DNA from: Clostridiaceae bacterium
GTDB taxonomy: Bacteria > Bacillota > Clostridia > Oscillospirales > Acutalibacteraceae
NCBI GenBank assembly: GCA_016285645.1
Contig: JAEERC010000069.1
Location: 1-64,000, forward strand
Reading direction: 5' to 3'
Length of the DNA: 64,000 nt
Below the pieces are notes generated by a model that was given only the letters and a program-made list of their open reading frames with translations, made no database searches and was not told where the DNA came from. This document shows, in pieces, positions 1-64,000 of the stretch. Every line of letters starts with the position of its first letter. Positions within the stretch are counted from its first letter, which is position 1. The translations under genes were made by a program, and so were the position numbers.

Positions 1-368
1 CTCCCGCGAACATAGTAAAGGTCACAATCGGTGACACTGAAATAACGGAATACACCGAAACCGAAAACGGCAGACAGTTCATATTTGAAACAACACCCGA
101 ATCGGCAGGCGTATTCAGGTATTCGGTAATACTCACGGAAATCTTCGGCTATTCGAGCGCGAACGGAACAACACCCGGCATCACGGTCAAAGTTCCCGCA
201 GTGGATGAACCCGACACTCCCGAAAACCCGGAGAACCCCGAAAATCCCGACAACCCCGGCACAGACGATGAACCCGAAAAGGAACTGAATTTCTTCGAAA
301 AACTCATAAAGTTCTTTACGGAACTTTTCGCGAAGGTAATCAACATTTTCAAAAAGGCGGTGAACTGA
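1..368 (+). CDS. Surface protein, C-terminal fragment (5' end outside window)
   Basis: The open frame is already running at the window edge (first full codon at base 3) and stops with TGA at 366-368, so only about 121 C-terminal residues are seen. First comes a beta-rich stretch like the end of an Ig-like repeat. A linker of repeated P-E-N units (PENPENPENPDNPG) and acidic residues follows. The last 25 or so residues form a strongly amphipathic segment, FFEKLIKFFTELFAKVINIF, then KKAVN. The linker plus hydrophobic tail suggest an exported wall- or membrane-associated protein, but there is no LPXTG-type motif. A similar Phe-rich tail ends the secreted phosphoesterase at 58609-60324. The function of the missing N-terminal part cannot be judged. 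Confidence 0.75.
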   Translation, partial: PANIVKVTIGDTEITEYTETENGRQFIFETTPESAGVFRYSVILTEIFGYSSANGTTPGITVKVPAVDEPDTPENPENPENPDNPGTDDEPEKELNFFEKLIKFFTELFAKVINIFKKAVN

Positions 369-369
369 A

Positions 370-609
370 ATGGCAAAACTGAATTACACAAAACCGGCAT
401 TTGCCTTTCATCAGATACCGCTGGTGACGGGCGGCGGCACGGGCTGCTCCTATAACTGGGAAGCTTTGGACCAGAACTGCACGGTAACCGATCCCGACCT
501 TGGAATGACAATTTTCACAAATACCAACAGCGACTGTCAAATACAGGGTGACCCCTCGGATTTCTGCTACACGGTTCCCATGGCGGACCACAACATTTAC
601 AATTCATAA
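370..609 (+). CDS. Small four-cysteine protein, possible leader-containing peptide precursor
   Basis: This 79-residue protein starts one base after the preceding stop codon, with AAGGCGGTGA as a good ribosome binding site about 10 bases upstream, so it is probably co-transcribed with the surface protein. I do not recognise the family. Cysteines lie at 26, 37, 56 and 66, and the region after residue 21 is rich in Asp, Asn, Thr and Gly (TGGGTGC, DPDLG, NTNSDC, GDPSDFC). There is no signal peptide. The first 22 residues end in a double glycine (PLVTGG) with hydrophobic residues at -4, -7 and -12, loosely like a double-glycine leader. A strong terminator follows. It could be a RiPP-like precursor, a metal-binding peptide or a small secreted partner; none is proven. 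Confidence 0.65.
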   Translation: MAKLNYTKPAFAFHQIPLVTGGGTGCSYNWEALDQNCTVTDPDLGMTIFTNTNSDCQIQGDPSDFCYTVPMADHNIYNS

Positions 610-624
610 CAGCGATTTACAGGA

Positions 625-654
625 GAACGGTCCTTCGGGGCCGTTCTTTTTTTG
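625..654 (+). terminator. Rho-independent terminator
   Basis: A 9-bp stem GAACGGTCC / GGGCCGTTC (one G-U pair) with a TTCG tetraloop is followed by a run of T. It closes the two-gene unit before the polysaccharide locus. Confidence 0.9.
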
Positions 655-700
655 TCTTAAAACTATAAAATGTTTTTAATACTTAATTACATTAAAACTG

Positions 701-729
701 TTGAAATGGGGGACTGTTTCTGTTATAAT
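701..729 (+). promoter_or_regulatory. Promoter of the polysaccharide locus
   Basis: TTGAAA (701-706), a 17-base spacer and a perfect TATAAT (724-729). The expected transcript start is near 736, about 40 bases before cpsB. It is the only strong promoter I see before the long co-directional run of genes. Confidence 0.8.
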
Positions 730-777
730 CTTTTTATATAATGTCTTATTATGCGATTTTTGCGGATTGGAGCCCTT

Positions 778-1509
778 ATGTACGATATTCACTGCCATAT
801 TTGCTACGGCTGCGACGACGGCGCGGAGGATCTTGAAACGGCGGTTCAGATGGTTGAACTCGCCGCCGACAGAGGCACTTCGGGCATTGTCGCCACGCCT
901 CACTGCAATGTGCCCGGCTCCTACACGAACTACTGGAGTGAGAAACTCTCCGCGAAAATCACAGCGCTTCGGAACGAGACGGCGAAGAGAAACATTAACT
1001 GCGTAATTTACTCGGGGCAGGAGATTTTCTTTACGCACAAAACCCTTCAGCTCCTCAAAAGCGGAGACCTGATTACGCTCAACGGTTCGGATTACGCATT
1101 GTTTGAATTTGATTTTGACGAAACGGGTGAATCGGTTTACGAAAAACTTCAGGCGGCTGCCGCGGAGGGAATCATTCCCGTGGTCGCCCATCCCGAGCGC
1201 TACGGCTTTGTGAGCGAGGATGTGAATTCCGCTGTAAAGCTCAAGAGCATCGGCTGCCTTCTGCAGATAAACAAGGGCTCGCTTGAGGGCAGGTTCGGCA
1301 AAGCGGCGTTTGACGCCTCCCACGCGATTGTTTCGCGCTCGCTTGCCGATGTTGTGGCGTCCGACGCTCATTCGCCCTATATCCGCACACCGAATATGAT
1401 TCACACGCACGAGCTTTTATGCGAGGAATACTCTTACGATTACGCCGAGCTTCTGCTTACGGATAATCCTCGCAGAATACTTGAAAACGAAAAAACAATC
1501 GGCTATTGA
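778..1509 (+). CDS. cpsB: Tyrosine-protein phosphatase CpsB/YwqE (PHP family)
   Basis: This 243-residue metal-dependent phosphatase of the PHP superfamily dephosphorylates bacterial tyrosine kinases of the capsule system. All family metal-site motifs are visible: DIHCH at residues 3-7, DDGAED near 12, TPH near 40, HPER near 137 and SDAHS near 196. The start at 778 (MYDIHCH) is preferred over an in-frame ATG at 751 because GGAG lies five bases upstream and the family begins right at this motif. It is the first gene after the promoter at 701-729 and sits upstream of two BY-kinases, its likely substrates. Length and motifs fit CpsB/YwqE well. Confidence 0.93.
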   Translation: MYDIHCHICYGCDDGAEDLETAVQMVELAADRGTSGIVATPHCNVPGSYTNYWSEKLSAKITALRNETAKRNINCVIYSGQEIFFTHKTLQLLKSGDLITLNGSDYALFEFDFDETGESVYEKLQAAAAEGIIPVVAHPERYGFVSEDVNSAVKLKSIGCLLQINKGSLEGRFGKAAFDASHAIVSRSLADVVASDAHSPYIRTPNMIHTHELLCEEYSYDYAELLLTDNPRRILENEKTIGY

Positions 1510-1522
1510 CGGGGGAAAACTT

Positions 1523-2344
1523 ATGCTGATGAAATTATTGAGAATAGCAGTTGCCGCGCTGACGGCAGTTACGGTAATCGCCTTTCTGGTTGTGTTCATT
1601 GATGAAAAGGTCACATCCGACAAGACTGTGCCCGTTATAAAAATCGAAGAGGGCGTGCTCGAGGTGAACGTAAACGCCAAGGAGGCGGACCTGCTTAAAG
1701 GCGTTACCGCCTTTGATAAAAAAGACGGTGACCTTACCGGCAGGGTGATTGTGGAGTCAATAGGAAAGTTCACCGAAACAGGCAGCTGCAAGGTGACCTA
1801 CGCCGTGAGCGATTCCGACAATCACGTAACCACGGCGCAGAGAAGAATCCGCTACACAAACTACACGCCGCCCAAGTTCACAATGAAACAGCCGCTCCTG
1901 TTTTCGGTTTACAAGCAGTTCAACATTATGGGAATAGTCGGGGCGACGGACTGCCTTGACGGCGACATCTCGCAGAATGTGATAATCTCGTCGCAGGATT
2001 TCGAGCAGGGCAAGGAGGGAGTTTACACCCTCAAGGCAACAGTTATGAACTCTAAGGGCGACACTTCCGAAATCGAACTGCCCATACTCGTTGAAAAAAC
2101 AGGCAGAGATACGGCGGAAATAGAGTTAAAGCAGTATCTTGTCTATGTCGAAAAAGGCAAAACGCCCGACTGGAAAAGCTATGTGAAAGCCACCTACGAT
2201 TCTTTGGGGCTCAAAACGGATATTGAGACAAAGACGCAGACGGATTTCAAAGCGGGCAAGCCCGGCGTTTACAGCGTCGATTATTACGCGACGGACGAAT
2301 ACGGCTATGTCGGCCATACAAGACTGATTGCAGTAGTTGAGTAA
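1523..2344 (+). CDS. Membrane-anchored protein with three DUF5011/Ig-like repeats
   Basis: The 273-residue protein has an N-terminal transmembrane or signal-anchor segment (about residues 3-24), then three extracellular beta-sandwich repeats of about 75-80 residues, near 31-108, 109-188 and 190-273. Each carries variants of the DUF5011 signature: the xAxDxxDGDLT motif (FDKKDGDLTG, TDCLDGDIS) and a G-x-Y-x-V/L-x-Y/A ending (GSCKVTYAVSD, GVYTLKATVMN, GVYSVDYYATD). The ATG at 1523 has GGGGGA upstream; an earlier in-frame ATG at 1481 would overlap cpsB. Its place between the phosphatase and the kinases suggests a role at the cell surface in export or anchoring, but no function is known to me. Confidence 0.8.
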   Translation: MLMKLLRIAVAALTAVTVIAFLVVFIDEKVTSDKTVPVIKIEEGVLEVNVNAKEADLLKGVTAFDKKDGDLTGRVIVESIGKFTETGSCKVTYAVSDSDNHVTTAQRRIRYTNYTPPKFTMKQPLLFSVYKQFNIMGIVGATDCLDGDISQNVIISSQDFEQGKEGVYTLKATVMNSKGDTSEIELPILVEKTGRDTAEIELKQYLVYVEKGKTPDWKSYVKATYDSLGLKTDIETKTQTDFKAGKPGVYSVDYYATDEYGYVGHTRLIAVVE

Positions 2345-2357
2345 CGGAGTAGTACAG

Positions 2358-3908
2358 ATGACAGAGAAAAAAGCAGGCATCGAGTGGCACAGCATTGTCC
2401 GCGACCTTTTGCGGAATATCTGGGTGATATTCTGCGCCGCGGTAATAGGGATTCTCGGCACCTATGTTGTAAAGCACGTGGTATATAATCCCGAATACAC
2501 AAGCCGCGCCACGGTTATAATAAACAGCGCCGCGGGTAAAGCCAACGCGGTGCAGACCCTTGCGCAGTCGAGCGAAATCGCCCAGATTTACGCCGAGGTT
2601 TTCGTTCAGCCCACAATGCAGCAGAAGGTCTGCGAATATCTGGGCAAAGAAAGCTTTGACGGCAGAATAGGCGCGAAGGTCAACAAGGGCACAAACATTA
2701 TGGATATCTCGGTAACGGCGGACAATCCCGAAGAGGCGTACAGGGAGTTAAAAGCCCTTCTCAAGGTTTATCCGCAGATTACCTCAACGCTCTACACAAA
2801 CGGCGTTGTAAGCGTACTGAGACCCGCGGGGGTTCCGAAATCACCCTCAAACTCAATGACCTCAACGAGCGCATTAAAAACAGCGGCTGCCGCCATGATC
2901 CTTGCCGCCGCGGTTATAGTGCTTTTCTCTATACTCAGGGACACGGTCAAGAACGAGTCCGATTTTGAGGATAAAATCGACGCGAGACTGCTCGGCACGA
3001 TTCCCCACGAGAGAAAGCACCTCGGCGTAAAGGATATTTTAAGAGGAAAAAAGAAGGGCATTCTTTTCAGCGAAAGCGCCTTCACGAGTTTAAAATTCAC
3101 CGAGAATTTCAATAAACTCGCCTCAAAGTTCGAATATCTCAAAAGAACAAAGGACTGCAAGGTGTTCGCCATAACAAGCGTGGCTGAAAACGAGGGCAAG
3201 TCGACGGTGGCTTCAAACCTCGCTCTCTCGCTCGCCATAAAAGGCAATGTCGTTGTGCTCCTCGACTTAGACGGCAAAAAGCCCGCTCTTTACAAAATAT
3301 TCGAGCAGGAGCCGGACGATTCCACCGAACTCGGTCTCTGGCTTTCGGGCGAGGCGGACAAAAAGGATTTCAAATTCAGAAGATATAAAAAGACCAATCT
3401 GTTCCTCGCCCTCAACACGCGGCCTCACAGGGAATACGCCAGATGGATTGAGAGCGGAAACATCAAAAAGGTTTTCAAAGCCCTTAAAAAATCAGCCGAT
3501 TACATAATAGTCGATACCGCTCCCGTTTCGGTTGACGGCACGGTAACGGGCATAACCGCTTTAAGCGACGCCGCGGTGCTCACCGTGCGCACGGACTGTG
3601 TATATACCCCGATTATTAATGATACAATCCTCACTCTCAAAAACACGGGCGCTAATTTCGCGGGCTGTATTCTCAACGATGTTTATGAGGAGTTTTCCTT
3701 CTTCAGCCAGTTCGGCACCGATGAGGGCGGCTATTCGAGATACTCGAAATACTCGGGATATTCAAAGTATTCGAACTACTCCGCCTACGGCAGATACTCA
3801 AAATACGGCAGATATCAGTCGCCCGCCGGACTCGAGGAAACGGAAATAACTCCCGAGAATATGCCGAAGATATCGGCTGATAAAACGGAAGACGGAGGTA
3901 AGGTATGA
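2358..3908 (+). CDS. Wzc-like chain-length regulator/BY-type tyrosine kinase (first copy)
   Basis: This 516-residue fusion has a Wzz-type membrane part (TM near 22-42, short extracellular domain, second TM near 180-200) and a cytoplasmic bacterial tyrosine kinase. Walker A is SVAENEGKST with K281, Walker A' is LLDLDGKKP (D303, D305) and Walker B is IIVDTAPV (D386). The A and A' motifs differ from the usual PGEGKS and DxDxR: ENEGKS and DLDGKK. The tail carries a Tyr-rich cluster of repeated YSKYSxY units, the expected autophosphorylation sites. GGAG upstream of the ATG at 2358 decides the start; a TTG at 2337 is an alternative. It overlaps the next kinase gene by 4 bases (ATGA). The protein probably controls polymer length together with CpsB. 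Confidence 0.88.
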   Translation: MTEKKAGIEWHSIVRDLLRNIWVIFCAAVIGILGTYVVKHVVYNPEYTSRATVIINSAAGKANAVQTLAQSSEIAQIYAEVFVQPTMQQKVCEYLGKESFDGRIGAKVNKGTNIMDISVTADNPEEAYRELKALLKVYPQITSTLYTNGVVSVLRPAGVPKSPSNSMTSTSALKTAAAAMILAAAVIVLFSILRDTVKNESDFEDKIDARLLGTIPHERKHLGVKDILRGKKKGILFSESAFTSLKFTENFNKLASKFEYLKRTKDCKVFAITSVAENEGKSTVASNLALSLAIKGNVVVLLDLDGKKPALYKIFEQEPDDSTELGLWLSGEADKKDFKFRRYKKTNLFLALNTRPHREYARWIESGNIKKVFKALKKSADYIIVDTAPVSVDGTVTGITALSDAAVLTVRTDCVYTPIINDTILTLKNTGANFAGCILNDVYEEFSFFSQFGTDEGGYSRYSKYSGYSKYSNYSAYGRYSKYGRYQSPAGLEETEITPENMPKISADKTEDGGKV

Positions 3909-5419
3909 GCAGTACGGATAAAAACACAAAAACCTCCGCCGAAAAAAAGGAAGAACAGAGCGTAATCTACCTCTCCGATATCTGGAAGGGCGTAATCAAA
4001 TTCTGGTGGGTCGCGGTTATTCTCGGAATTATCGTGAGCCTTATTCTCTCACTTACAAGCTACTCAAAGTTCAGACCCGTATATGAAACCTCGGCCACAT
4101 TCACCGTCAACACCGAAACACTCTCACTGTCGGGCGAGGGGCTGCCGTCATACGCCTATTACTATGACAACGCCACCGCCTCTAACCTCGCCGACACTTT
4201 CCCCTATATTCTTCAGAGTGATATCTTAACGGAGGCAATCCGCGACGACCTCGACATAAGTTATGTGCCCGCGTCGCTCTCGGCTAAGGCGATATCATCA
4301 ACCAATATGTTCACGCTCACCGCTTCGGGCAGCGACCCGCAGGCGACATACGATGTGCTCTGCTCGGCGATGAAGAACTACCCGACGGCTGCCAAATACC
4401 TTGTGGGCAATGTGAGACTGACGGTTATTTCAAAGCCGGTTCTTCCGACCGAACCCGTCAACAAATTCACCTTTGCCGTCGCCTTCAGGGGCTTCGGAAT
4501 AGGCGTTCTGCTCGGCGCGGCGTGGATTTTCATTTACGCGCTTTTCAGAAAAACAGCCAAAACCAAAAGGGATGTTACCGAAAAACTCAAACTCGATGTT
4601 GTCGGCACGCTTCCCGAAGTCACATTCAAGCGCTATAAGAATCAGAAGACCGACAGGTCGATTCTCATTAAAAACGAGCGCATAGGCAAGGGCTTCCTTG
4701 AGTCTGTAAGAGTTATGCGAAACACCTTCCTTCACCTTGTAAAAGAGAACGAAAAGGTGATTATGGTAACAAGCACCGCTCCCGGCGAGGGCAAAACCTC
4801 CGTTTCGGTAAACCTCGCCCTTTCGCTCGCGGATTCGGGCAAAAAGATTCTTCTTGTTGACGGCGATATGCGCAATCCCAGTGTTCCGGGCGCTCTCAAT
4901 GTCAATGAAAAAGAACTTAAATTCACGCAGGAGAACGAACTGTGCTCAATCGCTCCCGTTGAAAAATACAATGTTTCATATCTGAGATTCACCGACAAAG
5001 AGCACACCTACTGGAAGGTTATGAATGTCGATTACCTGACGGGGCTTTTCGGAAAACTCAGGGATGAATACGACTTCATAATAGTCGATACACCGCCCTG
5101 CGGTCTTGTTTCGGATTCCATGCTCATAGCGGGAACGGTTGACGCGATAATCTATGTTGTGCTGCAGGACACGGTGCGCATAAACAGAATTTTAGGCGGC
5201 ATAGACACAGTCAGCCACACGGACTCACGCGTTATCGGCGCTGTTATGAACGGCGCCCAGTCGGGGCTTGTGGGCTACGGCGAAAACTACGGCTACGCCT
5301 ACGGCGGCTACGGTCACTACAAGAACTATTCCCGTTACGGCTACGGCTACGGTTACGGCTACGGCTACGGAAGCCGCAGAGGAAAAACAAAGGCAAAACA
5401 AAAATCGGCAGGCAAATAA
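3905..5419 (+). CDS. Wzc-like chain-length regulator/BY-type tyrosine kinase (second copy)
   Basis: A second Wzz plus kinase fusion of 504 residues, translationally coupled to the first by an ATGA overlap. TM segments are near 32-52 and about 195-215. The kinase has canonical motifs: Walker A STAPGEGKTS (K297), Walker A' LLVDGDMRNP (D319, D321) and Walker B IIVDTPPC. The C-terminal tail alternates Tyr and Gly (YGYGYGYG) and differs from the YSKYS tail of the first copy, so the two tails evolved separately. Because this copy keeps the consensus residues better, it may be the main kinase. Tandem full-length fused kinases are less usual in Gram-positives, where the membrane activator and kinase are often separate proteins. 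Confidence 0.9.
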   Translation: MSSTDKNTKTSAEKKEEQSVIYLSDIWKGVIKFWWVAVILGIIVSLILSLTSYSKFRPVYETSATFTVNTETLSLSGEGLPSYAYYYDNATASNLADTFPYILQSDILTEAIRDDLDISYVPASLSAKAISSTNMFTLTASGSDPQATYDVLCSAMKNYPTAAKYLVGNVRLTVISKPVLPTEPVNKFTFAVAFRGFGIGVLLGAAWIFIYALFRKTAKTKRDVTEKLKLDVVGTLPEVTFKRYKNQKTDRSILIKNERIGKGFLESVRVMRNTFLHLVKENEKVIMVTSTAPGEGKTSVSVNLALSLADSGKKILLVDGDMRNPSVPGALNVNEKELKFTQENELCSIAPVEKYNVSYLRFTDKEHTYWKVMNVDYLTGLFGKLRDEYDFIIVDTPPCGLVSDSMLIAGTVDAIIYVVLQDTVRINRILGGIDTVSHTDSRVIGAVMNGAQSGLVGYGENYGYAYGGYGHYKNYSRYGYGYGYGYGYGSRRGKTKAKQKSAGK

Positions 5420-5451
5420 CAAAGTAATCAATCGCGGTTAAGGGGGCAGAA

Positions 5452-7164
5452 ATGGGCAAAAGCAAAAAATACATACCCTTACTCAAAGAAATGCTCGGCG
5501 AATGGCGCTGGGTTATGCAGTATGTGAAAGCGTACAAATTCACGGTTATGCTTTACATCCTGCTCGGGCTTATCGGTACGCTTATGTCGCTCGGCACGGC
5601 GGTAGCGTCGAAATATCTCATTGACGCCGTCGTTTCGAAAATGAACTCAAAACTGTTCGAGTACGCCGCGGTAACTATAGCCCTCGCCCTTTTCCAGTTT
5701 GTGTTTTCCGCCGTTTCCTCCTACCTTTCCGCCCTTGTGGGCACAAAGGCGAACAATGAGATGCGTCGCGAGATTTATTCGAATATTCTTAAATCGAAAT
5801 GGGAGGAGATTCACTCGTTCCATTCGGGCGACCTCCTCAACAGAATTGAGGGCGATGTGTCCGTTGTTTCAAACGGCGTAATAACATTTTTCCCGGGCGT
5901 GTTCACAAAACTGCTCCAGTTCGCGGGCGCTTTCATAATAGTTTTTTACTATGACAAAACAATGGCTTTCCTCTCGCTTTTAAGCGCGCCGTTCCTGTTC
6001 TTCGCCTCTCGCATACTCATAAAGACAATGCGCGAGTACAATTCAAAATTCAGGGAATATAACGGCAAGGTGCTCTCGTTCAGCGAGGAGTCAATAAGAA
6101 ATATCCAGGTTATTAAAGCGTTCGATTTAACGGAAAAATACATAGACAATTTCAGGGACACCTTGAGCGCGTACAGAAAAGTGCGCCTGAGTTATGAAAA
6201 GTTTTCGGTAATAACCACCTTTATTCTTTCGGTAATCGGCCTCGCGGTTTCCTACCTATGCTACGGCTGGGGAGTTTACCGCCTCTGGCAGGGCGCCATA
6301 ACCTTCGGCACGATGACCCTGTTTCTGCAAATTGCGGGCAGTCTGAGTTCCTCGTTTTCCGCTCTCGCGGGTCTTGTTCCCTCGGCTGTAACAATAGCCA
6401 CATCCGCGGGAAGAATAATGGAGGTCACCCAATATGACAAGGAAGCGGACACCGATAAAAAAGAGGCGCTTCGTCTGCTCAGGGAATGCGAGGGCAGGGG
6501 CGTCAGCGTAAAAGCCGAAAATGTCACCTTCACCTACAGCGACGGCGACTCGGCGGTGCTCAACAATGTGTCGTTCAGCGTGTCGCCCGGCGAAACAATC
6601 GCTTTAACGGGCCCCTCGGGCGAAGGAAAAACCACGATTTTAAAACTTCTGCTCGGCCTGGTGGAACCCGACAGCGGAAAACTGTATCTCGAATGCGGCG
6701 GCAAAACGCTCAATATTTCCGACAGCACGCGAAGGTTCTGCTCCTATGTTCCGCAGGAGATGAGCATGTTCTCCGGCACGGTCGCCGAAAACCTGCGTCT
6801 TGTAAAGCAGGACGCGACCGATGATGAACTCAAAGAGGTTCTTGTTCAGGCGGAGATGTGGGATTTTGTTTCGTCCCTTCCGAACGGGCTCGGTACGGTT
6901 ATCGGCGAAATGGGCGAGAACATATCATCCGGGCAAGCGCAGAGAATATCAATCGCCCGTGCGCTGCTCAAAAAAACACCCGTACTTCTTATGGATGAGG
7001 CAACCTCGGCACTCGACTCCGAAACGGAGGCGAAGGTGCTTGAAAATATAATGAAAAACGATCCCGGCAAGGTCTGCATTCTGACCACGCACAGGGAGAG
7101 CATGCTGCGGTACTGCAAAAGAGTTTACAGCGTTAATCCCGACGGTACCGTTCAATGCGACTGA
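5452..7164 (+). CDS. ABC transporter, fused membrane and ATPase domains (MsbA/PglK-like, likely lipid-linked glycan flippase)
   Basis: A 570-residue half-transporter with a six-helix membrane domain (about 20-310) and a nucleotide-binding domain (about 345-570). Motifs: Walker A GPSGEGKTT (K393), Q-loop region YVPQEMSMFSG, signature ISSGQAQR (variant of LSGGQ), Walker B VLLMDEATSALD and H-loop TTHRE. Family members export lipids, lipid-linked glycans, peptides or drugs. The length and the next genes (PglF-like dehydratase and PglC-like initiating transferase) match the Campylobacter pgl set, in which PglK is an ABC flippase. No Wzx gene is present, so flipping of the undecaprenyl-linked unit is a reasonable inference. 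A strong ribosome site (AGGGGG) precedes the ATG. Confidence 0.88.
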   Translation: MGKSKKYIPLLKEMLGEWRWVMQYVKAYKFTVMLYILLGLIGTLMSLGTAVASKYLIDAVVSKMNSKLFEYAAVTIALALFQFVFSAVSSYLSALVGTKANNEMRREIYSNILKSKWEEIHSFHSGDLLNRIEGDVSVVSNGVITFFPGVFTKLLQFAGAFIIVFYYDKTMAFLSLLSAPFLFFASRILIKTMREYNSKFREYNGKVLSFSEESIRNIQVIKAFDLTEKYIDNFRDTLSAYRKVRLSYEKFSVITTFILSVIGLAVSYLCYGWGVYRLWQGAITFGTMTLFLQIAGSLSSSFSALAGLVPSAVTIATSAGRIMEVTQYDKEADTDKKEALRLLRECEGRGVSVKAENVTFTYSDGDSAVLNNVSFSVSPGETIALTGPSGEGKTTILKLLLGLVEPDSGKLYLECGGKTLNISDSTRRFCSYVPQEMSMFSGTVAENLRLVKQDATDDELKEVLVQAEMWDFVSSLPNGLGTVIGEMGENISSGQAQRISIARALLKKTPVLLMDEATSALDSETEAKVLENIMKNDPGKVCILTTHRESMLRYCKRVYSVNPDGTVQCD

Positions 7165-7182
7165 CAGATTGAGAGAGGTATT

Positions 7183-9150
7183 ATGAAAAAACTTACTCCG
7201 GGCGGAAGAATAAGCGAATATCTGCTTATGCTGTATGACGCCCTCGCGGTGAACTTCGCCTACGGCATTGTTCTTCTTCTGCGATTTGACGGCTTTCTGC
7301 ACTATATTGATGTCGCCTATGTGCACACCTTCAAATGGCTGATTATTCCCTACGGAATACTCGCCGTTGTGATTTTCTATTTTTGCAGAATGTATAAAAG
7401 CGTGTGGAAGTTCGCGGGCTTTGACGAGATGATTCACGCCGTTATGGGCAGCGCGGTCGCCTCCGCTGTTTACAGCGTTCTCGCAACCGTGCTCATAAGA
7501 ATCGCCTATGCCGGCAGATATGAGAGAATGCCCTTTACCTTCTATGTTTTCGGCTTCTTTGTTCAGGTCTGCCTTATCTGCGGAATCCGCCTTGTGTGGC
7601 GCTTCATATTCACTCAGAAGAACACCCTTCGCAAAAACGGCGACGCCTATATTTACAGAATACTTCTTGTAGGCGGCGGCGAAGCGGGTCAGATTACCCT
7701 TCGCGCTCTGAGGCGTGAGAAAAACGTAACCGAAAAAATAGTTGCCATAATTGACGACGACACCTCAAAATGGGGCAAATACATTGAGGGCGTCAAGGTT
7801 GTAGGCGGCAGGGACGACATTCTCACGGCAGTCAGCAAATACAAAATTGACAGAATCTATATAGCCATTCCCTCCGCCACGGAGGACGAAAAGCGCGAGA
7901 TCCTCGGAATATGCAACGAGACGGACTGCACACTCAAAAATCTTCCGAGCGCCTACGCCTCTATTGTGGGCGAGATAAACTCCGCTTCATTCAGAAATGT
8001 TTCGGTTGAGGACCTGCTCGGCAGAGATACCATAAGGCCGAACCTCGACGAGATTTACAAATTCATTTCGGGCAAAACAATTCTCGTAACGGGCGGCGGC
8101 GGTTCAATAGGCAGCGAGCTTTGCAGGCAGATAGCGAGCCATTCCCCCAAGTGTTTAATCATTTTCGATGTCTATGAAAACAACGCCTACGGCATCCAGC
8201 TTGAACTGCAGAAGAAATATCCCGACCTCAACCTCAAAACGCTTATCGGCTCCGTGCGCGATTCGAGAAGACTGCAGCAGATTTTTGAAACATATCATCC
8301 CGATGTTGTATATCACGCGGCGGCCCACAAGCACGTGCCCCTCATGGAGGACAGCCCCTGCGAAGCGATAAAGAACAATGTCATCGGCACATATAAAACC
8401 GCCTACGCCGCGATGATGAACGGCTGTAAGCGCTTCGTGCTCATATCGACCGACAAGGCGGTAAATCCCACCAATGTAATGGGCGCGAGCAAGCGTATAT
8501 GCGAAATGGTCATTCAGGCGTTCGACCACAAAATCAAAGAGGGCAGGGCGGATGAAATAATCAAGCTTTTCACCCACACCGAGGAGGACGCGGACAATAT
8601 ACCGCTGCCCGAAAAATGCGTAACGGAGTTTGTGGCGGTGCGTTTCGGCAACGTGCTCGGCAGCAACGGCTCGGTTGTGCCCGTTTTCAAAAAGCAGATT
8701 GAGGAGGGCGGACCCATCACGGTCACCCATCCCGACATAATCCGTTACTTTATGACAATTCCCGAGGCGGTCTCGCTCGTATTGCTCGCCGGCACATACG
8801 CGAAAGGCGGAGAAATATTCGTTCTCGATATGGGCTCGCCCGTCAAAATAGACACCCTCGCGAGAAACCTCATCAAGCTTTCGGGCTTGAAGCCGGATGT
8901 CGATATCAAAATCGAATACACCGGTCTTCGCCAGGGCGAAAAACTCTATGAGGAAAAGCTTATGGCTGAAGAGGGCCTGAAGAAGACGGATAACGACCTT
9001 ATCCACATCGGCAACCCGATTCCGTTTGATACGGATCTGTTCAACACCCAGCTTGTAAAACTTATGAACGCGTCCTACGACAATGATGAGAACATACGCG
9101 AAATAATCAGGGAGACGGTTTCAACCTATCAGCCGTCCGAATCCCGATAA
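7183..9150 (+). CDS. Membrane-bound nucleotide-sugar 4,6-dehydratase (PglF/CapD/WbpM family)
   Basis: A 655-residue protein with four N-terminal membrane helices (roughly residues 12-130), a CoA-binding-like Rossmann domain beginning with LLVGGGEAGQ near 160, and a C-terminal SDR domain with VTGGGGSIGSE near 300. Active-site elements include STDKAV near 425 and MGASKR, where Met replaces the usual SDR Tyr as is typical of this dehydratase subgroup. Known members convert UDP-GlcNAc to the 4-keto-6-deoxy sugar, the first step toward bacillosamine, QuiNAc or FucNAc. It lies between the ABC flippase and the deacetylase and initiating transferase. No dedicated amino- or acetyl-transferase of the PglE/PglD type follows directly. 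Confidence 0.92.
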   Translation: MKKLTPGGRISEYLLMLYDALAVNFAYGIVLLLRFDGFLHYIDVAYVHTFKWLIIPYGILAVVIFYFCRMYKSVWKFAGFDEMIHAVMGSAVASAVYSVLATVLIRIAYAGRYERMPFTFYVFGFFVQVCLICGIRLVWRFIFTQKNTLRKNGDAYIYRILLVGGGEAGQITLRALRREKNVTEKIVAIIDDDTSKWGKYIEGVKVVGGRDDILTAVSKYKIDRIYIAIPSATEDEKREILGICNETDCTLKNLPSAYASIVGEINSASFRNVSVEDLLGRDTIRPNLDEIYKFISGKTILVTGGGGSIGSELCRQIASHSPKCLIIFDVYENNAYGIQLELQKKYPDLNLKTLIGSVRDSRRLQQIFETYHPDVVYHAAAHKHVPLMEDSPCEAIKNNVIGTYKTAYAAMMNGCKRFVLISTDKAVNPTNVMGASKRICEMVIQAFDHKIKEGRADEIIKLFTHTEEDADNIPLPEKCVTEFVAVRFGNVLGSNGSVVPVFKKQIEEGGPITVTHPDIIRYFMTIPEAVSLVLLAGTYAKGGEIFVLDMGSPVKIDTLARNLIKLSGLKPDVDIKIEYTGLRQGEKLYEEKLMAEEGLKKTDNDLIHIGNPIPFDTDLFNTQLVKLMNASYDNDENIREIIRETVSTYQPSESR

Positions 9151-9161
9151 GGAGTAAAACG

Positions 9162-9845
9162 ATGAAATATCTTCTGGTTGTCGCGCACCCCGATGACGAG
9201 GCGCTCGGAGCGGGCGCATCGATATACAAATTCACAAAAAACGGCGACAAAGCCGACATCTGCGTAATGTCCGGCTCGGCGGACGCCAGAGCGTTCCGCC
9301 CCGGTGACGACGAACTCGAGAGCGATATGTTCTCCTGCTTCAGAACGCTCGGAATAGAGCAGTCCTTTATAGGCGATTTCCCGAACATAAAGCTGAACAC
9401 CGTCGCCCATCTCGACCTTGTAAAGCACATTGAAAACGCCATAAGGCAGTCACAGCCCGACATCGTCATCACTCACCATCCCGCCGATGTCAACAACGAC
9501 CATCTCCACACATCTCTCGCCTGCCAGGCGGCTGTTCGCCTTTTCCAGAGGCAGCCCGATGTGCCCGCGCTCAGAGAACTGTGGTTTATGGAAGTGCCCT
9601 CGTCAACCGAATGGTGCGTCAATACCTCAATGAACAAGTTTGAGCCCGACACCTTTGTTGAAATCGGAAAGGACGGGCTTGAGAAAAAGATTGAGGCGCT
9701 CTCGCGGTACAGGGGAGTAGAAAGGGCTTATCCCCACCCGAGAAGCAGGCAGGCAATTGAAGGCCTCGCCGCCTTCAGGGGCGCGCAGTCCGGCTGCGAT
9801 TACGCGGAGGCGTTTCAGGTTGTATTCAGAAGAATTACATTTTGA
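9162..9845 (+). CDS. PIG-L/LmbE-family deacetylase
   Basis: A 227-residue zinc-dependent deacetylase of the PIG-L (LmbE) superfamily. The signature AHPDDEALGAG is at residues 8-18, with metal ligands His9 and the Asp-Asp pair and the second part HHPADVNNDHLHTS near 105-118. Relatives remove N-acetyl groups from GlcNAc-type substrates. AAGGAG lies upstream of the ATG, and the 3' end overlaps or abuts the sugar transferase gene. In context it probably deacetylates an amino sugar, on a nucleotide, lipid carrier or polymer, giving a free amine that could then be acylated by the neighbouring modification enzymes. The substrate is not determined. Confidence 0.9.
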   Translation: MKYLLVVAHPDDEALGAGASIYKFTKNGDKADICVMSGSADARAFRPGDDELESDMFSCFRTLGIEQSFIGDFPNIKLNTVAHLDLVKHIENAIRQSQPDIVITHHPADVNNDHLHTSLACQAAVRLFQRQPDVPALRELWFMEVPSSTEWCVNTSMNKFEPDTFVEIGKDGLEKKIEALSRYRGVERAYPHPRSRQAIEGLAAFRGAQSGCDYAEAFQVVFRRITF

Positions 9846-9859
9846 GCGGAAGTGGTTTT

Positions 9860-10483
9860 TTGAATAAAAAAGTATTTCTGACAATAAAACGTGTTTTTGA
9901 CACGGGCACAGCGGCGGCGGGCGGAATAGTCGCACTGCCCGTAATGCTCGGCACAATGGCGGTCATTCATTTCAATTCCCCCGAGGACCCCGTCATATTC
10001 CGCCAGAAGCGTGTCGGTTACAAACAGGAAGAATTCACTATTTACAAGTTCCGCACAATGACAAACGAAAAAGACGCCGACGGCAACCTTCTGCCCGACA
10101 GCGTCCGCCTCAAAAACTGGGGCAGGGTCATACGCAAACTGAGCATTGACGAACTGCCGCAGATTGTGAACATCCTCAAAGGCGAAATGTCCTGGATAGG
10201 TCCGCGCCCTCTGCTCAAAAACGAAATGGAAGTTATGACCGAAGAGGAAAAGGCGCTTCGCCAGTCCGTGCTGCCCGGAGTTACCGGCTGGGAGGCGGTC
10301 AACGAGTCAAAAAGCGATTCGCGCCGCAGAATGGCGGAGTTTGACCTTGAGTATGTGCGCAATATGTCAATTATGTTCGATATAAAAATCATCCTCAGAA
10401 CCGCGGCTGTAATGCTCGGCGCCGACAGAGCGCCCGATGAACTGCGCGCGCCCGAACTCAGGGAAGAGGAAATAGTCAAATAA
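9860..10483 (+). CDS. Undecaprenyl-phosphate sugar-1-phosphate transferase (PglC-like monotopic PGT)
   Basis: The 207-residue size matches the small core phosphoglycosyl transferases (PglC type). One membrane-embedded helix lies near residues 12-35. Family motifs follow: FRQKRVGYKQ, FTIYKFRTM, IGPRPLL and LPGVTGWE. The enzyme transfers a sugar-1-phosphate from UDP-sugar to undecaprenyl phosphate, starting the repeat unit. I prefer the TTG at 9860, which has GGAAGTGG just upstream, over a TTG at 9842 that overlaps the deacetylase. Next to a PglF-like dehydratase the donor may be a diamino-trideoxy or related sugar. It is the only initiating transferase seen in the locus. Confidence 0.9.
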   Translation: MNKKVFLTIKRVFDTGTAAAGGIVALPVMLGTMAVIHFNSPEDPVIFRQKRVGYKQEEFTIYKFRTMTNEKDADGNLLPDSVRLKNWGRVIRKLSIDELPQIVNILKGEMSWIGPRPLLKNEMEVMTEEEKALRQSVLPGVTGWEAVNESKSDSRRRMAEFDLEYVRNMSIMFDIKIILRTAAVMLGADRAPDELRAPELREEEIVK

Positions 10484-10500
10484 TTATTCGTGAGGGAAAT

Positions 10501-11208
10501 ATGGTTGTTTCCATTCATCAGCCGGATTACATCTCATATCTCGGCTACTTTTACAAAATAAGCAAATCGGATGTTTTCGTGTTTCTGGACGACTGCCAGT
10601 TTTCAAACGACAATATGCATCACTGGAACCGCATAAAAACTCCTCAGGGCGAGTGCCGTCTCAAAATACCCGTGGAGCAGCATCTCGGCGACCTCATAAA
10701 GGATGTTCGCACCCGCGATGAACTCGGCTGGAAGGAAAAGCATCTCAAAACAATCGAAATGAACTACTCCCGCGCGAAATATTTCGGCGACTTTTTTCCC
10801 GCGTTTAGAGAACTTCTTTCGGCTCATTACGACAGCCTCGCCTCAATGAACACCGCGATTAACACCGAAATCGCTCACCGCTTCGGTTTTACGGCGAAAA
10901 TGCTCAACTCCTCCGAACTGGGTCTCGACACAGTGCGCGAGCAGAGGGTTATAGATATAGTAAAACTCCTCGGCGGCGACACCTATATTTCCGGTCACGG
11001 CGCGAAGGCGTATCAGGTGGATGAGCATTTTGAGCAAAACGGAATAAAACTCGTCTATACGGATTATACCCCGATAGAATATACCCAGCAGTGGAAAAAG
11101 GCGGGCTTTCTGCCCTGTATGTCGGTTCTCGATTATATATTCAACTGCGGCTTTGACTGGGACTGTGTAGAACGCGCGGTTGAAGAAAAGAAAAAGGCGG
11201 CGGATTGA
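10501..11208 (+). CDS. WbqC family protein
   Basis: A 235-residue cytosolic protein of the WbqC family (PF08889). Recognisable family features are the start VSIHQPDYISYLGYF, the block FLDDCQFSNDNMHHWNRIKT, and LGGDTYISGHGAK in the middle. WbqC proteins are found in O-antigen and capsule loci, often beside PLP-dependent aminotransferases, and are thought to help modify amino sugars; their reaction is not settled in general. Here the gene sits between the initiating transferase and a DegT-like PLP protein, with which it overlaps by one base (TGATG), so the two products probably act together. Confidence 0.88.
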   Translation: MVVSIHQPDYISYLGYFYKISKSDVFVFLDDCQFSNDNMHHWNRIKTPQGECRLKIPVEQHLGDLIKDVRTRDELGWKEKHLKTIEMNYSRAKYFGDFFPAFRELLSAHYDSLASMNTAINTEIAHRFGFTAKMLNSSELGLDTVREQRVIDIVKLLGGDTYISGHGAKAYQVDEHFEQNGIKLVYTDYTPIEYTQQWKKAGFLPCMSVLDYIFNCGFDWDCVERAVEEKKKAAD

Positions 11209-12164
11209 TGGAAATCGGCTCATTTATTGAATTGCAGTTTGCAAAAGGAAAAGAATACTACGGCGATGAAAACAACACCGCCCGTCTCAACACGGGAAGA
11301 GCGGCGGTTTACCACGCCTTTCGCCTTAGCGGATGCGACGCCGTTTGGCTCCCATATTATCAGTGCGACACCGTGCGCGGCTTTTTAAAAAGAAAAGGTG
11401 TCTCCTTAAAATTCTACAATATCGACAGCGGCTTTAACCCCGTCAACCTGAATCCAGGCAGTAATGAGGCGGTTCTGCTTGTAAATTACTTCGGCGTAAT
11501 GAGCAATGTGAGAATGCAGACGCTCGCTTCCCTTTATAGACACCCGATTATCGACAACTGTCAGGCGTTTTTCGCGAAGCCCGTTGAAAACGCCTTCAAC
11601 ATATATTCCGCGCGTAAGTTCGCCGGTGTGCCCGACGGCGCGTATGTTCTGGGCAAGGGCGCTCAGAACTTCTGTGAGGAATACCCTCAGGGCTTTTCGA
11701 GCGACACCTCCGCCTTCCTGCTCGAGCGCATTGAATACGGCTGTGAGGGCAGGGCGTATGAACACAGAACGCTCAACGAAAGCCGGATTGACAGCGAAGA
11801 CATAATGCTGATGTCAAAACTCACGCGCACAATTCTCGATTCCGTGGATTACGGCGAAATAATCGATAAGCGGCGTGAAAACTTTGAAACGGCGCAATCC
11901 CTTTTCGGCGGCGTAAACCGCCTGTGCCTTCAGTATTGCGACAAAAACTGCGTACCGATGGTCTATCCTCTTGTTTACGAGGATGACTCTCTGCTTGAAC
12001 GGCTTCTCGCCAACGGACATTTCCAGGGGCACTGGTGGAGTTATCTCCTCGATGAAATGCCCGAAAACAGTTTTGAATATTATCTCTCCCGCTATATTAT
12101 CCCCGTAACAATTGACCAGCGTTACGGCAGGGAGGAAATTGAGTATATCAGGAGTATCGTCTGA
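11208..12164 (+). CDS. PLP-dependent aminotransferase-fold protein (DegT/DnrJ-like, short form)
   Basis: A 318-residue fold-type I PLP protein with features of the DegT/DnrJ/EryC1 sugar aminotransferases: LNTGRAAVYHAFR near 25-37, WLPYYQCDTV near 46, IIDNCQAFFAKP near 110 (Asp-x-x-Gln for the PLP ring) and IYSARKFAGVPDGAY with the expected Schiff-base lysine K137. It is shorter than typical DegT enzymes (about 370-400 residues). The start is the ATG at 11208, coupled to the WbqC stop codon; a TTG at 11205 is less likely. It probably aminates a keto sugar, perhaps the product of the PglF-like dehydratase. The assignment to sugar aminotransferase rather than another PLP reaction is inference. 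Confidence 0.75.
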   Translation: MEIGSFIELQFAKGKEYYGDENNTARLNTGRAAVYHAFRLSGCDAVWLPYYQCDTVRGFLKRKGVSLKFYNIDSGFNPVNLNPGSNEAVLLVNYFGVMSNVRMQTLASLYRHPIIDNCQAFFAKPVENAFNIYSARKFAGVPDGAYVLGKGAQNFCEEYPQGFSSDTSAFLLERIEYGCEGRAYEHRTLNESRIDSEDIMLMSKLTRTILDSVDYGEIIDKRRENFETAQSLFGGVNRLCLQYCDKNCVPMVYPLVYEDDSLLERLLANGHFQGHWWSYLLDEMPENSFEYYLSRYIIPVTIDQRYGREEIEYIRSIV

Positions 12165-13297
12165 TGAACGGTTCATCAAAAACAATAGCGGTCGTCGCTT
12201 CCGACGGCAGGTCGCTTATAAATTTCCGCGGTCCTCTCATCCGCTCGCTGTCAGCCGCGGGTCACAGGGTAATCTGCGTTTCCATTGAGGAAAAAGAGAA
12301 AATGCAATCGGCAATCGCGGGTCTCGGCGCCGAATATATGCAGGTTTCGGGCAGCCGTGTGGGCATAGGCATAGGTGACGGGCTGAAGATGATTAAAGGA
12401 TACAAAGAACTGTTTTGCTCCGTAAAGCCGGATATCTGCTTTTTCTATATGAGCAAGCCCACTGTTTTCGGCTCGCTCGCGGCGGTTAAAAGCGGAATGA
12501 AACATATCAATATACTTGTGAACGGTCTTGAAAACGCCTTTTACAGAAAAGGGCTCAAGGATTTTTTGGTCCGCCTTGTTATGTCTTCCGGCTACCGCTT
12601 CGCTTCAAAGCACGCCGACAATGTGTTCTTCCAGAATCACGATGATCTCGAATATTTCAGATCGCACCGTCTGTTAAAAAAACAAAACGCCTCTGTTGTG
12701 GGCGGCTCGGGTGTTGATATGGATTATTTCACAAAACAGCCGCTGCCCGAAAAACCAGTCTTTCTTATGGTTGCCCGTCTGCTCCGGAGCAAGGGCATAA
12801 GGGAATTCCTTGAGGGCGCAAAAAAACTCAGGCAGGCAAACCCCGAAGCGAGAGTGCTGCTTGTGGGCGGGCTCGACAGCAACGACGAAGCGCTTACAAA
12901 GGAACAGCTCGATGAATACATATCGGAGTCGGTAATAGAATACTGCGGCTACAGCGACGATGTAAGACCTTATCTTTCGCAGTGCTCCGTCTTTGTTCTG
13001 CCGTCATACCACGAAGGGCTTCCGAGAAGTGTTCTTGAAGCGATGGCAACGGGCAGGGCGGTCATAACAACGGATGTTCCCGGCTGCAGGGAAACGGTGA
13101 CCGACGGTTTAAACGGCTTTCTCGTGCCCGTGCGCGATTCCGAAGCGCTCGCTTCAAAAATGATTCTGCTTTCAAACGATTCCGCCCTGCGCTCATCCAT
13201 GGCGGAGGAATCCTATAAAAAATGCCTCGGGAAGTTCGAGGTCGGCAAGGTAAACAAACAGATTACAGAAGCAATGCTTTCATTTACCGGGGAGTGA
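12164..13297 (+). CDS. Glycosyltransferase family 4
   Basis: A 377-residue GT-B enzyme. The N-terminal domain begins TIAVVASDGRSLINFRGPLI, as in the GT4 subgroup with the (S/D)GxSxxNFR pattern. The C-terminal half has the GT4 signature SYHEGLPRSVLEAMATGR, with the conserved E-x7-E near residues 285-293, preceded by FLMVARLLRSKGI. It is coupled to the upstream gene by TGATG. It adds one sugar of the repeat unit; donor and linkage cannot be read from sequence. Confidence 0.9.
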   Translation: MNGSSKTIAVVASDGRSLINFRGPLIRSLSAAGHRVICVSIEEKEKMQSAIAGLGAEYMQVSGSRVGIGIGDGLKMIKGYKELFCSVKPDICFFYMSKPTVFGSLAAVKSGMKHINILVNGLENAFYRKGLKDFLVRLVMSSGYRFASKHADNVFFQNHDDLEYFRSHRLLKKQNASVVGGSGVDMDYFTKQPLPEKPVFLMVARLLRSKGIREFLEGAKKLRQANPEARVLLVGGLDSNDEALTKEQLDEYISESVIEYCGYSDDVRPYLSQCSVFVLPSYHEGLPRSVLEAMATGRAVITTDVPGCRETVTDGLNGFLVPVRDSEALASKMILLSNDSALRSSMAEESYKKCLGKFEVGKVNKQITEAMLSFTGE

Positions 13298-13306
13298 GGT
13301 ATAAAA

Positions 13307-14623
13307 ATGTTTACGGATCTTTACGAAAAACTCATTAACAAAGAAGAAAAGCTTTCGCTGGTCGGTCTCGGCTATGTCGGAATGCCGATAGCCGTCGCCT
13401 TCGCCAAAAAGGTTGATGTCATCGGCTACGACCTGAACGAAAAGAAAATAGAGCTCTACAAAAACGGCGTTGATCCGACTAACGAGGTCGGCAACGGGGC
13501 GATTGCCGCCTCAACGGTTGACTTCACCGCGGACGAAACGAAACTTCGTGAGGCGAAGTTCCACATTGTGGCCGTGCCCACTCCGGTTAACGATGACCAC
13601 ACGCCCGATTTGACTCCCGTTGAGGGCGCGAGCAGAATACTCGGCAGAAATCTCACGGCGGGCTCGGTTGTTGTTTTCGAGTCAACGGTATATCCCGGAG
13701 TTACCGAGGAGGTCTGTGTGCCCATACTCGAAAGTGAATCCGGTCTTGTGTGCGGCAGGGATTTCAAAATCGGCTACTCGCCCGAAAGAATAAACCCCGG
13801 CGACAAGGTTCACCGCCTTGAAACAATCACAAAAATAGTTTCCGGTATGGATGAGGAGACTCTCGACTGCGTTGCTGAAGTGTATGAGCTCGTGGTTGAC
13901 GCGGGCGTTCACAGGGCAGAGAGCATAAAAGTTGCCGAAGCGGCTAAAGTTATTGAAAACAGCCAGCGCGATATAAACATCGCCTTTATGAACGAGCTTT
14001 CAATCATTTTCAACAAAATGGGAATCGACACAAAGTCCGTGCTCGAAGCGGCGGGAACAAAGTGGAATTTTCTCAAGTTCTTCCCCGGTCTTGTCGGCGG
14101 CCACTGCATCGGCGTTGACCCTTATTACTTAACTTACAAAGCGGAGATGCTCGGTTATCACAGCCAGGTCATCCTCGCGGGCAGGCGCATAAACGATGAT
14201 ATGGGCAGGTATGTTGCCGAAAACTCCGTCAAAAAACTCATCAGCGCCGAAAAGCCCGTGCGCAACGCCAGGGTGGCGATTCTCGGTTTCACCTTCAAGG
14301 AGAACTGCCCCGACACAAGAAATACCAAGGTTATCGATATTTATAACGAACTGCGCGAGTACGGCATAAATCCCGTTATAGCCGACCCCGCGGCGGACAG
14401 CGCCGAGGCAAAACGGCTTTACGGCGTTGACTTCTGCGATATGAAGGATATAAAGAATATGGACGCCGTTATTCTCGCCGTCTCTCACGACTGCTTCAAA
14501 AAACTCACGATGAACGATATCGGCTCAATGTTCGGCGAAGGCAGAAAAGTACTCCTTGACATCAAGGGTGTTTTCGACCGCGGCGAATACGAAAAAGCCG
14601 GCTATATCTACTGGAGACTCTGA
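13307..14623 (+). CDS. tviB: UDP-N-acetylglucosamine 6-dehydrogenase (TviB/WbpO type)
   Basis: A 438-residue UDP-glucose/GDP-mannose dehydrogenase family member. The NAD-binding motif SLVGLGYVGMPIAVAF lies near residues 18-33. KVAEAAKVIENSQRDINIAF near 208 is the central-domain signature, and GGHCIGVDPYYL contains the catalytic Cys at about 267. It oxidises C6 of UDP-GlcNAc to UDP-GlcNAcA using two NAD+. The assignment to the TviB/WbpO group is supported by the following TviC/WbpP-like epimerase. UDP-ManNAc is an alternative substrate because wecB is present at 34355. Confidence 0.9.
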   Translation: MFTDLYEKLINKEEKLSLVGLGYVGMPIAVAFAKKVDVIGYDLNEKKIELYKNGVDPTNEVGNGAIAASTVDFTADETKLREAKFHIVAVPTPVNDDHTPDLTPVEGASRILGRNLTAGSVVVFESTVYPGVTEEVCVPILESESGLVCGRDFKIGYSPERINPGDKVHRLETITKIVSGMDEETLDCVAEVYELVVDAGVHRAESIKVAEAAKVIENSQRDINIAFMNELSIIFNKMGIDTKSVLEAAGTKWNFLKFFPGLVGGHCIGVDPYYLTYKAEMLGYHSQVILAGRRINDDMGRYVAENSVKKLISAEKPVRNARVAILGFTFKENCPDTRNTKVIDIYNELREYGINPVIADPAADSAEAKRLYGVDFCDMKDIKNMDAVILAVSHDCFKKLTMNDIGSMFGEGRKVLLDIKGVFDRGEYEKAGYIYWRL

Positions 14624-14638
14624 TTGCGGGGTGCGAAA

Positions 14639-15616
14639 ATGGGATATAAAGAACTGAAATTCCCCGAAAACTCACTTTTTCTCGTCACGGGCGGAGCGGG
14701 CTTTATCGGCTCAAACCTCTGCGAGGCGATTCTCGCCCTCGGCTGCCGTGTGAGATGCCTTGATGACCTGTCAACGGGCAAAAAAGAAAACGCCGATATG
14801 TTCTCGGACAATCCGCGTTATGAGTTCATACTGGGCGACATAAAGGATTACGACACCTGCCTCAAAGCGTGCGAGGGCGTGGATTATGTTCTCAATCAGG
14901 CGGCGTGGGGCTCCGTACCCAGAAGTATTGAAATGCCCCTTTTCTACTGCGCCAACAACATTCAGGGCACTCTCAATATGCTGGAGGCGGCAAGGCAGAG
15001 CGGCGTCAAGAAATTTGTCTACGCCTCAAGCTCATCGGTTTACGGCGACGAGCCGAACCTCCCCAAAACCGAGGGCGTTGAGGGCAATCTCCTCTCACCC
15101 TACGCCCTTACAAAACGCTGCGACGAGGAGTGGGCAAAGCAATACACCCGCCATTACTCTCTTGATACATACGGCCTTCGCTATTTCAACGTTTTCGGCA
15201 GAAGACAGTCTCCGGACGGCGCCTACGCGGCGGTCATACCGAAGTTTATAAAACAACTGCTCAATGGCGAAACCCCCGTCATAAACGGCGACGGGAAACA
15301 GAGCAGGGATTTCACATACATTGAAAATGTTATCGAGGCAAATCTCAGGGCGTGCCTTGCTTCGCACGAGGCGGCGGGTGAGGCGTTCAACATCGCCTAC
15401 GGCGGCAGGGAGTACCTCATTGATATCTACTACGGGCTCACCGAAGCACTCGGCGTAAATGTTGAACCCGTTTTCGGCCCCGACAGGGCGGGGGATATAA
15501 AGCACAGCAACGCCGACATTTCCAAGGCGAAGCGCCTTCTCGGCTACAGCCCGGAATGGTCGTTTGAACGCGGAATAAAAGAAGCGATTGAGTGGTATAA
15601 GGAGAATCTGAAATGA
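14639..15616 (+). CDS. tviC: UDP-GlcNAc/GlcNAcA 4-epimerase (TviC/WbpP type SDR)
   Basis: A 325-residue extended SDR. NAD motif VTGGAGFIGSNL is near residues 16-27; the active site has ASSSSVYGD and the YxxxK motif in SPYALTKRCDE. The segments QAAWGSVPRSIEMP and LRYFNVFGRRQSPDGAYAAV closely recall WbpP and TviC, which epimerise UDP-GlcNAc(A) to UDP-GalNAc(A). The ATG at 14639 has GGGG upstream; an in-frame TTG at 14624 is less likely. With the dehydrogenase just before it, it forms a two-gene pathway to UDP-GalNAcA, the Vi-antigen or teichuronic-type precursor. Confidence 0.9.
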   Translation: MGYKELKFPENSLFLVTGGAGFIGSNLCEAILALGCRVRCLDDLSTGKKENADMFSDNPRYEFILGDIKDYDTCLKACEGVDYVLNQAAWGSVPRSIEMPLFYCANNIQGTLNMLEAARQSGVKKFVYASSSSVYGDEPNLPKTEGVEGNLLSPYALTKRCDEEWAKQYTRHYSLDTYGLRYFNVFGRRQSPDGAYAAVIPKFIKQLLNGETPVINGDGKQSRDFTYIENVIEANLRACLASHEAAGEAFNIAYGGREYLIDIYYGLTEALGVNVEPVFGPDRAGDIKHSNADISKAKRLLGYSPEWSFERGIKEAIEWYKENLK

Positions 15617-16434
15617 GCGCAGACGGCAGAATATCCGTTCTGATGGGAATATACAACTGCGAAAAAACGCTTCCCGACGCGATTGACTCGATAATTGCCC
15701 AGACCTATGAAAACTGGGAACTTATTATGTGCGATGACTGTTCAACAGACGGCACTTACGCGGTTGCCGAAACCTACGCCGCGAAATACCCCGAAAAAAT
15801 CATTCTGCTTAAAAACGAGCAAAATTCAAAACTCGCGTTCACGCTCAACAGATGCCTCGAAACGGCAACGGGTGAATTTGTTGCCCGTATGGACGGCGAT
15901 GACAAATGCCTTCCGGAGCGCTTTGAAAAGCAGGTTGATTATCTCAGGTCGCACCCGGGCGTGTCTCTTGTGGGTACGGCTATGCAGCGCTTTTATAACG
16001 ACGGCAGCTACGGAGCGGTTGCGTTCTGCCCTGAACACCCGGACCGCTTTACTCCGCACCAAAACGGACCTTCCTTCAACCATGCTACGGTGCTCGCCTA
16101 CAAAAGCGTTTTTGACGCGCTGGGCGGATACCAGGTTCTGCCCCGCACGGTCCGCGGGCAGGACAGGGATTTGTGGTTCCGCTTTTTCAAAGCCGGATAC
16201 AAAGGCGACAATATGCCCGACGCCCTTTATCTTGTAAGGGAGGATGTCGAGGCAATCAACCGCCGCACTTTCAAAGACAGATGGATTTCTTTTCAGACAG
16301 AAATTTACGGTTACAAACTGCTTAATTATCCGCTTCACTGGTATATAATGCCGGTTATCCGCCTTTCAAAGGCGTTCGTCCCGCGCAGGCTTCAGCTGCT
16401 TTACCGCGATTATCAGACGAAAAAATCAAAATAA
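15613..16434 (+). CDS. Glycosyltransferase family 2
   Basis: A 273-residue GT-A enzyme. The nucleotide-binding start SVLMGIYNCEKTL, DDCSTDGT near residue 42 and the metal-binding RMDGDDKCLPERF (DxD equivalent) near 95 are clear, as is RGQDRDLWFRFF near 180 for the catalytic-base region. The short C-terminus has no clear TM. The start codon overlaps the tviC stop (ATGA). Donor and acceptor are unknown. Confidence 0.9.
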   Translation: MSADGRISVLMGIYNCEKTLPDAIDSIIAQTYENWELIMCDDCSTDGTYAVAETYAAKYPEKIILLKNEQNSKLAFTLNRCLETATGEFVARMDGDDKCLPERFEKQVDYLRSHPGVSLVGTAMQRFYNDGSYGAVAFCPEHPDRFTPHQNGPSFNHATVLAYKSVFDALGGYQVLPRTVRGQDRDLWFRFFKAGYKGDNMPDALYLVREDVEAINRRTFKDRWISFQTEIYGYKLLNYPLHWYIMPVIRLSKAFVPRRLQLLYRDYQTKKSK

Positions 16435-16453
16435 AACAGGGAGGAAACGGGCT

Positions 16454-17401
16454 GTGACATTTACCGCGAAACTCAAAAACCGCATAAAACAAAACGACCT
16501 TGCCCGTATCCTCATTGAGGAGCGCAAGCGCAAAAAATACGAAAAACTCGCGAAAACCGTGCCGGACAGAGAATTTATTGAGTCGCTCTATGAAAAACGG
16601 ATCGGCAGAAAGCCCGATCTCGACAATCCGCGCACCTTCACCGAAAAACTCCAGTGGCTGAAACTCAACTACCGCAATCGGGACATCCCCCTCGCCTCGG
16701 ATAAATATGAGGCGAAAAAATATATTGAACGCGCGGGCTTTCCCGACCTGCTCATACCCACGCTCGCGGTTTATGACAGCGCCGATGAAATAAGCCCTGA
16801 CGACCTGCCCGAAAAATTCATTATCAAGGCAACCCACGGCAGCGGCTGGAATTTTATATGCACGGATAAAAACAGTTTTGATTTAAAAAGAAAACGCAGA
16901 ATAATGAACTCCTGGCTTAAGCAGAATCTTTATGTTTACGGCAGGGAATGGAATTACAGAGAGCAGACCCCGCGCCTTATTGTTGAGCCGCTGATTGACG
17001 ACAAACCGCTTGTGGATTACAAATTCCTGTGTTTCAACGGCGTTTGCAGGGCGGTACAGGTCAATCACGACGAAAACGGTATCCACTATGTCGATTATTA
17101 TGATTCCGACTGGAATCTTTACCGGGATATGAGCTCGGGAACGGCGGATATTTTCGGCAAAGCTATAGATAAACCGAAAAAATTCGATAGAATGAAAGAA
17201 ATCGCTGAAAATATTTCCGGGAAATTTCCTTTTGTCCGTGTGGATTTCTACAACGTGGATGAAAAGATTTATTTCGGGGAAATGACATTTTTCCCCGGCA
17301 GCGGCTTCTGGCGCATAACCCCCGAAAAATATGATAAAATGTTCGGCGAGTGGCTGAATATTGAGGAACTGTTTAATGAGCAAAATTGTCAGAATAATTG
17401 A
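16454..17401 (+). CDS. TupA-like ATP-grasp ligase (first copy)
   Basis: A 315-residue protein of the TupA-like ATP-grasp family (PF14305). Signature blocks: TFTEKLQWLKLNYRN near residue 60, FIIKATHGSGWNFICTDK near 120 (ATP-grasp lysine and glycine-rich loop), PRLIVEPLIDDK near 177, DYKFLCFNG near 193, FPFVRVDFY near 262, and YFGEMTFFPGSG near 277 with the metal-binding Glu. TupA in Bacillus halodurans belongs to teichuronopeptide synthesis, where an amino-acid polymer is attached to uronic acid. ATP-grasp ligases form amide bonds through an acyl phosphate. Start is GTG with GGGAGG upstream. In a locus making GalNAcA it may join an amino acid to the uronic acid; this is inference. Confidence 0.88.
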   Translation: MTFTAKLKNRIKQNDLARILIEERKRKKYEKLAKTVPDREFIESLYEKRIGRKPDLDNPRTFTEKLQWLKLNYRNRDIPLASDKYEAKKYIERAGFPDLLIPTLAVYDSADEISPDDLPEKFIIKATHGSGWNFICTDKNSFDLKRKRRIMNSWLKQNLYVYGREWNYREQTPRLIVEPLIDDKPLVDYKFLCFNGVCRAVQVNHDENGIHYVDYYDSDWNLYRDMSSGTADIFGKAIDKPKKFDRMKEIAENISGKFPFVRVDFYNVDEKIYFGEMTFFPGSGFWRITPEKYDKMFGEWLNIEELFNEQNCQNN

Positions 17402-18494
17402 AAACAGAATAAACGGGCTGCCGCAGAAGTTTTATCTTTCAAAAATCAGATACGGCGAAAAGATTGCCATACGCAGAAAAAAACAGATTTTTGAAGAGAT
17501 AAAATGGAGCGATGAAAAGCGGAAACAGTTTGACGCTTTCTGGCTTAGTTCATACGGCAAAAAAATAAAGCCGTATTGGCATAAACTTTATGAAAGCGCA
17601 AACGGTGTTTATCACTTTGACTATTTCCCTGAAAACCTTTATTCAACGGAACTTGAGCCGCTTTTGAATCCTACCGAATACTGCAGGGTGTTCAGCGACA
17701 AAAATCTTACTGAAGCAATATACGGCAGTGTGGAAGAGGTGCATTTTCCCGTTACGATTCTCGCAAACTGTAACGGCTGCTTTTCGGACGGCAAGGGAAG
17801 AACGCTCAGTAGCGGTGAAGCGACAGACTTGCTTCAAAACATCGGTAAATGCGTTATCAAGCCTTCCGTTGATTCCGGCTCGGGCAAGGGCGTTATGTTC
17901 GCTGAGTTTTGCAAGGGGATTGATATTAATTCTGATAAAACCGTCGAAAGCATCTTTTCAAAATATAAAAAGGATTTTGTTGTTCAAAAAATACTGAAAA
18001 ACGCAAAAACACTTTTTGATATTTATCCAAATTCGCTTAATACATTCAGAGTGATTACATATATAGTCGATGGCAAAGTGTGTTCAGCCCCTGTATCTTT
18101 GAGAATAGGCGCAGGCGATAATAAAGTTGACAATATACATAAAGGCGGTCTTGTTGCCGGAGTAAACGGTGACGGCACTTTGAAAAAATACGCCTATCAG
18201 CTCGGGTACGGTGACAGCAAAACAAGATTCACAGCCCATCCCGACACGGGAATGGTGTTTGAAAAATATTATGTCGGCGATGTGAGAAAAATGATATCCG
18301 CCGCCGAAAAACTCCACGCCGTAACCCCGCAGCTCGGCATTATTTCGTGGGATATGACATTTGACGAAAATGATAATGTAGTTTTGATTGAGGCAAACTG
18401 CCGTGAGCAGTCGGTCTGGTTTCCGCAGATAGTAAATGAATGTCCGCTTTTCGGCGATAACACCGAATATATGATTAATCTTATCAGGCGTTAG
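17376..18494 (+). CDS. Sugar-transfer-associated ATP-grasp protein
   Basis: A 372-residue protein resembling the sugar-transfer-associated ATP-grasp family (PF14397). Visible features: CVIKPSVDSGSGKGV near residue 163 (ATP-binding lysine and loop), VVQKIL near 207, PNSLNTFRVITYI near 223, HKGGLVAGV near 260, and LGIISWDMTFDENDNVVLIE near 327, ending in EANCREQ with the metal ligands. The ATG at 17376 has GAGG upstream and overlaps the TupA-like gene by 26 bases, so the two are coupled. Two adjacent, differently built ATP-grasp ligases suggest sequential or alternative acyl additions to the glycan. The substrate is unknown. Confidence 0.85.
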   Translation: MSKIVRIIENRINGLPQKFYLSKIRYGEKIAIRRKKQIFEEIKWSDEKRKQFDAFWLSSYGKKIKPYWHKLYESANGVYHFDYFPENLYSTELEPLLNPTEYCRVFSDKNLTEAIYGSVEEVHFPVTILANCNGCFSDGKGRTLSSGEATDLLQNIGKCVIKPSVDSGSGKGVMFAEFCKGIDINSDKTVESIFSKYKKDFVVQKILKNAKTLFDIYPNSLNTFRVITYIVDGKVCSAPVSLRIGAGDNKVDNIHKGGLVAGVNGDGTLKKYAYQLGYGDSKTRFTAHPDTGMVFEKYYVGDVRKMISAAEKLHAVTPQLGIISWDMTFDENDNVVLIEANCREQSVWFPQIVNECPLFGDNTEYMINLIRR

Positions 18495-18497
18495 TTT

Positions 18498-19607
18498 ATG
18501 CAAAAAATAAAAATTCTTTTTGTTCTTGAAAATCTATCCGGCGGCGGAGCGGAAAAAGTGTTGGTCAATCTTGTGAACAATATGAGTTCCGCCCGGTTTG
18601 ACATAACCGTTATGACTTTGTTTGATGACGGCCACAACTCCCGGCTGCTCGGCGATTCCGTCAGATATATTTCCTTAAAGCGCAAAAAAATAAAAGGCAT
18701 ACGGCTTCTCACAAAATTCCTGCCAAAACGCCTTTTATACAGGTATTATATAAATGACGACAGTTACGATGTAACGGTTGCTTTTATGACCGGGGTGCCG
18801 ACCTTTGTTGTCAGCGGTTCAAAGGCGAAAAAAATCGCCTGGCTTCACGGAGAATTTTTTGAAAGCAAAAGGATTTATAACCTCGGATTAAAATCTGTTT
18901 ACAATAAGTTCGACGCAGTTGCGGGTGTTTCCGATTATGTCTGTGAAAGTTTCAGAAACGCCATTGACCCCGCGATAAATCCCGTTACCGTTTACAACAC
19001 CAACGATGTTTCAAATATTATTTCTCTTGCGGAAGAGGACTGCGTTCTGCCGTTTGAAAACGGTGCTCCGGTAATCTGTTCCGTCGGGCGCACGGTAAAG
19101 GAAAAGGGCTTTGAACGCCTTGTTGATATTGCGGTTAAGCTGCGCGGCGAAGGTACGGCTCTCAATCTGCTCATTGTCGGCGACGGCGACAGATACAAGG
19201 ATTTAGCCGCGAAGGTTAAGGAAAACGGGGCGGAGGATTATATTTATCTGTCCGGTTACGACACAAATCCGTATAAATACCTCGCGAAGTCCGATATGTT
19301 TGTCTGCTCCTCGTTCACCGAGGGACTGAGCACCGCGCTCACCGAAGCGGTTATTCTCGGTCTTCCCTGTGTTTCAACGAATGTTTCCGGTGCAAAAGAA
19401 GTGCTCGGCGAGAATAACGAATACGGCATTGTAACGGGTAAAACGGACGATGAACTTTATAACGGCATAAAAGCCCTGCTTTCGGATGAAAGTTTAAAGG
19501 AACATTACGCCGATAAGGCGGAGGAACGCTCCGCATTTTTCAACACGGAAAACACCGTAAAACAGGCGGAAGAACTGTTCAGAAAAATTTTAAAAGAGAG
19601 ATTATAA
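18498..19607 (+). CDS. Glycosyltransferase family 4
   Basis: A 369-residue GT-B enzyme. It opens ILFVLENLSGGGAEKVL, the usual donor-side loop, and has the GT4 signature SFTEGLSTALTEAVILGLP (E-x7-E) near residues 273-291, with ICSVGRTVKEKGF near 195. Three bases separate it from the ATP-grasp gene; the ribosome site is weak, so translation may depend on coupling. The specific sugar is unknown. Confidence 0.9.
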   Translation: MQKIKILFVLENLSGGGAEKVLVNLVNNMSSARFDITVMTLFDDGHNSRLLGDSVRYISLKRKKIKGIRLLTKFLPKRLLYRYYINDDSYDVTVAFMTGVPTFVVSGSKAKKIAWLHGEFFESKRIYNLGLKSVYNKFDAVAGVSDYVCESFRNAIDPAINPVTVYNTNDVSNIISLAEEDCVLPFENGAPVICSVGRTVKEKGFERLVDIAVKLRGEGTALNLLIVGDGDRYKDLAAKVKENGAEDYIYLSGYDTNPYKYLAKSDMFVCSSFTEGLSTALTEAVILGLPCVSTNVSGAKEVLGENNEYGIVTGKTDDELYNGIKALLSDESLKEHYADKAEERSAFFNTENTVKQAEELFRKILKERL

Positions 19608-20531
19608 ATGAAAAAAGGATTTATAACTATTGCGACCGGGAAAAAGCATTATCAGCAAATTGCGGCTAATCTGGTTATATCATATCGAAGGTTTTCCAAG
19701 AATCCGTTGCCATTTGCGGTAATATGTGAAGAAGAAAATGAATACACTGCTTTATTTGATGATGTTATTATTACTGATGAAGCTACACATTCTTTTATGG
19801 ACAAGTTTTTACTGCTTAAACTCTGTCCTTATGATGAAACTATTTTTATTGATGCCGACTCATTATGTTACGGTGACTTAAATATCTTTTGGCAATTGTT
19901 TGAAAACGCAACAGATTTTTCCGCATTTGGTGTAGATTCTGAGCTGAACGACAGAAGCGCCGCTTGGTATTATGTTGAAGATGTCTGGAAATATAAAAAT
20001 TATATTAAATATAAAAGCAGAATGCACGCCGGTGTCATGTTTTTCAGAAAAACCGATAAACTTTTGAAGATGTATGATGATTGTAATGATATTATTTCTA
20101 ATTTTGATAAGTTGCATTTCCACACATGCCCGACTTCGAAAGATGAGTGTGTTTTTGACATTGCAATGCCGATGAACAATATGAAAAGCGTGAAGGAAGA
20201 TTCCCGTTTGTTTGGTTGTTACAGATATTTGTCTCACAAAAAAACCGATATGTTTATGCCGGATTTTTCTTATTATCACGAAAATGTGGGATTTGTTAAA
20301 AACAGCATTTTGCTTCATTTTGGAACATTCTATACATACGGTCCGCTTTATCAATTTGATACCGAGTGCTTAAAATTATTAGAAAACAATAAAAACGGTA
20401 GATTAAGTATTGTTGATAAACTGTTATACAAATACAAAATGAAACTGTATTATCTAAAAATAAAATATGAAATAAAACGATTTTTTAAAAGAGTTATCAA
20501 TAAATTATTAAGGCAACATAAAGATATATAA
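19608..20531 (+). CDS. Putative nucleotide-sugar transferase (GT8-like, GT-A fold)
   Basis: A 307-residue protein whose start (GFITIATGKKHYQQIAANLV) and metal motif ETIFIDADSLCYGDL near residues 78-92 fit GT-A transferases of the GT8-like nucleotide-diphospho-sugar type. HAGVMFFRK near 140 matches the usual G-x-x-x-F-x-x block. The C-terminal 60 residues are very basic and could bind the membrane face. The start codon follows the previous stop directly. The gene is clearly richer in A+T than its neighbours (about one third G+C in the lines I counted), which points to separate acquisition. Family placement is moderate. Confidence 0.7.
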   Translation: MKKGFITIATGKKHYQQIAANLVISYRRFSKNPLPFAVICEEENEYTALFDDVIITDEATHSFMDKFLLLKLCPYDETIFIDADSLCYGDLNIFWQLFENATDFSAFGVDSELNDRSAAWYYVEDVWKYKNYIKYKSRMHAGVMFFRKTDKLLKMYDDCNDIISNFDKLHFHTCPTSKDECVFDIAMPMNNMKSVKEDSRLFGCYRYLSHKKTDMFMPDFSYYHENVGFVKNSILLHFGTFYTYGPLYQFDTECLKLLENNKNGRLSIVDKLLYKYKMKLYYLKIKYEIKRFFKRVINKLLRQHKDI

Positions 20532-20549
20532 AGTAAGGAGGCGGCGGCA

Positions 20550-21722
20550 TTGATATTCTGGATAATGTTAATATGGATTTTTGCCGTCACTTACCTTCTT
20601 CAGCCGAAGATCTGCCGGCGAACCCTCGCCGATGACGGCGTTTATGATTACAAGGCGACCGTCGGCTTCAGCGTTATTCTGTTTATTGTTCCGCTGTTTT
20701 TTATTGCCGTAAGAAGCGAATTCGGCGATACGGGCTCCTATATCGGCACATTCAATAACGCGCCTACGGATATGTCAATGTTCAATGATTTCATTAACAG
20801 AACAGACAAATCCTACTTTTTCTATGCTCTGTTGATGTTTTTCAAAAACTATATCAGCGACAATGCCCAGTGGTGGATAGCGGCAATAGCGATATTTCAG
20901 TCGGTGCTTGTTATTTATACCTTCCGCAAATACTCCTGCGATATGGGGCTCACGGTGTTTATGTTTATGGCTTCCGGTATTGTATGTAACTGGATGTGCA
21001 ACGGAATACGCCAGTTTTTAGCGGTCTGCGTCATCTTTGCCTGCACACAGCTGCTGATTGACAAAAAGTGGTATTTCTACATTCCCGTTGTTCTTCTGAT
21101 GATGGGCGTTCTGCCCATAACCACGCGATTCGGCTGGGCAGCTCCGCCTTGGTATCTCTGCGGCGTTCATCAGTCAACCCTCGTTATGCTGCTCGGCTGC
21201 TTTTTTATTCAGGGCAAAGCTTTCAGTAAAAGAGTGTGGATTCTCGCCGCGGTTTTCGTCGTGCTCGTAATCACAGGCGGGCTGGACGCCGTGCTTGACA
21301 CCTCAGTTGAAAACACAACCTATGTAAAGGATATGGAATATGTTGACGCAGACACCGGCACAAGCTGGTTCAGGGTTATTGTTGAGTCCGTTCCGTTTGT
21401 TATGGCCTTTGTGGCAAGAAACGAACTGAAAAAGGAGGAATTGCCGCCGATAATATCGCTTTCGGTCAACGCCTCCGTGGTTACAACGGTTCTTTATATA
21501 GCAAGCGCGTTCACCAGCGGCATTTATGTAGGCAGGCTCCCGATTTTTACCGAGATGTATAACTTCATTCTGCTTCCGTGGCTTATAAAGCACCCCTATA
21601 AAAAATACAGGCAGCAGTTTACAATAGTTATGATTCTCGGCTATCTGGTTTACTTTTATTATCAGGTCAATATTGCATGGGCAAGCTCGCCATATCAGAG
21701 TGAACTTTTGGGTGTTTATTAA
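20550..21722 (+). CDS. EpsG-family polysaccharide polymerase (Wzy-like)
   Basis: A 390-residue multi-pass membrane protein with about 10-12 hydrophobic segments. The EpsG family marker NGIRQFLAVCV near residue 150 and the later HQSTLVMLLG near 208 support the call; EpsG proteins are proposed polymerases of exopolysaccharide repeats. The start is TTG at 20550 with a perfect AAGGAGG eight bases upstream. It is the only Wzy-type candidate in the locus, so repeat units are probably polymerised outside the membrane after flipping. Confidence 0.85.
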   Translation: MIFWIMLIWIFAVTYLLQPKICRRTLADDGVYDYKATVGFSVILFIVPLFFIAVRSEFGDTGSYIGTFNNAPTDMSMFNDFINRTDKSYFFYALLMFFKNYISDNAQWWIAAIAIFQSVLVIYTFRKYSCDMGLTVFMFMASGIVCNWMCNGIRQFLAVCVIFACTQLLIDKKWYFYIPVVLLMMGVLPITTRFGWAAPPWYLCGVHQSTLVMLLGCFFIQGKAFSKRVWILAAVFVVLVITGGLDAVLDTSVENTTYVKDMEYVDADTGTSWFRVIVESVPFVMAFVARNELKKEELPPIISLSVNASVVTTVLYIASAFTSGIYVGRLPIFTEMYNFILLPWLIKHPYKKYRQQFTIVMILGYLVYFYYQVNIAWASSPYQSELLGVY

Positions 21723-21732
21723 TAAGGAAAAT

Positions 21733-22710
21733 ATGAAAATCAGTATTGTTATTCCGATTTATAATCTTGAAAACTACATATCGGCGACTCTTGACAGTGT
21801 TTTTGCGCAGACCTATACGGATATTGAAGTTATAGCCGTTGATGACGGCTCAACCGATGAAACGCCGTCAATACTTGATGCGTATGCGGAATCAGAGCCG
21901 CGCCTTAAAGTTATTCATAAACTAAATGAAGGCGTTTCAAAAGCGCGGCTTACAGGCATAAAGGCAGCCTCGGGGGAATATATCGGCTTCGTTGACGGAG
22001 ATGATAAAATCGACCCGGATATGTATGAGCGCCTGATTTTAAACGCCGTCAGATACAGAGCGGACATTTCCCACTGCGGTTACAGAAGGCTCAATCCGGA
22101 CGGCACGGTAAGCTATTATTACAACACAGGCGATGTGATTGTTCAGAATAACGAACAGGGGTTATACGATTTGCTTGAAGGCGCAAAAATAGAGCCGGGT
22201 TTATGGAATAAGATTTTCCGGGCTTCCCTTTTTTCAAATGTTACAGACAATCCCGAAATGGATTTTTCGCTGAAAAACAATGAAGATTTACTGATGAACT
22301 ATTTCCTTTTCAAATCTTCGGAAAAAAGTGTTTTTGAAGATTTCTGCCCCTATCAATATATTGTGCGCAGTAACTCTGCTTCAAAAGGGGCGGTCAGCGT
22401 AAATAAACTTTCGGACCCGATAAAAGCGGCGAAAAAAATATATTATGATATTGATAATAATCAAAAACTCAAAAAGTCAGCAGCTCGACTGTATGGAATA
22501 AAGCTTGTAAACGCGGCTGCGTACGGCGGTAAAAAAAACAGCGAGATTGCTTTCGCCATAAAATCCGCACGAAAAGAACTGAAAAGTTTTTTGCCACAGT
22601 ATATTAAAAACTCGCCGGGCAAAGTCAGCACAATCAAAACAGTTTTTGCGGCTTATTTACCCGGATTATACAGTGCAATTCATACCGTTTATCTGAGCAG
22701 GAGAAAGTAG
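21733..22710 (+). CDS. Glycosyltransferase family 2
   Basis: A 325-residue GT-A enzyme. Motifs: SIVIPIYNLENYISATLDSV at the start, AVDDGSTDE near 37 and FVDGDDKIDPDM near 88. NNEDLLMNYFLF near 185 is the catalytic ED region. The ATG at 21733 with AAGGAAA upstream is the start; an upstream in-frame codon at 21673 would overlap the polymerase gene. It resembles the WcaA/EpsJ-type transferases. Sugar specificity is unknown. Confidence 0.9.
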   Translation: MKISIVIPIYNLENYISATLDSVFAQTYTDIEVIAVDDGSTDETPSILDAYAESEPRLKVIHKLNEGVSKARLTGIKAASGEYIGFVDGDDKIDPDMYERLILNAVRYRADISHCGYRRLNPDGTVSYYYNTGDVIVQNNEQGLYDLLEGAKIEPGLWNKIFRASLFSNVTDNPEMDFSLKNNEDLLMNYFLFKSSEKSVFEDFCPYQYIVRSNSASKGAVSVNKLSDPIKAAKKIYYDIDNNQKLKKSAARLYGIKLVNAAAYGGKKNSEIAFAIKSARKELKSFLPQYIKNSPGKVSTIKTVFAAYLPGLYSAIHTVYLSRRK

Positions 22711-24171
22711 ATGCTATTTAATTCACTGGAATTTATACTGTTCTTTCCGATTGTCGCAACAGTATATTTTGTTATCCCGCATAAATACAGGTGGGCGTTC
22801 CTTCTTGCCGCAAGTTATTTTTTCTATATGAGCTGGAATCCCGCTTATGCGTTGCTCCTTCTTACATCAACCGCTGTCACATACACCGTCTCAATGCTGA
22901 TTCCCAAAAGAAAGACCGCAGGCGCAAAAAAAACACTGCTCGCATTATGTGTTACAGTAAACCTCGCAATTCTGTTTACTTTTAAATACTTTGAACTTTT
23001 TACATCCGGTTTATACTTTGTTCTTGACCGTCTGAATGTGCAGTATTCACCCGTAGGTTACTCGCTTCTGCTTCCGGTAGGGATTTCATTTTATACATTT
23101 CAGGCGCTCGGTTACGCGATTGATGTTTACAGGGGAGACATAGAGCCTCAGAGGCATTTCGGCAAATACGCTCTTTTTGTGTCTTTCTTTCCACAGCTTG
23201 TCGCCGGACCGATTGAGCGCAGTAAAAATCTTTTACCCCAATTTGATGAAGTACACAGCTTTAATTATAATAATGCCGTGAACGGTCTTAAACTGATGCT
23301 TTGGGGCTATTACAAAAAAATCGTTATAGCAGACACGGTCTGCGTTGCGGTTAACACGGTGTTCAACAATATAAAAGTATTTGACGGCTTGGCGATAATT
23401 ATTGCAACACTGTTGTTTTCAATCCAGATTTTCTGTGATTTTTCGGGTTACAGCGATATTGCAAGGGGTTGCGCTCTTGTAATGGGCTTTAAACTTATGA
23501 AAAACTTTGACCACCCGTATTTCTCGCATTCTCTAAGAGAATTCTGGAGCCGCTGGCATATTTCTCTGTCAACATGGTTTAAAGACTATTTGTATATCCC
23601 TTTGGGAGGAAACCGCAAAGGAAAGCTTCGCCGATATATTAATCTGCTTATTACTTTTCTTGTCAGCGGCCTGTGGCACGGGGCAAATATCACTTTTGTT
23701 GTCTGGGGCGCCATTCACGGCGTGTGCCAGATTATCGGCAGAATCACAAAACCGTTCAGAGACAGAATTTTCAGATTTAATTCCGAAAGCAAAGTGTATT
23801 GTGTGCGTAACGGAATCAGCGTAATCATAACATTTGTTACGGTGAGCATTGCGTGGATATTTTTCAGAGCGGATTCGGTATCGGACGCTGTTTACGCGGT
23901 AATACATCTTTTTGACTGGGGCTCACTCAGCTTCTCATATATTTTCAGCGAGTTAAAACTCATTTTCGGTACACGCGCCGAGTTTTACAGGCTTGCGGCC
24001 ACGGTTCCGCTTTTTATTGTTCTTTCGGTTTTTGACAGGTATAAATCCCTTAACGCGGCTTTTTCAAAACTGCGTTTGCCGGTAAGGGCTGTAATTTATG
24101 TCCTGTTTGTAACATATATTTTGCTTTTCGCACGCGCCGAGATGCAGGATTTTATATATTTTCAGTTTTGA
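22711..24171 (+). CDS. MBOAT-family O-acyltransferase (AlgI/DltB-like)
   Basis: A 486-residue membrane-bound O-acyltransferase with about 10-12 TM segments. Key blocks: PVGISFYTFQALGY near residue 120, FWSRWHISLSTWFKDYLYIP near 280, and SGLWHGANITFVVWGAIHG near 322, which contains the conserved catalytic His. Relatives transfer acetyl or D-alanyl groups across the membrane onto alginate, cellulose or teichoic acid. The next gene encodes an SGNH-like partner, the usual pairing. The locus has no DltA/DltC-like carrier system, so O-acetylation of the polysaccharide is the simpler guess. Confidence 0.92.
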   Translation: MLFNSLEFILFFPIVATVYFVIPHKYRWAFLLAASYFFYMSWNPAYALLLLTSTAVTYTVSMLIPKRKTAGAKKTLLALCVTVNLAILFTFKYFELFTSGLYFVLDRLNVQYSPVGYSLLLPVGISFYTFQALGYAIDVYRGDIEPQRHFGKYALFVSFFPQLVAGPIERSKNLLPQFDEVHSFNYNNAVNGLKLMLWGYYKKIVIADTVCVAVNTVFNNIKVFDGLAIIIATLLFSIQIFCDFSGYSDIARGCALVMGFKLMKNFDHPYFSHSLREFWSRWHISLSTWFKDYLYIPLGGNRKGKLRRYINLLITFLVSGLWHGANITFVVWGAIHGVCQIIGRITKPFRDRIFRFNSESKVYCVRNGISVIITFVTVSIAWIFFRADSVSDAVYAVIHLFDWGSLSFSYIFSELKLIFGTRAEFYRLAATVPLFIVLSVFDRYKSLNAAFSKLRLPVRAVIYVLFVTYILLFARAEMQDFIYFQF

Positions 24172-24184
24172 CAGGGGCTTGTTT

Positions 24185-25201
24185 GTGAAGAATAATTGTT
24201 TGAAATTTATAGTGAAATTAGCGGCACTGCTGCTGTTGGTTTGCATAGTGGTCGGAACAATCAATTTCGCGTATGTGAGGGGTTATTATTACCGGGACGT
24301 CTACGGCGAAATAGATAAAATGAAAAATGTTCCTTATAATATAACAATGGCAAATTTCGGCACAAGCCACGGTCTTTCCTGCTTCAGATACCCTGAAAAT
24401 GATAAATCAAAATTTAATTTCGCTCTTTCGGGTGAGGATATCTACCACGATTTTGCGACATTGAAACAGTTTACAAGCCATCTTGAAAAGGGATGCATAG
24501 TAGCGATACCCACTTCGTATTTTTCATTTTGTATGTCAACAGATGAGCCTTCTCAGAAAAGATATTATATTTATCTTGACCGCAAATATATCAGGGGTTT
24601 CAGCTTTGAATCGCTGATTAACGCTAAATACATTCCGGTACTGAGAAGCGGTGAATTCATAATAAAGGATTTAATTAAAGACCAGGAGCGCGACATCGGC
24701 GCCGAAATGATGGATAACTCTGCCGCCGATAAGGAATCAACCGAATCCCTTACGGAAGTTACCGGCAATATTCCCGCGCAATCCGAGAGCGGAAATTCCG
24801 ACGCGCAGTTAGTCGCCCACGCAAAAGGCAGAGCGGAAAGCTGGCGTTCGGGTTATATGGTCGCGGGCAAAATATACACCGAAAAAAACACACAACTGTT
24901 AATTGAAATGGTAAACTACTGTTACGACATGGGCTTTAAGCCGCTGCTTGTTACCACTCCGGTTTATTATGCGTTAAATGAGAGGTTTGCTGAAAACGAA
25001 ATCAACGAATGCTATTTTGAACCGATAAACCGGGTTGTTGAGGCAACAGGAGTTCCGTATCTCGATTTGTCGCATGATTCCGAGCTTTCGGCAAATCCGG
25101 ATTATTACTCCAACAGCGACCATATGAACTCCGCAGGCGCAGAAGCTTTTTTTGAAAGATATACGGAATTCTTATCTGAAATAGGTTATTCCGCAGGGTG
25201 A
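24185..25201 (+). CDS. Membrane-anchored SGNH-like protein paired with the MBOAT (AlgX/DltD-like)
   Basis: A 338-residue protein with one N-terminal membrane anchor (about residues 8-30) and an extracellular domain. FGTSHGLSCF near 57 looks like the SGNH block I serine, and SNSDHMNSAGAEAF near 310 supplies the Asp-x-x-His block. The middle (about 180-215) is a Ser/Asn/Glu-rich insert. Such proteins work with MBOAT transporters as the outer acyltransferase. The GTG at 24185 has AGGGG upstream and is preferred to a TTG at 24179. It lies 13 bases after the MBOAT gene. Confidence 0.8.
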   Translation: MKNNCLKFIVKLAALLLLVCIVVGTINFAYVRGYYYRDVYGEIDKMKNVPYNITMANFGTSHGLSCFRYPENDKSKFNFALSGEDIYHDFATLKQFTSHLEKGCIVAIPTSYFSFCMSTDEPSQKRYYIYLDRKYIRGFSFESLINAKYIPVLRSGEFIIKDLIKDQERDIGAEMMDNSAADKESTESLTEVTGNIPAQSESGNSDAQLVAHAKGRAESWRSGYMVAGKIYTEKNTQLLIEMVNYCYDMGFKPLLVTTPVYYALNERFAENEINECYFEPINRVVEATGVPYLDLSHDSELSANPDYYSNSDHMNSAGAEAFFERYTEFLSEIGYSAG

Positions 25202-25205
25202 TAAT

Positions 25206-26183
25206 ATGGATTTAATCAGCGTAATTGTTCCCGTTTACAATGTGGAAAAATATCTCGATACCTGCGTTGAGTCAATCGTCTCCCAGACTTATGACAATCT
25301 CGAAATAATCCTTGTTGACGACGGCTCAACGGATTCCTGCCCGCGCATCTGCGACGAATGGGCTGCAAAAGACCCGCGCGTTAAAGTTATTCACAAGGAA
25401 AACGGCGGGCAGGGGGAAGCGAGAAACCTCGGCATTGACGCAGCCGCGGGCGATTATATCGGCTTTGTTGACAGCGACGATATTATCTCGCCCGTGATGT
25501 ATGAGCGCCTGCTGAACGCTCTCACGGAAAACGGCGCCGATTTTATACAATGCGCAATGGTTAAATTCGGCACTTACCCGTTCGCGGGTTTCGGTTCCGC
25601 AGGGGCGGTTACCAATCGCCCGCGTGTTCTCACAAACGGTGAAGCCGTAAAAGCCCTTATCGCGGAAGGAGCGATAACCTCAACCTGCCCGAGCATTCTT
25701 TTAAAAGCCGGAACGGCAAAGAAAGTCAAATTCGACACCGGCGTAATAAATGAGGATGTTATGTGGGTTTACCGGGCCGTCCGCGAATCGGGAAAAATAC
25801 TGCTGACCGATGAGGTGCTCTATGCGTATTATCAGCGTGATGGCAGCACTATGAACAGCACCTACACCGAAAAACGCTTTGACGCCATCCACGCCTCATC
25901 ACAGCGTGCGAGAGAGATAAAGACCGATTATCCCGACCTTTTCCCATTTGCGGAACGCGCCTGCGCGGGACTGTGTATGTACCATTACCAGTGGCTCTGC
26001 CGGCTCGGCAATACGGAGGAATATAAAGACTTTCGCCGCCGCCTGCATAAAGAGTTCCTCTCGCGCGATTTAAGAGCTGTTTATTCGGTAACGGATTTAA
26101 AATATATATTATGGTACACCGCGTTCCGGCTTATGCCCGCGCTAACCTGCAGAATCAGAAATCTTCTCAGAATAGGACTGTAA
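25206..26183 (+). CDS. Glycosyltransferase family 2 (first of three tandem)
   Basis: A 325-residue GT-A enzyme beginning SVIVPVYNVEKYLDTCVESI. Motifs LVDDGSTDSCPRICDEWA and FVDSDDIISPVM are canonical; NEDVMWVYR near 180 is the catalytic ED block and QRDGSTMNS near 217 is typical of capsule GT2 enzymes. It is strongly similar along its length to the next gene product, so the two probably arose by duplication. Sugar specificity cannot be assigned. Confidence 0.9.
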   Translation: MDLISVIVPVYNVEKYLDTCVESIVSQTYDNLEIILVDDGSTDSCPRICDEWAAKDPRVKVIHKENGGQGEARNLGIDAAAGDYIGFVDSDDIISPVMYERLLNALTENGADFIQCAMVKFGTYPFAGFGSAGAVTNRPRVLTNGEAVKALIAEGAITSTCPSILLKAGTAKKVKFDTGVINEDVMWVYRAVRESGKILLTDEVLYAYYQRDGSTMNSTYTEKRFDAIHASSQRAREIKTDYPDLFPFAERACAGLCMYHYQWLCRLGNTEEYKDFRRRLHKEFLSRDLRAVYSVTDLKYILWYTAFRLMPALTCRIRNLLRIGL

Positions 26184-26185
26184 AA

Positions 26186-27148
26186 ATGCCTTTAATCAGT
26201 GTAATCGTCCCCGTTTACAAAGTTGAAAAATATCTTGAGCGCTGTGTTGACAGCATTCTCTGTCAGTCGTTTGCCGATTTTGAACTCTGGCTTGTCGATG
26301 ACGGTTCTCCGGACGGCTGCCCCGCGTTGTGCGACTCTTACGCCGCAAAAGACGGCAGGGTAAGAGTCATACACAAGGAAAACGGCGGACTTTCCTCCGC
26401 GCGCAACGCGGCGCTTGACAGGGCAGCGGGCAAATATATCTGTTTTGTTGACAGCGACGATTACATTACATCCGATGCTCTCGAAACTCTTTACACAGCC
26501 CTTACCGAGACCGGCTCCGATATAGCAACCGGCAATATGGTGAGCATAGACGAAAACGGCGAAACAAAGGATTTTTACACTCCCACGAAAGAAAGAAAGG
26601 TGCTCGAGGGCGAGGAAATATTATCAACGATGAATCAGCCCTGCGCCTGCAACCGCCTTTACAGAGCGGGAATATTCAGAAATGTCCGCTTCCCCGAGGG
26701 GCGGCTTTATGAGGATGTTTTTGTATATCACAAAATTCTTTCACAGACAAAGCGTATGGTGTTTACCGGCAAAACGGATTATTACTATCTTATCCGGCAG
26801 GACAGCATTATGCACTCGGAGTACAACATCCGCTTTACAGATATAGTTTTCGCTATAAAGGAGCGTTACGAGTGGCTTGATTCCATCGGGCAGAAAAAAC
26901 TCGCGAACGAAGCGCGTTTGTTCGTATATTCCCGCGTGGCGGCAGCTTACGCGAATCTCGACAGAACCGTTCCCGAAAACAGAGAAAAACTGCGTGAAAT
27001 AAAGGATATTTATATAAGTTGCTATCGCGTGCTGATGAATGACCGTTCACTCGGAGTAAAGCAGAAAATACGCCTTTTCCTGCTGAGATATCTGCCCGCG
27101 GTTCACACAAAATTTTTCGGAAAGGAAATGCCTTTGGCGCTGGGATGA
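26186..27148 (+). CDS. Glycosyltransferase family 2 (second of three tandem)
   Basis: A 320-residue GT-A enzyme beginning SVIVPVYKVEKYLERCVDSI, with VDDGSPDGCPALCDSYAAKD, FVDSDDYITSDAL and YEDVFVYHK near 178. The ATG at 26186 begins three bases after the previous stop; a longer in-frame start at 26111 lies inside the previous gene and lacks a ribosome site. RQDSIMHS near 210 is equivalent to QRDGSTMNS in its neighbour. Probably a paralogue adding a different residue or linkage. Confidence 0.9.
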   Translation: MPLISVIVPVYKVEKYLERCVDSILCQSFADFELWLVDDGSPDGCPALCDSYAAKDGRVRVIHKENGGLSSARNAALDRAAGKYICFVDSDDYITSDALETLYTALTETGSDIATGNMVSIDENGETKDFYTPTKERKVLEGEEILSTMNQPCACNRLYRAGIFRNVRFPEGRLYEDVFVYHKILSQTKRMVFTGKTDYYYLIRQDSIMHSEYNIRFTDIVFAIKERYEWLDSIGQKKLANEARLFVYSRVAAAYANLDRTVPENREKLREIKDIYISCYRVLMNDRSLGVKQKIRLFLLRYLPAVHTKFFGKEMPLALG

Positions 27149-27151
27149 AAA

Positions 27152-28150
27152 ATGAGCCCGAAAATCAGTGTTATCATTCCCGTTTATAATGTTGAGCAGT
27201 ATCTGCGCGAGTGCCTTGACAGCGTGGTTTCACAGACTCTCGCCGATATAGAAATAATCGCGATAAACGACGGTTCGCCCGACAATTCACTTTCAATTCT
27301 TAAAGAATATGAAGCAAAAGACACCCGCGTAAAAATAATCGACAAGCAGAACGAAGGTGTGGGCAAAGCGCGAAACGACGGCATTAAAGCCGCCGCAGGC
27401 GAGTTCGTTGCCTTTATGGATTCGGACGATTATTATCCGTCCGAAAAAGTGCTTGAGATTCTTTATGACTCAGCCGTAAAAACCGGCGTGAAAATCTGCG
27501 GCGGGGTAAAAGTGAAGCTTAACATCGGCGGCTCTCTCGAAAAACAGGAACCCTGTTTTGAAGAGGCGGGGCTTCAGTTTAACGCAAACGGTCTTACAAA
27601 ATATACCGATTACCAGTATGATTACGGATATACTCAGTTTATATTTGAACGCAGGCTGCTTACGGAAAACGGCATTTGCTTTCCGCCGTATAAACGCTTT
27701 CAGGATCCGCCCTTTTTCGTCAGGGCGATGGCTGCGGCAGGGGAGTTTTATATGACGGAGTGCGAGAGCTACTGTTACAGAATGGTCCCCGCCGAAACAA
27801 AATATTCCGTAAAAAATACGGTGGATTTTCTTCACGGGTTAATCGACAATATTGAGTTTTCACGGCGGAACAATCTCGCGAAACTTCACTGCCTGTGCAC
27901 AAAACGGCTCGACGGAGAGGGTTCGTTTATGGCAATAAAGAACCTGCAGGAAGACGACGTAAAACAGATTATCTCCCTTTTAATCAAAGCAACCGCTGTG
28001 ATTGACACCGTCTGGCTCAGAGAAAGCGGCTTTGAACTTCCCGAGCCGTTTGTTCCCGATGTTTTCGATTATATGATAACAACCGCCGCAAAATACGAAG
28101 CACTGCGTAAAAACAAATTTCTGAAGATTGTGAAAAAAATTACCGGCTGA
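27152..28150 (+). CDS. Glycosyltransferase family 2 (third of three tandem)
   Basis: A 332-residue GT-A enzyme: SVIIPVYNVEQYLRECLDSV, AINDGSPDNSLSILKEYEAK, GVGKARNDGIKAAAGEF and FMDSDDYYPS. The catalytic region around residue 187 reads FQDPPFFVRAMAA, so the usual ED is QD. The C-terminal 90 residues diverge from the two upstream paralogues. It begins three bases after the preceding stop. Function as a repeat-unit transferase is likely; the donor is unknown. Confidence 0.88.
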   Translation: MSPKISVIIPVYNVEQYLRECLDSVVSQTLADIEIIAINDGSPDNSLSILKEYEAKDTRVKIIDKQNEGVGKARNDGIKAAAGEFVAFMDSDDYYPSEKVLEILYDSAVKTGVKICGGVKVKLNIGGSLEKQEPCFEEAGLQFNANGLTKYTDYQYDYGYTQFIFERRLLTENGICFPPYKRFQDPPFFVRAMAAAGEFYMTECESYCYRMVPAETKYSVKNTVDFLHGLIDNIEFSRRNNLAKLHCLCTKRLDGEGSFMAIKNLQEDDVKQIISLLIKATAVIDTVWLRESGFELPEPFVPDVFDYMITTAAKYEALRKNKFLKIVKKITG

Positions 28151-28165
28151 TAAAGAGGTTCTGAA

Positions 28166-28798
28166 ATGGGAAACAGCATTATTGCCCGCGCCGAGCATCG
28201 GCTTTACATCGATAACAAACGCAGAAAACTAAAGAATAAAAGCCCTTCGATTATCGCAAATAATTGCAACGGAGGAACAATTGCGCACGATCTTGGATTG
28301 CAGTTCAACAGCCCGCTTGTTAATGCCGGAATGTATGCGGAATACTACATTAAGTTTTTGCGCGATATTGAACATTATTTTAATCAACAGTTAAAACGCA
28401 TTGAAGATGATAAAGACGGCTGGTTTGTCGCTCAGTGTGATGATATTCAGATTCTTTTAGGTCATACAAAAACATATGAGGAGTCACTTGCGAATTGGGA
28501 AAGAAGAAAAAAGCGTTTTAATCCCGATAATATGTTTATTCTTTTCTGCGATAAAATGGGTTGCACTTACGACCAAATCGCCGAGTTTGACTCTCTGCCG
28601 TACGCCCACAAAGTCATTTTCACCCACAAACCATATCCCGAATTCAAAAGCGCTTATTATATGAAGGGATTTGAAAACGAAGGAGAAGTCGGAGTCCTCT
28701 CCGACTGGAAACCCGGTTTTTTAAAACGCCGTTATCTTGACGATTTTGACTATGTCGCTTTTTTAAACGGCGAAATATATAACTTTTCACGGGAGTAA
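28166..28798 (+). CDS. DUF1919-family exopolysaccharide protein
   Basis: A 210-residue cytosolic protein of DUF1919 (PF08942). The family block SIIANNCNGGTIAHDLGLQF then NSPLVN is near residues 29-55; DDIQILLGH near 93, the ANWERRKKRFNPDNMF block near 110, and HKVIFTHKPYP near 155 are also typical. DUF1919 proteins occur in capsule and exopolysaccharide loci and are suspected transferases, with no settled activity that I know. The stop overlaps a possible start of the asparagine-synthetase-like gene, implying joint expression and perhaps a joint task. Confidence 0.85.
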   Translation: MGNSIIARAEHRLYIDNKRRKLKNKSPSIIANNCNGGTIAHDLGLQFNSPLVNAGMYAEYYIKFLRDIEHYFNQQLKRIEDDKDGWFVAQCDDIQILLGHTKTYEESLANWERRKKRFNPDNMFILFCDKMGCTYDQIAEFDSLPYAHKVIFTHKPYPEFKSAYYMKGFENEGEVGVLSDWKPGFLKRRYLDDFDYVAFLNGEIYNFSRE

Positions 28799-28803
28799 TG
28801 TCT

Positions 28804-30378
28804 ATGAAGCATCTTTCCGGCAATTACAATCTCAAAACAGGCGAATACACCGACCGCTCGTGCGGTGTTTATTCACACTCTGAAAACGGCGTTTCGGTTT
28901 ATGTTTACGGCAGCGTTACAGCGGAAAACACGCTTAACAACGGCAGCACACTTCTGCGTTTATACAGCAGCTATGGCACGGATATCACAAAGCATCTGAG
29001 CGGTACATACATCGCGGCGTTTTATGAAAAAGAAACGGGCGTTCTCCGTCTTTTCCACGATCGCGCCACTTCTCCCGTCGCGCTTTATTATGTTCAGAAC
29101 GCAGACATCCTCTTTTTATCAACATCGCTTAAAGAACTGCTGAAAAAATCGAAAATCAGCCGTTCGTTTAACGAGAGCGCCGTGGAGGAGTTTCTGCTAA
29201 ACGGTTTTATTTACGGCGACGCCACTCTCGTTGAGGGCGTAAAAAAACTGCGGGCGTACAAATCCCTTGAAGCGTCGTGCGGTACGGTTAAACATATCGA
29301 TGCGGTTTATCCCATGAGGGAAATGACTCCGGGTCAGGCGCTTGACTGTTTCAAACAGACTCTTGATGACGCCGTAAAAAACTGTATTGACGGTGACGAA
29401 ACCGCCTGTTTCCCGCTTTCAAGCGGATACGATTCAAATTATATCGCCTATGTTTCAACGGAAATATGCGGCAAACAATCCACCGCCTTTTCCGTGGGCG
29501 GCAAACGCGGTAAAAACGAACTGCCTCTTGTTAAAGAGAATGTAAAGTATTATAAAAACCTCGAGCTTAAATCAGCTGTCACGGACGGCGGCTCGCTTAA
29601 AAATCTGCCGGATATAGTATATCGTCTTGAGGGCAATGTTTACGAAAGCGGAATATTTCTTCAGTATGAGCTTATGAAGCTTGTAAGCGAAAGCGGAGTG
29701 AAAAAGCTTGTATGCGGCGAGTGCGCCGACCAGGTGATGAATGTAAACTACCATAAAAAAGACAGAATTTACCCCGAAAGCCCCGACGGCAAACCGATTT
29801 ATTATGAATTCAGCGAATATCCCTATATTTTCAGCAGTTATCTCATTTTCAAAAAGAGCGGAATCCTCGCGAATTCCTTCGGGATTGAAACGGTTTATCC
29901 GTATCTTGACGAAAATGTTATTTCCGTCTGCGCCCCGCTCGGCACAATAAGTATGAAAGACAAACGCGTGCATGTCGCAAATTGCCGCGCCTGCCTCAAC
30001 CCCGAAATATTTAAAAATATGAGCAAAAAGGGCGGCTCAACCGATTGCCGCTCACTGTTTGAAAACGATGAAGAGATAAAAGCGTTTTTCAAAAAAATCG
30101 AAGGTACGGAGTTTTATAAAAAGTATTCCGGGTTGATTCTCAGCGACAGCGCTTTCAAAAAGGAAAAATTAAGCGCTTCAAAGCGCATTAAAACAATTAT
30201 CCGCAACATTATTCTTTCGCTTCTTCACAAAAAGAACGATGACAGCTATCTTGTTGAAATGAAACTGCGCGCTTATCTTTGCGCCGCCTATCTGATTATA
30301 TTCAAAAAGCTTTTCATAGAAACGGACGGCTTTGAGCTCGACGGCTGCGACATTGCTTTCGAAGATTTTATAAAATAG
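28804..30378 (+). CDS. Asparagine-synthetase-like amide-forming enzyme lacking the glutaminase cysteine
   Basis: A 524-residue AsnB-like protein. The N-terminal half follows the class II glutamine amidotransferase fold (LSGTYIAAFYEKETGVLRLF, HDRATSPVALYY, STSLKELL), but the start MKHLSGNY has no Cys2, the nucleophile that releases ammonia from glutamine. The C-terminal synthetase half keeps a PP-loop FPLSSGYDSN (SSGYDS at residues 206-211) for AMP formation and VCGECADQVM near 300, equivalent to the GEGADE block. Either ATG (28798 or 28804) leaves position 2 without Cys; GGGAG spacing favours 28804. It should activate a carboxylate with ATP and then use free ammonia or another amine, as in beta-lactam synthetase-type relatives. 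A uronic acid is a possible acceptor; this is inference. Confidence 0.82.
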   Translation: MKHLSGNYNLKTGEYTDRSCGVYSHSENGVSVYVYGSVTAENTLNNGSTLLRLYSSYGTDITKHLSGTYIAAFYEKETGVLRLFHDRATSPVALYYVQNADILFLSTSLKELLKKSKISRSFNESAVEEFLLNGFIYGDATLVEGVKKLRAYKSLEASCGTVKHIDAVYPMREMTPGQALDCFKQTLDDAVKNCIDGDETACFPLSSGYDSNYIAYVSTEICGKQSTAFSVGGKRGKNELPLVKENVKYYKNLELKSAVTDGGSLKNLPDIVYRLEGNVYESGIFLQYELMKLVSESGVKKLVCGECADQVMNVNYHKKDRIYPESPDGKPIYYEFSEYPYIFSSYLIFKKSGILANSFGIETVYPYLDENVISVCAPLGTISMKDKRVHVANCRACLNPEIFKNMSKKGGSTDCRSLFENDEEIKAFFKKIEGTEFYKKYSGLILSDSAFKKEKLSASKRIKTIIRNIILSLLHKKNDDSYLVEMKLRAYLCAAYLIIFKKLFIETDGFELDGCDIAFEDFIK

Positions 30379-30388
30379 GAGAACACAA

Positions 30389-31264
30389 GTGGGAAAACCT
30401 GATTTTGACGACAACCTGCAGTTTGACACCGTGGTTGAGCCGAAGAACAAACTTCTCGACCTCGACCTTAAAGAACTGTGGAAATACAAGGATCTTATAC
30501 TGCTTTTTGTTAAAAGAAATTTCATTTCGCAATACAAGCAGACAGTTCTGGGCCCCGCCTGGGCAATTATTCAGCCGCTGCTTACAACCGTGGTGTTTAC
30601 TATTGTTTTCGGCAATATAGCGGGGCTGGCTCCCGGCGGAGTGAACAGCTTTGTTTACTACCTCTGCGGCAATGTTTTCTGGCAGTATTTCGCCTCGTGC
30701 CTGACGATGGTCAGCCATACGTTTACCGGCAATTCCGGTATTTTCGGCAAGGTCTATTTCCCGAGGATGGTTCTGCCCGTGTCAACCGTTATAACAAATC
30801 TTATATCGCTCGCCATTCAGTTTTCGTTTTTCCTTGTCGCTTGGGTGATTTTCCTTTTTATTCCCGGCGGCAGTATGACCCCCGGCTGGCAGATAGCGCT
30901 TCTGCCGCTCCTGATTTTTGAACTTGCGCTTCTGGGGCTCGGCTGCGGAATCGTCATATCGGCGCTCACCACAAAATACCGCGATCTCGCTATGCTGGTG
31001 TCGTTCGGCGTGCAGCTGTGGATGTACGCGACACCCGTTGCCTACCCCGCCGAAATGTTCTCGGGTTCAAAGGTCGAATTCCTTTACTGGTGCAACCCGA
31101 CCTGCCCGATAATCGAAACAATCCGCTACGCCTTCCTCGGCGGCAGCGCCGCGCAGTTCCGCCCGGAAATGTGGGGCATAAGCTGGATTACCACTTTTAT
31201 TATTCTGTTTATCGGCATCCTCCTTTTCAGCAGGGTGGAAAAAACATTTATGGATACGGTTTGA
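30389..31264 (+). CDS. wzm: ABC-2 type polysaccharide export permease (Wzm/TagG-like)
   Basis: A 291-residue permease with an N-terminal cytosolic segment, LILLFVKRNFISQYKQTVLG near residue 38 (family coupling motif), and six predicted TM helices. PAWAIIQPLLTTVVFTIVFG near 58 and the Phe/Trp-rich region thereafter match Wzm/TagG proteins that export finished polymers or teichoic acids. GTG start with TAGGAG upstream. Its ATPase partner is not adjacent; the Wzt-like gene is at 36683, about 5.4 kb further on. The 112 bases after it hold no clear terminator. Confidence 0.92.
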   Translation: MGKPDFDDNLQFDTVVEPKNKLLDLDLKELWKYKDLILLFVKRNFISQYKQTVLGPAWAIIQPLLTTVVFTIVFGNIAGLAPGGVNSFVYYLCGNVFWQYFASCLTMVSHTFTGNSGIFGKVYFPRMVLPVSTVITNLISLAIQFSFFLVAWVIFLFIPGGSMTPGWQIALLPLLIFELALLGLGCGIVISALTTKYRDLAMLVSFGVQLWMYATPVAYPAEMFSGSKVEFLYWCNPTCPIIETIRYAFLGGSAAQFRPEMWGISWITTFIILFIGILLFSRVEKTFMDTV

Positions 31265-31376
31265 TATGAATTGTTTGTCGAATCACCGGACTGATTAAAG
31301 CCGAAGCAAAAGGCGAGAACGGAGAATTCCGGTTGTATCGTTTGACTTGTATCAATAGTGTGAATGAGGTGGAAAA

Positions 31377-31865
31377 ATGATTGAAACAGCAAAAAAATGG
31401 ATAAACGAACATAAGGGATTCGTCAACTATTTTCTCATCAGTTGTTTTGTTACGGTGCTCGATATAGCCGTTTCTTTCGGCTTGGAAAAATGTCTGGTTT
31501 TGTTCTTTGAAGCCGATGCTTCAAAAGCCGCTCTCGCGGGAAATGCAGCGGGCGTGATTACGGGATTTATAGTTCAGTATTTTTTATGCACAAAAAAAGT
31601 ATATGCCGGCAGCAATGCGAAAACACTGATTATTTTCTTCCTTACCTGGCTCCTTAGCCTCGGGCTCGCGGAGGGAATTATCTATGTTGTGAGAACGCTG
31701 ATTTTCAAGGATGCCGATGGCGTTGTTTATTTCCTTGTAGGTAAGGCGTTTTCAATTGTAATACCTTTCTTCTTTACTTATTTTTTAAGGAAAGCGCTTA
31801 TACCGTCAAAACCGGATGAAAAAAATGAAGAAAAAAATGTACAGGAGGGTGCAGGAAATGAATAA
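31377..31865 (+). CDS. gtrA: GtrA-like flippase membrane protein
   Basis: A 162-residue GtrA-family protein (PF04138) with four TM helices (about 18-40, 48-70, 85-108 and 122-145). FVNYFLISCFVTVLDIAVSF near residue 16 is the family start. GtrA proteins are proposed to flip undecaprenyl-phosphate-glucose for side-chain addition. Two coupled downstream genes complete a GtrA/GtrB/GtrII set. The gene overlaps gtrB by 8 bases. It follows the only sizeable gap in the locus (112 bases). Confidence 0.9.
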   Translation: MIETAKKWINEHKGFVNYFLISCFVTVLDIAVSFGLEKCLVLFFEADASKAALAGNAAGVITGFIVQYFLCTKKVYAGSNAKTLIIFFLTWLLSLGLAEGIIYVVRTLIFKDADGVVYFLVGKAFSIVIPFFFTYFLRKALIPSKPDEKNEEKNVQEGAGNE

Positions 31866-32619
31866 ACTGTATGTCTTTTTGCCCTGTTATAACGAAGAAG
31901 ATAACATAGGATTACTCATAGAAGAGTGGATGAAACAAAAAGAAAAGTTGAACGAAAGCGGCTATGAACTCCTTTTGAGACCCATTGACGATTGCAGCAA
32001 AGACAACACAAAAAAGATTATTGAAGAAAAAGCCGTTTTATATCCTGAAAATGTGGCTCTTATTGCTCACGAAGTCAACAAAAATCTACGCGGCGGCTTG
32101 AATACAGGAATCTCGTTTTTCCTTGAAAATGCCGGTGAATCCGATTTGATGGCGTTTATGGACGGCGACAATACCCACAATCCAAAATATATTCACAGCA
32201 TGATTGATAAGCTTAAACAGAATAATCTGGATTGCGTTATCGCGTCCCGTTACTGCAGTGATTCGGGCGTTGTCGGTGTTGCTACGCACAGGGAATTCTT
32301 CAGTGATATGGCGAAGGTTTACTACTCGTTTATGCTCAGAGTGCCCGGTGTAAAGGATTATACCTGCGGATACAGGTTGTATAATTACAGCTCTGTTGCG
32401 AATCTCGTGAAAAAATTCGGCAGTGAACCGATTAAAGAACAAAGCTTTGCCTGTATGATGGAATTTTTGTACAAACTCCATCTGAGCGGCTCTGAATTCG
32501 GCGAGGTCGGTTTTGAACTTCGTTACGATTATAAACTCGGTGAAAGTAAAATGAATGTTTTCAAGACTGCAAAGGATAGTCTTTTAACGGCGGTTAAGCT
32601 CAGATTTATAAAAAAATAA
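31858..32619 (+). CDS. GtrB/DPM1-like polyprenyl-phosphate glycosyltransferase (family 2)
   Basis: A 253-residue GT-A enzyme: YVFLPCYNEEDNIGLLIEEW, PIDDCSKDNT, FMDGDNTHNP near 98 (DxD equivalent) and YTCGYRLYNYSSVANLV near 165 are typical of dolichol/undecaprenyl-phosphate sugar synthases. Unlike phage GtrB it has no C-terminal TM pair, so it is a soluble form. The ATG at 31858 is chosen because GAGGGTGCAGG precedes it and the earlier in-frame start at 31816 adds only basic residues within gtrA. Likely role: make the undecaprenyl-phosphate sugar for the neighbouring GtrA and GtrII. Confidence 0.88.
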   Translation: MNKLYVFLPCYNEEDNIGLLIEEWMKQKEKLNESGYELLLRPIDDCSKDNTKKIIEEKAVLYPENVALIAHEVNKNLRGGLNTGISFFLENAGESDLMAFMDGDNTHNPKYIHSMIDKLKQNNLDCVIASRYCSDSGVVGVATHREFFSDMAKVYYSFMLRVPGVKDYTCGYRLYNYSSVANLVKKFGSEPIKEQSFACMMEFLYKLHLSGSEFGEVGFELRYDYKLGESKMNVFKTAKDSLLTAVKLRFIKK

Positions 32620-32629
32620 AGAGGACGGT

Positions 32630-34351
32630 ATGAAATCATTAAAAGCACTGTATATTGAATGCGGCGATTATTTCCGCAAAAACATTGCAAAGGCAATGCT
32701 GGTTGTTGTTGCGATGGTTCTGGCCTACGGCTTTTATTGCACATCATATACTATAAATGTCGACGATGTTTTTGACTCTTTCTGGAACGGCGGAAGGCTT
32801 ATTGCCGCCGGCAGATTTACGGGCTATCTGATTCAGGCAGTTACCGGATTTATGACTTACAGCCCGTTTTTTACAATTTTTCTGGCTCTGTGCATATATT
32901 TTGTTTCCGGGCTTACAATGGCGGTTGTCATAAACGGCAGCGCAAACGGCAAACTTTCTTCAAACGCCTTGTTTATATTCTGGATTATGTTTGTAACATA
33001 TCCGATTATAAGCGAGCAGATCGTTTATCCTATTATTGTTCTTCTCGCGCTCGGATATCTGATGATTACGGTTGCGGTTTATCTTATCAACGGCTTCTTT
33101 GAATCAAAGTCACTGAGTAATATTCTGATTGCCGCAGTGCTGATTATTATATCCGTAGATTTTTATGAGGCTTTCGCAAGTGTGTTCCTTACACTTATGA
33201 TGGTCACCGTTATAACCCGATTCTGCTTTTCAGAAGAAGAAAAACAGCTCACTTTCAAAAAAACAGCTGGAAGAATTATTACGGCAACATTAATAATGCT
33301 TGCCGCCATAGTTATCAGATTTATTATAGCGAAAGCCGTGCTGTTTATTTATTACGGAACAACCCACGCGGGCTACGGCGGCAACAATCAGGTTTACTGG
33401 AACCAGCTCGGTGTTTTTGACTGCTTTATCTGGCTTGTTAGAACGGTATTCTTCTATTATTTCTGGGCAGGAGTCAATTATTTGCCTGTTTTTGTTTTTG
33501 CGGCATGCACTTTGTTGGGAATTGTTGTGTTTACAGTGCTTTCCGTAAAAAGAAAAAACGCCGTTCCCATCCTCGCTTATTTCTTGTTGCTTGCGGCAAC
33601 TCTGTCATTAAATGTTATTATGGGAATTGCGGCTTACTATACGATGGCACAGACTCTTGTTGTGTTTGTTTCATTTATGGTGACTGTTCTTTATACTTTG
33701 GCCGAGAAAAAACACGCTTTGCGCGTGGTATCAGCGGTTATAATCTGTCTGCTCGTGCTCAATCAGGCAAAAACACTCAACAACTGGTCGGTAACAAATT
33801 ATGAGCGCCATTCCTACGAGATGTCCGTTATTGACAATATCGGTCAGGAACTGGAAGAAAACCATGATGTCAAAAACAAGCCTGTTGTGTTTATTGGCGG
33901 CGAAACGGCTCCGTGTGTACCCGGTCAGGTGGATGAGCGCACAAAAACCGGCCTGCCCGTCGTTAAAAAGCTTCAGAAAGCCTTTGTTGCCGTTTCGGAT
34001 AAAGTGCTTCCGAAAAAGTATTTTACCAGCATAGGTGATTTTTACGGCGAAGAAATAAACAACGCCGGCGATTTGTTTGAGTATACACAGCGCATAAAGA
34101 ACAGAACATCGGCATCTGTTTCTTACATTTCCTGGGCATACGGCGGCGACAGCTGGTTCAGTGAATACGAAAAACACGGTGTGTCGGAGCAACTTTATCA
34201 GCTCTTTGAATTGAGGGGCTATGAACTTAAGCACTGCACACAAGCTGATTATCAGAAATTCAGCGGCGATTACGGCAGCCTTGCCGCTTACCCGGAAAAC
34301 GGATATATAACTGAAAAAGATAATTGTATTATTGTTAATTTTGGTGAATAG
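32630..34351 (+). CDS. GtrII-type membrane glycosyltransferase
   Basis: A 573-residue protein with about 10-11 TM helices up to residue 385 and a soluble C-terminal region of about 180 residues. The first loop YTINVDDVFDSFWNGGRLIA then AGRF (near 40-64), with a paired acidic DD, agrees with the Glucos_trans_II family (PF14264) of GT-C-like enzymes. These add side-chain sugars from undecaprenyl-phosphate donors outside the membrane. Its place after gtrA and gtrB supports this. The acceptor would be the exported polymer. The specific sugar is unknown. Confidence 0.82.
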   Translation: MKSLKALYIECGDYFRKNIAKAMLVVVAMVLAYGFYCTSYTINVDDVFDSFWNGGRLIAAGRFTGYLIQAVTGFMTYSPFFTIFLALCIYFVSGLTMAVVINGSANGKLSSNALFIFWIMFVTYPIISEQIVYPIIVLLALGYLMITVAVYLINGFFESKSLSNILIAAVLIIISVDFYEAFASVFLTLMMVTVITRFCFSEEEKQLTFKKTAGRIITATLIMLAAIVIRFIIAKAVLFIYYGTTHAGYGGNNQVYWNQLGVFDCFIWLVRTVFFYYFWAGVNYLPVFVFAACTLLGIVVFTVLSVKRKNAVPILAYFLLLAATLSLNVIMGIAAYYTMAQTLVVFVSFMVTVLYTLAEKKHALRVVSAVIICLLVLNQAKTLNNWSVTNYERHSYEMSVIDNIGQELEENHDVKNKPVVFIGGETAPCVPGQVDERTKTGLPVVKKLQKAFVAVSDKVLPKKYFTSIGDFYGEEINNAGDLFEYTQRIKNRTSASVSYISWAYGGDSWFSEYEKHGVSEQLYQLFELRGYELKHCTQADYQKFSGDYGSLAAYPENGYITEKDNCIIVNFGE

Positions 34352-34354
34352 ATT

Positions 34355-35461
34355 ATGAAAATAATGACGGTATTCGGTACCAGACCCGAAGCGATAAAAA
34401 TGTGTCCTCTCGTCAACGAATTAAAAACACGTAAAAACATAGACACGAAAGTTTGTGTTACCGGTCAGCATAAACAGATGCTCACTCAGGTTCTGGAAGT
34501 TTTCGGTGTCAAACCGGATTATAACCTTTCAATAATGACCGAGAAGCAGACTCTTTTTGATATTACAGTCAATATTCTTGAAAGGATTAAACCCGTTTTA
34601 GAGAAAGAGAAGCCTGATGTCTGCCTCGTTCACGGTGATACTTCAACAAGCTTTGTTACGGCTCTTGCCTGCTTTTATTTACAGATTCCCGTGGGCCATG
34701 TTGAGGCGGGTCTGCGTACTTATAATATTTACAGCCCTTACCCCGAGGAATTCAACAGGCAAGCCGTTTCAATTGTTTCAAAGTATAATTTTGCCCCTAC
34801 GGAGAGAGCGAAAAAAAATTTACTCAGTGAAGGCAAAGCGCCTGAATCAATATGGGTTACAGGCAATACGGTTATTGATGCTTTGAAAACCACGGTAAAA
34901 AAAGATTATTACCATCCCGAAATTGAATGGGCATCCGACAGCAGGCTGATTTTTATTACAGCGCACCGCAGGGAAAACCTCGGCGAACCTATGCGGAATA
35001 TGTTCCGCGCAATCAAAAGAGTTCTGGATGAAAATCCCGGTATCAAAGCCCTTTACCCTGTTCATATGAATCCCGTAATCAGGCAGATTGCCGCGGAAGA
35101 ACTCGGCGGATGCGACAGAATTCACCTGACCGAACCTGTCGATGTCTTTGATTGTCACAACATAATGGCAAAAAGTTATCTGGTTCTCACGGATTCCGGA
35201 GGAATACAGGAGGAAGCGCCCTCGCTGGGCAAGCCCGTGCTCGTTATGCGCGATACAACCGAGCGCCCCGAAGGAGTGGAGGCGGGGACACTTAAACTTG
35301 TGGGAACAAACGAGGATGTTATTTATAACAGCTTTTCGGAGTTACTTACAAACAGCGACGCTTATAATAAAATGGCAAAAGCTGTCAATCCGTTCGGTGA
35401 CGGTTTTGCCTGCGGAAGAATTGCGGATATATTGACTGATAGTCGGAGTAAAGATAAATAG
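34355..35461 (+). CDS. wecB: UDP-N-acetylglucosamine 2-epimerase (non-hydrolysing)
   Basis: A 368-residue enzyme with every family block: VFGTRPEAIKM at the N-terminus, TGQHKQML, CLVHGDTSTS near 87, VEAGLRTYN near 115, ITAHRRENLG near 205 and TDSGGIQEEAPSLGKPVLV near 280. It interconverts UDP-GlcNAc and UDP-ManNAc. UDP-ManNAc could enter the repeat unit directly or be oxidised to ManNAcA by the dehydrogenase at 13307. It starts three bases after the GtrII-type gene. Confidence 0.95.
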   Translation: MKIMTVFGTRPEAIKMCPLVNELKTRKNIDTKVCVTGQHKQMLTQVLEVFGVKPDYNLSIMTEKQTLFDITVNILERIKPVLEKEKPDVCLVHGDTSTSFVTALACFYLQIPVGHVEAGLRTYNIYSPYPEEFNRQAVSIVSKYNFAPTERAKKNLLSEGKAPESIWVTGNTVIDALKTTVKKDYYHPEIEWASDSRLIFITAHRRENLGEPMRNMFRAIKRVLDENPGIKALYPVHMNPVIRQIAAEELGGCDRIHLTEPVDVFDCHNIMAKSYLVLTDSGGIQEEAPSLGKPVLVMRDTTERPEGVEAGTLKLVGTNEDVIYNSFSELLTNSDAYNKMAKAVNPFGDGFACGRIADILTDSRSKDK

Positions 35462-35462
35462 T

Positions 35463-36671
35463 ATGAAACACATTATTATTGTTATTCACACTCTTGCTGT
35501 CGGCGGCGCGGAGAGACGAATTTCCACCGCCGCGGGCTATTTTGCCGCTGCAGGTCACCGCGTCACAATTCTGCTCATTGACAACCCTGTTGTTGATTTC
35601 CCGCTAAACCCCGCAATTAAAGTTGTGTGCGTCAATCAGAACCCGCAATCAGTTGGTTATGACCCTGAAAAATGTGAATTGTTCAAGTCGGAAAAAACAT
35701 ACAAAACTTCGTTTGCGGACAAATTGCGTCTCCGCGCTGCGCGGCTTAAAGGCAGCGAATCCGCCGCGTTTGCTGAAACGGAGATGTTTGTAAAATACAG
35801 ATACGCTCTGCCACTTTACGATTATATAAAACAGTTCCCGGACGCCGTAATAATCTCATTTATGACAGTTCCGAATATTTCGCTTATGATGGCGGCTCAG
35901 AATATCGGCAATCGGGTTTTGTTCGGTGACTGCACCGATGTAGCCAACGAATATCCCGCCGGCTCGCCGTATAATGCATTGCGTAAAAAATATTACCGCA
36001 GGGCAGACGCGGCCCTTTTTCAGACTCCGGCGCAGAAGGATTATTACACATTTCTGCCCGGAACAAAAAAATATGTCATTCCGAATTTCGTAAAATCAGA
36101 CGGTCTGCCATCGCGGTATGAAGGGGAGCGCAGAAAAGAGATTGTCACATTCTGCCGACTGAATAAGGCGAAAAACCTCCCGCTTCTTATTGACGCCTTC
36201 GCTCTGCTGAATAAAGATTATCCCGATTACACGCTTGCGATTTACGGCGAAGGGTCTCTCAAAGGTGAACTGCTTAAAAAGATTTCGTCCCTCGGTCTTG
36301 AAAACAAGGCGACGTTTTATGATTTTGACCTCAATGTGCATTCTAAAATAAGTGACGCGGCAATGTTTGTCTCTTCGTCCGACAGAGAGGGTATTTCAAA
36401 CTCCATGCTCGAGGCGCTTGCCATCGGTCTTCCCTGCGTGTGCACGGATTGCGCCGGCGGCGGAGCGAGAATGATGATTGAAGACCATGTGAACGGTTTG
36501 CTGGTGCCTATGAGGGATGTGAATGCTCTCGCAAGCGCCATGAAAGAAATTGCCGCTGACCCTGCTCTGGCTCAGAAACTTTCGCAAAACGCCGTAAAAA
36601 TCCGCCAAAGACTTGAGCCGGATAAAATATGCGGTGAAATGCTCTCAGCGATTCTCGGCGAAAACGAATAA
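35463..36671 (+). CDS. Glycosyltransferase family 4
   Basis: A 402-residue GT-B enzyme. Opening IHTLAVGGAERRISTAAGYF shows the GGAE loop, and SDREGISNSMLEALAIGLPC near residues 305-324 is the GT4 E-x7-E region. VTFCRLNKAKNLPLLIDAF near 222 is also standard. It starts one base after the wecB stop and precedes the export ATPase. Sugar specificity is unknown. Confidence 0.92.
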   Translation: MKHIIIVIHTLAVGGAERRISTAAGYFAAAGHRVTILLIDNPVVDFPLNPAIKVVCVNQNPQSVGYDPEKCELFKSEKTYKTSFADKLRLRAARLKGSESAAFAETEMFVKYRYALPLYDYIKQFPDAVIISFMTVPNISLMMAAQNIGNRVLFGDCTDVANEYPAGSPYNALRKKYYRRADAALFQTPAQKDYYTFLPGTKKYVIPNFVKSDGLPSRYEGERRKEIVTFCRLNKAKNLPLLIDAFALLNKDYPDYTLAIYGEGSLKGELLKKISSLGLENKATFYDFDLNVHSKISDAAMFVSSSDREGISNSMLEALAIGLPCVCTDCAGGGARMMIEDHVNGLLVPMRDVNALASAMKEIAADPALAQKLSQNAVKIRQRLEPDKICGEMLSAILGENE

Positions 36672-36682
36672 AGGAAAATAAT

Positions 36683-37954
36683 ATGAACGATCTTGCAATC
36701 AGAATTGAACATGTTTCAAAGCAGTATCGCCTCGGCGCCATAGGCGGCGGCACGCTCAAAGGCGACATTCAGTCGTTTATTGCCCGCAGAAAGGGCGAGG
36801 AAGACCCGAACAGCAAAATCGGGTCTGATGCCGCTTACCGTAAAAACGAAAAATTCCTTGCGCTTGACGATGTTTCGTTTGATGTTAAAAAAGGCGAAAT
36901 CGTCGGCATTATAGGCCACAACGGCGCGGGCAAGTCAACTTTACTCAAACTGCTTTCGCGCGTGACCGCGCCCACAAGCGGCAAAATCGGCATAAACGGC
37001 AGAATCGCCTCCATGCTCGAGGTCGGCACGGGCTTTCACCCCGAGCTCACGGGGCGCGAGAATGTCTATATGAACGGTGCCATTCTCGGCATGACAAAGG
37101 CGGAAATTGACAGAAAATTTGACGATATTGTCACATTCGCCGAAATGGAAAAATTCATTGACACGCCCGTAAAAAGATACTCAAGCGGTATGTATGTAAA
37201 GCTCGCTTTCGCCGTAGCCGCACACCTTGACAGCGAAATAATGGTTATGGATGAAGTCCTCGCCGTGGGTGATATGAAATTCCAGGACAAATGCCTCGGC
37301 AAAATGAGCGATGTCTCAAGCCAGGAAGGCAGAACGGTGCTCTATGTCAGCCACAATATGAGCACCATAAAGCGCCTGTGCAACCGCTGCATAGTCCTCG
37401 ACCACGGCAAGGTGATTTTCGACGGGGATGTCGCAACCGCTATTGACATTTATTCGAGCAATGAAACGGATGCTTCACCGTTTCATAAATTTGAAAAAGC
37501 CGATTATTGGGACTATTATCCGAGAAGCGTTCAGATGCTGGATGTGAATATTCTGAACACTGAAGACTGTATATTTAAAAGCGGCGAAACAGTAAAGTGC
37601 TGCCTGAATATTCACTCCGATATCGATATTGATAATCTGAGGCTGCGCATTGAGGTGTTTAATGCTACTGAGTCGATGCTCGGGATATCCTGCTCTGAAA
37701 GAATAGGTTTATTAAAGGCGGACGAAACAAAAGCAGTTAATTTCGGATTTGATACATCCTTGCTGAGTTCGGGAAAATACAACCTTACATTTGCGCTTTA
37801 TTACGCGAATAATTTGGGAATGAGCAACACTGTTGATTTAGGCAGAAAGGCATTGAAAATTAATATTGTCGACACACCTACCGAAGAAAAAATTGTTGGC
37901 GATTACCGTCTTGGCGGGTTTATAAGATATCCCGATTTAATTGTTTACAGGTGA
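36683..37954 (+). CDS. wzt: ABC-type polysaccharide export ATPase with Wzt-like C-terminal domain
   Basis: A 423-residue ATPase. Walker A GHNGAGKST (K84), signature YSSGMYVKLAFAVAAH, Walker B IMVMDEVLAVGD and switch His in VSHNM lie in residues 1-245. The C-terminal 160 residues (from about 265) form a beta-rich domain like that of Wzt, which in O9a-type systems recognises the polymer end. Its partner is the permease at 30389. The presence of a C-terminal recognition domain suggests the exported chain carries a specific terminal group. Confidence 0.93.
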   Translation: MNDLAIRIEHVSKQYRLGAIGGGTLKGDIQSFIARRKGEEDPNSKIGSDAAYRKNEKFLALDDVSFDVKKGEIVGIIGHNGAGKSTLLKLLSRVTAPTSGKIGINGRIASMLEVGTGFHPELTGRENVYMNGAILGMTKAEIDRKFDDIVTFAEMEKFIDTPVKRYSSGMYVKLAFAVAAHLDSEIMVMDEVLAVGDMKFQDKCLGKMSDVSSQEGRTVLYVSHNMSTIKRLCNRCIVLDHGKVIFDGDVATAIDIYSSNETDASPFHKFEKADYWDYYPRSVQMLDVNILNTEDCIFKSGETVKCCLNIHSDIDIDNLRLRIEVFNATESMLGISCSERIGLLKADETKAVNFGFDTSLLSSGKYNLTFALYYANNLGMSNTVDLGRKALKINIVDTPTEEKIVGDYRLGGFIRYPDLIVYR

Positions 37955-37958
37955 GAAA

Positions 37959-38549
37959 ATGTTTAAGAAAATCAAAAAAATAATAAAATGGCTGTTTGAA
38001 AAAGAAACTCCCGAGGTAACCAGATCACCGGTTGATATTTACAGAGAATGGGGCGCGGTGATTGGCGACGATGTGGATTTGATTGAATGCAGCTGTAACA
38101 GAAAAGACGCTACCTGTTTGCAGATTGGCAGTCATGTAACCTGCGTTTACACTCATTTTTTAACGCACGACGCAAGTCTTAAAAAGTTTATCGGCAATGA
38201 CTGTAATAAAATCGGGCGTATTGTTGTCGGCGATAATGTGTTTATAGGTTTGAAATCCATTATTTTACCTAATGTACACATAGGGAATAATGTCGTTATC
38301 GGCGCGGGGAGTGTTGTTGCAAAAAACATACCCGACAATTCGGTTGCCGTGGGCAATCCCGCAAAAGTGATATGCACTTGCGACGAGTATATCCTTAAGC
38401 ACAAAAAAGCCATTGAGGAACACCCGGAAAATGTTTATTGGAATACTTACCGGGCAGATATGACCGAAGAAGAAAGAATAAAATTCAACAATGATATAGA
38501 CTCGAAAATTGTTTATATGATGGAAAAAGAAGAGGAAGACAAACCGTGA
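37959..38549 (+). CDS. Hexapeptide-repeat acyltransferase (LbH fold)
   Basis: A 196-residue protein with a left-handed beta-helix: imperfect hexapeptide repeats such as IGRIVVGDNVFIGLKSIILP, NVHIGNNVVIGAGSVVAKN and SVAVGNPAKVI between residues 60 and 150. HFLTHDASL near 70 contains the likely catalytic His. Such enzymes acetylate amino or hydroxy groups of sugars using acetyl-CoA. The ATG at 37959 has GGTGAG upstream. The next gene starts within its stop codon (GTGA), so it is coupled to the TupA-like ligase. Confidence 0.85.
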   Translation: MFKKIKKIIKWLFEKETPEVTRSPVDIYREWGAVIGDDVDLIECSCNRKDATCLQIGSHVTCVYTHFLTHDASLKKFIGNDCNKIGRIVVGDNVFIGLKSIILPNVHIGNNVVIGAGSVVAKNIPDNSVAVGNPAKVICTCDEYILKHKKAIEEHPENVYWNTYRADMTEEERIKFNNDIDSKIVYMMEKEEEDKP

Positions 38550-39493
38550 AAACAGGTAAATTTATCCCTCGTCCGGTTAAAAACTTAATACTTAAAATCG
38601 TGCGGATTCCCGAAAGGATAAAGGTGAAAATTTACAGGGCGGCTGCTCACGGCAGGATTCCTTTCCCGGATAAGGCGTTCCAGAAATGGGATTATAAAAT
38701 ACACACGGGCAGAAAACTCAATCTGCGCCATCCCGTAACCTTTCAGGAAAAACTTCAGTGGATGAAGTATTACTACCGCAATCCCGAATTCACAAAACTC
38801 GTTGACAAATATGAGGTGCGCGACTATGTAAGGGAAAAAATCGGGGAGGAATACCTTGTTCCTCTTTACGGTGTGTATGACAACTGGAACGAAATCGATT
38901 TTGACGCTCTGCCGGATGCGTTCGTTATAAAATGCACTCACGACTCGGGCAGTGTGGTAATCTGTAAGGATAAAAGCACCTTCGATTACGATGCCGCGAA
39001 AAAGAAAATCGAAGCGGGGCTTGCCCGCAATCAGTTTTACCTCAGCCGCGAATGGCCATATAAAAATGTTAAACCGAGAATTATTATCGAGAAATATCTT
39101 ATTGATGAAAAAAGCGGCGATTTGCCCGATTACAAGTTTTTCTGCTTTGACGGGATACCAAAATATGTTCAGATTTGTTCTGATAGATTCAGTGATACCG
39201 GTCTTAAAGAAAACAATTATGATATGAACTGGAAAGAACTACCATTTGGTGAAGAAGGTATGCAGCGAAAGCCCTCAATAATTCAAAGCAGTTCGTTTCA
39301 AATTATGAAAGAATTCAGCAGGACTCTTTCTGCCGGATTTCCACATGTCAGGGTGGACTATATAGTAGCTGAGGGCTATTTTTATTTTACTGAACTGACA
39401 TTTTTTGATGGCGGTGGGAGACACTTATATGTTCCGGATAAATATAACAGGATAATAGGTGATTATTTAAAACTACCCGAAAAGATGAGATAA
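38546..39493 (+). CDS. TupA-like ATP-grasp ligase (second copy)
   Basis: A 315-residue paralogue of the TupA-like protein at 16454, sharing all blocks: TFQEKLQWMKYYYRN near residue 70, FVIKCTHDSGSVVICKDKST near 130, PRIIIEKYL near 177, LPDYKFFCFDG near 193, FPHVRVDYI near 265 and YFTELTFFDGGGRH near 283. The loop after the ATP-binding lysine differs (HDSG against HGSG), so the substrates may differ. GTG start overlaps the acyltransferase stop by four bases. It lies directly before the EctB-like aminotransferase, whose product L-2,4-diaminobutyrate is an attractive candidate substrate. Confidence 0.88.
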   Translation: MKTGKFIPRPVKNLILKIVRIPERIKVKIYRAAAHGRIPFPDKAFQKWDYKIHTGRKLNLRHPVTFQEKLQWMKYYYRNPEFTKLVDKYEVRDYVREKIGEEYLVPLYGVYDNWNEIDFDALPDAFVIKCTHDSGSVVICKDKSTFDYDAAKKKIEAGLARNQFYLSREWPYKNVKPRIIIEKYLIDEKSGDLPDYKFFCFDGIPKYVQICSDRFSDTGLKENNYDMNWKELPFGEEGMQRKPSIIQSSSFQIMKEFSRTLSAGFPHVRVDYIVAEGYFYFTELTFFDGGGRHLYVPDKYNRIIGDYLKLPEKMR

Positions 39494-39505
39494 AGAGGTT
39501 TGATT

Positions 39506-40768
39506 ATGAATTACAGTGAGTTGTATGAGTCGCAAGTGAAATCATATTGCAGGTCGTTTCCCTGTGTTTTTGATAAGGCAAAAGGTTCGTTTATTTTTTC
39601 CGACTCCGGAGATAAATATATTGATTTTTTTGACGGAGCCGGCGCATTGAATTATGGGCATAATAATGATTATATTAAGGATAAAGTTATTGATTATCTG
39701 TCAGACGACGGTATAATTCACGCTCTTGATATGTTTACTGCCGCAAAAGAGAGTTTTCTTGAAAAATTCCATCAAAGCGTTTTATCAAAACTCGGTGATT
39801 ACAAAGTTCAATTCTGCGGACCCACGGGAACAAACGCAAATGAGGCGGCGCTCAAACTTGCGCGTAAAATAACAGGCAGAACAACAGTTTTTGCCTTTAC
39901 CGGCTCTTTTCACGGAATGAGCTTAGGAAGTATGTCCGTAACCAGTGGCGTTGAAATAAGGAACAGTGCGGGCGTTCCGCTTGATAATGTTGTATTTATG
40001 CCGTATTGTGCAGGAAGCGGATTTGAGTTTGATACCCTTGATTATATGGAAAATATCCTGAATGATGATCATTCCGGCGTTGATATACCTGCGGCGGTTA
40101 TTTTTGAGACGGTGCAGGCCGAGGGCGGCATAAATGTTGCTGACATTGAATGGCTGAAAAGACTTGAACATATTTGCGAAAAGTACGGAATCCTGACTAT
40201 TTGTGATGAAATCCAGGTCGGGTGCGGACGAACAGGAGATTTCTACTCTTTTGAAAGAGCGGGAATTCATCCCGATTTGATTTCTTCTTCAAAATCAATA
40301 AGCGGCTACGGATTCCCGATGTCGATTCTGCTTATAAAGAGTAAATATGATATTTGGGAACCTGCTGAGCATAACGGAACATTCAGAGGCAATCAGATTG
40401 CCTTTGTGTCTGCAAAAGCTGCTTTGGAATTCAGAGAAAAAAACAATTTAAAAAATGAAGTTGAAAGAAAAGCTGTTATAATAAGCGACTTTTTAGAAAA
40501 AGAATTATTACCTCTTAATTCGGAAATAAGTTTTCGCGGCATAGGAATGATTTGGGGAGTTGATTTCTCAAAAATTGACGCAACAGGAGAATTAACACAT
40601 ATAATTGCTTCTGATTGTTTTAAAAAGAGATTGATTATTGAACGTGCCGGCAGGCATGATACCGTTCTTAAAATTATGCCGGCTTTGACAATCGAAGATG
40701 ATGTTCTTCTGGAAGGATTGGAAATAATTAAAGCTTCCGCTATAGATTCATTAACCAAAATAAGATAA
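39506..40768 (+). CDS. ectB: L-2,4-diaminobutyrate:2-oxoglutarate aminotransferase (EctB family)
   Basis: A 420-residue class III PLP aminotransferase with the EctB pattern at the start, YESQVKSYCRSFPCVFDKAK, then FFDGAGALNYGHNN near 46, VQFCGPTGTNANEAALKLAR near 103, FTGSFHGMSLGSMSVTSG near 133, ICDEIQVGCGRTGDF near 233 and SSSKSISGYGFPMS with the PLP lysine K263. EctB makes L-2,4-diaminobutyrate from aspartate semialdehyde with glutamate as amino donor. No ectA or ectC is present, so this is not an ectoine operon. AAGAGG precedes the ATG at 39506. The gene is AT-rich compared with most of the locus. Its position suggests diaminobutyrate serves the polysaccharide. Confidence 0.88.
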   Translation: MNYSELYESQVKSYCRSFPCVFDKAKGSFIFSDSGDKYIDFFDGAGALNYGHNNDYIKDKVIDYLSDDGIIHALDMFTAAKESFLEKFHQSVLSKLGDYKVQFCGPTGTNANEAALKLARKITGRTTVFAFTGSFHGMSLGSMSVTSGVEIRNSAGVPLDNVVFMPYCAGSGFEFDTLDYMENILNDDHSGVDIPAAVIFETVQAEGGINVADIEWLKRLEHICEKYGILTICDEIQVGCGRTGDFYSFERAGIHPDLISSSKSISGYGFPMSILLIKSKYDIWEPAEHNGTFRGNQIAFVSAKAALEFREKNNLKNEVERKAVIISDFLEKELLPLNSEISFRGIGMIWGVDFSKIDATGELTHIIASDCFKKRLIIERAGRHDTVLKIMPALTIEDDVLLEGLEIIKASAIDSLTKIR

Positions 40769-40772
40769 TCTT

Positions 40773-41312
40773 ATGTTCTACTACATCTACCGTCTTGACC
40801 TCACGGCTGTGATTGCCGTGATTGCCGTGAGCGTTCCGCTGTGGGCGGGGGCAATGCGCCTGCTTTCGGGAATAAATCCCCGTGCCGTGAGAACGGTGAA
40901 CGCCGTTCTCGCCGCCGTATCGCTCGCGGGAATAGTTTACGCAACGCTCATACGCTCGCCCTCGCACACGCGCGAAATATTCCTTATGCCTTTTCACTCC
41001 TTCATTGAGGCGAAAGCGCAAAAGGAGATGTACCGCGAAATGCTTATGAATGTTTTTCTGTTTGTGCCGGCGGGTGTAACATTACCGTTCGCGCTGCTCA
41101 GAAACGGCTTTGAGCCCGCGTCACAGACGCGGAAAACCGTGTTAACAACAATAATCTTTGCCGTTTGCCTTTCGTTTGTAATCGAGGCGGTTCAGTTCGC
41201 TTTCGGTATCGGCAGGGCGGAGACGGACGACATAATCTGCAACACACTCGGGGCAGCCATAGGCACATTGTCGTTTGTTATTTGCGGTATTCTAAAGAAA
41301 AAAGATGAATAG
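40773..41312 (+). CDS. VanZ-family membrane protein
   Basis: A 179-residue protein with four or five TM helices. The VanZ-like region (PF04892) is visible as NVFLFVPAGVTLPFAL near residue 91, FVIEAVQFAFGIGRAETDDI then ICNTLGAAIG near 130-160, matching the conserved E-x-x-Q and D-D-x-x-x-N-x-x-G motifs. VanZ proteins occur in glycopeptide-resistance and surface-polysaccharide clusters; the biochemical role is not settled. It is the last gene of the polysaccharide run, four bases after ectB, and is followed by a REP element. Confidence 0.85.
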   Translation: MFYYIYRLDLTAVIAVIAVSVPLWAGAMRLLSGINPRAVRTVNAVLAAVSLAGIVYATLIRSPSHTREIFLMPFHSFIEAKAQKEMYREMLMNVFLFVPAGVTLPFALLRNGFEPASQTRKTVLTTIIFAVCLSFVIEAVQFAFGIGRAETDDIICNTLGAAIGTLSFVICGILKKKDE

Positions 41313-41378
41313 AAACGCATTAAAACGTTGCGATTAAACATGCTTTTTATTACAGAAGCAATCTTAAAAAGTACGCTC

Positions 41379-41402
41379 GTAGGGCACGGATTATTCCGTG
41401 CC
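41379..41402 (+). repeat. REP-like palindrome with 5' GTAG
   Basis: GTAG followed by an 8-bp palindrome GGCACGGA-TTAT-TCCGTGCC. The GTAG tetranucleotide immediately 5' of the hairpin is the hallmark of REP sequences recognised by RAYT transposases. The second copy, in opposite orientation, is at 41713-41736 and differs in a single base of the loop. Confidence 0.8.
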
Positions 41403-41434
41403 GAAAAAAGCTGTGCTCTTAATAGGTGCTGATT

Positions 41435-41923
41435 ATGAAGGATTTACCAAAGAGAAAACGTTTGCGTCTTAAAGATTATGACTATTCATCTGAAAATTTT
41501 TACTTTGTTACAATTTGCACGAAAAACAGAAAACAGATTTTCGGAATGGCAGACAATCTTTCACTTTTCGGTCATATTGCCGAAAACCACCTGAAAAAAC
41601 TGAACAGTTTTTATAATGAAATAAATGTTATAAAATATATTATAATGCCTAATCATATTCACGCGGTTATTTCAGTCGGTTGCAATCCGGAAACCGTCAC
41701 CGACGAAAAAACGGCACGGAAGAATCCGTGCCCTACACTGTCTGATATAATCGGCTCATATAAAGCAGGCGTTACACGCGAAATACATAATATTTCACCC
41801 GGTTACTGTGTCTGGCAACAGGGCTTCTATGACCATATAATTAAAAATGAAGCGGACTTTGATAATGTTTGGATTTATATAGAAGAAAATCCTGCTAAAT
41901 GGGAAAATGATGAGTATTATTAA
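41435..41923 (+). CDS. REP-associated tyrosine transposase (RAYT, IS200/Y1 family)
   Basis: A 162-residue Y1-type HUH nuclease of PF01797. Motifs: FYFVTICTKNRKQIFG near residue 25, the HUH motif in IIMPNHIHAVIS near 72, and GFYDHIIKNE with the likely catalytic Tyr near 133, ending YIEENPAKWENDEYY. ATG at 41435 has AGGTG upstream. Single-copy RAYTs mobilise REP palindromes rather than themselves. One REP lies just before the gene and another sits inside it, in frame, encoding part of TARKNPCPT. There are no insertion-sequence ends that I can see. Confidence 0.88.
   Translation: MKDLPKRKRLRLKDYDYSSENFYFVTICTKNRKQIFGMADNLSLFGHIAENHLKKLNSFYNEINVIKYIIMPNHIHAVISVGCNPETVTDEKTARKNPCPTLSDIIGSYKAGVTREIHNISPGYCVWQQGFYDHIIKNEADFDNVWIYIEENPAKWENDEYY
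41713..41736 (-). repeat. REP-like palindrome inside the RAYT gene (reverse orientation)
   Basis: GGCACGGA-AGAA-TCCGTGCC followed by CTAC, i.e. GTAG plus the same palindrome on the - strand. It matches the copy at 41379-41402 except for one loop base. It lies in the coding frame of the transposase without breaking it. Confidence 0.78.
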
Positions 41924-41956
41924 TTACAGTTATCTGCGAGGAAAACGAAACCCGAA

Positions 41957-43618
41957 ATGAAAAAAACAGCAAAGCAAAACAGAATAATACGTGTTTTGTC
42001 GGGGGCGGTTTCGCTCGCTCTTATGCTCGCGGTATTTTATCTCTCCGCCCAGGCGGGGGATGCCTCCGACGAGACTAGCACGGGCTTTATTTCCCTGCTC
42101 TTCAACAGGGATTTTGACTCCGCGAAAATTTTAAACGGTCTAATCCGTGAGGGCGCTCACATGGTTGAGTTCGGAGCCCTCGCCGTGCCCGTGTTCTTCT
42201 TTTTCTCAACCTTCGCTTTTCCTCCGCTCAAAAGGAGCGTTATCGCAACCGCGTTCTGCGCGCTCTACGCCTTCTCGGACGAGATTCATCAGTATTTCGT
42301 GCCCGGCAGGGCTTATGAATTTTCCGATGTGCTCGCCGATACCCTCGGCGCCTTTGCAGTGGTGTTCATACTGCATGTAATTCTCAGACGCAAGGCGGAA
42401 AAATCCGCGCCTCAAAGCGGGATATCCCCTGCTCAGGCGAACGCCCTTGTGCTCGGCGCCTTTTCGGATTATCTCGGCGGCAGGGAGTTTGACGAAAAAA
42501 TAGATTCGGAAAATGTCGGCGCTTTTCTCAAAAAATCTTATGAGCACAAAATATCCGCCATGACCTGCAAAGCCCTGCTCGGCGGCAGTTCGGATTTATC
42601 CGAAGAAAAAAAAGAGCGCATCCGGAACGAGGCGCTCTCGCAGGTCGTTTACCAGACCCGTAAAACGGAAATGTTCCTTCGCGCGTACCGCGGGATGATT
42701 GCCGCGGGCGCTGAACCCCTCTGCGTAAAGGGCATAATCTGCCGCTCGCTTTACCCCGAGTTTGACCTGCGCATTTCTTCCGATGAGGACCTCGTCGCGC
42801 AAAAAGATGATTTTGAAAAATGCAAGGCGGTTCTTCTTGACCTCGGCTTTGAAATATATAACGATTCCGACGGCTCATACGAAACGGGCTTTCTTCACAA
42901 GCAAAGCGGCTGTATGATTGAACTTCACCGCACTCTTTTCCCTGAGGACGGGGGAGTGTACTCGCGCTTCAATTCAGCGCTCGGCAACCTTTTTGAGCGC
43001 CCCGCGAGCTTGCGCGTGGAGCGGACGGAAATATTCTGCCCCCGCGCCGATATACACTTTCTCTATCTTGTTCTGCACGCGTTCAAGCATTTTCTCATTT
43101 CCGGCGTGGGCATAAGGCAGATTGCCGACATCTCCCTTTTCGCGAAGGCGGGCAGAATCGACTGGCAGTTTGTGTTTGACTCCTGCAAAGAGCTCAATCT
43201 CACGGGCTTTTTAAGCGCCGTGCTCGTTATCGGATCACGGTATTTCGACTTTAACACGGATATTGTCACATCGCCCGGTTTCCAAAAAGACATTGACTGC
43301 GAGGGAATACTCGAGGATATATTGAACGGCGGAGTTTACGGCCCGAACGACCTCGACAGTATTCATTCGGGCATTATCACCTTCAATGAATACGCTTCTT
43401 CGCTCGGAATTGAGAAAAAGCGCTCCTCAGCTCTTTTCCCGCCGAAGGAAAAAATTATGAAAAAATATCCCTTCGCGAAAAAGCATCCCGTTCTGCTGCC
43501 CGCGGCATATATCGCGAGACTTTTCGCCTATGTGTTTTCGCGCCGGAGCGCGGGCAATACGCTATATCAGGCAAAGCGCAGGAAAAATCTTTTTGAACAA
43601 TACGGAATTGTCAAATAA
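41957..43618 (+). CDS. Fusion of VanZ domain and nucleotidyltransferase-like domain
   Basis: A 553-residue protein. Residues 1-145 are a VanZ-like membrane domain (LSAQAGDASDETSTG, HMVEFGALAVPVFFFF, ALYAFSDEIHQYFVPGR and EFSDVLADTLGAF are the conserved pieces). From about 175 the protein matches the uncharacterised nucleotidyltransferase family PF14907: LCVKGIICRSLYPEFDLRIS then SSDEDLV (metal-binding Asp region near 270), IELHRTLF near 320 and FLYLVLHAFKHFLISG near 370. Family members occur in polysaccharide loci with no fixed function. The fusion suggests the nucleotidyltransferase acts at the membrane. It is separated from the first VanZ gene only by the RAYT. Confidence 0.82.
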   Translation: MKKTAKQNRIIRVLSGAVSLALMLAVFYLSAQAGDASDETSTGFISLLFNRDFDSAKILNGLIREGAHMVEFGALAVPVFFFFSTFAFPPLKRSVIATAFCALYAFSDEIHQYFVPGRAYEFSDVLADTLGAFAVVFILHVILRRKAEKSAPQSGISPAQANALVLGAFSDYLGGREFDEKIDSENVGAFLKKSYEHKISAMTCKALLGGSSDLSEEKKERIRNEALSQVVYQTRKTEMFLRAYRGMIAAGAEPLCVKGIICRSLYPEFDLRISSDEDLVAQKDDFEKCKAVLLDLGFEIYNDSDGSYETGFLHKQSGCMIELHRTLFPEDGGVYSRFNSALGNLFERPASLRVERTEIFCPRADIHFLYLVLHAFKHFLISGVGIRQIADISLFAKAGRIDWQFVFDSCKELNLTGFLSAVLVIGSRYFDFNTDIVTSPGFQKDIDCEGILEDILNGGVYGPNDLDSIHSGIITFNEYASSLGIEKKRSSALFPPKEKIMKKYPFAKKHPVLLPAAYIARLFAYVFSRRSAGNTLYQAKRRKNLFEQYGIVK

Positions 43619-43621
43619 CAC

Positions 43622-43650
43622 TTGTAATTGATAATATACTGTGATATAAT
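43622..43650 (+). promoter_or_regulatory. Promoter of the secreted protein/sortase/LCP group
   Basis: TTGTAA (43622-43627), a 17-base spacer, and an extended -10 TGATATAAT ending at 43650. A GGAGG ribosome site and ATG at 43682 follow. Confidence 0.75.
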
Positions 43651-43681
43651 ACATAAGGTTAAATACTATGGAGGCAGTAAA

Positions 43682-44110
43682 ATGAAAAAAGCATTATTAT
43701 TCTTATGCGCGGCTCTCGTGATTTTCTCGGTGTTCTCAACTGTGTGCTTCGCGGCACCCAGCCCGGAGGCGCCCACATACACAACAGTAACCACAACCGA
43801 GTCCTCCGATATCGGTTTCGGCGCGGGCGTCATTGTCAAGCCCGGCGCTCAGGCACCCGGAAACGCAGGTGGTGAAAGCTACAATTCCCCCGGCTACAAC
43901 AGCCCCGCAGGCGGCAACATCGCCCGCCCCACAAGGGACGCAGGCGGCAGCCAGGGCAACAACGGCAATGTCACATCCGACAGATCGCCCACATCTCCCA
44001 GAACCTCCGCTCCGCTCAATTTCGGCGCGGTAATCACATCCGTGATTATTCTCTGCTTAGTGGCGTCGGTTGCGCTTTTTGCCCGCAAAAAACTCTCAAA
44101 ACAAAACTGA
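43682..44110 (+). CDS. Secreted low-complexity protein with C-terminal membrane anchor
   Basis: A 142-residue precursor. A clear signal peptide (about residues 1-24, ending VCFA-AP) leads into a Pro/Gly/Ser/Asn-rich region (GGESYNSPGYNSPAGGN, GGSQGNNGNVTSDRS) and a C-terminal TM (about 112-134) followed by ARKKLSKQN. The plan resembles a sortase substrate, but no LPXTG or NPQTN motif precedes the TM. GGAGG precedes the ATG. A terminator follows, then sortase B. Function unknown; a short wall-spanning stalk is possible. Confidence 0.8.
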   Translation: MKKALLFLCAALVIFSVFSTVCFAAPSPEAPTYTTVTTTESSDIGFGAGVIVKPGAQAPGNAGGESYNSPGYNSPAGGNIARPTRDAGGSQGNNGNVTSDRSPTSPRTSAPLNFGAVITSVIILCLVASVALFARKKLSKQN

Positions 44111-44120
44111 CAGAAAGATA

Positions 44121-44145
44121 AAGAGCCTGCAAAGGGCTCTTTTTT
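44121..44145 (+). terminator. Intrinsic terminator/attenuator between secreted protein and sortase
   Basis: Stem AAGAGCC / GGCTCTT with a 7-base loop and T run. The sortase ATG is only 12 bases further on, so readthrough probably sets sortase and LCP expression. Confidence 0.85.
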
Positions 44146-44156
44146 CGGTATGTGTT

Positions 44157-44918
44157 ATGAAGCTCAGAAAAAGACTTATTTCAATACTGCTTGTTTTAAC
44201 GTTGTTCGCTCTTTGCTCCTGCGGTAAAGCGGAGCAGGGGGAGAACACATCAGCGGCGACCTCCGCGCAGACAACCGCGGTTTCACTGCCCTCCGCCGAT
44301 TCCGACGACTCAACGCAGGAGTACACAGACGGCGTGAATTTCAGGAAGTACACCTCCGTCAATGATGAGGTTTACGCCTTCATAAAAATACCGGGTACAA
44401 ATATTGAATATCCCATAGTTCAGAGCGGGATTGACGACAATTACTATCTTGACCGCGACTGGAAACGCAACAAAAGCGAAACGGGCAGCATATTCACCCA
44501 GTCCGCGAACGCCAGGGAGTTTACAGACCCCATAACCGTGGTTTACGGGCACAACACATATAAAGGCGATATGTTCAGCGAACTGCTCAAATTTCAGGAT
44601 AAGAATTTCTTTGACAAAAATGAGCTTTTCTATATTTTCATTCCCGGTCACATCCTCGTTTACCGCGTTTTTTCGGCGCACACATACGATGACCGCCACA
44701 TTCTCAATTCATACGACTTTTCAGCCCCCGGGGTTCTGCAGAGTTTTCAGCAGTCGCTTTTAAACCCCGATGCAATGGAGAAAAACGTGCGCGAGGGCGT
44801 TACGCTCAATGAGTGGAGCGAGGTGGTTGTGCTCTCAACCTGCGCCGAGGCGCGAAGCAATTCAAATGTCCGATACCTTGTAAACGGAGTGTTGATTAAA
44901 GATGTTCTCACGGTTTAA
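44157..44918 (+). CDS. Class B sortase
   Basis: A 253-residue transpeptidase. The catalytic set is visible: VVYGHNTYKGDMF (His near 135), VVLSTCAEARSNSNVRYLVN (Cys near 230, Arg near 240). The sortase core spans about 60-253 after a Ser/Thr-rich linker. The N-terminus (LRKRLISILLVLTLFALCSC then GK) reads like a lipoprotein signal with LCSC as a weak lipobox instead of the usual plain TM anchor. I chose the ATG at 44157; the longer frame from 44070 would run through the terminator. It overlaps the LCP gene by 17 bases. Confidence 0.88.
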   Translation: MKLRKRLISILLVLTLFALCSCGKAEQGENTSAATSAQTTAVSLPSADSDDSTQEYTDGVNFRKYTSVNDEVYAFIKIPGTNIEYPIVQSGIDDNYYLDRDWKRNKSETGSIFTQSANAREFTDPITVVYGHNTYKGDMFSELLKFQDKNFFDKNELFYIFIPGHILVYRVFSAHTYDDRHILNSYDFSAPGVLQSFQQSLLNPDAMEKNVREGVTLNEWSEVVVLSTCAEARSNSNVRYLVNGVLIKDVLTV

Positions 44919-46017
44919 ATATACCGAATACCCCAAATCAATCCGCAAACAGATGATTGAGCGGGATAAAAAGAACCCTGAAAAGGGCAGAAAGAAAAAG
45001 CGAAGCGCCGCAAAAATCGTGCTCGCCGTTCTGCTCTGCCTGTTTGTTCTGCTTATTCTGCTTTTCTGTTTCCTTATGCTCAGAAGCCGCAGAAACATTC
45101 ACCCGAACGAAGCGCTCAACCTCAACACCGACTCAATAGGCGTTGACGACGACACCGCGCCCGTTGTTTATGACAACGGCAGAATCGTCGAATACAAGGG
45201 CGAAAGATACGAGTTCAACGAAAACATCGTCTCCGTTGCCCTGCTCGGCGTGGATAAGGAAAACCTGGGGCTTGACTACGGCGTTGTGGGCACAGGCGGC
45301 CAGGCGGACACCATAGCGCTGGCGCTCTACGACACATCAACGGGCAATATCAAGGTAGCCGTCATACCCAGAGACACAATGGCCGAAATAAACACCTACG
45401 ACACCTCGGGCGGCTTCCTCGATATAAAAGAGGGGCAGATATGCTTATCCTACGCCTACGGCGACGGCAGGCAGTCAAGCTGCGAGAACACAATAAGAAG
45501 CATCAACCGCCTTATGCTCGGCGTGCCTGTCGATTATTACCTCGCCATGGATCTGGACGGCATTCCCGCCCTCAACGACGCCGTTGGCGGTGTGACTCTC
45601 ACCTGCCTCGAAACCTACGGCAGATTCACCGAGGGCGAAACCGTAACCCTGATGGGTGAGGACGCGGACGCCTATGTGCGCGACAGGGATATGAGCAAAC
45701 TTGATTCCGATTCGTCAAGACGCGCCCGCCAGAAGCAGTATATGGAGTGCTTTATTGACAAGGCGCTCTCGCAGATAAAAAAGAATTTCACCCTTGTAAC
45801 AAAGCTTTATAATCAGGCGATGAATTACACGGTAACCGATATTTCGCTCGACAAGGTCACATACCTCGCGTCAACCGCAATAAGCAAGGATGTCGGAATC
45901 AGCGATTATCTTACCGTGCCCGGCGAATATGTGCAGGGTGAGGTGCTCGCGGAATATCACGTTGACCGCACGGCGCTGTTCGAGATGATTCTGAGTTTAT
46001 ATTACACGAAACTGTAA
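44902..46017 (+). CDS. LytR-CpsA-Psr (LCP) family glycopolymer ligase
   Basis: A 371-residue protein with a basic cytosolic tail, one TM (about 38-60), and an extracellular LCP domain. Conserved parts: ALLGVDKENLG near 112, GQADTIALALYDTS near 132, VIPRDTMAEI near 154 (Arg-Asp), YAYGDGRQSSCENTI near 185, LNDAVGGVTLTC near 225 and RDRDMSKLDSDSSRRARQKQ near 255. LCP enzymes transfer undecaprenyl-linked glycopolymers to peptidoglycan. The overlap with sortase B suggests both act on surface anchoring, perhaps for the polysaccharide made upstream. Confidence 0.93.
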   Translation: MFSRFKYTEYPKSIRKQMIERDKKNPEKGRKKKRSAAKIVLAVLLCLFVLLILLFCFLMLRSRRNIHPNEALNLNTDSIGVDDDTAPVVYDNGRIVEYKGERYEFNENIVSVALLGVDKENLGLDYGVVGTGGQADTIALALYDTSTGNIKVAVIPRDTMAEINTYDTSGGFLDIKEGQICLSYAYGDGRQSSCENTIRSINRLMLGVPVDYYLAMDLDGIPALNDAVGGVTLTCLETYGRFTEGETVTLMGEDADAYVRDRDMSKLDSDSSRRARQKQYMECFIDKALSQIKKNFTLVTKLYNQAMNYTVTDISLDKVTYLASTAISKDVGISDYLTVPGEYVQGEVLAEYHVDRTALFEMILSLYYTKL

Positions 46018-46024
46018 AAGAAAA

Positions 46025-46050
46025 AGCCACCCGTCGGGTGGCTCTTTTTT
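46025..46050. terminator. Bidirectional terminator between convergent genes
   Basis: Perfect stem AGCCACCC / GGGTGGCT with a 3-base loop, T run on the + side and A run on the left (T run for the - strand). It ends both the LCP gene and the - strand GH130 gene. Confidence 0.9.
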
Positions 46051-47002
46051 ATCCTATCAAATCGTTATCCTTGATATATTTTATTGTCTCATCGATTGTG
46101 GTAAACGCGAGACCTACCGAGGTGTCGGCGGCGCCGTAATAGATTGCGACTCTGCCTGTGTCCGCGTCAACAAGAGCGGCGCAGGGGAACACAACATTCG
46201 GAACATCGCCCACGGTTTCATACAGCTCGTGAGGGGCAAGGAGGTAACTGTCCGCCCTGTGGAGAACCTTTGACGGGTCGTCTCTGTCAAGTATAGCCGC
46301 GCCCATGGAATATGTAAAGCCGTTGCAGGATGTGAGCACGCCGTGGTAATAAACAAGCCAGCCCTCGTCCGTCTCAATCGGTGTGGGGCCCGCGCCGATT
46401 TTGGTCATTTCCCAGTTCTTGACCGGGCTCATAACAAAGCGGTATTTTCCCCAGAATGTAAGATCGGGGCTGCTCTGAATGAAAATGTCGCCGTAGGGGG
46501 TGTGGCCTCTGTCGCACGGTCTTATGAGCATTTTATACTCGTTATCGATTTTGCGGGGGAAAAGCACGCCGTTTCTCGCAACGGGATAGCACGCCTCTTC
46601 ATGCTCTGCCCAGGTTTCAAAATCCGCCGTTTCGGCAACGCCTATAACCGTGCCCTTGGGCGTGAGTTTTACCCAGGAGAGATAGTATTTATCCTCAATT
46701 TTGCAGATTCTCGGGTCATAGCCCTCAAAAATGACCTTTTCGCTCAAGTTCCAGTTGATGCCGTCATCGCTGAAGCCGGTTACAATAACCTGGTCCCTCG
46801 TGCGGGTGTCAACCCTGAAAACTCCGGCAAAGCCGCCCTTGTAGGGCACAACAGCCGAATTGAAAATGCTGTTTGCCATAAACAGATTATCGCGCGTGAT
46901 AACGGGATTTTGTGTGTATCTCCACACGGGATATTTATATCCCTCGGGCTTGTCCTGCCAAGGCAGATTCTTAATGCTTTCTCCATTGATAATTGCAGCC
47001 AT
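46049..47002 (-). CDS. GH130 beta-1,4-mannooligosaccharide phosphorylase-like enzyme
   Basis: A 317-residue five-bladed propeller enzyme of GH130. The start NGESIKNLPWQDKPEGYKYP and NSIFNSAVVPYKGGFAGVFR match the mannooligosaccharide phosphorylase (RaMP2-like) group from Ruminococcus. The catalytic Asp is in EGYDPRICKIEDKYYLSW near residue 95; KIGAGPTPIETDEGWLVYYH near 205 and FPCAALVDADTGRVAIYYGA near 275 are also conserved. It phosphorolyses beta-1,4-mannosides to mannose-1-phosphate. GAGGTGAC precedes the ATG. The GPH transporter in the same - strand run could import its substrate. Confidence 0.9.
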   Translation of the reverse strand: MAAIINGESIKNLPWQDKPEGYKYPVWRYTQNPVITRDNLFMANSIFNSAVVPYKGGFAGVFRVDTRTRDQVIVTGFSDDGINWNLSEKVIFEGYDPRICKIEDKYYLSWVKLTPKGTVIGVAETADFETWAEHEEACYPVARNGVLFPRKIDNEYKMLIRPCDRGHTPYGDIFIQSSPDLTFWGKYRFVMSPVKNWEMTKIGAGPTPIETDEGWLVYYHGVLTSCNGFTYSMGAAILDRDDPSKVLHRADSYLLAPHELYETVGDVPNVVFPCAALVDADTGRVAIYYGAADTSVGLAFTTIDETIKYIKDNDLIG

Positions 47003-47054
47003 TTTGTCACCTCGTAAAAAATAATTGTGGAAAACTATGATTTAACAATAAAAT

Positions 47055-48407
47055 TTATTGTATTTTACCGATTTTTGAATAAATATTATCGGCAGTTTTG
47101 CGCCATTCGTTGAAATCTTCCGGCGAATCGGGGAATTTCTTATAGTGCGATGAAATGTCGACAGCGTTCTTAAAAGCGCCGGCTGCCGCCTTGACCGTTG
47201 AGAGACGGATGCTCTTTGTCGCTATTCCTTTAACGAAATTCGCGGCCGCTTTGATAAGAACCTTTGCAGGCACGGCGGAACCGTTCAGAGCGTTCAGAAG
47301 TTCGTCGTTTATGATGTTCTCTTTGAACACATATTCAAATTCATTGAAATCAGCGGCGTTTACAACTCCCACAAGAAGCGCGCGCAGGAAGGCGAACTCC
47401 GCCCCCTGAGTGCGGTTATATTCCGTGTTGATTTTCCAGAGCGTATCCTTCGATGTGTCGCCTATTTTGAAAGCCCTGTCGATGCAGTCGGCGGCGATAT
47501 TGAGCATATAAATTGAGGATGTAACGCCCTCGCCGTTTACCGATTTTGTAAGACAGCCCGCGTCACCCGAAACAATGAAATTGTCGGTTACAAGCGAATA
47601 CGGGCTTTTGGTGTAGGGCGTTCTGCCCTTTTCGATTTTAACAAGCTCATACTCGGGCAGGGGAACGGTCTTTTCCATCTCCTCATATATCTTTTCGGCG
47701 TATTCGTACGAGTGGCAGGCGCCTATTCCGATAATCGCGCCTTCGGGGTCCGCGCAGGGGGCAATCCAGCTTTTGTAATATGCCCAGAAGGTTGAGCCGT
47801 CAAGATAATCCTTCGCGTTTTTGATTTTTACATAGCGGAGAATGACATAGAACATATCGTCATCCCCGAGCGGTTTGTTGTCAATAACGCAGGTGTCGGG
47901 CAGGGAGGTCCTCGCCGCCGCGCCTATGCCCGAGCAGTCAACAACAATTTTCGCTTTTATTGAGAGCGTCTCGCCGTTCTTAACGGCGGTTACACCGCTT
48001 ATTTTGCCGTAGCTGTCAGAAGTGAACGCCTCAAACGCCGTTTCAAACATTATTTCAGCGCCCGCCTTTTCGGCAAGGTCGCAGAGAAGCAGAGTGTATT
48101 CGTGCATATGTAAGCCGACAATCGGGTTTGTCTGGAGTTTGGGGTAAAGCGTACGGGGGTCGGCGTTGTAGTTTTTCTCAAACTCAAAAGCCCACCCGGG
48201 TTCGCCCTTTTGCGGGCGGGGGATGCCCAGGCGCTCAAACTCCCTTTCCTCAATGTGGAAGATGTCGTATTTTGTGCCGGTTTTTTCCCTCGGCAGTTTT
48301 TCAATCACCAGCACGCTCCACCCCTTTGAGGCGACCGCTTTCGCGAGGTGCGCCCCGGATGTGCCCGCGCCGATAATAAGAACATCATATTCTTGCGTAA
48401 TAATCAC
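47055..48407 (-). CDS. FAD-dependent oxidoreductase (geranylgeranyl reductase-like)
   Basis: A 450-residue flavoprotein. The FAD motif VLIIGAGTSGAHLAKAVASK is at residues 9-28, VVDCSGIGAAAR near 155 and DNFIVSGDAGCLTKSVNGEG near 275 is the second FAD block. The layout is that of geranylgeranyl-reductase-like and related monooxygenase-fold enzymes. The C-terminal helical 120 residues are unusual and not recognised. Substrate unknown. It begins eight bases after hemW ends. Confidence 0.8.
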   Translation of the reverse strand: MIITQEYDVLIIGAGTSGAHLAKAVASKGWSVLVIEKLPREKTGTKYDIFHIEEREFERLGIPRPQKGEPGWAFEFEKNYNADPRTLYPKLQTNPIVGLHMHEYTLLLCDLAEKAGAEIMFETAFEAFTSDSYGKISGVTAVKNGETLSIKAKIVVDCSGIGAAARTSLPDTCVIDNKPLGDDDMFYVILRYVKIKNAKDYLDGSTFWAYYKSWIAPCADPEGAIIGIGACHSYEYAEKIYEEMEKTVPLPEYELVKIEKGRTPYTKSPYSLVTDNFIVSGDAGCLTKSVNGEGVTSSIYMLNIAADCIDRAFKIGDTSKDTLWKINTEYNRTQGAEFAFLRALLVGVVNAADFNEFEYVFKENIINDELLNALNGSAVPAKVLIKAAANFVKGIATKSIRLSTVKAAAGAFKNAVDISSHYKKFPDSPEDFNEWRKTADNIYSKIGKIQ

Positions 48408-48414
48408 CCCGTTA

Positions 48415-49509
48415 TTAAGTCAATAATTCCGTGATAACGCTGTTCGAAACAAGGAAGCCTTTTTTTGTAAGATATATTCTGCCTGAGTCGATATTGAGAA
48501 GACCGATATCCGTGAGTTTTTCCGCCCTGTCAAATATTTTTTTCGGAATACCGAAACCGTAACGCTCCCTTGTCTTCTTGTCCGACAGGCCCTCTGTCAG
48601 GCGCAGGGCGAGCATGGCGTATTCCTCAAAATCTCCGCCGTCGCCGTCGTTTACGGGCGCGCAGCCGTTCATAAACGAATCAATATCGCGCGGGTAATAA
48701 AACCTTTTGCCGTCAATGAAGGAATGCGCCGCGGGGCCTATGCCGAGGTATTCCTCGCAGTGCCAGTATTTTAAATTGTGTCTGCTCTCAAAACCGGGAT
48801 AAGCGAAATTTGAAATCTCATACTGCCTCATTCCGCTTCTCTCAATAAGCTCACAGCATTCGAGATAGAGGTCAGCGCAGGCGTCCTCATCGGGCAGATT
48901 CAGTTTATCCCTGTTTTTATAATAATAAGTGCCTTCCTCGGTTTTCAGAATATAGGCGCTTATGTGCTTCGCTCCGGATGAAACGCAGAAGTTCACCGAT
49001 TCTTTGAGCGTGTCCGCGGTCTGACCGGGTACGCCGAGCATAAGATCGAGAGTGATGTTGTCAATTCCCGCTTTTTTTGCGCGGTTAATTGCCGCCTCTG
49101 CTTCCTTTACGCCCGCGCGTCTCCCGAGGGCTTTGCGTTCGGTATCAATGCCCGACTGAAGACCCAGCGAGATTCTGTTGACACCGCTTTTTGAAAGAGC
49201 GGAAAAATCAAATGAGTTTTCCTCACAGCAGTCCGACGGGTTGCACTCAACGGTTATCTCCGCTTTTGCCTCAACACGGGCTTCCTCCAGAATTCTGCAT
49301 ATATTGTCAGCGCCGAGCTGTGACGGGGTTCCGCCGCCGAAATAGACCGTGTCAAATTCGTACGGAACATTTTTAAGCGCTTTACAGACCGAGAGAGTGT
49401 ATTTCTCAATCAGTTCGTCCGTGGGTCTGATTGAGAAAAAATCACAGTAGGGGCATTTGCTCCCGCAGAAAGGAATATGTATATAGAGTCCTTTTGCCAA
49501 GCGCCTCAC
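48415..49509 (-). CDS. hemW: Radical SAM haem chaperone HemW
   Basis: A 364-residue HemW (formerly called HemN-like coproporphyrinogen III oxidase). The radical SAM cluster motif IHIPFCGSKCPYCDFFS is at residues 10-26, followed by YFGGGTPSQL near 57, ECNPSD near 93, RISLGLQSG near 115 and LMLGVPGQT near 158. HemW inserts haem into client proteins. The frame opens with GTG at 49509; a TTG at 49500 is possible. It is 11 bases after lepA, a common Gram-positive pair. Confidence 0.92.
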   Translation of the reverse strand: MRRLAKGLYIHIPFCGSKCPYCDFFSIRPTDELIEKYTLSVCKALKNVPYEFDTVYFGGGTPSQLGADNICRILEEARVEAKAEITVECNPSDCCEENSFDFSALSKSGVNRISLGLQSGIDTERKALGRRAGVKEAEAAINRAKKAGIDNITLDLMLGVPGQTADTLKESVNFCVSSGAKHISAYILKTEEGTYYYKNRDKLNLPDEDACADLYLECCELIERSGMRQYEISNFAYPGFESRHNLKYWHCEEYLGIGPAAHSFIDGKRFYYPRDIDSFMNGCAPVNDGDGGDFEEYAMLALRLTEGLSDKKTRERYGFGIPKKIFDRAEKLTDIGLLNIDSGRIYLTKKGFLVSNSVITELLT

Positions 49510-49520
49510 CCCTTTTACAA

Positions 49521-51332
49521 TCAGTTGTCGTCAAGTTTGAGAACAGCCATAAACGCCTCCTGCGGAACTTCGACGCTTCCGAAGGAGCGCATTCTCTTTT
49601 TGCCTTCCTTCTGCTTTTCAAGCAGTTTTTTCTTTCTTGTAATGTCGCCGCCGTAGCATTTCGCCAGCACGTCCTTGCGCATTGCCTTTATTGTTTCGCG
49701 CGCTATCACCTTGCCGCCTATAGCCACCTGAACGGGTATTTCAAACATCTGCCTCGGAATGTTATCCTTTAATTTTTCGGCAATTTTACGCGCCTTCGCG
49801 TAAGCCATATCCGAGTGGATTATAAACGAGAGCGCGTCTATTATGTCGCCGTTCAGAAGCACATCGAGTTTTACGAGGTTCGAGCGGCGGTAGTCGCATA
49901 TCTCATAGTCAAAAGAGGCGTAGCCCCTTGTACGCGATTTGAGCGAGTCAAAGAAATCGTAGATTATTTCGTTTAAAGGAAGCTCGTAGAATATGTCCAC
50001 CCTGTCCTTCGTGATGTAGTCCATTCCTTTGAACACGCCGCGCCTTGACTGGCAGAGATCCATAATCGTACCCACATATTCCGAAGGGGAGTAGATGTGG
50101 GCGTTTGTGAACGGCTCCTCGCAGTAGTCGATGTTCGCGGGGTTCGGGTAATGCGTGGGATTGTCTATTTCAACAACGGTGCCGTCCGTCATATGAATCT
50201 TGTAAATAACGCTCGGTATTGTTGTTACAAGGTCTAAATCATATTCCCTCTCAAGGCGCTCCTGAATGATTTCAAGGTGCAGAAGCCCGAGGAATCCGCA
50301 GCGGAAGCCGAAACCGAGCACGCCCGATGTTTCGGGGTCGAATGAGAGGGCGGCGTCGTTTAACCTGAGTTTTTCGAGAGCGTCGCGCAACGCCTCATAG
50401 TCGTTGCCGTCGGCGGGATAAACGCCGCAGAAAACCATCGGCAGAACCTTCCTGTAGCCGGGAAGCGGCTCGGGAGCGGGATTAGTGGCGAGAGTTACCG
50501 TGTCGCCCACATTGGCGTCGCGCACGGTCTTGATTGAAGCGGTTATGTAGCCGACCTCGCCCGCGCAAAGTTCGCTCGCGGGTTCCATTGACTGCGCGCG
50601 CATATAGCCCACCTCAACAACGGTGAACCGGGCGCCCGTCTGCATCATAAGCATTGTGTCGCCGGCTTTTATTTTGCCGTCCATCACGCGCACATAAACA
50701 ATTACGCCCCTGTAGCTGTCATAGACGGAGTCGAATATAAGCGCGCGAAGCGGCAGTGAGTCATCGCCCTTCGGAGCGGGGATGGCTGTAACTATTTTTT
50801 CAAGAACCTGCTCAACATTGAGCCCCGTTTTCGCCGAAACACGCGGGGCGTCGGAGCAGTCGAGACCAATTACATCCTCAACCTCCTTTGCAACTTCATC
50901 GGGCATGGCGGAGGGCAGGTCGATTTTGTTTATTACGGGCACAATTTCAAGGTCGTGGTCGAGCGCGAGATAGGTGTTCGCGAGAGTCTGCGCCTCAATG
51001 CCCTGGGTTGAGTCAACAACAAGTACGGCGCCCTCGCAGGCGGCAAGCGAGCGCGAGACCTCATAGTTGAAGTCCACGTGGCCGGGAGTGTCGATTAAAT
51101 TTAACTCATAGATCTCGCCGTCTTCGGCGGTGTAGTCGAGTTTTACCGCGTGCGCCTTTATTGTGATTCCTCTTTCGCGCTCGAGGTCCATATCGTCGAG
51201 AATCTGCTCCGTCATATCGCGCAGGGCAACGGATTTGGTTAATTCAAGCAGCCTGTCCGCGAGAGTGGACTTGCCGTGGTCTATGTGCGCTATTATTGAA
51301 AAATTCCTTATTTTATCTTTTGAAACTGCCAA
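49521..51332 (-). CDS. lepA: Elongation factor 4 (LepA)
   Basis: A 603-residue translational GTPase of the usual length. P-loop [16 protein letters not shown] at residues 15-30, [12 protein letters not shown] near 55, [11 protein letters not shown] near 80 and NKIDLPSA near 135 are clear, as is the LepA C-terminal domain [20 protein letters not shown]. LepA acts on stalled or misassembled ribosomes. It sits upstream of hemW on the - strand and 12 bases after the sugar transporter gene, so it may share its transcript. Confidence 0.97.
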
Positions 51333-51344
51333 GGTCTTTCTCCT

Positions 51345-52934
51345 TTATGACATTATATCGAGGGAGCGGGTTTCATCCGGTCTGCCTATCCACATTTCCT
51401 CCCATTTTCTGCCCGTGATATATTCAATTCGTTTTATCTCGTTGTCGGATATTTCGCAGGTGCCCGTCTCCTTCTTCTCCGCTATAATGCGCTTTATCTC
51501 CTCGTGGTCGAATTTGGTCATCTTGTAGCGGTAAATCGAGATTACGCAGAACAGAGCGAGTATGGAGGGAATAACAGCGTAATTGAGGCGCAGACCGAGA
51601 GTTGTGAGCGGCGCCTGTTTGAGCGGGCTTTTGACATTCGGGTCATATTTGAAAATCGATTCAAGCGACTGCCCGACAGCCCAGCCCATAAAACTGCTGA
51701 TTGTTTTGCTGAAAAAGGTTTTGAATGTGGCTATAACGCCCTCTCTGCGCCGCCCGGTTATAAGCTCGTCAACGTCGGTTATGTCGGGCTGTATGTTTTC
51801 GGCTACAAAGCCGGGTCCCGAGAAGCCGATGTTATAGAGTATTGAGGACACGATTATTACGGCGTATTTGATTACTCTCGGCGTGCCGTAGGTCAGGAAT
51901 GAGTTCATCGCTATACCCGCGACCATAAGCGGGCCGAGCACCTTGCCGCAGGCGGTCTTGCCCTTGTATCTTGTAATAAGATAGTTTATCGGCGAGCCGC
52001 TGAACTCGGCAATGCCCGAAATAATATTCATTGAAATAAATATATTGTAGGTGTCCGTGACGCTTACCATAAAGTACTGGTCGGCGTAGCTGCAGAAATA
52101 GCGGCTCATTGAGTAAAACAGTGAGATGATGAAATACTGCCTGAAAGCCCTGCTCGAGAAAACGAGCTTATACTCGCTGAAAAGATATCTGAAATCGATT
52201 TTCTCATTTACCTGGTTTTCGGACGAGGGCTCCTTCGTTTTGAAAAAGCAGAGTATGGGCGACCAGGAGAACCACACCATAAGCACAAGACCCACAAGCA
52301 TATATTTGCCCTTGTCGCCCGCGCCCGGAGTCGGAAGGTCGGTGAGCGCCGTTTTTACGCTGAAGCCGCTGAGAACGAGAGCCGTGAAAACATAGGACGT
52401 TACCTGACCGACGGAGTTGAAGGCGTATTCAACTATTTTATACTGCGTTCTTTCAAAATAGTTCGGCGCCACGGTGGGCAGCATTGCGGTGTGTGGGATA
52501 CTGAGCATCGTCATAAATGTGCAGTACATAAGCGCGGAAAAGAGATACCACAGCCAGGTGGCGGTCATATTGCCGTGCGAGGAAATGCCGAACGATGTCC
52601 ATTTGAAGAGGTAGGAAATCGCGAACGGTATGGCGGCGATGATGAAATAAGGTCTGTGTCTGCCGTACTTTGACCTTGTTCTGTCTGTGAGCATTCCCAT
52701 AACCGGGTCGCTCACAGCGTCCCACAGACCGGCTATGAGAGTAATCTGACCTGCTTTGCCCGTCTTCATCCCCTCAACATAGGCGAGGAACTGCTGATGG
52801 AACTGGCCAAGAGGGTAGCCCGCTCCGCCCAGCGTAATGCTGGCGCAGTTGTAGTTGAGCATCGGGCGCAATACCTCTTTGGTGTTGCCCTCGATACCGA
52901 GAATGTCTTTTACCTTGTTCCCGACTCTGCCCAT
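51345..52934 (-). CDS. GPH-family sugar:cation symporter (MelB-like)
   Basis: A 529-residue major facilitator protein with 12 predicted TM helices. The glycoside-pentoside-hexuronide motif DAVSDPVMGMLTDRTRSKYG near residue 70, followed by RHRPYF, is diagnostic. The N- and C-terminal extensions are short. The family imports disaccharides, glucuronides or oligosaccharides with Na+ or H+. GGAGGGATTAT precedes the ATG. GH130 lies in the same - strand run, so manno-oligosaccharides are a plausible cargo. Confidence 0.88.
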   Translation of the reverse strand: MGRVGNKVKDILGIEGNTKEVLRPMLNYNCASITLGGAGYPLGQFHQQFLAYVEGMKTGKAGQITLIAGLWDAVSDPVMGMLTDRTRSKYGRHRPYFIIAAIPFAISYLFKWTSFGISSHGNMTATWLWYLFSALMYCTFMTMLSIPHTAMLPTVAPNYFERTQYKIVEYAFNSVGQVTSYVFTALVLSGFSVKTALTDLPTPGAGDKGKYMLVGLVLMVWFSWSPILCFFKTKEPSSENQVNEKIDFRYLFSEYKLVFSSRAFRQYFIISLFYSMSRYFCSYADQYFMVSVTDTYNIFISMNIISGIAEFSGSPINYLITRYKGKTACGKVLGPLMVAGIAMNSFLTYGTPRVIKYAVIIVSSILYNIGFSGPGFVAENIQPDITDVDELITGRRREGVIATFKTFFSKTISSFMGWAVGQSLESIFKYDPNVKSPLKQAPLTTLGLRLNYAVIPSILALFCVISIYRYKMTKFDHEEIKRIIAEKKETGTCEISDNEIKRIEYITGRKWEEMWIGRPDETRSLDIMS

Positions 52935-52981
52935 ATAATCCCTCCGGAACTATAAATTCGGTATAAAATAAATATAAAATA

Positions 52982-53010
52982 ATAATAACAAAAAACAGGG
53001 GCAAGGTCAA
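52982..53010 (-). promoter_or_regulatory. Promoter of the - strand sugar transporter/lepA run
   Basis: On the - strand, TTGACC (53010-53005), a 17-base spacer and TATTAT (52987-52982), about 50 bases before the transporter ATG. Confidence 0.6.
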
Positions 53011-53067
53011 GCGTTTTGAGGGTGTAAAAAAATCTCCGAATTCATAAACAATTTACAAATAAAACTA

Positions 53068-53096
53068 TTGACAAACCCGCAAAGCGGGAGTATATT
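53068..53096 (+). promoter_or_regulatory. Promoter of the hrcA-grpE-dnaK-dnaJ operon
   Basis: Perfect TTGACA (53068-53073), a 17-base spacer and TATATT (53091-53096). The spacer contains the inverted repeat CCCGC-AAA-GCGGG (53076-53088). The transcript should start just before the CIRCE element. Confidence 0.85.
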
Positions 53097-53107
53097 AATA
53101 GATGAAA

Positions 53108-53134
53108 TTAGCACTCGCCCTCTATGAGTGCTAA
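53108..53134 (+). promoter_or_regulatory. CIRCE operator (HrcA binding site)
   Basis: TTAGCACTC, nine bases, GAGTGCTAA: an exact CIRCE. A further half-site, TTAGCACTT, follows at 53137-53145. HrcA binds here and represses the chaperone operon until heat or unfolded protein reduces active HrcA. Confidence 0.97.
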
Positions 53135-53183
53135 AATTAGCACTTGACCGATCACAACATTTTAAATGAAAGAAGGTGAGCCT

Positions 53184-54212
53184 GTGACCGATTTAAGCGA
53201 ACGCAAAAAACTCATACTCGCAGCCGTTGTTGAACATTACATCAAAACAGGCGAGCCGATCGGTTCGAAGGAACTGATAAGCAAAACGGGTATGCAGGTG
53301 TCATCCGCCACCGTGCGAAACGAAATGAGCGATTTATCTTCTCAGGGCTATCTCGTTCAGCCGCACACCTCGGCGGGCAGAATACCCTCCGACAAGGGCT
53401 ACCGCTACTATGTTGACCACCTTATGAAAGCCCGCGGCGTTGACGATGTCAGCCGCCGTATGATTGAAGCGGGAATCGCTTCCGCGGCGGGGGACCCCGA
53501 AATGCTCATTGAGCACGCGAGAAGCGTTCTGGCGGAACTTACCCACTGCGCGGCGCTTTCAACCACGCCCGGCGGAGAGTGCACGGTAATCCGCAGAATT
53601 GAGCTTGTTCCCATCGGGGCGCGCACGGCAATGCTTGTGCTGCTGACCTCAAACGGAATACTAAAAAGCCGACTCTGCCGTCTCGATGTTCCGCTTGACA
53701 CAAAGGTATGCGAAACATTTTACAACATCACCGAATCGGCGATTGTGGGCAAGCAGGCGAGTGAGATAAGCGTTGCCTCAATGCAGACCATAGCCGCTTC
53801 CCTCGGCTCGGACGCCCTTGTGCTGTTCCCGATGCTCGCGTCTGTAAGCGATCTCGCGCAGAGCACGGCGCAGACCCAGATTATGATTGAGGGCAGGTCA
53901 AATCTTTTAACCAGCGGCGAATACGGCGACAGGGCGCTCGAACTTATGAACTTCCTGAGCAAGGAGGAGCCGCTCAACAGAATAATCACCAATTCCAAAA
54001 AGGATGTTTCAATCACAATCGGCGAGGAAAACATCTACCGCCAGCTCGAAAACTCGAGCGTTATACTCGCGAAGTACAATGTCAGGGGGCAGGACGCCGG
54101 CTCCATAGGGCTTATAGGACCCATGCGCATTGACTACGAAACGATTATTCCCTCCGTCCGTTTCCTGACGGACCTTGTGGGGCGGCTGATTGAACAGGCG
54201 CTTGAGGAATAG
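53184..54212 (+). CDS. hrcA: Heat-inducible transcription repressor HrcA
   Basis: A 342-residue repressor. The N-terminal winged helix begins SERKKLILAAVVEHYIKTGE and contains GSKELISKTGMQVSSATVRN then EMSDLSSQGYLVQPHTSAGR, all strongly conserved. The C-terminal GAF-like domain ends GSIGLIGPMRIDYETIIPSV. GTG at 53184 with AAGGTGAG upstream is the start; an ATG at 53166 is six codons earlier. It represses its own operon through the CIRCE element. Confidence 0.96.
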   Translation: MTDLSERKKLILAAVVEHYIKTGEPIGSKELISKTGMQVSSATVRNEMSDLSSQGYLVQPHTSAGRIPSDKGYRYYVDHLMKARGVDDVSRRMIEAGIASAAGDPEMLIEHARSVLAELTHCAALSTTPGGECTVIRRIELVPIGARTAMLVLLTSNGILKSRLCRLDVPLDTKVCETFYNITESAIVGKQASEISVASMQTIAASLGSDALVLFPMLASVSDLAQSTAQTQIMIEGRSNLLTSGEYGDRALELMNFLSKEEPLNRIITNSKKDVSITIGEENIYRQLENSSVILAKYNVRGQDAGSIGLIGPMRIDYETIIPSVRFLTDLVGRLIEQALEE

Positions 54213-54224
54213 AAAGGATAAAAG

Positions 54225-54794
54225 ATGAGTGAAGAAAAGATAAATCCCGAAGAAAACGAAGCGGCAGCCGAAGAAAAAACCGAAGTTCAGGCTGAAGAAA
54301 AACAGGCGAAAAAAGCCGACAAAAAAGCAAAAGGCAAAAAAGAAAACGAAGACCCGAAACTGCAGGAAATCAGTAAGCAGCTCGACGAGCAGAAGGATCT
54401 CTATTTAAGACTCCGCGCGGAATACGACAATTTCCGCAAACGCTCACAGAAGGAAAAAGAGGATGTCTATACAACCTCGCGGGCGGAGGTAATCAAAAAC
54501 ATCATTCCCGTGCTTGACAATTTCGAGCGCGCGGCGGGCAATGACAACGCCTCGTTTGAGGATTACAAAAAGGGCGTTGAAATGATTTACTCGCAGTTTC
54601 TCGAAATCCTCGAAAAAACCGGAGTGGAAACATTCGGCGAACCGGGCGACCCGTTTGACCCGAATATGCACAACGCCGTTATGCACATCGAAAGCGATGA
54701 GTTCGGCGAAAACACGGTGGCTCAGGTTTTCCAGAAGGGCTACAAAATCGGCAGCACGGTAATAAGATTCGCAACCGTACAGGTCGCAAATTAA
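54225..54794 (+). CDS. grpE: Nucleotide exchange factor GrpE
   Basis: A 189-residue GrpE: acidic and Lys/Glu-rich N-terminus (1-50), coiled-coil region (about 55-105) with LRAEYDNFRKRSQKEKEDVY, and the C-terminal beta domain ending NTVAQVFQKGYKIGSTVIRF. It releases ADP from DnaK. It lies 12 bases after hrcA in the CIRCE-controlled operon. Confidence 0.96.
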   Translation: MSEEKINPEENEAAAEEKTEVQAEEKQAKKADKKAKGKKENEDPKLQEISKQLDEQKDLYLRLRAEYDNFRKRSQKEKEDVYTTSRAEVIKNIIPVLDNFERAAGNDNASFEDYKKGVEMIYSQFLEILEKTGVETFGEPGDPFDPNMHNAVMHIESDEFGENTVAQVFQKGYKIGSTVIRFATVQVAN

Positions 54795-54835
54795 ATAAGT
54801 AAATAAAATCTTTTACAGATCAGGAGGAATATATT

Positions 54836-56683
54836 ATGTCAAAAGTTATAGGCATCGATTTGGGAACCACAAACTCATGTGTGGCGGTTATTGAGGGCGG
54901 CGAGCCCGTAGTTATCGCGAACGCCGAGGGCGCCAGAACAACACCTTCCGTTGTTGCGTTCGGCAAAACAGGCGAAAGAATGGTGGGTCAGGTCGCGAAG
55001 CGCCAGGCAATCACCAACCCCGACAGAACGGTTTCGTCCATCAAAAGGCAGATGGGCTCCGATTACAAAGTCACAATCGACGACAAAAAATACACCCCGC
55101 AGGAAATCTCCGCGATGATTCTTCAGAAACTCAAAACCGACGCGGAAGCGTATCTCGGCGAAAAGGTCACCGAAGCGGTCATCACCGTTCCCGCCTACTT
55201 CACCGACTCGCAGCGCCAGGCGACCAAGGACGCGGGCAAAATCGCGGGTCTCGATGTAAAGAGAATCATCAACGAGCCCACAGCCGCGGCTCTCGCCTAC
55301 GGCATCGACAAGGAAAACGACCAGAAGATTATGGTTTACGACCTCGGCGGCGGCACCTTCGATGTTTCGATTATCGAAATGGGCGACGGCGTTCAGGAGG
55401 TTCTCGCCACAGCCGGCAACAACCGTCTCGGCGGCGACGACTTCGACCAGAGAATAATCAACTGGATGGCCGACTCCTTCAAGGCGGAGCAGGGCATTGA
55501 CCTGCGCGGAGACAAAATGGCTATGCAGAGACTCAAGGAAGAGGCGGAGAAAGCGAAGATTGAGCTCTCGGGCGTAACAAGCGCCAACATCAACCTTCCC
55601 TTCATCACAGCGGACGCGAACGGCCCCAAGCACCTTGAAATGACTCTTACAAGGGCAAAGTTCAACGAACTTACAGCCGACCTTGTTGAGGCGACAATGG
55701 GCCCCGTACGCCAGGCGATGTCAGACTCCGGTCTCTCGGTTTCACAGATAAACAAAGTGCTTATGGTCGGCGGTTCCTCAAGAATCCCCGCCGTTCAGGA
55801 AGCGGTCAAGAAGTTCACGGGTTCCGAACCCTTCAAGGGCATCAACCCCGATGAGTGTGTAGCGGTCGGCGCAGCCCTTCAGGCGGGCGTTCTCGGCGGC
55901 GAGGTTCAGGGTCTTCTGCTTCTCGATGTCACTCCGCTTTCACTCGGCATTGAGACTCTCGGCGGCGTGAGCACAAAGATTATTGAGCGCAACACCACCA
56001 TCCCCGTAAAGAAGAGCCAGATATTCTCAACAGCGGCGGACAACCAGCCCTCGGTTGAGGTTCACGTTCTTCAGGGCGAAAGAGAATTCGCGAAGGATAA
56101 CAAGACCCTCGGCGTGTTCCACCTCGACGGCATTCTTCCCGCGCGCAGAGGCGTTCCGCAGATTGAGGTAACCTTCGATATAGACGCAAACGGCATTGTT
56201 CACGTGTCGGCCAAGGATCTCGGCACAAACAAGGAGCAGTCAATCTCCATCACCGCTTCAAGCAATATGAGCAAAGAGGATATCGACAAGGCGGTAGCCG
56301 ACGCCGAACGCTTCGCTCAGGAGGACAAAGCCCGTCTTGACGAGCAGAACACCCGCAATGAGGCGGATCAGATGGTTTACCAGTGCGAGCGCCTTATGAG
56401 CGAAAACGGCGACAAGTTTGACGAGGCGGACAAGTCCTCGGTAAACGAAAAAGTCGAAGCTCTCAAGGAAGCTCTCAAGGGTCAGGATATCAACCTTATT
56501 AAGAGCCGCAAGGACGAGCTCACTCAGAAATTCTATGAAATTTCCGAGAAACTCTATAAAGCAAACGCGCCTCAGGGCGATCCGAACGCCGCGGGCTTTG
56601 ACCCGAACGCCGCGGGCTACGGCCCCGGTCCCGACCAGGGCTATACGGACGCGAGCTACACCGATGTTCCGCCCGAGGGCTGA
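54836..56683 (+). CDS. dnaK: Chaperone protein DnaK (Hsp70)
   Basis: A 615-residue Hsp70. Signatures: [20 protein letters not shown] at the N-terminus, [20 protein letters not shown] near residue 168, [20 protein letters not shown] near 305, and the substrate-binding domain starting [19 protein letters not shown] near 362. The C-terminal tail is Gly/Pro/Asn-rich. AGGAGG precedes the ATG. A 12-bp perfect hairpin lies between it and dnaJ. Confidence 0.98.
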
Positions 56684-56703
56684 TAAAGTAAAATCATACT
56701 GTT

Positions 56704-56733
56704 GTATAACCGCTGGTAAAACAGCGGTTATAC
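56704..56733 (+). other. Perfect hairpin in the dnaK-dnaJ gap
   Basis: GTATAACCGCTG / CAGCGGTTATAC, 12 bp with loop GTAAAA. No T run follows, so it is not a standard terminator; it could protect or mark a processed mRNA end. The dnaJ ribosome site AAAAGGAG starts about 10 bases later. Confidence 0.75.
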
Positions 56734-56754
56734 GGGTATAAAAAGGAGCCGCAA

Positions 56755-57909
56755 ATGGCAGATAACAAGAGAGATTACTACGAAGTGCTCGGCGTTCAGA
56801 AGGGCGCTTCGGACGATGAAATAAAAAAAGCATACAGGCAGACCGCGAAGAAATATCACCCCGATTTAAACCCCGGCGACGCCGAGGCGGAGCAGAAATT
56901 CAAAGAGGCGAACGAGGCGTATGAAGTGCTCTCCGACAAGGAGAAGCGCGCGAGATACGACCAGTACGGTCACGCGGGCGTGGACCCGAATTTCGGCGCG
57001 GGCGGTTTCGGCGGCGAGGGCTTTGACTTTGACCTCGGCGACCTGTTCGGCAGTTTCTTCGGCGGCGGTTTCGGCGGCTTCGGTCAGAGGCAGTCAAACC
57101 CCAACGCGCCCAGACGCGGTGAGGACAATCAGGCGAGAGTCACCGTCTCCTTTGAGGAGGCGGCAAAGGGCTGCAGGCGTGATGTTGAGGTTCAGAAAAT
57201 CGAAACCTGCCCCGAATGCGGCGGCTCGGGAGCGCAGAGCGGCACAACCGCGTCAACCTGCCCGGACTGTAACGGCAGGGGTCAGGTCAATGTTCAGCAG
57301 CGCACGCCCTTCGGAGTGATACAGACCTCGAAAACCTGCTCAAAGTGCAACGGCAGAGGCAAGTTCATTGAGCATCCCTGCCAGAAATGCCGCGGCACCG
57401 GAAGAATCAGGCACGCCGTGAAGGTCAGCGTGAACATTCCCGCGGGTATTGACGACCGTCAGGTGTTCACCGTACCGGGAGCGGGCAACGCGGGCATCAA
57501 CGGCGGACCGAGCGGAGACCTCAAGGTAGCCGTTTATGTGCGCCCTCATCCGTTCTTTGAGCGCGACGGCTACAATGTATGGTATGACCTTAAAGTGTCA
57601 TTCACACAGGCGGCTCTCGGCGACACAATCCAGATTCCCACGCTTGACGGCGATGTCAAATTCGACCTGCCCGCGGGCACACAGCCCGGCAAAATCTTCA
57701 GTATGAAGAGCAAGGGCATTCAATCCGTAAACGGCAGGGGCAAGGGCGACCAGCTTGTAAGAATCGTTGTTGAAATTCCCAAGTCACTGACGGAGCACGA
57801 AAAACAGCTTCTCACCGAACTTGAGAAGGATCTGAATGTTAAACGCGGCGCACCCGTCGGCTCGGGCAAAAAGAGCAACCTGCGCGACAAATTTGAAAAA
57901 CGGAAATAA
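56755..57909 (+). CDS. dnaJ: Chaperone protein DnaJ (Hsp40)
   Basis: A 384-residue type I DnaJ. The J-domain has [20 protein letters not shown] and the HPD motif in KKYHPDLN near residue 34. A Gly/Phe-rich linker (about 75-115) leads to four zinc repeats, [24 protein letters not shown] and CQKCRGTG, between 150 and 215. It stimulates DnaK ATPase. It begins 72 bases after dnaK. Confidence 0.98.
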
Positions 57910-57912
57910 CAG

Positions 57913-58566
57913 ATGAGTAACAAGAAATATACAACAGCCGTGTTCGACCTCGACGGCACACTGCTTGACACGCTCGAAGACCTCACGGCGAGCATAAACT
58001 ATATGCTTTCATTAAACGGCTTCCCTCTGAGAACCTTAGGCGAAATAAGAACCTTTGTGGGCAACGGTATGGCGAAACTTGTTGAAAGAAGTCTGCCCGA
58101 AAACGCGGATATGAATAATTTCGGGGCTTATTCAAAGCAGTTTACACAGCATTACGGCAAAAACTTAAAAAACAAAACTCACGCCTATGACGGTGTTCTT
58201 GATGTTCTTGCCGCTCTCAAAGAAAAGGGAATAAAAACCGCCGTTGTTTCCAACAAGATGGACGAGCAGACCAAACCGCTTTGCAGGGAATTCTTCGGCA
58301 GCACGGTGGATTACGCCGTGGGTCAGAAGGAGGGCATAGAAAAAAAGCCCGCTCCCGACAGCGTGTTTGACGCGCTCAGAACACTCGGAAGCGGAAAGGA
58401 AGAGTCCGTTTATATCGGCGATTCCGATGTTGATTTTATGACAGCGAAAAACTCGGGGCTTGATTTTATCGGAGTTTCCTGGGGCTTCAAGGGGCGTGAG
58501 TTCCTCGAAGCGCTCGGCGCAAAGACGGTAATTGATTCACCGCAAGAATTAATTGAATATTTTTAA
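57913..58566 (+). CDS. gph: HAD-family phosphatase (phosphoglycolate phosphatase-like)
   Basis: A 217-residue HAD hydrolase. Motif I FDLDGTLLDTLED at residues 11-23, motif II VVSNK near 112, motif III lysine in EKKPAPDSVFDAL near 140 and motif IV YIGDSDVDFMTA near 165. Cap type and length fit the Gph/PGP group. It starts three bases after dnaJ, so it shares heat-shock control here, an unusual companion. The true substrate is not certain. Confidence 0.85.
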   Translation: MSNKKYTTAVFDLDGTLLDTLEDLTASINYMLSLNGFPLRTLGEIRTFVGNGMAKLVERSLPENADMNNFGAYSKQFTQHYGKNLKNKTHAYDGVLDVLAALKEKGIKTAVVSNKMDEQTKPLCREFFGSTVDYAVGQKEGIEKKPAPDSVFDALRTLGSGKEESVYIGDSDVDFMTAKNSGLDFIGVSWGFKGREFLEALGAKTVIDSPQELIEYF

Positions 58567-58574
58567 AGAGAAAA

Positions 58575-58610
58575 CCCTCTGCGGCATTCAGACCGCAGAG
58601 GGCATTTTTT
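58575..58610. terminator. Terminator after the chaperone operon (convergent site)
   Basis: Perfect 10-bp stem CCCTCTGCGG / CCGCAGAGGG, 8-base loop, then CATTTTTT. It also lies at the end of the - strand metallophosphoesterase gene and may serve both. Confidence 0.88.
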
Positions 58611-60324
58611 ATGAAACAAATATTTTTACAAACAGTTTAATGAAATCCGTAAAGAACGACGCGATTTTCATAATAACCGAAAGGAAGCTGCCCGAAATGC
58701 TGCTTATGTTTGAACGGGCGGAATCCGCGCCGTAACCGGGAATTGAGCCGTTGTTGTCGTCAACATCGTCATCGTTCGTGAAATCGACAATAATCGGGGT
58801 CGCTATGCCGAGAAGAACATATTCCCCGACAGTCACGGGACCCGCGACAGAGGTTATGTTTTTGGTTACACTCTGACAGAGTCCGTCCGAGAAATCGATA
58901 TTTTCAAGCAGAGCGTTTAAGTCCTTTAAAAATACCTCGTCGTTGACGGTTGACAGAACCTTCAGAAGAATATAATCGACAATTTTCAATAACAGCGTGA
59001 CCTCGGTTGAATCAAGCGGAAAATGCTCGCTGCCCTTATAGTGCCACCCCACAAGTTCGGTGGCGAGATCCCACGCGTTTTCATATCCGCTGTCAGGAAG
59101 ATCGACATTGTATTTCTTCGCCTGTTCCTGCAGCCCGCCATCGCCGTAGAGGGGAGCGGCGAGAATATCCGTAAGACCTCCCACGGCCGTGTTTACAAGG
59201 TTGTAAAACGCCTCGCCCTCGTCAATGCCGATTTTTTCCATTGTAAGACTCAGCGAAAGCCTGTATTGAATGCCCGCCTTGAAGAACTGCCTTGCGTATT
59301 CGCCGAAGTTTTCACTCATCAGTTCAACGAGCTCGTCGGGGTAGCCCGCAACGGTTGCGGTGAGGGCTTCGGTGTCAATACTTTCTATATTCCTTGTTTC
59401 ATAGTCAACGCTCTCATCGCTGAAACTGAAAACCCTGTAAGCGACGGGATACATCGTGAGCGAGGTTGTGGTGAAATCATATATTTTATTGCCCGCGGCG
59501 CTCGTGAATGAGGTCGCGTCGTTGCAGTGCTCGTGACCCGTAAGAACGATTTTTATGCCGCTGTCGGCGAAAAGTTCAGCCGTGGTGTAGTGGAATCTTA
59601 TAATAAAATCGTGGCTTAAAACTCTCTGCACGGGCAGGTGGTCGAGAATGTTGTGGTGCATCATAAGCACGGGGTATTTGCCGTCCGCCTTCGCCTTTTT
59701 CGCGCTGTCGAGAACCCATTGAATTTTCCGGAGCGTCATTCCGTCCTCGGTGGATTTTGTTTCGCTGCAGGAATCGAGGGCTATAAGGCGGTATTTCGAG
59801 TTGAGGTCGGCGGTGTAGGAGCAGGTGCCCTCAAGGGTGTCGAGCGCCTCGTCATAGCCGAAATCGTGATAAATGCGCCTGAAATCGTCAAAACTCGTGT
59901 CGCCCTCGTTGAGGGAGGCGTCGTGGTTGCCGTTTATAACATAGACGGGCTTGCCGCTCTCCTCCTCGAACGCCTTTAACTTTTCGGCTACATTTTCATG
60001 CTCCTCAACAATAACTTTGCCGTTGTCGGCGAGATCGCCGGGGATGAGAACAAACTGAATGCCGTCATCCTCCGCGCATTCTTTAAGGAACTCGTCAATT
60101 ATAAATCCGCTCTCGTTTTCGAGAGCCGCGCGTCTGTTGACAAACCAATAGTCCGAATCGCCGAGCAGCTCCTCGTTTGTAACGGTCAGCTCCTCCTCGG
60201 GAAGGTTGTAGTGAAGGTCGGAGGCGACCGCGAAGCGCAAAGGCCCGTCCGCGGCGGCGGAACCGATAATGACAGCGCCCGCCGTAAGTGTGAAAACAAG
60301 AATAAGACTTATAAGCTTTTTCAT
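58609..60324 (-). CDS. Secreted calcineurin-like metallophosphoesterase with amphipathic C-terminal tail
   Basis: A 571-residue exported protein. Signal peptide about residues 1-24 (LISLILVFTLTAGAVIIGSA). Metal-site motifs: DLHYN near 37, PGDLADNG near 95, NGNHDASLN near 135, MHHNILDH near 222 and TGHEHCND near 261. Residues 300-535 have no family that I recognise. A short Asp-rich linker leads to a C-terminal segment of alternating hydrophobic residues, FLSVIMKIASFFTDFIKLFV then KIFVS, similar in style to the tail of the first gene of the window. It is the last gene of the - strand yhaM-prmA run, 12 bases after prmA. Substrate unknown. Confidence 0.85.
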   Translation of the reverse strand: MKKLISLILVFTLTAGAVIIGSAAADGPLRFAVASDLHYNLPEEELTVTNEELLGDSDYWFVNRRAALENESGFIIDEFLKECAEDDGIQFVLIPGDLADNGKVIVEEHENVAEKLKAFEEESGKPVYVINGNHDASLNEGDTSFDDFRRIYHDFGYDEALDTLEGTCSYTADLNSKYRLIALDSCSETKSTEDGMTLRKIQWVLDSAKKAKADGKYPVLMMHHNILDHLPVQRVLSHDFIIRFHYTTAELFADSGIKIVLTGHEHCNDATSFTSAAGNKIYDFTTTSLTMYPVAYRVFSFSDESVDYETRNIESIDTEALTATVAGYPDELVELMSENFGEYARQFFKAGIQYRLSLSLTMEKIGIDEGEAFYNLVNTAVGGLTDILAAPLYGDGGLQEQAKKYNVDLPDSGYENAWDLATELVGWHYKGSEHFPLDSTEVTLLLKIVDYILLKVLSTVNDEVFLKDLNALLENIDFSDGLCQSVTKNITSVAGPVTVGEYVLLGIATPIIVDFTNDDDVDDNNGSIPGYGADSARSNISSISGSFLSVIMKIASFFTDFIKLFVKIFVS

Positions 60325-60336
60325 ACTCTTTCTCCT

Positions 60337-61260
60337 TTAAGCCGTAACTTCAAAGCAGAGCCAGCCGCCGCTTTCATATCTGTTTACGACCTTCAGCCCG
60401 TTCCGGGCGAAGGCGGCAAGAACCTCGTCCTCCCTCGGCTCGATTATTCCCGAGGTGATGAACACGGCGCCGGGGTTCATATAATTCTTTATTTCGCCGC
60501 AGAGTTTAATGATGATGTCGGCTACAATATTCGCGAGAATAAGGTCAAATTTTCCGCTTATTTTATCTGTAAGATTGCCTTTTAAATATTCAATATCCGG
60601 CTCGTCAAAGCCGTTGCCCTTCGCGTTTTCCTTTGCCGTTTTGACGGCGAGAGCGTCAATGTCAACGCCCGTTGCGTTCTCCGAACCGAGAAGCATGGAG
60701 GCGATTGAGAGAATGCCGCTGCCGCAGCCGATATCCAGCACCTTCTTGCCCTTGCCCGCGTATTTTTCCAGCGATTGCAGGCACAGGCGGGTTGTGTCGT
60801 GAGTGCCGGAGCCGAAGGCGAGACCGGGCTCGAGGTTCAGAACCGCTCTGCCCTGAGCGTCAAATTCATCCTCCCACACGGGGCGGATAAGCAGTTTTTC
60901 GCCCACGGGTATTGGCTTGAAATACTTTTTCCAGTTGTTTTCCCAGTCCGAATTTTTGCAGATTTTTTCTTCAATTTCAAAGTCGATTTTCTCAGCCGTG
61001 TATCTCTCCTCGAGAAAAGCGACCGCCTCGGCGGGGTTCTCCTCGGGGGATATGTAAATGTGAACAAAGGCTTTGCTTCTGTCTTTGGCGAGCAGTTCCT
61101 CGTCAATGAGGTCTATGTGCGCTATTTCGAGCGCCTCCTGCTCAAGGTTGCTGTAATCCTCAATATATATTCCGTAGGGAACGGCCATATTCGCAATGTC
61201 TCCCGCGCGTTCTGCGTCGGGGGCGGGTACGGCTATTTTTATTTCGGTCCATTCGCTCAT
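60337..61260 (-). CDS. prmA: Ribosomal protein L11 methyltransferase PrmA
   Basis: A 307-residue enzyme with the substrate-recognition N-terminus (MSEWTEIKIAVP) and a class I SAM domain: AFGSGTHDTTRLCLQSLEKY near 155, VLDIGCGSGILSIASMLLG near 178, and LILANIVADIIIKL near 235. It methylates ribosomal protein L11. In many Firmicutes prmA follows dnaJ in the same direction; here it is inverted. It starts 12 bases after yhaM. Confidence 0.95.
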   Translation of the reverse strand: MSEWTEIKIAVPAPDAERAGDIANMAVPYGIYIEDYSNLEQEALEIAHIDLIDEELLAKDRSKAFVHIYISPEENPAEAVAFLEERYTAEKIDFEIEEKICKNSDWENNWKKYFKPIPVGEKLLIRPVWEDEFDAQGRAVLNLEPGLAFGSGTHDTTRLCLQSLEKYAGKGKKVLDIGCGSGILSIASMLLGSENATGVDIDALAVKTAKENAKGNGFDEPDIEYLKGNLTDKISGKFDLILANIVADIIIKLCGEIKNYMNPGAVFITSGIIEPREDEVLAAFARNGLKVVNRYESGGWLCFEVTA

Positions 61261-61272
61261 TTTTTCACCCCG

Positions 61273-62241
61273 TTATTCGTCGAGATTTGTAATGAATTCG
61301 CCGTTAAGCCCGTGGTTATAGAGCTTTCTGTTGTCAAGCAACCACTGCCTGCCCGTAAATTCACCGGCGTTCTTCTGCTTTAACTGCGAAGACATTTCCT
61401 CCATTCTCGCGTCGAGCAGATCAAGCTCGGAGAGGATTTCCGCCTCAATGAACATCGGGAACTGCGCCGCGCCGAACTCGGGTTTGCCGTGGTGTGATAT
61501 GAGCATATGCTCAATAAGCGTGAGCGTCTCGTCGCTTATTCCGAGTTCCCTGCCGATGCGGTCAATATTGATGGCGCCCATAACGAGATGGCCGAGCAGG
61601 TTGCCCTTTACTGTGTAGTCGGAGGCGATGCCGCTTTCGGATACCTTTATCTCATCGATTTTCGCTATGTCGTGAAGAATGATTCCGCTGTAGAGTAAAT
61701 CGGTGTTTACAAAGGTGTAAATGTCCGCAACTCCTTTGGCGAGGCGCAGAATGGAAAGCGTGTGGAAAAGCAGGCCGCCCCTGACCGCGTGGTGGAGTTT
61801 GAGCGCCGCGGGCCAGTAGAGGAGTTTTTCACGGTTTTCGTCAATAACCGCGGTAACGAGTTTTTTGAGTTCCTCGCTTTTGAAGGCGGCAACCGTGTTC
61901 TCAATCTGCCTTAGCATAACCGTTCCGCTGAGAGTCGTGCTCTCAACATAGTCCTCGATTTTTACGTTGTCGGCGTCCGTCACGTGGCGTATGCGGTCAA
62001 CGCGGAACTGTTCCGAGCCGTTATACATTACAACCGAGCCGCGCACCTTTACGAAATCATAGACGGAAAACTTCACGTGAAGTTCCTTGACATCCCAGAA
62101 TTTGGCGTTCATCTCGCCCGTGGAATCGCTTATTGTCATATCGAGAAAGGGCGCGCCCTTTGCAGTGGTTTTCTGTTCGATTGCTTTGATAATGCAGAAG
62201 CCCTCAACAACCGAGGCGTTGGATGTGGGAGTAAAATTCAT
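61273..62241 (-). CDS. yhaM: 3'-5' exoribonuclease YhaM-like (OB fold plus HD domain)
   Basis: A 322-residue protein. OB-fold nucleic-acid-binding domain at about 10-95 (SVVEGFCIIKAIEQKTTAKG, MTISDSTGEMNAKFWD). The HD domain has HHAVRGGLLFHTLSILRLAK near 155, LLYSGIILHDIAKIDEI near 185 with the HD pair, and LIEHMLISHHGKPEFGA near 240. YhaM-type enzymes trim single-stranded RNA 3' ends. AAAAGGTG precedes the ATG at 62241; a GTG at 62250 is less likely. Confidence 0.92.
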   Translation of the reverse strand: MNFTPTSNASVVEGFCIIKAIEQKTTAKGAPFLDMTISDSTGEMNAKFWDVKELHVKFSVYDFVKVRGSVVMYNGSEQFRVDRIRHVTDADNVKIEDYVESTTLSGTVMLRQIENTVAAFKSEELKKLVTAVIDENREKLLYWPAALKLHHAVRGGLLFHTLSILRLAKGVADIYTFVNTDLLYSGIILHDIAKIDEIKVSESGIASDYTVKGNLLGHLVMGAINIDRIGRELGISDETLTLIEHMLISHHGKPEFGAAQFPMFIEAEILSELDLLDARMEEMSSQLKQKNAGEFTGRQWLLDNRKLYNHGLNGEFITNLDE

Positions 62242-62272
62242 AAAAATCACCTTTTAAAACAATAATATAATA

Positions 62273-62300
62273 ATTATATCATATCAATTAATAAAGTCAA
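62273..62300 (-). promoter_or_regulatory. Promoter of the yhaM-prmA-phosphoesterase run
   Basis: On the - strand, TTGACT (62300-62295), a 16-base spacer and extended -10 TGATATAAT (TATAAT at 62278-62273). It diverges from the ribU promoter at 62337. Confidence 0.8.
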
Positions 62301-62336
62301 ATAAAGAGATATATTTGTTTTTCGGAATAATTAGTA

Positions 62337-62364
62337 TTGACTTTTTTCTTTAAGGGTATATAAT
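62337..62364 (+). promoter_or_regulatory. Promoter of the FMN riboswitch-ribU unit
   Basis: TTGACT (62337-62342), 16-base spacer, TATAAT (62359-62364). The transcript should start just before the riboswitch aptamer. Confidence 0.8.
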
Positions 62365-62375
62365 ATATAGCGGAA

Positions 62376-62490
62376 TAATTCTCAGGGCGGGGTGAAATTC
62401 CCCACCGGCGGTAAAGTCCGCGAGCCGCTCAGGCGGTTGATACGGTGAAATTCCGTAACCGACGGTAAAGTCCGGATGGGAGAGATTGTT
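62376..62490 (+). ncRNA. FMN riboswitch (RFN element)
   Basis: All conserved blocks of the FMN aptamer are present in order: TTCTCAGGGCGGGGTGAAAT, CCCACCGGCGGTAAAGTCCG, GCGAGCC, GGTGAAATTCCG, CCGACGGTAAAGTCCGGATG and GGGAGAGA, with the outer helix P1 closing on itself. It lies between its promoter and a terminator hairpin before ribU. FMN binding should stabilise termination and reduce ribU expression. Confidence 0.97.
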
Positions 62491-62501
62491 TTGCTGTTTA
62501 T

Positions 62502-62537
62502 GCCCTGACTGTTTACCGGTCGGGGCTTATTCTTTTT
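62502..62537 (+). terminator. Riboswitch expression-platform terminator
   Basis: Stem GCCCTGAC / GTCGGGGC (one G-U pair) followed by TTATTCTTTTTT, 12 bases after the aptamer and just before the ribU ribosome site. This fits control by transcription termination. Confidence 0.85.
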
Positions 62538-62553
62538 TAAGGCGGTGTTTTAT

Positions 62554-63177
62554 ATGACAAAACCTCAGCAGCGCATCTACAAAATAACGCTTACGGCAAT
62601 GCTTTCGGCTGTGGCGTTCGTTCTGATGTTCGTGGAAGTTCCTGTTCCCATGCTCATCCCCTCGTTCATCAAATTCGATATTTCCGACCTGCCCGCGCTC
62701 TTCTGCAGCTTCGCGTTCGGTCCCGTTTACGGCGTGGCGGTGGAACTCGTGAAAAATCTTCTGCATATTTTAATCAAAGGCACAACCAGCGCGGGAGTGG
62801 GCGAACTGAGCAATTTCCTTCTGGGCTCGGTGTTCTGCCTTGTAGCCGGAATAATCTATAAGAATAATCAGAACAAGAAATCCGCAATACTCGCCTGTTT
62901 TATCGGCGCTCTCGCGATGGGTCTTGTAAGCCTGCCGATAAACTATTTCCTCGTCTATCCCGCCTATGTGAAATTCTACGGCTTCCCGCTTGAGGCGATA
63001 ATCGGAATGTACAGCGAGATTCTCTCGCCCATAGCCAAAGTTCCCACGGGCAACGCGCTGTTCAACTGCCTTCTCGTTTTCAATGTGCCGTTCACCTTCT
63101 TTAAAGGCGCGGTTGACGCGGCGATATGTATATTGGTTTATAAACCGCTTTCAAGACTGATAAAGGGAAAAATGTAA
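62554..63177 (+). CDS. ribU: Riboflavin ECF transporter S component RibU
   Basis: A 207-residue membrane protein with six TM helices. The N-terminal ITLTAMLSAVAFVLMFVEVP, FIKFDISDLPALFCSFAFGP near 45 and GVAVELVKNLLHILIKGTTS then AGVGELSNFL near 70-100 are RibU signatures. It binds riboflavin and docks onto the shared ECF module encoded elsewhere. The ATG at 62554 with AAGGCGG eight bases upstream is preferred; a GTG at 62545 overlaps that site. The upstream FMN riboswitch strongly supports the function. Confidence 0.95.
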   Translation: MTKPQQRIYKITLTAMLSAVAFVLMFVEVPVPMLIPSFIKFDISDLPALFCSFAFGPVYGVAVELVKNLLHILIKGTTSAGVGELSNFLLGSVFCLVAGIIYKNNQNKKSAILACFIGALAMGLVSLPINYFLVYPAYVKFYGFPLEAIIGMYSEILSPIAKVPTGNALFNCLLVFNVPFTFFKGAVDAAICILVYKPLSRLIKGKM

Positions 63178-63190
63178 CCTAAATATTAAT

Positions 63191-63223
63191 GCCTGCCGCT
63201 CGGAAGGAACGGCAGGCGTTTTT
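63191..63223 (+). terminator. Terminator after ribU
   Basis: Stem GCCTGCCG / CGGCAGGC with an 11-base loop and GTTTTTT. Confidence 0.85.
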
Positions 63224-63225
63224 TG

Positions 63226-64000
63226 TTATTTTCTGTTTGAAAGATTTTCTTTAACTATATAAACGGGTCTGTTTTTGCCCTGAATATATGCCTTGGCGAG
63301 GTATTCGCCGATTATTCCGATTGAGCAAAGGATTACTCCGCCCACGAAATACACAGCCGAAATTGTCAGCCCCTTGTGCAATATAAGAAGAACGATGAAC
63401 AGCGGGAGTGACAGAATGATGAACAGTATTCCGAGATAAAGCGGAATGCGGAGCGGCGAGGTGGTGAATGAAATTATTCCGCTCAAAGCGTATCTGAGAA
63501 GCTTTGTAAAATTCCATTTGGATTCCCCGCCCACGCGCTCGCCGACGGTGTAGGGGATGTATTTTGTGTTGAAGCCGACAAACGAGAATATGCCCTTTGA
63601 GAAGCGGAAATACTCCTTCATATTGACAATTTCGTCAACCATCTGCCTGCGGAAGGTGCGGAAATCGCTCGCCCCGTCAACAAACTCCGTGTCGGAAACA
63701 CGGTTTATTATTTTGTAAAAGGACTTTTTGCAAAGCGACATAAACCCGCTCTCGTCGCGCTTTTCCTGGTAGGCGGCAACGCAGTCAACATCCGGCTCCT
63801 CATCGAGGATTTTAACCATATCGGCGACAACCGAAGGATGCTGCTGAAGATCGGCGTCTATAACGGAAACATAGTCGCCCTGCGCGTTCTCAAGCCCCGC
63901 GAGCATAGCCGCCTCCTTGCCGAAATTCCTCGAAAAGGAAACAACTTTTACCGCGGCGGGCCCGTCAAGCAGTTTTTTGAGCATATCGAGAGTGCCGTCC
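63226..64000 (-). CDS. Polyprenyl-phosphate glycosyltransferase (GtrB/DPM1-like), 5' end outside window
   Basis: The frame is open to the window edge, where it reads DGTLDMLKKLLDG, the end of the usual DDGSxDGT motif, so about 50 N-terminal residues are missing. Present are VVSFSRNFGKEAAMLAGLEN, the DxD block VIDADLQQHPSV, DGASDFRTFRRQMVD, and two C-terminal TM helices in the GtrB style, ending GKNRPVYIVKENL. It makes an undecaprenyl-phosphate sugar. Compared with the gene at 31858 this is the full membrane-anchored form. Its neighbours beyond the window are unknown. Confidence 0.92.
   Translation of the reverse strand, partial: DGTLDMLKKLLDGPAAVKVVSFSRNFGKEAAMLAGLENAQGDYVSVIDADLQQHPSVVADMVKILDEEPDVDCVAAYQEKRDESGFMSLCKKSFYKIINRVSDTEFVDGASDFRTFRRQMVDEIVNMKEYFRFSKGIFSFVGFNTKYIPYTVGERVGGESKWNFTKLLRYALSGIISFTTSPLRIPLYLGILFIILSLPLFIVLLILHKGLTISAVYFVGGVILCSIGIIGEYLAKAYIQGKNRPVYIVKENLSNRK

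Follow-up and report, generated by a model that had tools for sequence, protein, structure and literature searches.

The orphan EctB-type gene of a 64,000-nucleotide stretch of contig JAEERC010000069.1 from a Clostridiaceae bacterium (the window) may supply L-2,4-diaminobutyrate (DABA) for the decoration of a surface polymer. In the reading that we favour, to which we give somewhat less than an even chance, DABA would be amide-linked, most likely by the TupA-like ligase 38546 encoded just upstream, to a carboxyl-bearing sugar of an exported surface polysaccharide (genes are named by their start positions, Table 1). The transaminase 39506 would form DABA from aspartate semialdehyde and glutamate; DABA would bypass ectoine and pass to an ATP-grasp amidoligase encoded in this locus, which would join it to a sugar of the GalNAcA or ManNAcA type, and the decorated polysaccharide would leave the cell through the ABC exporter of the locus. 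With at least one amine left free on each DABA, the coat would be zwitterionic or less acidic. We infer the use of DABA by TupA, the identity of the acceptor sugar and the effect on charge, and attachment itself likewise, since the EctB–TupA pair has been seen only here.

Table 1. Genes of the polysaccharide locus in the window that bear on the proposed function.
Feature	Coordinates	Strand	Basis
Nucleotide-sugar (UDP-HexNAc) 6-dehydrogenase, TviB-like, uronic acid source	13307..14623	+	TIGR03026 379.1 bits, cut-off 189.8
UDP-HexNAcA 4-epimerase, TviC-like	14624..15616	+	TviC 303.6 bits, below cut-off 760
Second TupA-like ATP-grasp ligase (PF14305)	16454..17401	+	Pfam
ATP-grasp, PF14397 (sugar-transfer associated)	17361..18494	+	overlaps second TupA
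AsnB-like enzyme without N-terminal catalytic Cys	28798..30378	+	no Cys at position 2, SSGYDS motif kept
ABC-2 permease (PF01061), Wzm-type by context	30389..31264	+	Pfam
UDP-GlcNAc 2-epimerase WecB	34355..35461	+	TIGR00236 497.9 bits, cut-off 210.15
Wzt/TagH-like ATPase of polysaccharide ABC exporter	36683..37954	+	below equivalog cut-offs
Hexapeptide-repeat acetyltransferase	37941..38549	+	4-base overlap with TupA start
TupA-like ATP-grasp ligase (PF14305), proposed DABA ligase	38546..39493	+	profile score, predicted fold
EctB-type L-2,4-diaminobutyrate–2-oxoglutarate transaminase (orphan)	39506..40768	+	model scores, structural relatives, PLP Lys, tree
VanZ-like membrane protein, end of gene run	40773..41312	+	4 bases 3' of EctB

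Judged by its sequence, the product of 39506 is clearly a predicted DABA transaminase, as the earlier note had claimed. It scored above the cut-offs of two DABA-transaminase models, NF006733 (DABA–2-oxoglutarate transaminase, 576.6 bits against 438) and TIGR00709 (442.1 against 401.6), and slightly below that of the EctB equivalog TIGR02407 (545.4 against 552.2). Its top three solved-structure relatives are DABA transaminases, the PLP lysine is present in all 48 aligned rows, its own included, and M, N and T are found, at a constant offset from this lysine, at the positions of Met149, Asn301 and Thr303 of Paenibacillus lautus EctB, residues whose roles are described in the portion of PMC6915088 drawn on here. 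The open reading frame extends from 39500 to 40768, with an in-frame TTG at 39500 upstream of the ATG at 39506, which is preceded by AAAGAGG. Besides 39506, an EctB search of its own genome gave three weaker matches, with 20–29% identity.

This enzyme does not appear to serve an ectoine pathway, a point on which the earlier note was also upheld. Neither ectA (TIGR02406) nor ectC (PF06339) had any match in the genome (97.88% complete), and the 39506 product groups with non-ectoine EctBs, apart from the ectABC enzymes, which form a separate clade (100/100); together these results rule out ectoine synthesis. Compared with the ectoine EctB of PMC6915088, as described in the part used here, the predicted reaction is the same and the active-site residues are kept, whereas EctA and EctC were not found in the genome and the clade is different (EctA and EctC of the reference loci L138–L140 were judged from translations). 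Use by a nonribosomal peptide synthetase (NRPS) of the same genome is likewise ruled out: there is no multi-domain NRPS in it, and the sole candidate is a 460-aa condensation-like ORF, with similar ORFs of 461–462 aa in two congeners in which EctB was not found. Elsewhere, EctB relatives at 57–61% identity do adjoin NRPS- or PKS-type genes, one of them an annotated NRPS and others recognized partly by reading translations (L121 and, in part, L119). Supplying DABA is what EctB-type enzymes usually do in such surroundings. Three EctBs from plasmid records (Paenibacillus sonchi, Nostoc and a record labelled Klebsiella grimontii) are orphan like 39506, 57–61% identical to it and members of the same 14-row clade of the tree, but they adjoin NRPS/PKS-type genes whereas 39506 adjoins polysaccharide genes.

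The surroundings of the gene agree with the earlier description of a uronic-acid polysaccharide locus. The plus-strand genes listed from 9162 to 41312 are separated by intergenic gaps of at most 112 bases, forming a long operon-like run, and uronic-acid sugar genes are present in it, a dehydrogenase above the TIGR03026 cut-off (its closest equivalog, TviB, gives 477.8 bits, below the cut-off of 592) and a TviC-like epimerase under its equivalog cut-off. EctB begins 12 bases after the stop of the TupA-like gene, and the second TupA-like ligase, the other ATP-grasp and the Cys-less AsnB-like enzyme that had been placed in the locus were all confirmed. The acetyltransferase, TupA and EctB genes form a block with a G+C content of 0.39–0.41 between flanking genes of 0.46 and 0.52, and the GC3 of EctB (0.333) is the second lowest among the listed genes; G+C is no higher than in this block in several further genes of the locus (19608, 0.312; 28166, 0.401; 31377–32619, 0.39–0.40), so that the low value of the EctB–TupA block is not special. 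A Y1 transposase ORF lies nearby, at 41426.

The 38546 product covers the whole PF14305 domain (1–241 of 241) with 207.9 bits, for a cut-off of 25. Its AlphaFold model (pLDDT 93.5) supports a predicted fold of the carboxylate–amine ligase type: Foldseek ranked D-Ala-D-Ala ligases, PsnB and LysX highest and BacD 40th, at E values of roughly 1e-7 to 1e-5, all of them partial matches (TM by query length 0.27–0.41). Against solved-structure sequences the single protein gave no match at E ≤ 1 and the profile no confident match (best E 0.073, Ddl). At least five other loci likewise have TupA-like genes no more than four genes away from close relatives of the window's UDP-HexNAcA genes. Among 38 other TupA loci (39 fetched, minus L195, where no TupA ORF was found), 32 yielded no gene resembling EctB, N5-(carboxyethyl)ornithine (CEO) synthase or class I/II aminotransferases, so TupA may normally take a common amino acid. 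In three of the 38, a protein of the AlaDH family with some 30% identity to annotated CEO synthases is encoded within three genes; NCBIfam gave these proteins an alaDH match alone, far below cut-off. By analogy these loci favour the proposed role of TupA, but the enrichment near TupA is weak (3/527 genes versus 0/852, p 0.056, leaving out a fourth, AlaDH-like match in L196).

EctB was found in only one of 45 genomes of the genus, and two congeners tested had no PF14305 match; EctB and TupA thus look as if they were gained with the accessory locus. Such a distribution is in keeping with genes that serve the locus and not the core cell wall. The EctB gene is unlikely to descend from the EctBs typical of the host family: its row falls in the 14-row clade, together with the family rows L042, L044 and L056; of the 29 other family rows, the remaining 26 are in a separate 30-row clade (100/98). 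No ligase of the kinds sought was found within four genes of EctB in its nearest tree relatives (L069, L070 and L071). Recurrence of the pair, the absence of which the earlier note had named as grounds for refutation, was not seen: none of 41 other EctB loci had a TupA gene within four genes of EctB, and none of the 38 other TupA loci had an EctB, the survey being a sample in which an upstream TupA may be missed at contig ends (no gene upstream of EctB in L040 and L056, one in L038, L048, L058, L070 and L140). Of 35 other genomes with EctB, just 5 have PF14305, never adjacent to EctB. A scan of genome contigs gave one locus only. For the original proposal of a DABA-decorated polymer, support comes from the DABA transaminase, its non-ectoine role, the accessory polysaccharide locus, the ligase-type fold and the TupA-like genes near uronic-acid genes in other loci, while the pair was not found elsewhere in this sample.

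What does recur is an orphan EctB beside an amino-acid-ligase-like gene of another type. In 11 of the 41 other loci the next gene after EctB is a PF14397-type ATP-grasp (assigned by Pfam for the ligases of L034, L037, L045, L056 and L137, and by phmmer to those five and 17361 for the rest); L034, where one short called ORF separates EctB from the ligase, is outside the 11. The EctB-paired PF14397 clade co-occurs with EctB (20/27 genomes with EctB versus 38/173 without, p 2e-7), as does a close PF14397 clade (10/27 versus 2/173, p 2e-8); by analogy, this pairing lends support to a ligase partner for EctB in the window. MurT/GatD genes lie beside or near EctB in four further loci, and MurF–EctB–FemAB–MurJ–MurE runs occur in two genomes. 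The window departs from the EctB–PF14397 adjacency, PF14305 adjoining its EctB and its own PF14397 gene lying 21 kb upstream. Lone EctBs are also common, 20 of the 41 loci being without any sought partner within four genes, an upper bound because the home-made gene caller may call spurious wrong-strand ORFs in G+C-rich loci (as in L043, L048 and L054, which were redone with EctB forced). Intergenic distances computed for L075 and L140 were distorted by overlapping genes and were disregarded. In L135 a 408-aa ORF, which we take to resemble a D-Asp ligase, has a weak Pfam match to CPSase_L_D2 and no solved-structure relative was found for it.

These neighbourhoods bear on what else DABA might be made for. 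That it is destined for the bridge or stem of peptidoglycan, as we propose for EctBs of other lineages, with the placement in a polysaccharide locus incidental, is suggested by the Mur-linked EctBs, by the PF14397-type pairings and by the presence of the Mur-linked EctBs and ligase-paired L056 in the 14-row clade of 39506. A peptidoglycan type is expected to be common to a whole genus, and EctB is in one genome of 45; moreover, 11 of the 12 EctBs with a downstream ligase sit in the 30-row clade, and the L037-type PF14397 clade has no match in the own genome at an E limit of 1e-50. We regard this destination as unlikely. Slightly less so, but still improbable, is that EctB came as a passenger, transferred as an orphan to the end of a variable locus and having a separate role, for instance the supply of DABA as a metabolite, or none. 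Its low G+C and GC3, the neighbouring transposase ORF, the failure of the pair to recur and the many partnerless EctBs are what one would expect of such a gene, but the frame is intact, the ribosome-binding site good, the spacing 12 bases and the active site conserved, and the adjoining TupA and acetyltransferase genes are of similar G+C.

Two further alternatives keep the polysaccharide locus or the transaminase in a different role. DABA could be added to the polymer by another enzyme of the locus (the 16454 TupA, the 17361 PF14397 protein or the 28798 AsnB-like enzyme), or be N-linked on an amino sugar instead of forming a uronic acid amide. The second TupA lies near the uronic-acid genes, an arrangement like that of the other TupA loci mentioned above, and in other loci it is with PF14397 proteins that EctB is paired; it is nevertheless 38546 that adjoins EctB here, and 17361 shares just 25% identity with the L037 ligase that is paired with EctB, and this alternative seems distinctly unlikely. 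Finally, the transaminase might act on another substrate, for instance a 4-aminobutyrate-like or sugar-derived aldehyde, a view to which the shortfall against TIGR02407 and the residual GABA-TA activity of (Pl)EctB reported in the part of PMC6915088 considered would lend something. Against the scores above two DABA-transaminase models, the matching active-site positions and the NRPS-/PKS-type surroundings of relatives at 57–61% identity, we find it very improbable.

Returning to decoration of the polysaccharide, a broader and rather doubtful extension is that EctB and an ATP-grasp amidoligase constitute a movable module that puts DABA on envelope polymers, peptidoglycan or its precursors in relatives and a uronic-acid polysaccharide, with TupA, here. 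If so, DABA-bearing envelope polymers would be widespread but unrecorded in the host's order of Clostridia-type bacteria. A capsule-like polymer that carried an unusual amino acid with a positive charge would differ in charge and antigenicity, and polymers of this sort could be sought with a genetic marker, an orphan ectB beside an ATP-grasp gene. Through the recurring EctB–PF14397 pair, the function of a ligase family about which little is known becomes open to direct test.

The novelty claimed by the earlier note holds in part. No description of DABA amide-linked to a uronic acid was recognized in the open-licence literature searched, but EctB paralogs in non-ectoine pathways are already noted in print (PMC5924519, in the part drawn on), and so are basic amino acids amide-linked to uronic acids, namely Lys in Proteus mirabilis O27, Orn in Treponema medium and carboxyethyl-Lys in Providencia rustigianii O14 (PMC10609480). 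These O-antigens and capsules would share with the polymer proposed here, from genes alone, a uronic-acid polymer bearing a basic amino acid as a carboxyl amide; DABA is missing from the amino acids quoted from that paper, and the polymer of the window, unlike them, is predicted to be ABC-exported in a Clostridia-type bacterium. A TupA homologue of Proteus mirabilis was rejected as an O-antigen precedent, its neighbours in NZ_OL790811 reading as non-O-antigen genes. The teichuronopeptide of alkaliphilic Bacillus, whose TupA is the namesake of PF14305, is also a polymer of uronic acid and amino acid, but consists of poly-glutamate and polyglucuronate, with DABA not mentioned in the passages of PMC8153356 used. 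A likeness in gene layout is seen in Lactococcus, where racD, for the production of an unusual amino acid, shares an operon with the ATP-grasp D-Asp ligase gene aslA, although there the acceptor is peptidoglycan and the amino acid D-Asp, not DABA (PMC4155827, in the part considered).

The pair of genes described in the earlier note, a TupA-like ATP-grasp gene (TupA) and a closely following class-III aminotransferase gene (EctB), was confirmed, and the identity of both genes is well supported. In profile searches the aminotransferase exceeded the cut-offs of two L-2,4-diaminobutyrate (DABA) transaminase models and fell 7 bits below that of the ectoine EctB equivalog, and its closest solved relatives are three DABA-transaminase sequences. 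The PLP lysine is conserved in all 48 aligned EctBs, and one of the three solved relatives has Ala at this position, the others lysine. By a constant offset from this lysine, Met149, Asn301 and Thr303 of P. lautus EctB, residues whose roles are described in an excerpt of PMC6915088, correspond to M, N and T in the window protein.

Gaps between the listed + strand genes of the surrounding locus do not exceed 112 bases, and a DltB-like protein (below the equivalog cut-off) with its neighbour perhaps serves O-acylation of the polymer. Between 37941 and 40768, G+C is 0.39-0.41 in the acetyltransferase, TupA and EctB genes, with 0.46 before and 0.52 after, which says little on a joint origin because other locus genes are equally low (e.g., 19608 at 0.31, or 31377-32619 at 0.39-0.40). 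Directly past a VanZ gene downstream of EctB there is a Y1 (IS200-like) transposase ORF with 25-nt inverted arms, 96% complementary, the second within the ORF itself; we read this element (41379-41923) as REP/RAYT-like.

Features of the window and of loci from other genomes (L-numbers)
Feature	Position or locus	Strand	Remarks
TupA-like ATP-grasp protein	38546-39493	+	PF14305, 207.9 bits
Class-III aminotransferase (EctB)	39506-40768	+	ATG at 39506, 12 bases past TupA-like gene; AAAGAGG ahead of start
Sugar transferase	within 9162-41312	+	
TviB-like dehydrogenase and TviC-like epimerase	within 9162-41312	+	
WecB	within 9162-41312	+	
Glycosyltransferases	within 9162-41312	+	
ABC-2 permease	within 9162-41312	+	
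Wzt/TagH-like ATPase	within 9162-41312	+	
Two TupA-like genes (38546 included) and one PF14397 ATP-grasp	within 9162-41312	+	
AsnB-like ORF	within 9162-41312	+	Cys-less
DltB-like membrane protein, then protein with weak DUF1574 match	22711-25201		
Inverted arms	41379-41403, 41712-41736		
Y1 transposase ORF	41426-41923		
TupA-like ligase beside or near AlaDH-family gene	L184:6684-8639, L198:9018-10897, L211:7089-10845		
TupA with window-type dehydrogenase/epimerase	at least five: L115, L118, L193, L204, L211		60-86% identity
EctB, then PF14397-type ATP-grasp	L036, L037, L040, L043, L047, L048, L049, L056, L075, L077, L137		
EctB between MurF and FemAB-family protein	L135:3541-12048 (G680), L136 (G645)		
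PF14397-type ATP-grasp divergent from MurT/GatD	L107:9530-12752 (G107)		

The simplest reading is that EctB would supply DABA to a partner ligase, which would attach it as an amide to a polymer whose uronic acid would be made in the same locus. The confidently predicted TupA fold (pLDDT 93.5) has enzymes that ligate amino acids or peptides (Ddl, PsnB, LysX, BacD) as top Foldseek matches, all partial (TM by query length 0.27-0.41). This arrangement can be likened to the supply gene and ligase of racD-aslA, as an excerpt of PMC4155827 presents them, and uronic acids amidated with Lys, Orn or carboxyethyl-Lys are already known (PMC10609480, in excerpt). A DABA-decorated polysaccharide is, tentatively, the best single explanation.

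Ectoine synthesis was rejected as the role of EctB since, as the earlier note had held, neither ectA nor ectC was matched in the own genome (97.88% complete), and the lack of an ectoine context is well supported. Across 38 genomes (own, two congeners and 35 EctB-bearing relatives) ectA was never above cut-off (nine weaker matches) and ectC only once, partially (G062, 30.3 bits); the tree of 48 EctBs separates the ectABC enzymes from the window EctB (100/100). A large NRPS as DABA user was likewise rejected, the own genome holding a single condensation-like ORF of 460 aa, with similar ones (461-462 aa) in two congeners where the EctB search found none.

The predicted recurrence of the pair was not borne out: TupA was absent within four genes of EctB in the 41 other EctB loci (26 from the family, 9 from the order and 6 from the class or phylum; related genomes counted individually, as with L045 and L046, which share a genus, and part of the loci cut by contig ends), and EctB was absent from the 38 TupA loci sampled. 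A PF14397-type ATP-grasp is instead the next same-strand gene after orphan EctB in 11/41 loci; with L034 (two called ORFs away) and L045/L046 (two genes upstream) such a ligase lies within two genes in 14/41. Among 200 family genomes, the PF14397 clade typified by L037 (E<=1e-50) occurs in 20/27 EctB genomes vs 38/173 others (Fisher p 2e-7) and the close clade (E<=1e-100) in 10/27 vs 2/173 (p 2e-8), p values which ignore relatedness. The L037 enzyme model (pLDDT 87.5) resembles Ddl, D-Ala-D-Lac ligases, LysX/ArgX, RimK, glutathione synthetase and YwfE.

Other EctBs have cell-wall neighbours: MurT/GatD within four genes in 4/41 loci (L041, L045, L046, L055) and MurF-FemAB-MurE in 2/41, where the genes downstream are MurJ, MurE and an ORF of 408 aa that weakly matches CPSase/ATP-grasp, likely a DABA-using peptidoglycan cluster of another class of the phylum. 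EctA/EctC-like genes lie within four genes of EctB in 3/41, and 20/41 have none of the neighbours sought within that distance. The exact window pair does not recur in the sample, while parallel EctB-ligase pairs and EctBs with cell-wall genes nearby do occur, which widens the question. In G107, EctB lies ~19 kb from the PF14397-MurT/GatD region on the same contig.

TupA resembling 38546 (E<=1e-25) was found in 36/394 order genomes, own included. Relatives of the window's dehydrogenase and/or epimerase lie within four genes of it in at least five of the 38 TupA loci, and an AlaDH-family gene within three genes in 3/38, adjacent in two. These AlaDH-family genes share ~30% identity with annotated N5-(carboxyethyl)ornithine synthases and suggest carboxyethyl-amino-acid amides on polysaccharides; their enrichment (3/527 genes in TupA loci vs 0/852 genes in other loci, p 0.056) is suggestive only.

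EctB is present in 27/200 family genomes, own included (E<=1e-90), 15/394 of the order sample (E<=1e-100) and 7/398 of the phylum sample (E<=1e-130). Within the genus sample 36/45 genomes match at E<=1e-20, but an EctB is present in the own genome only, the remaining matches reaching no more than 132 bits at 28-34% identity; PF14305 had zero matches in the two congeners tested. In the tree the window EctB groups (98/95) with three orphan EctBs, which come from two further families of the order. This group is part of a 14-row clade (98/87), whose other members include NRPS/PKS-type EctBs, Mur-linked EctBs and the own-family rows L042, L044 and the ligase-paired L056; the family's other 26 rows fall in a separate 30-row clade (100/98). 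Horizontal transfer is the most likely origin of the window EctB, and the accessory, locus-bound nature of the gene is well supported. The EctB of highest identity to that of the window (61%) comes from a plasmid record labelled Klebsiella grimontii (L119, CP079755.1). Genes beside it carry the annotations LoaP antiterminator and ACP S-malonyltransferase, and this neighbourhood looked Firmicute-like to us.
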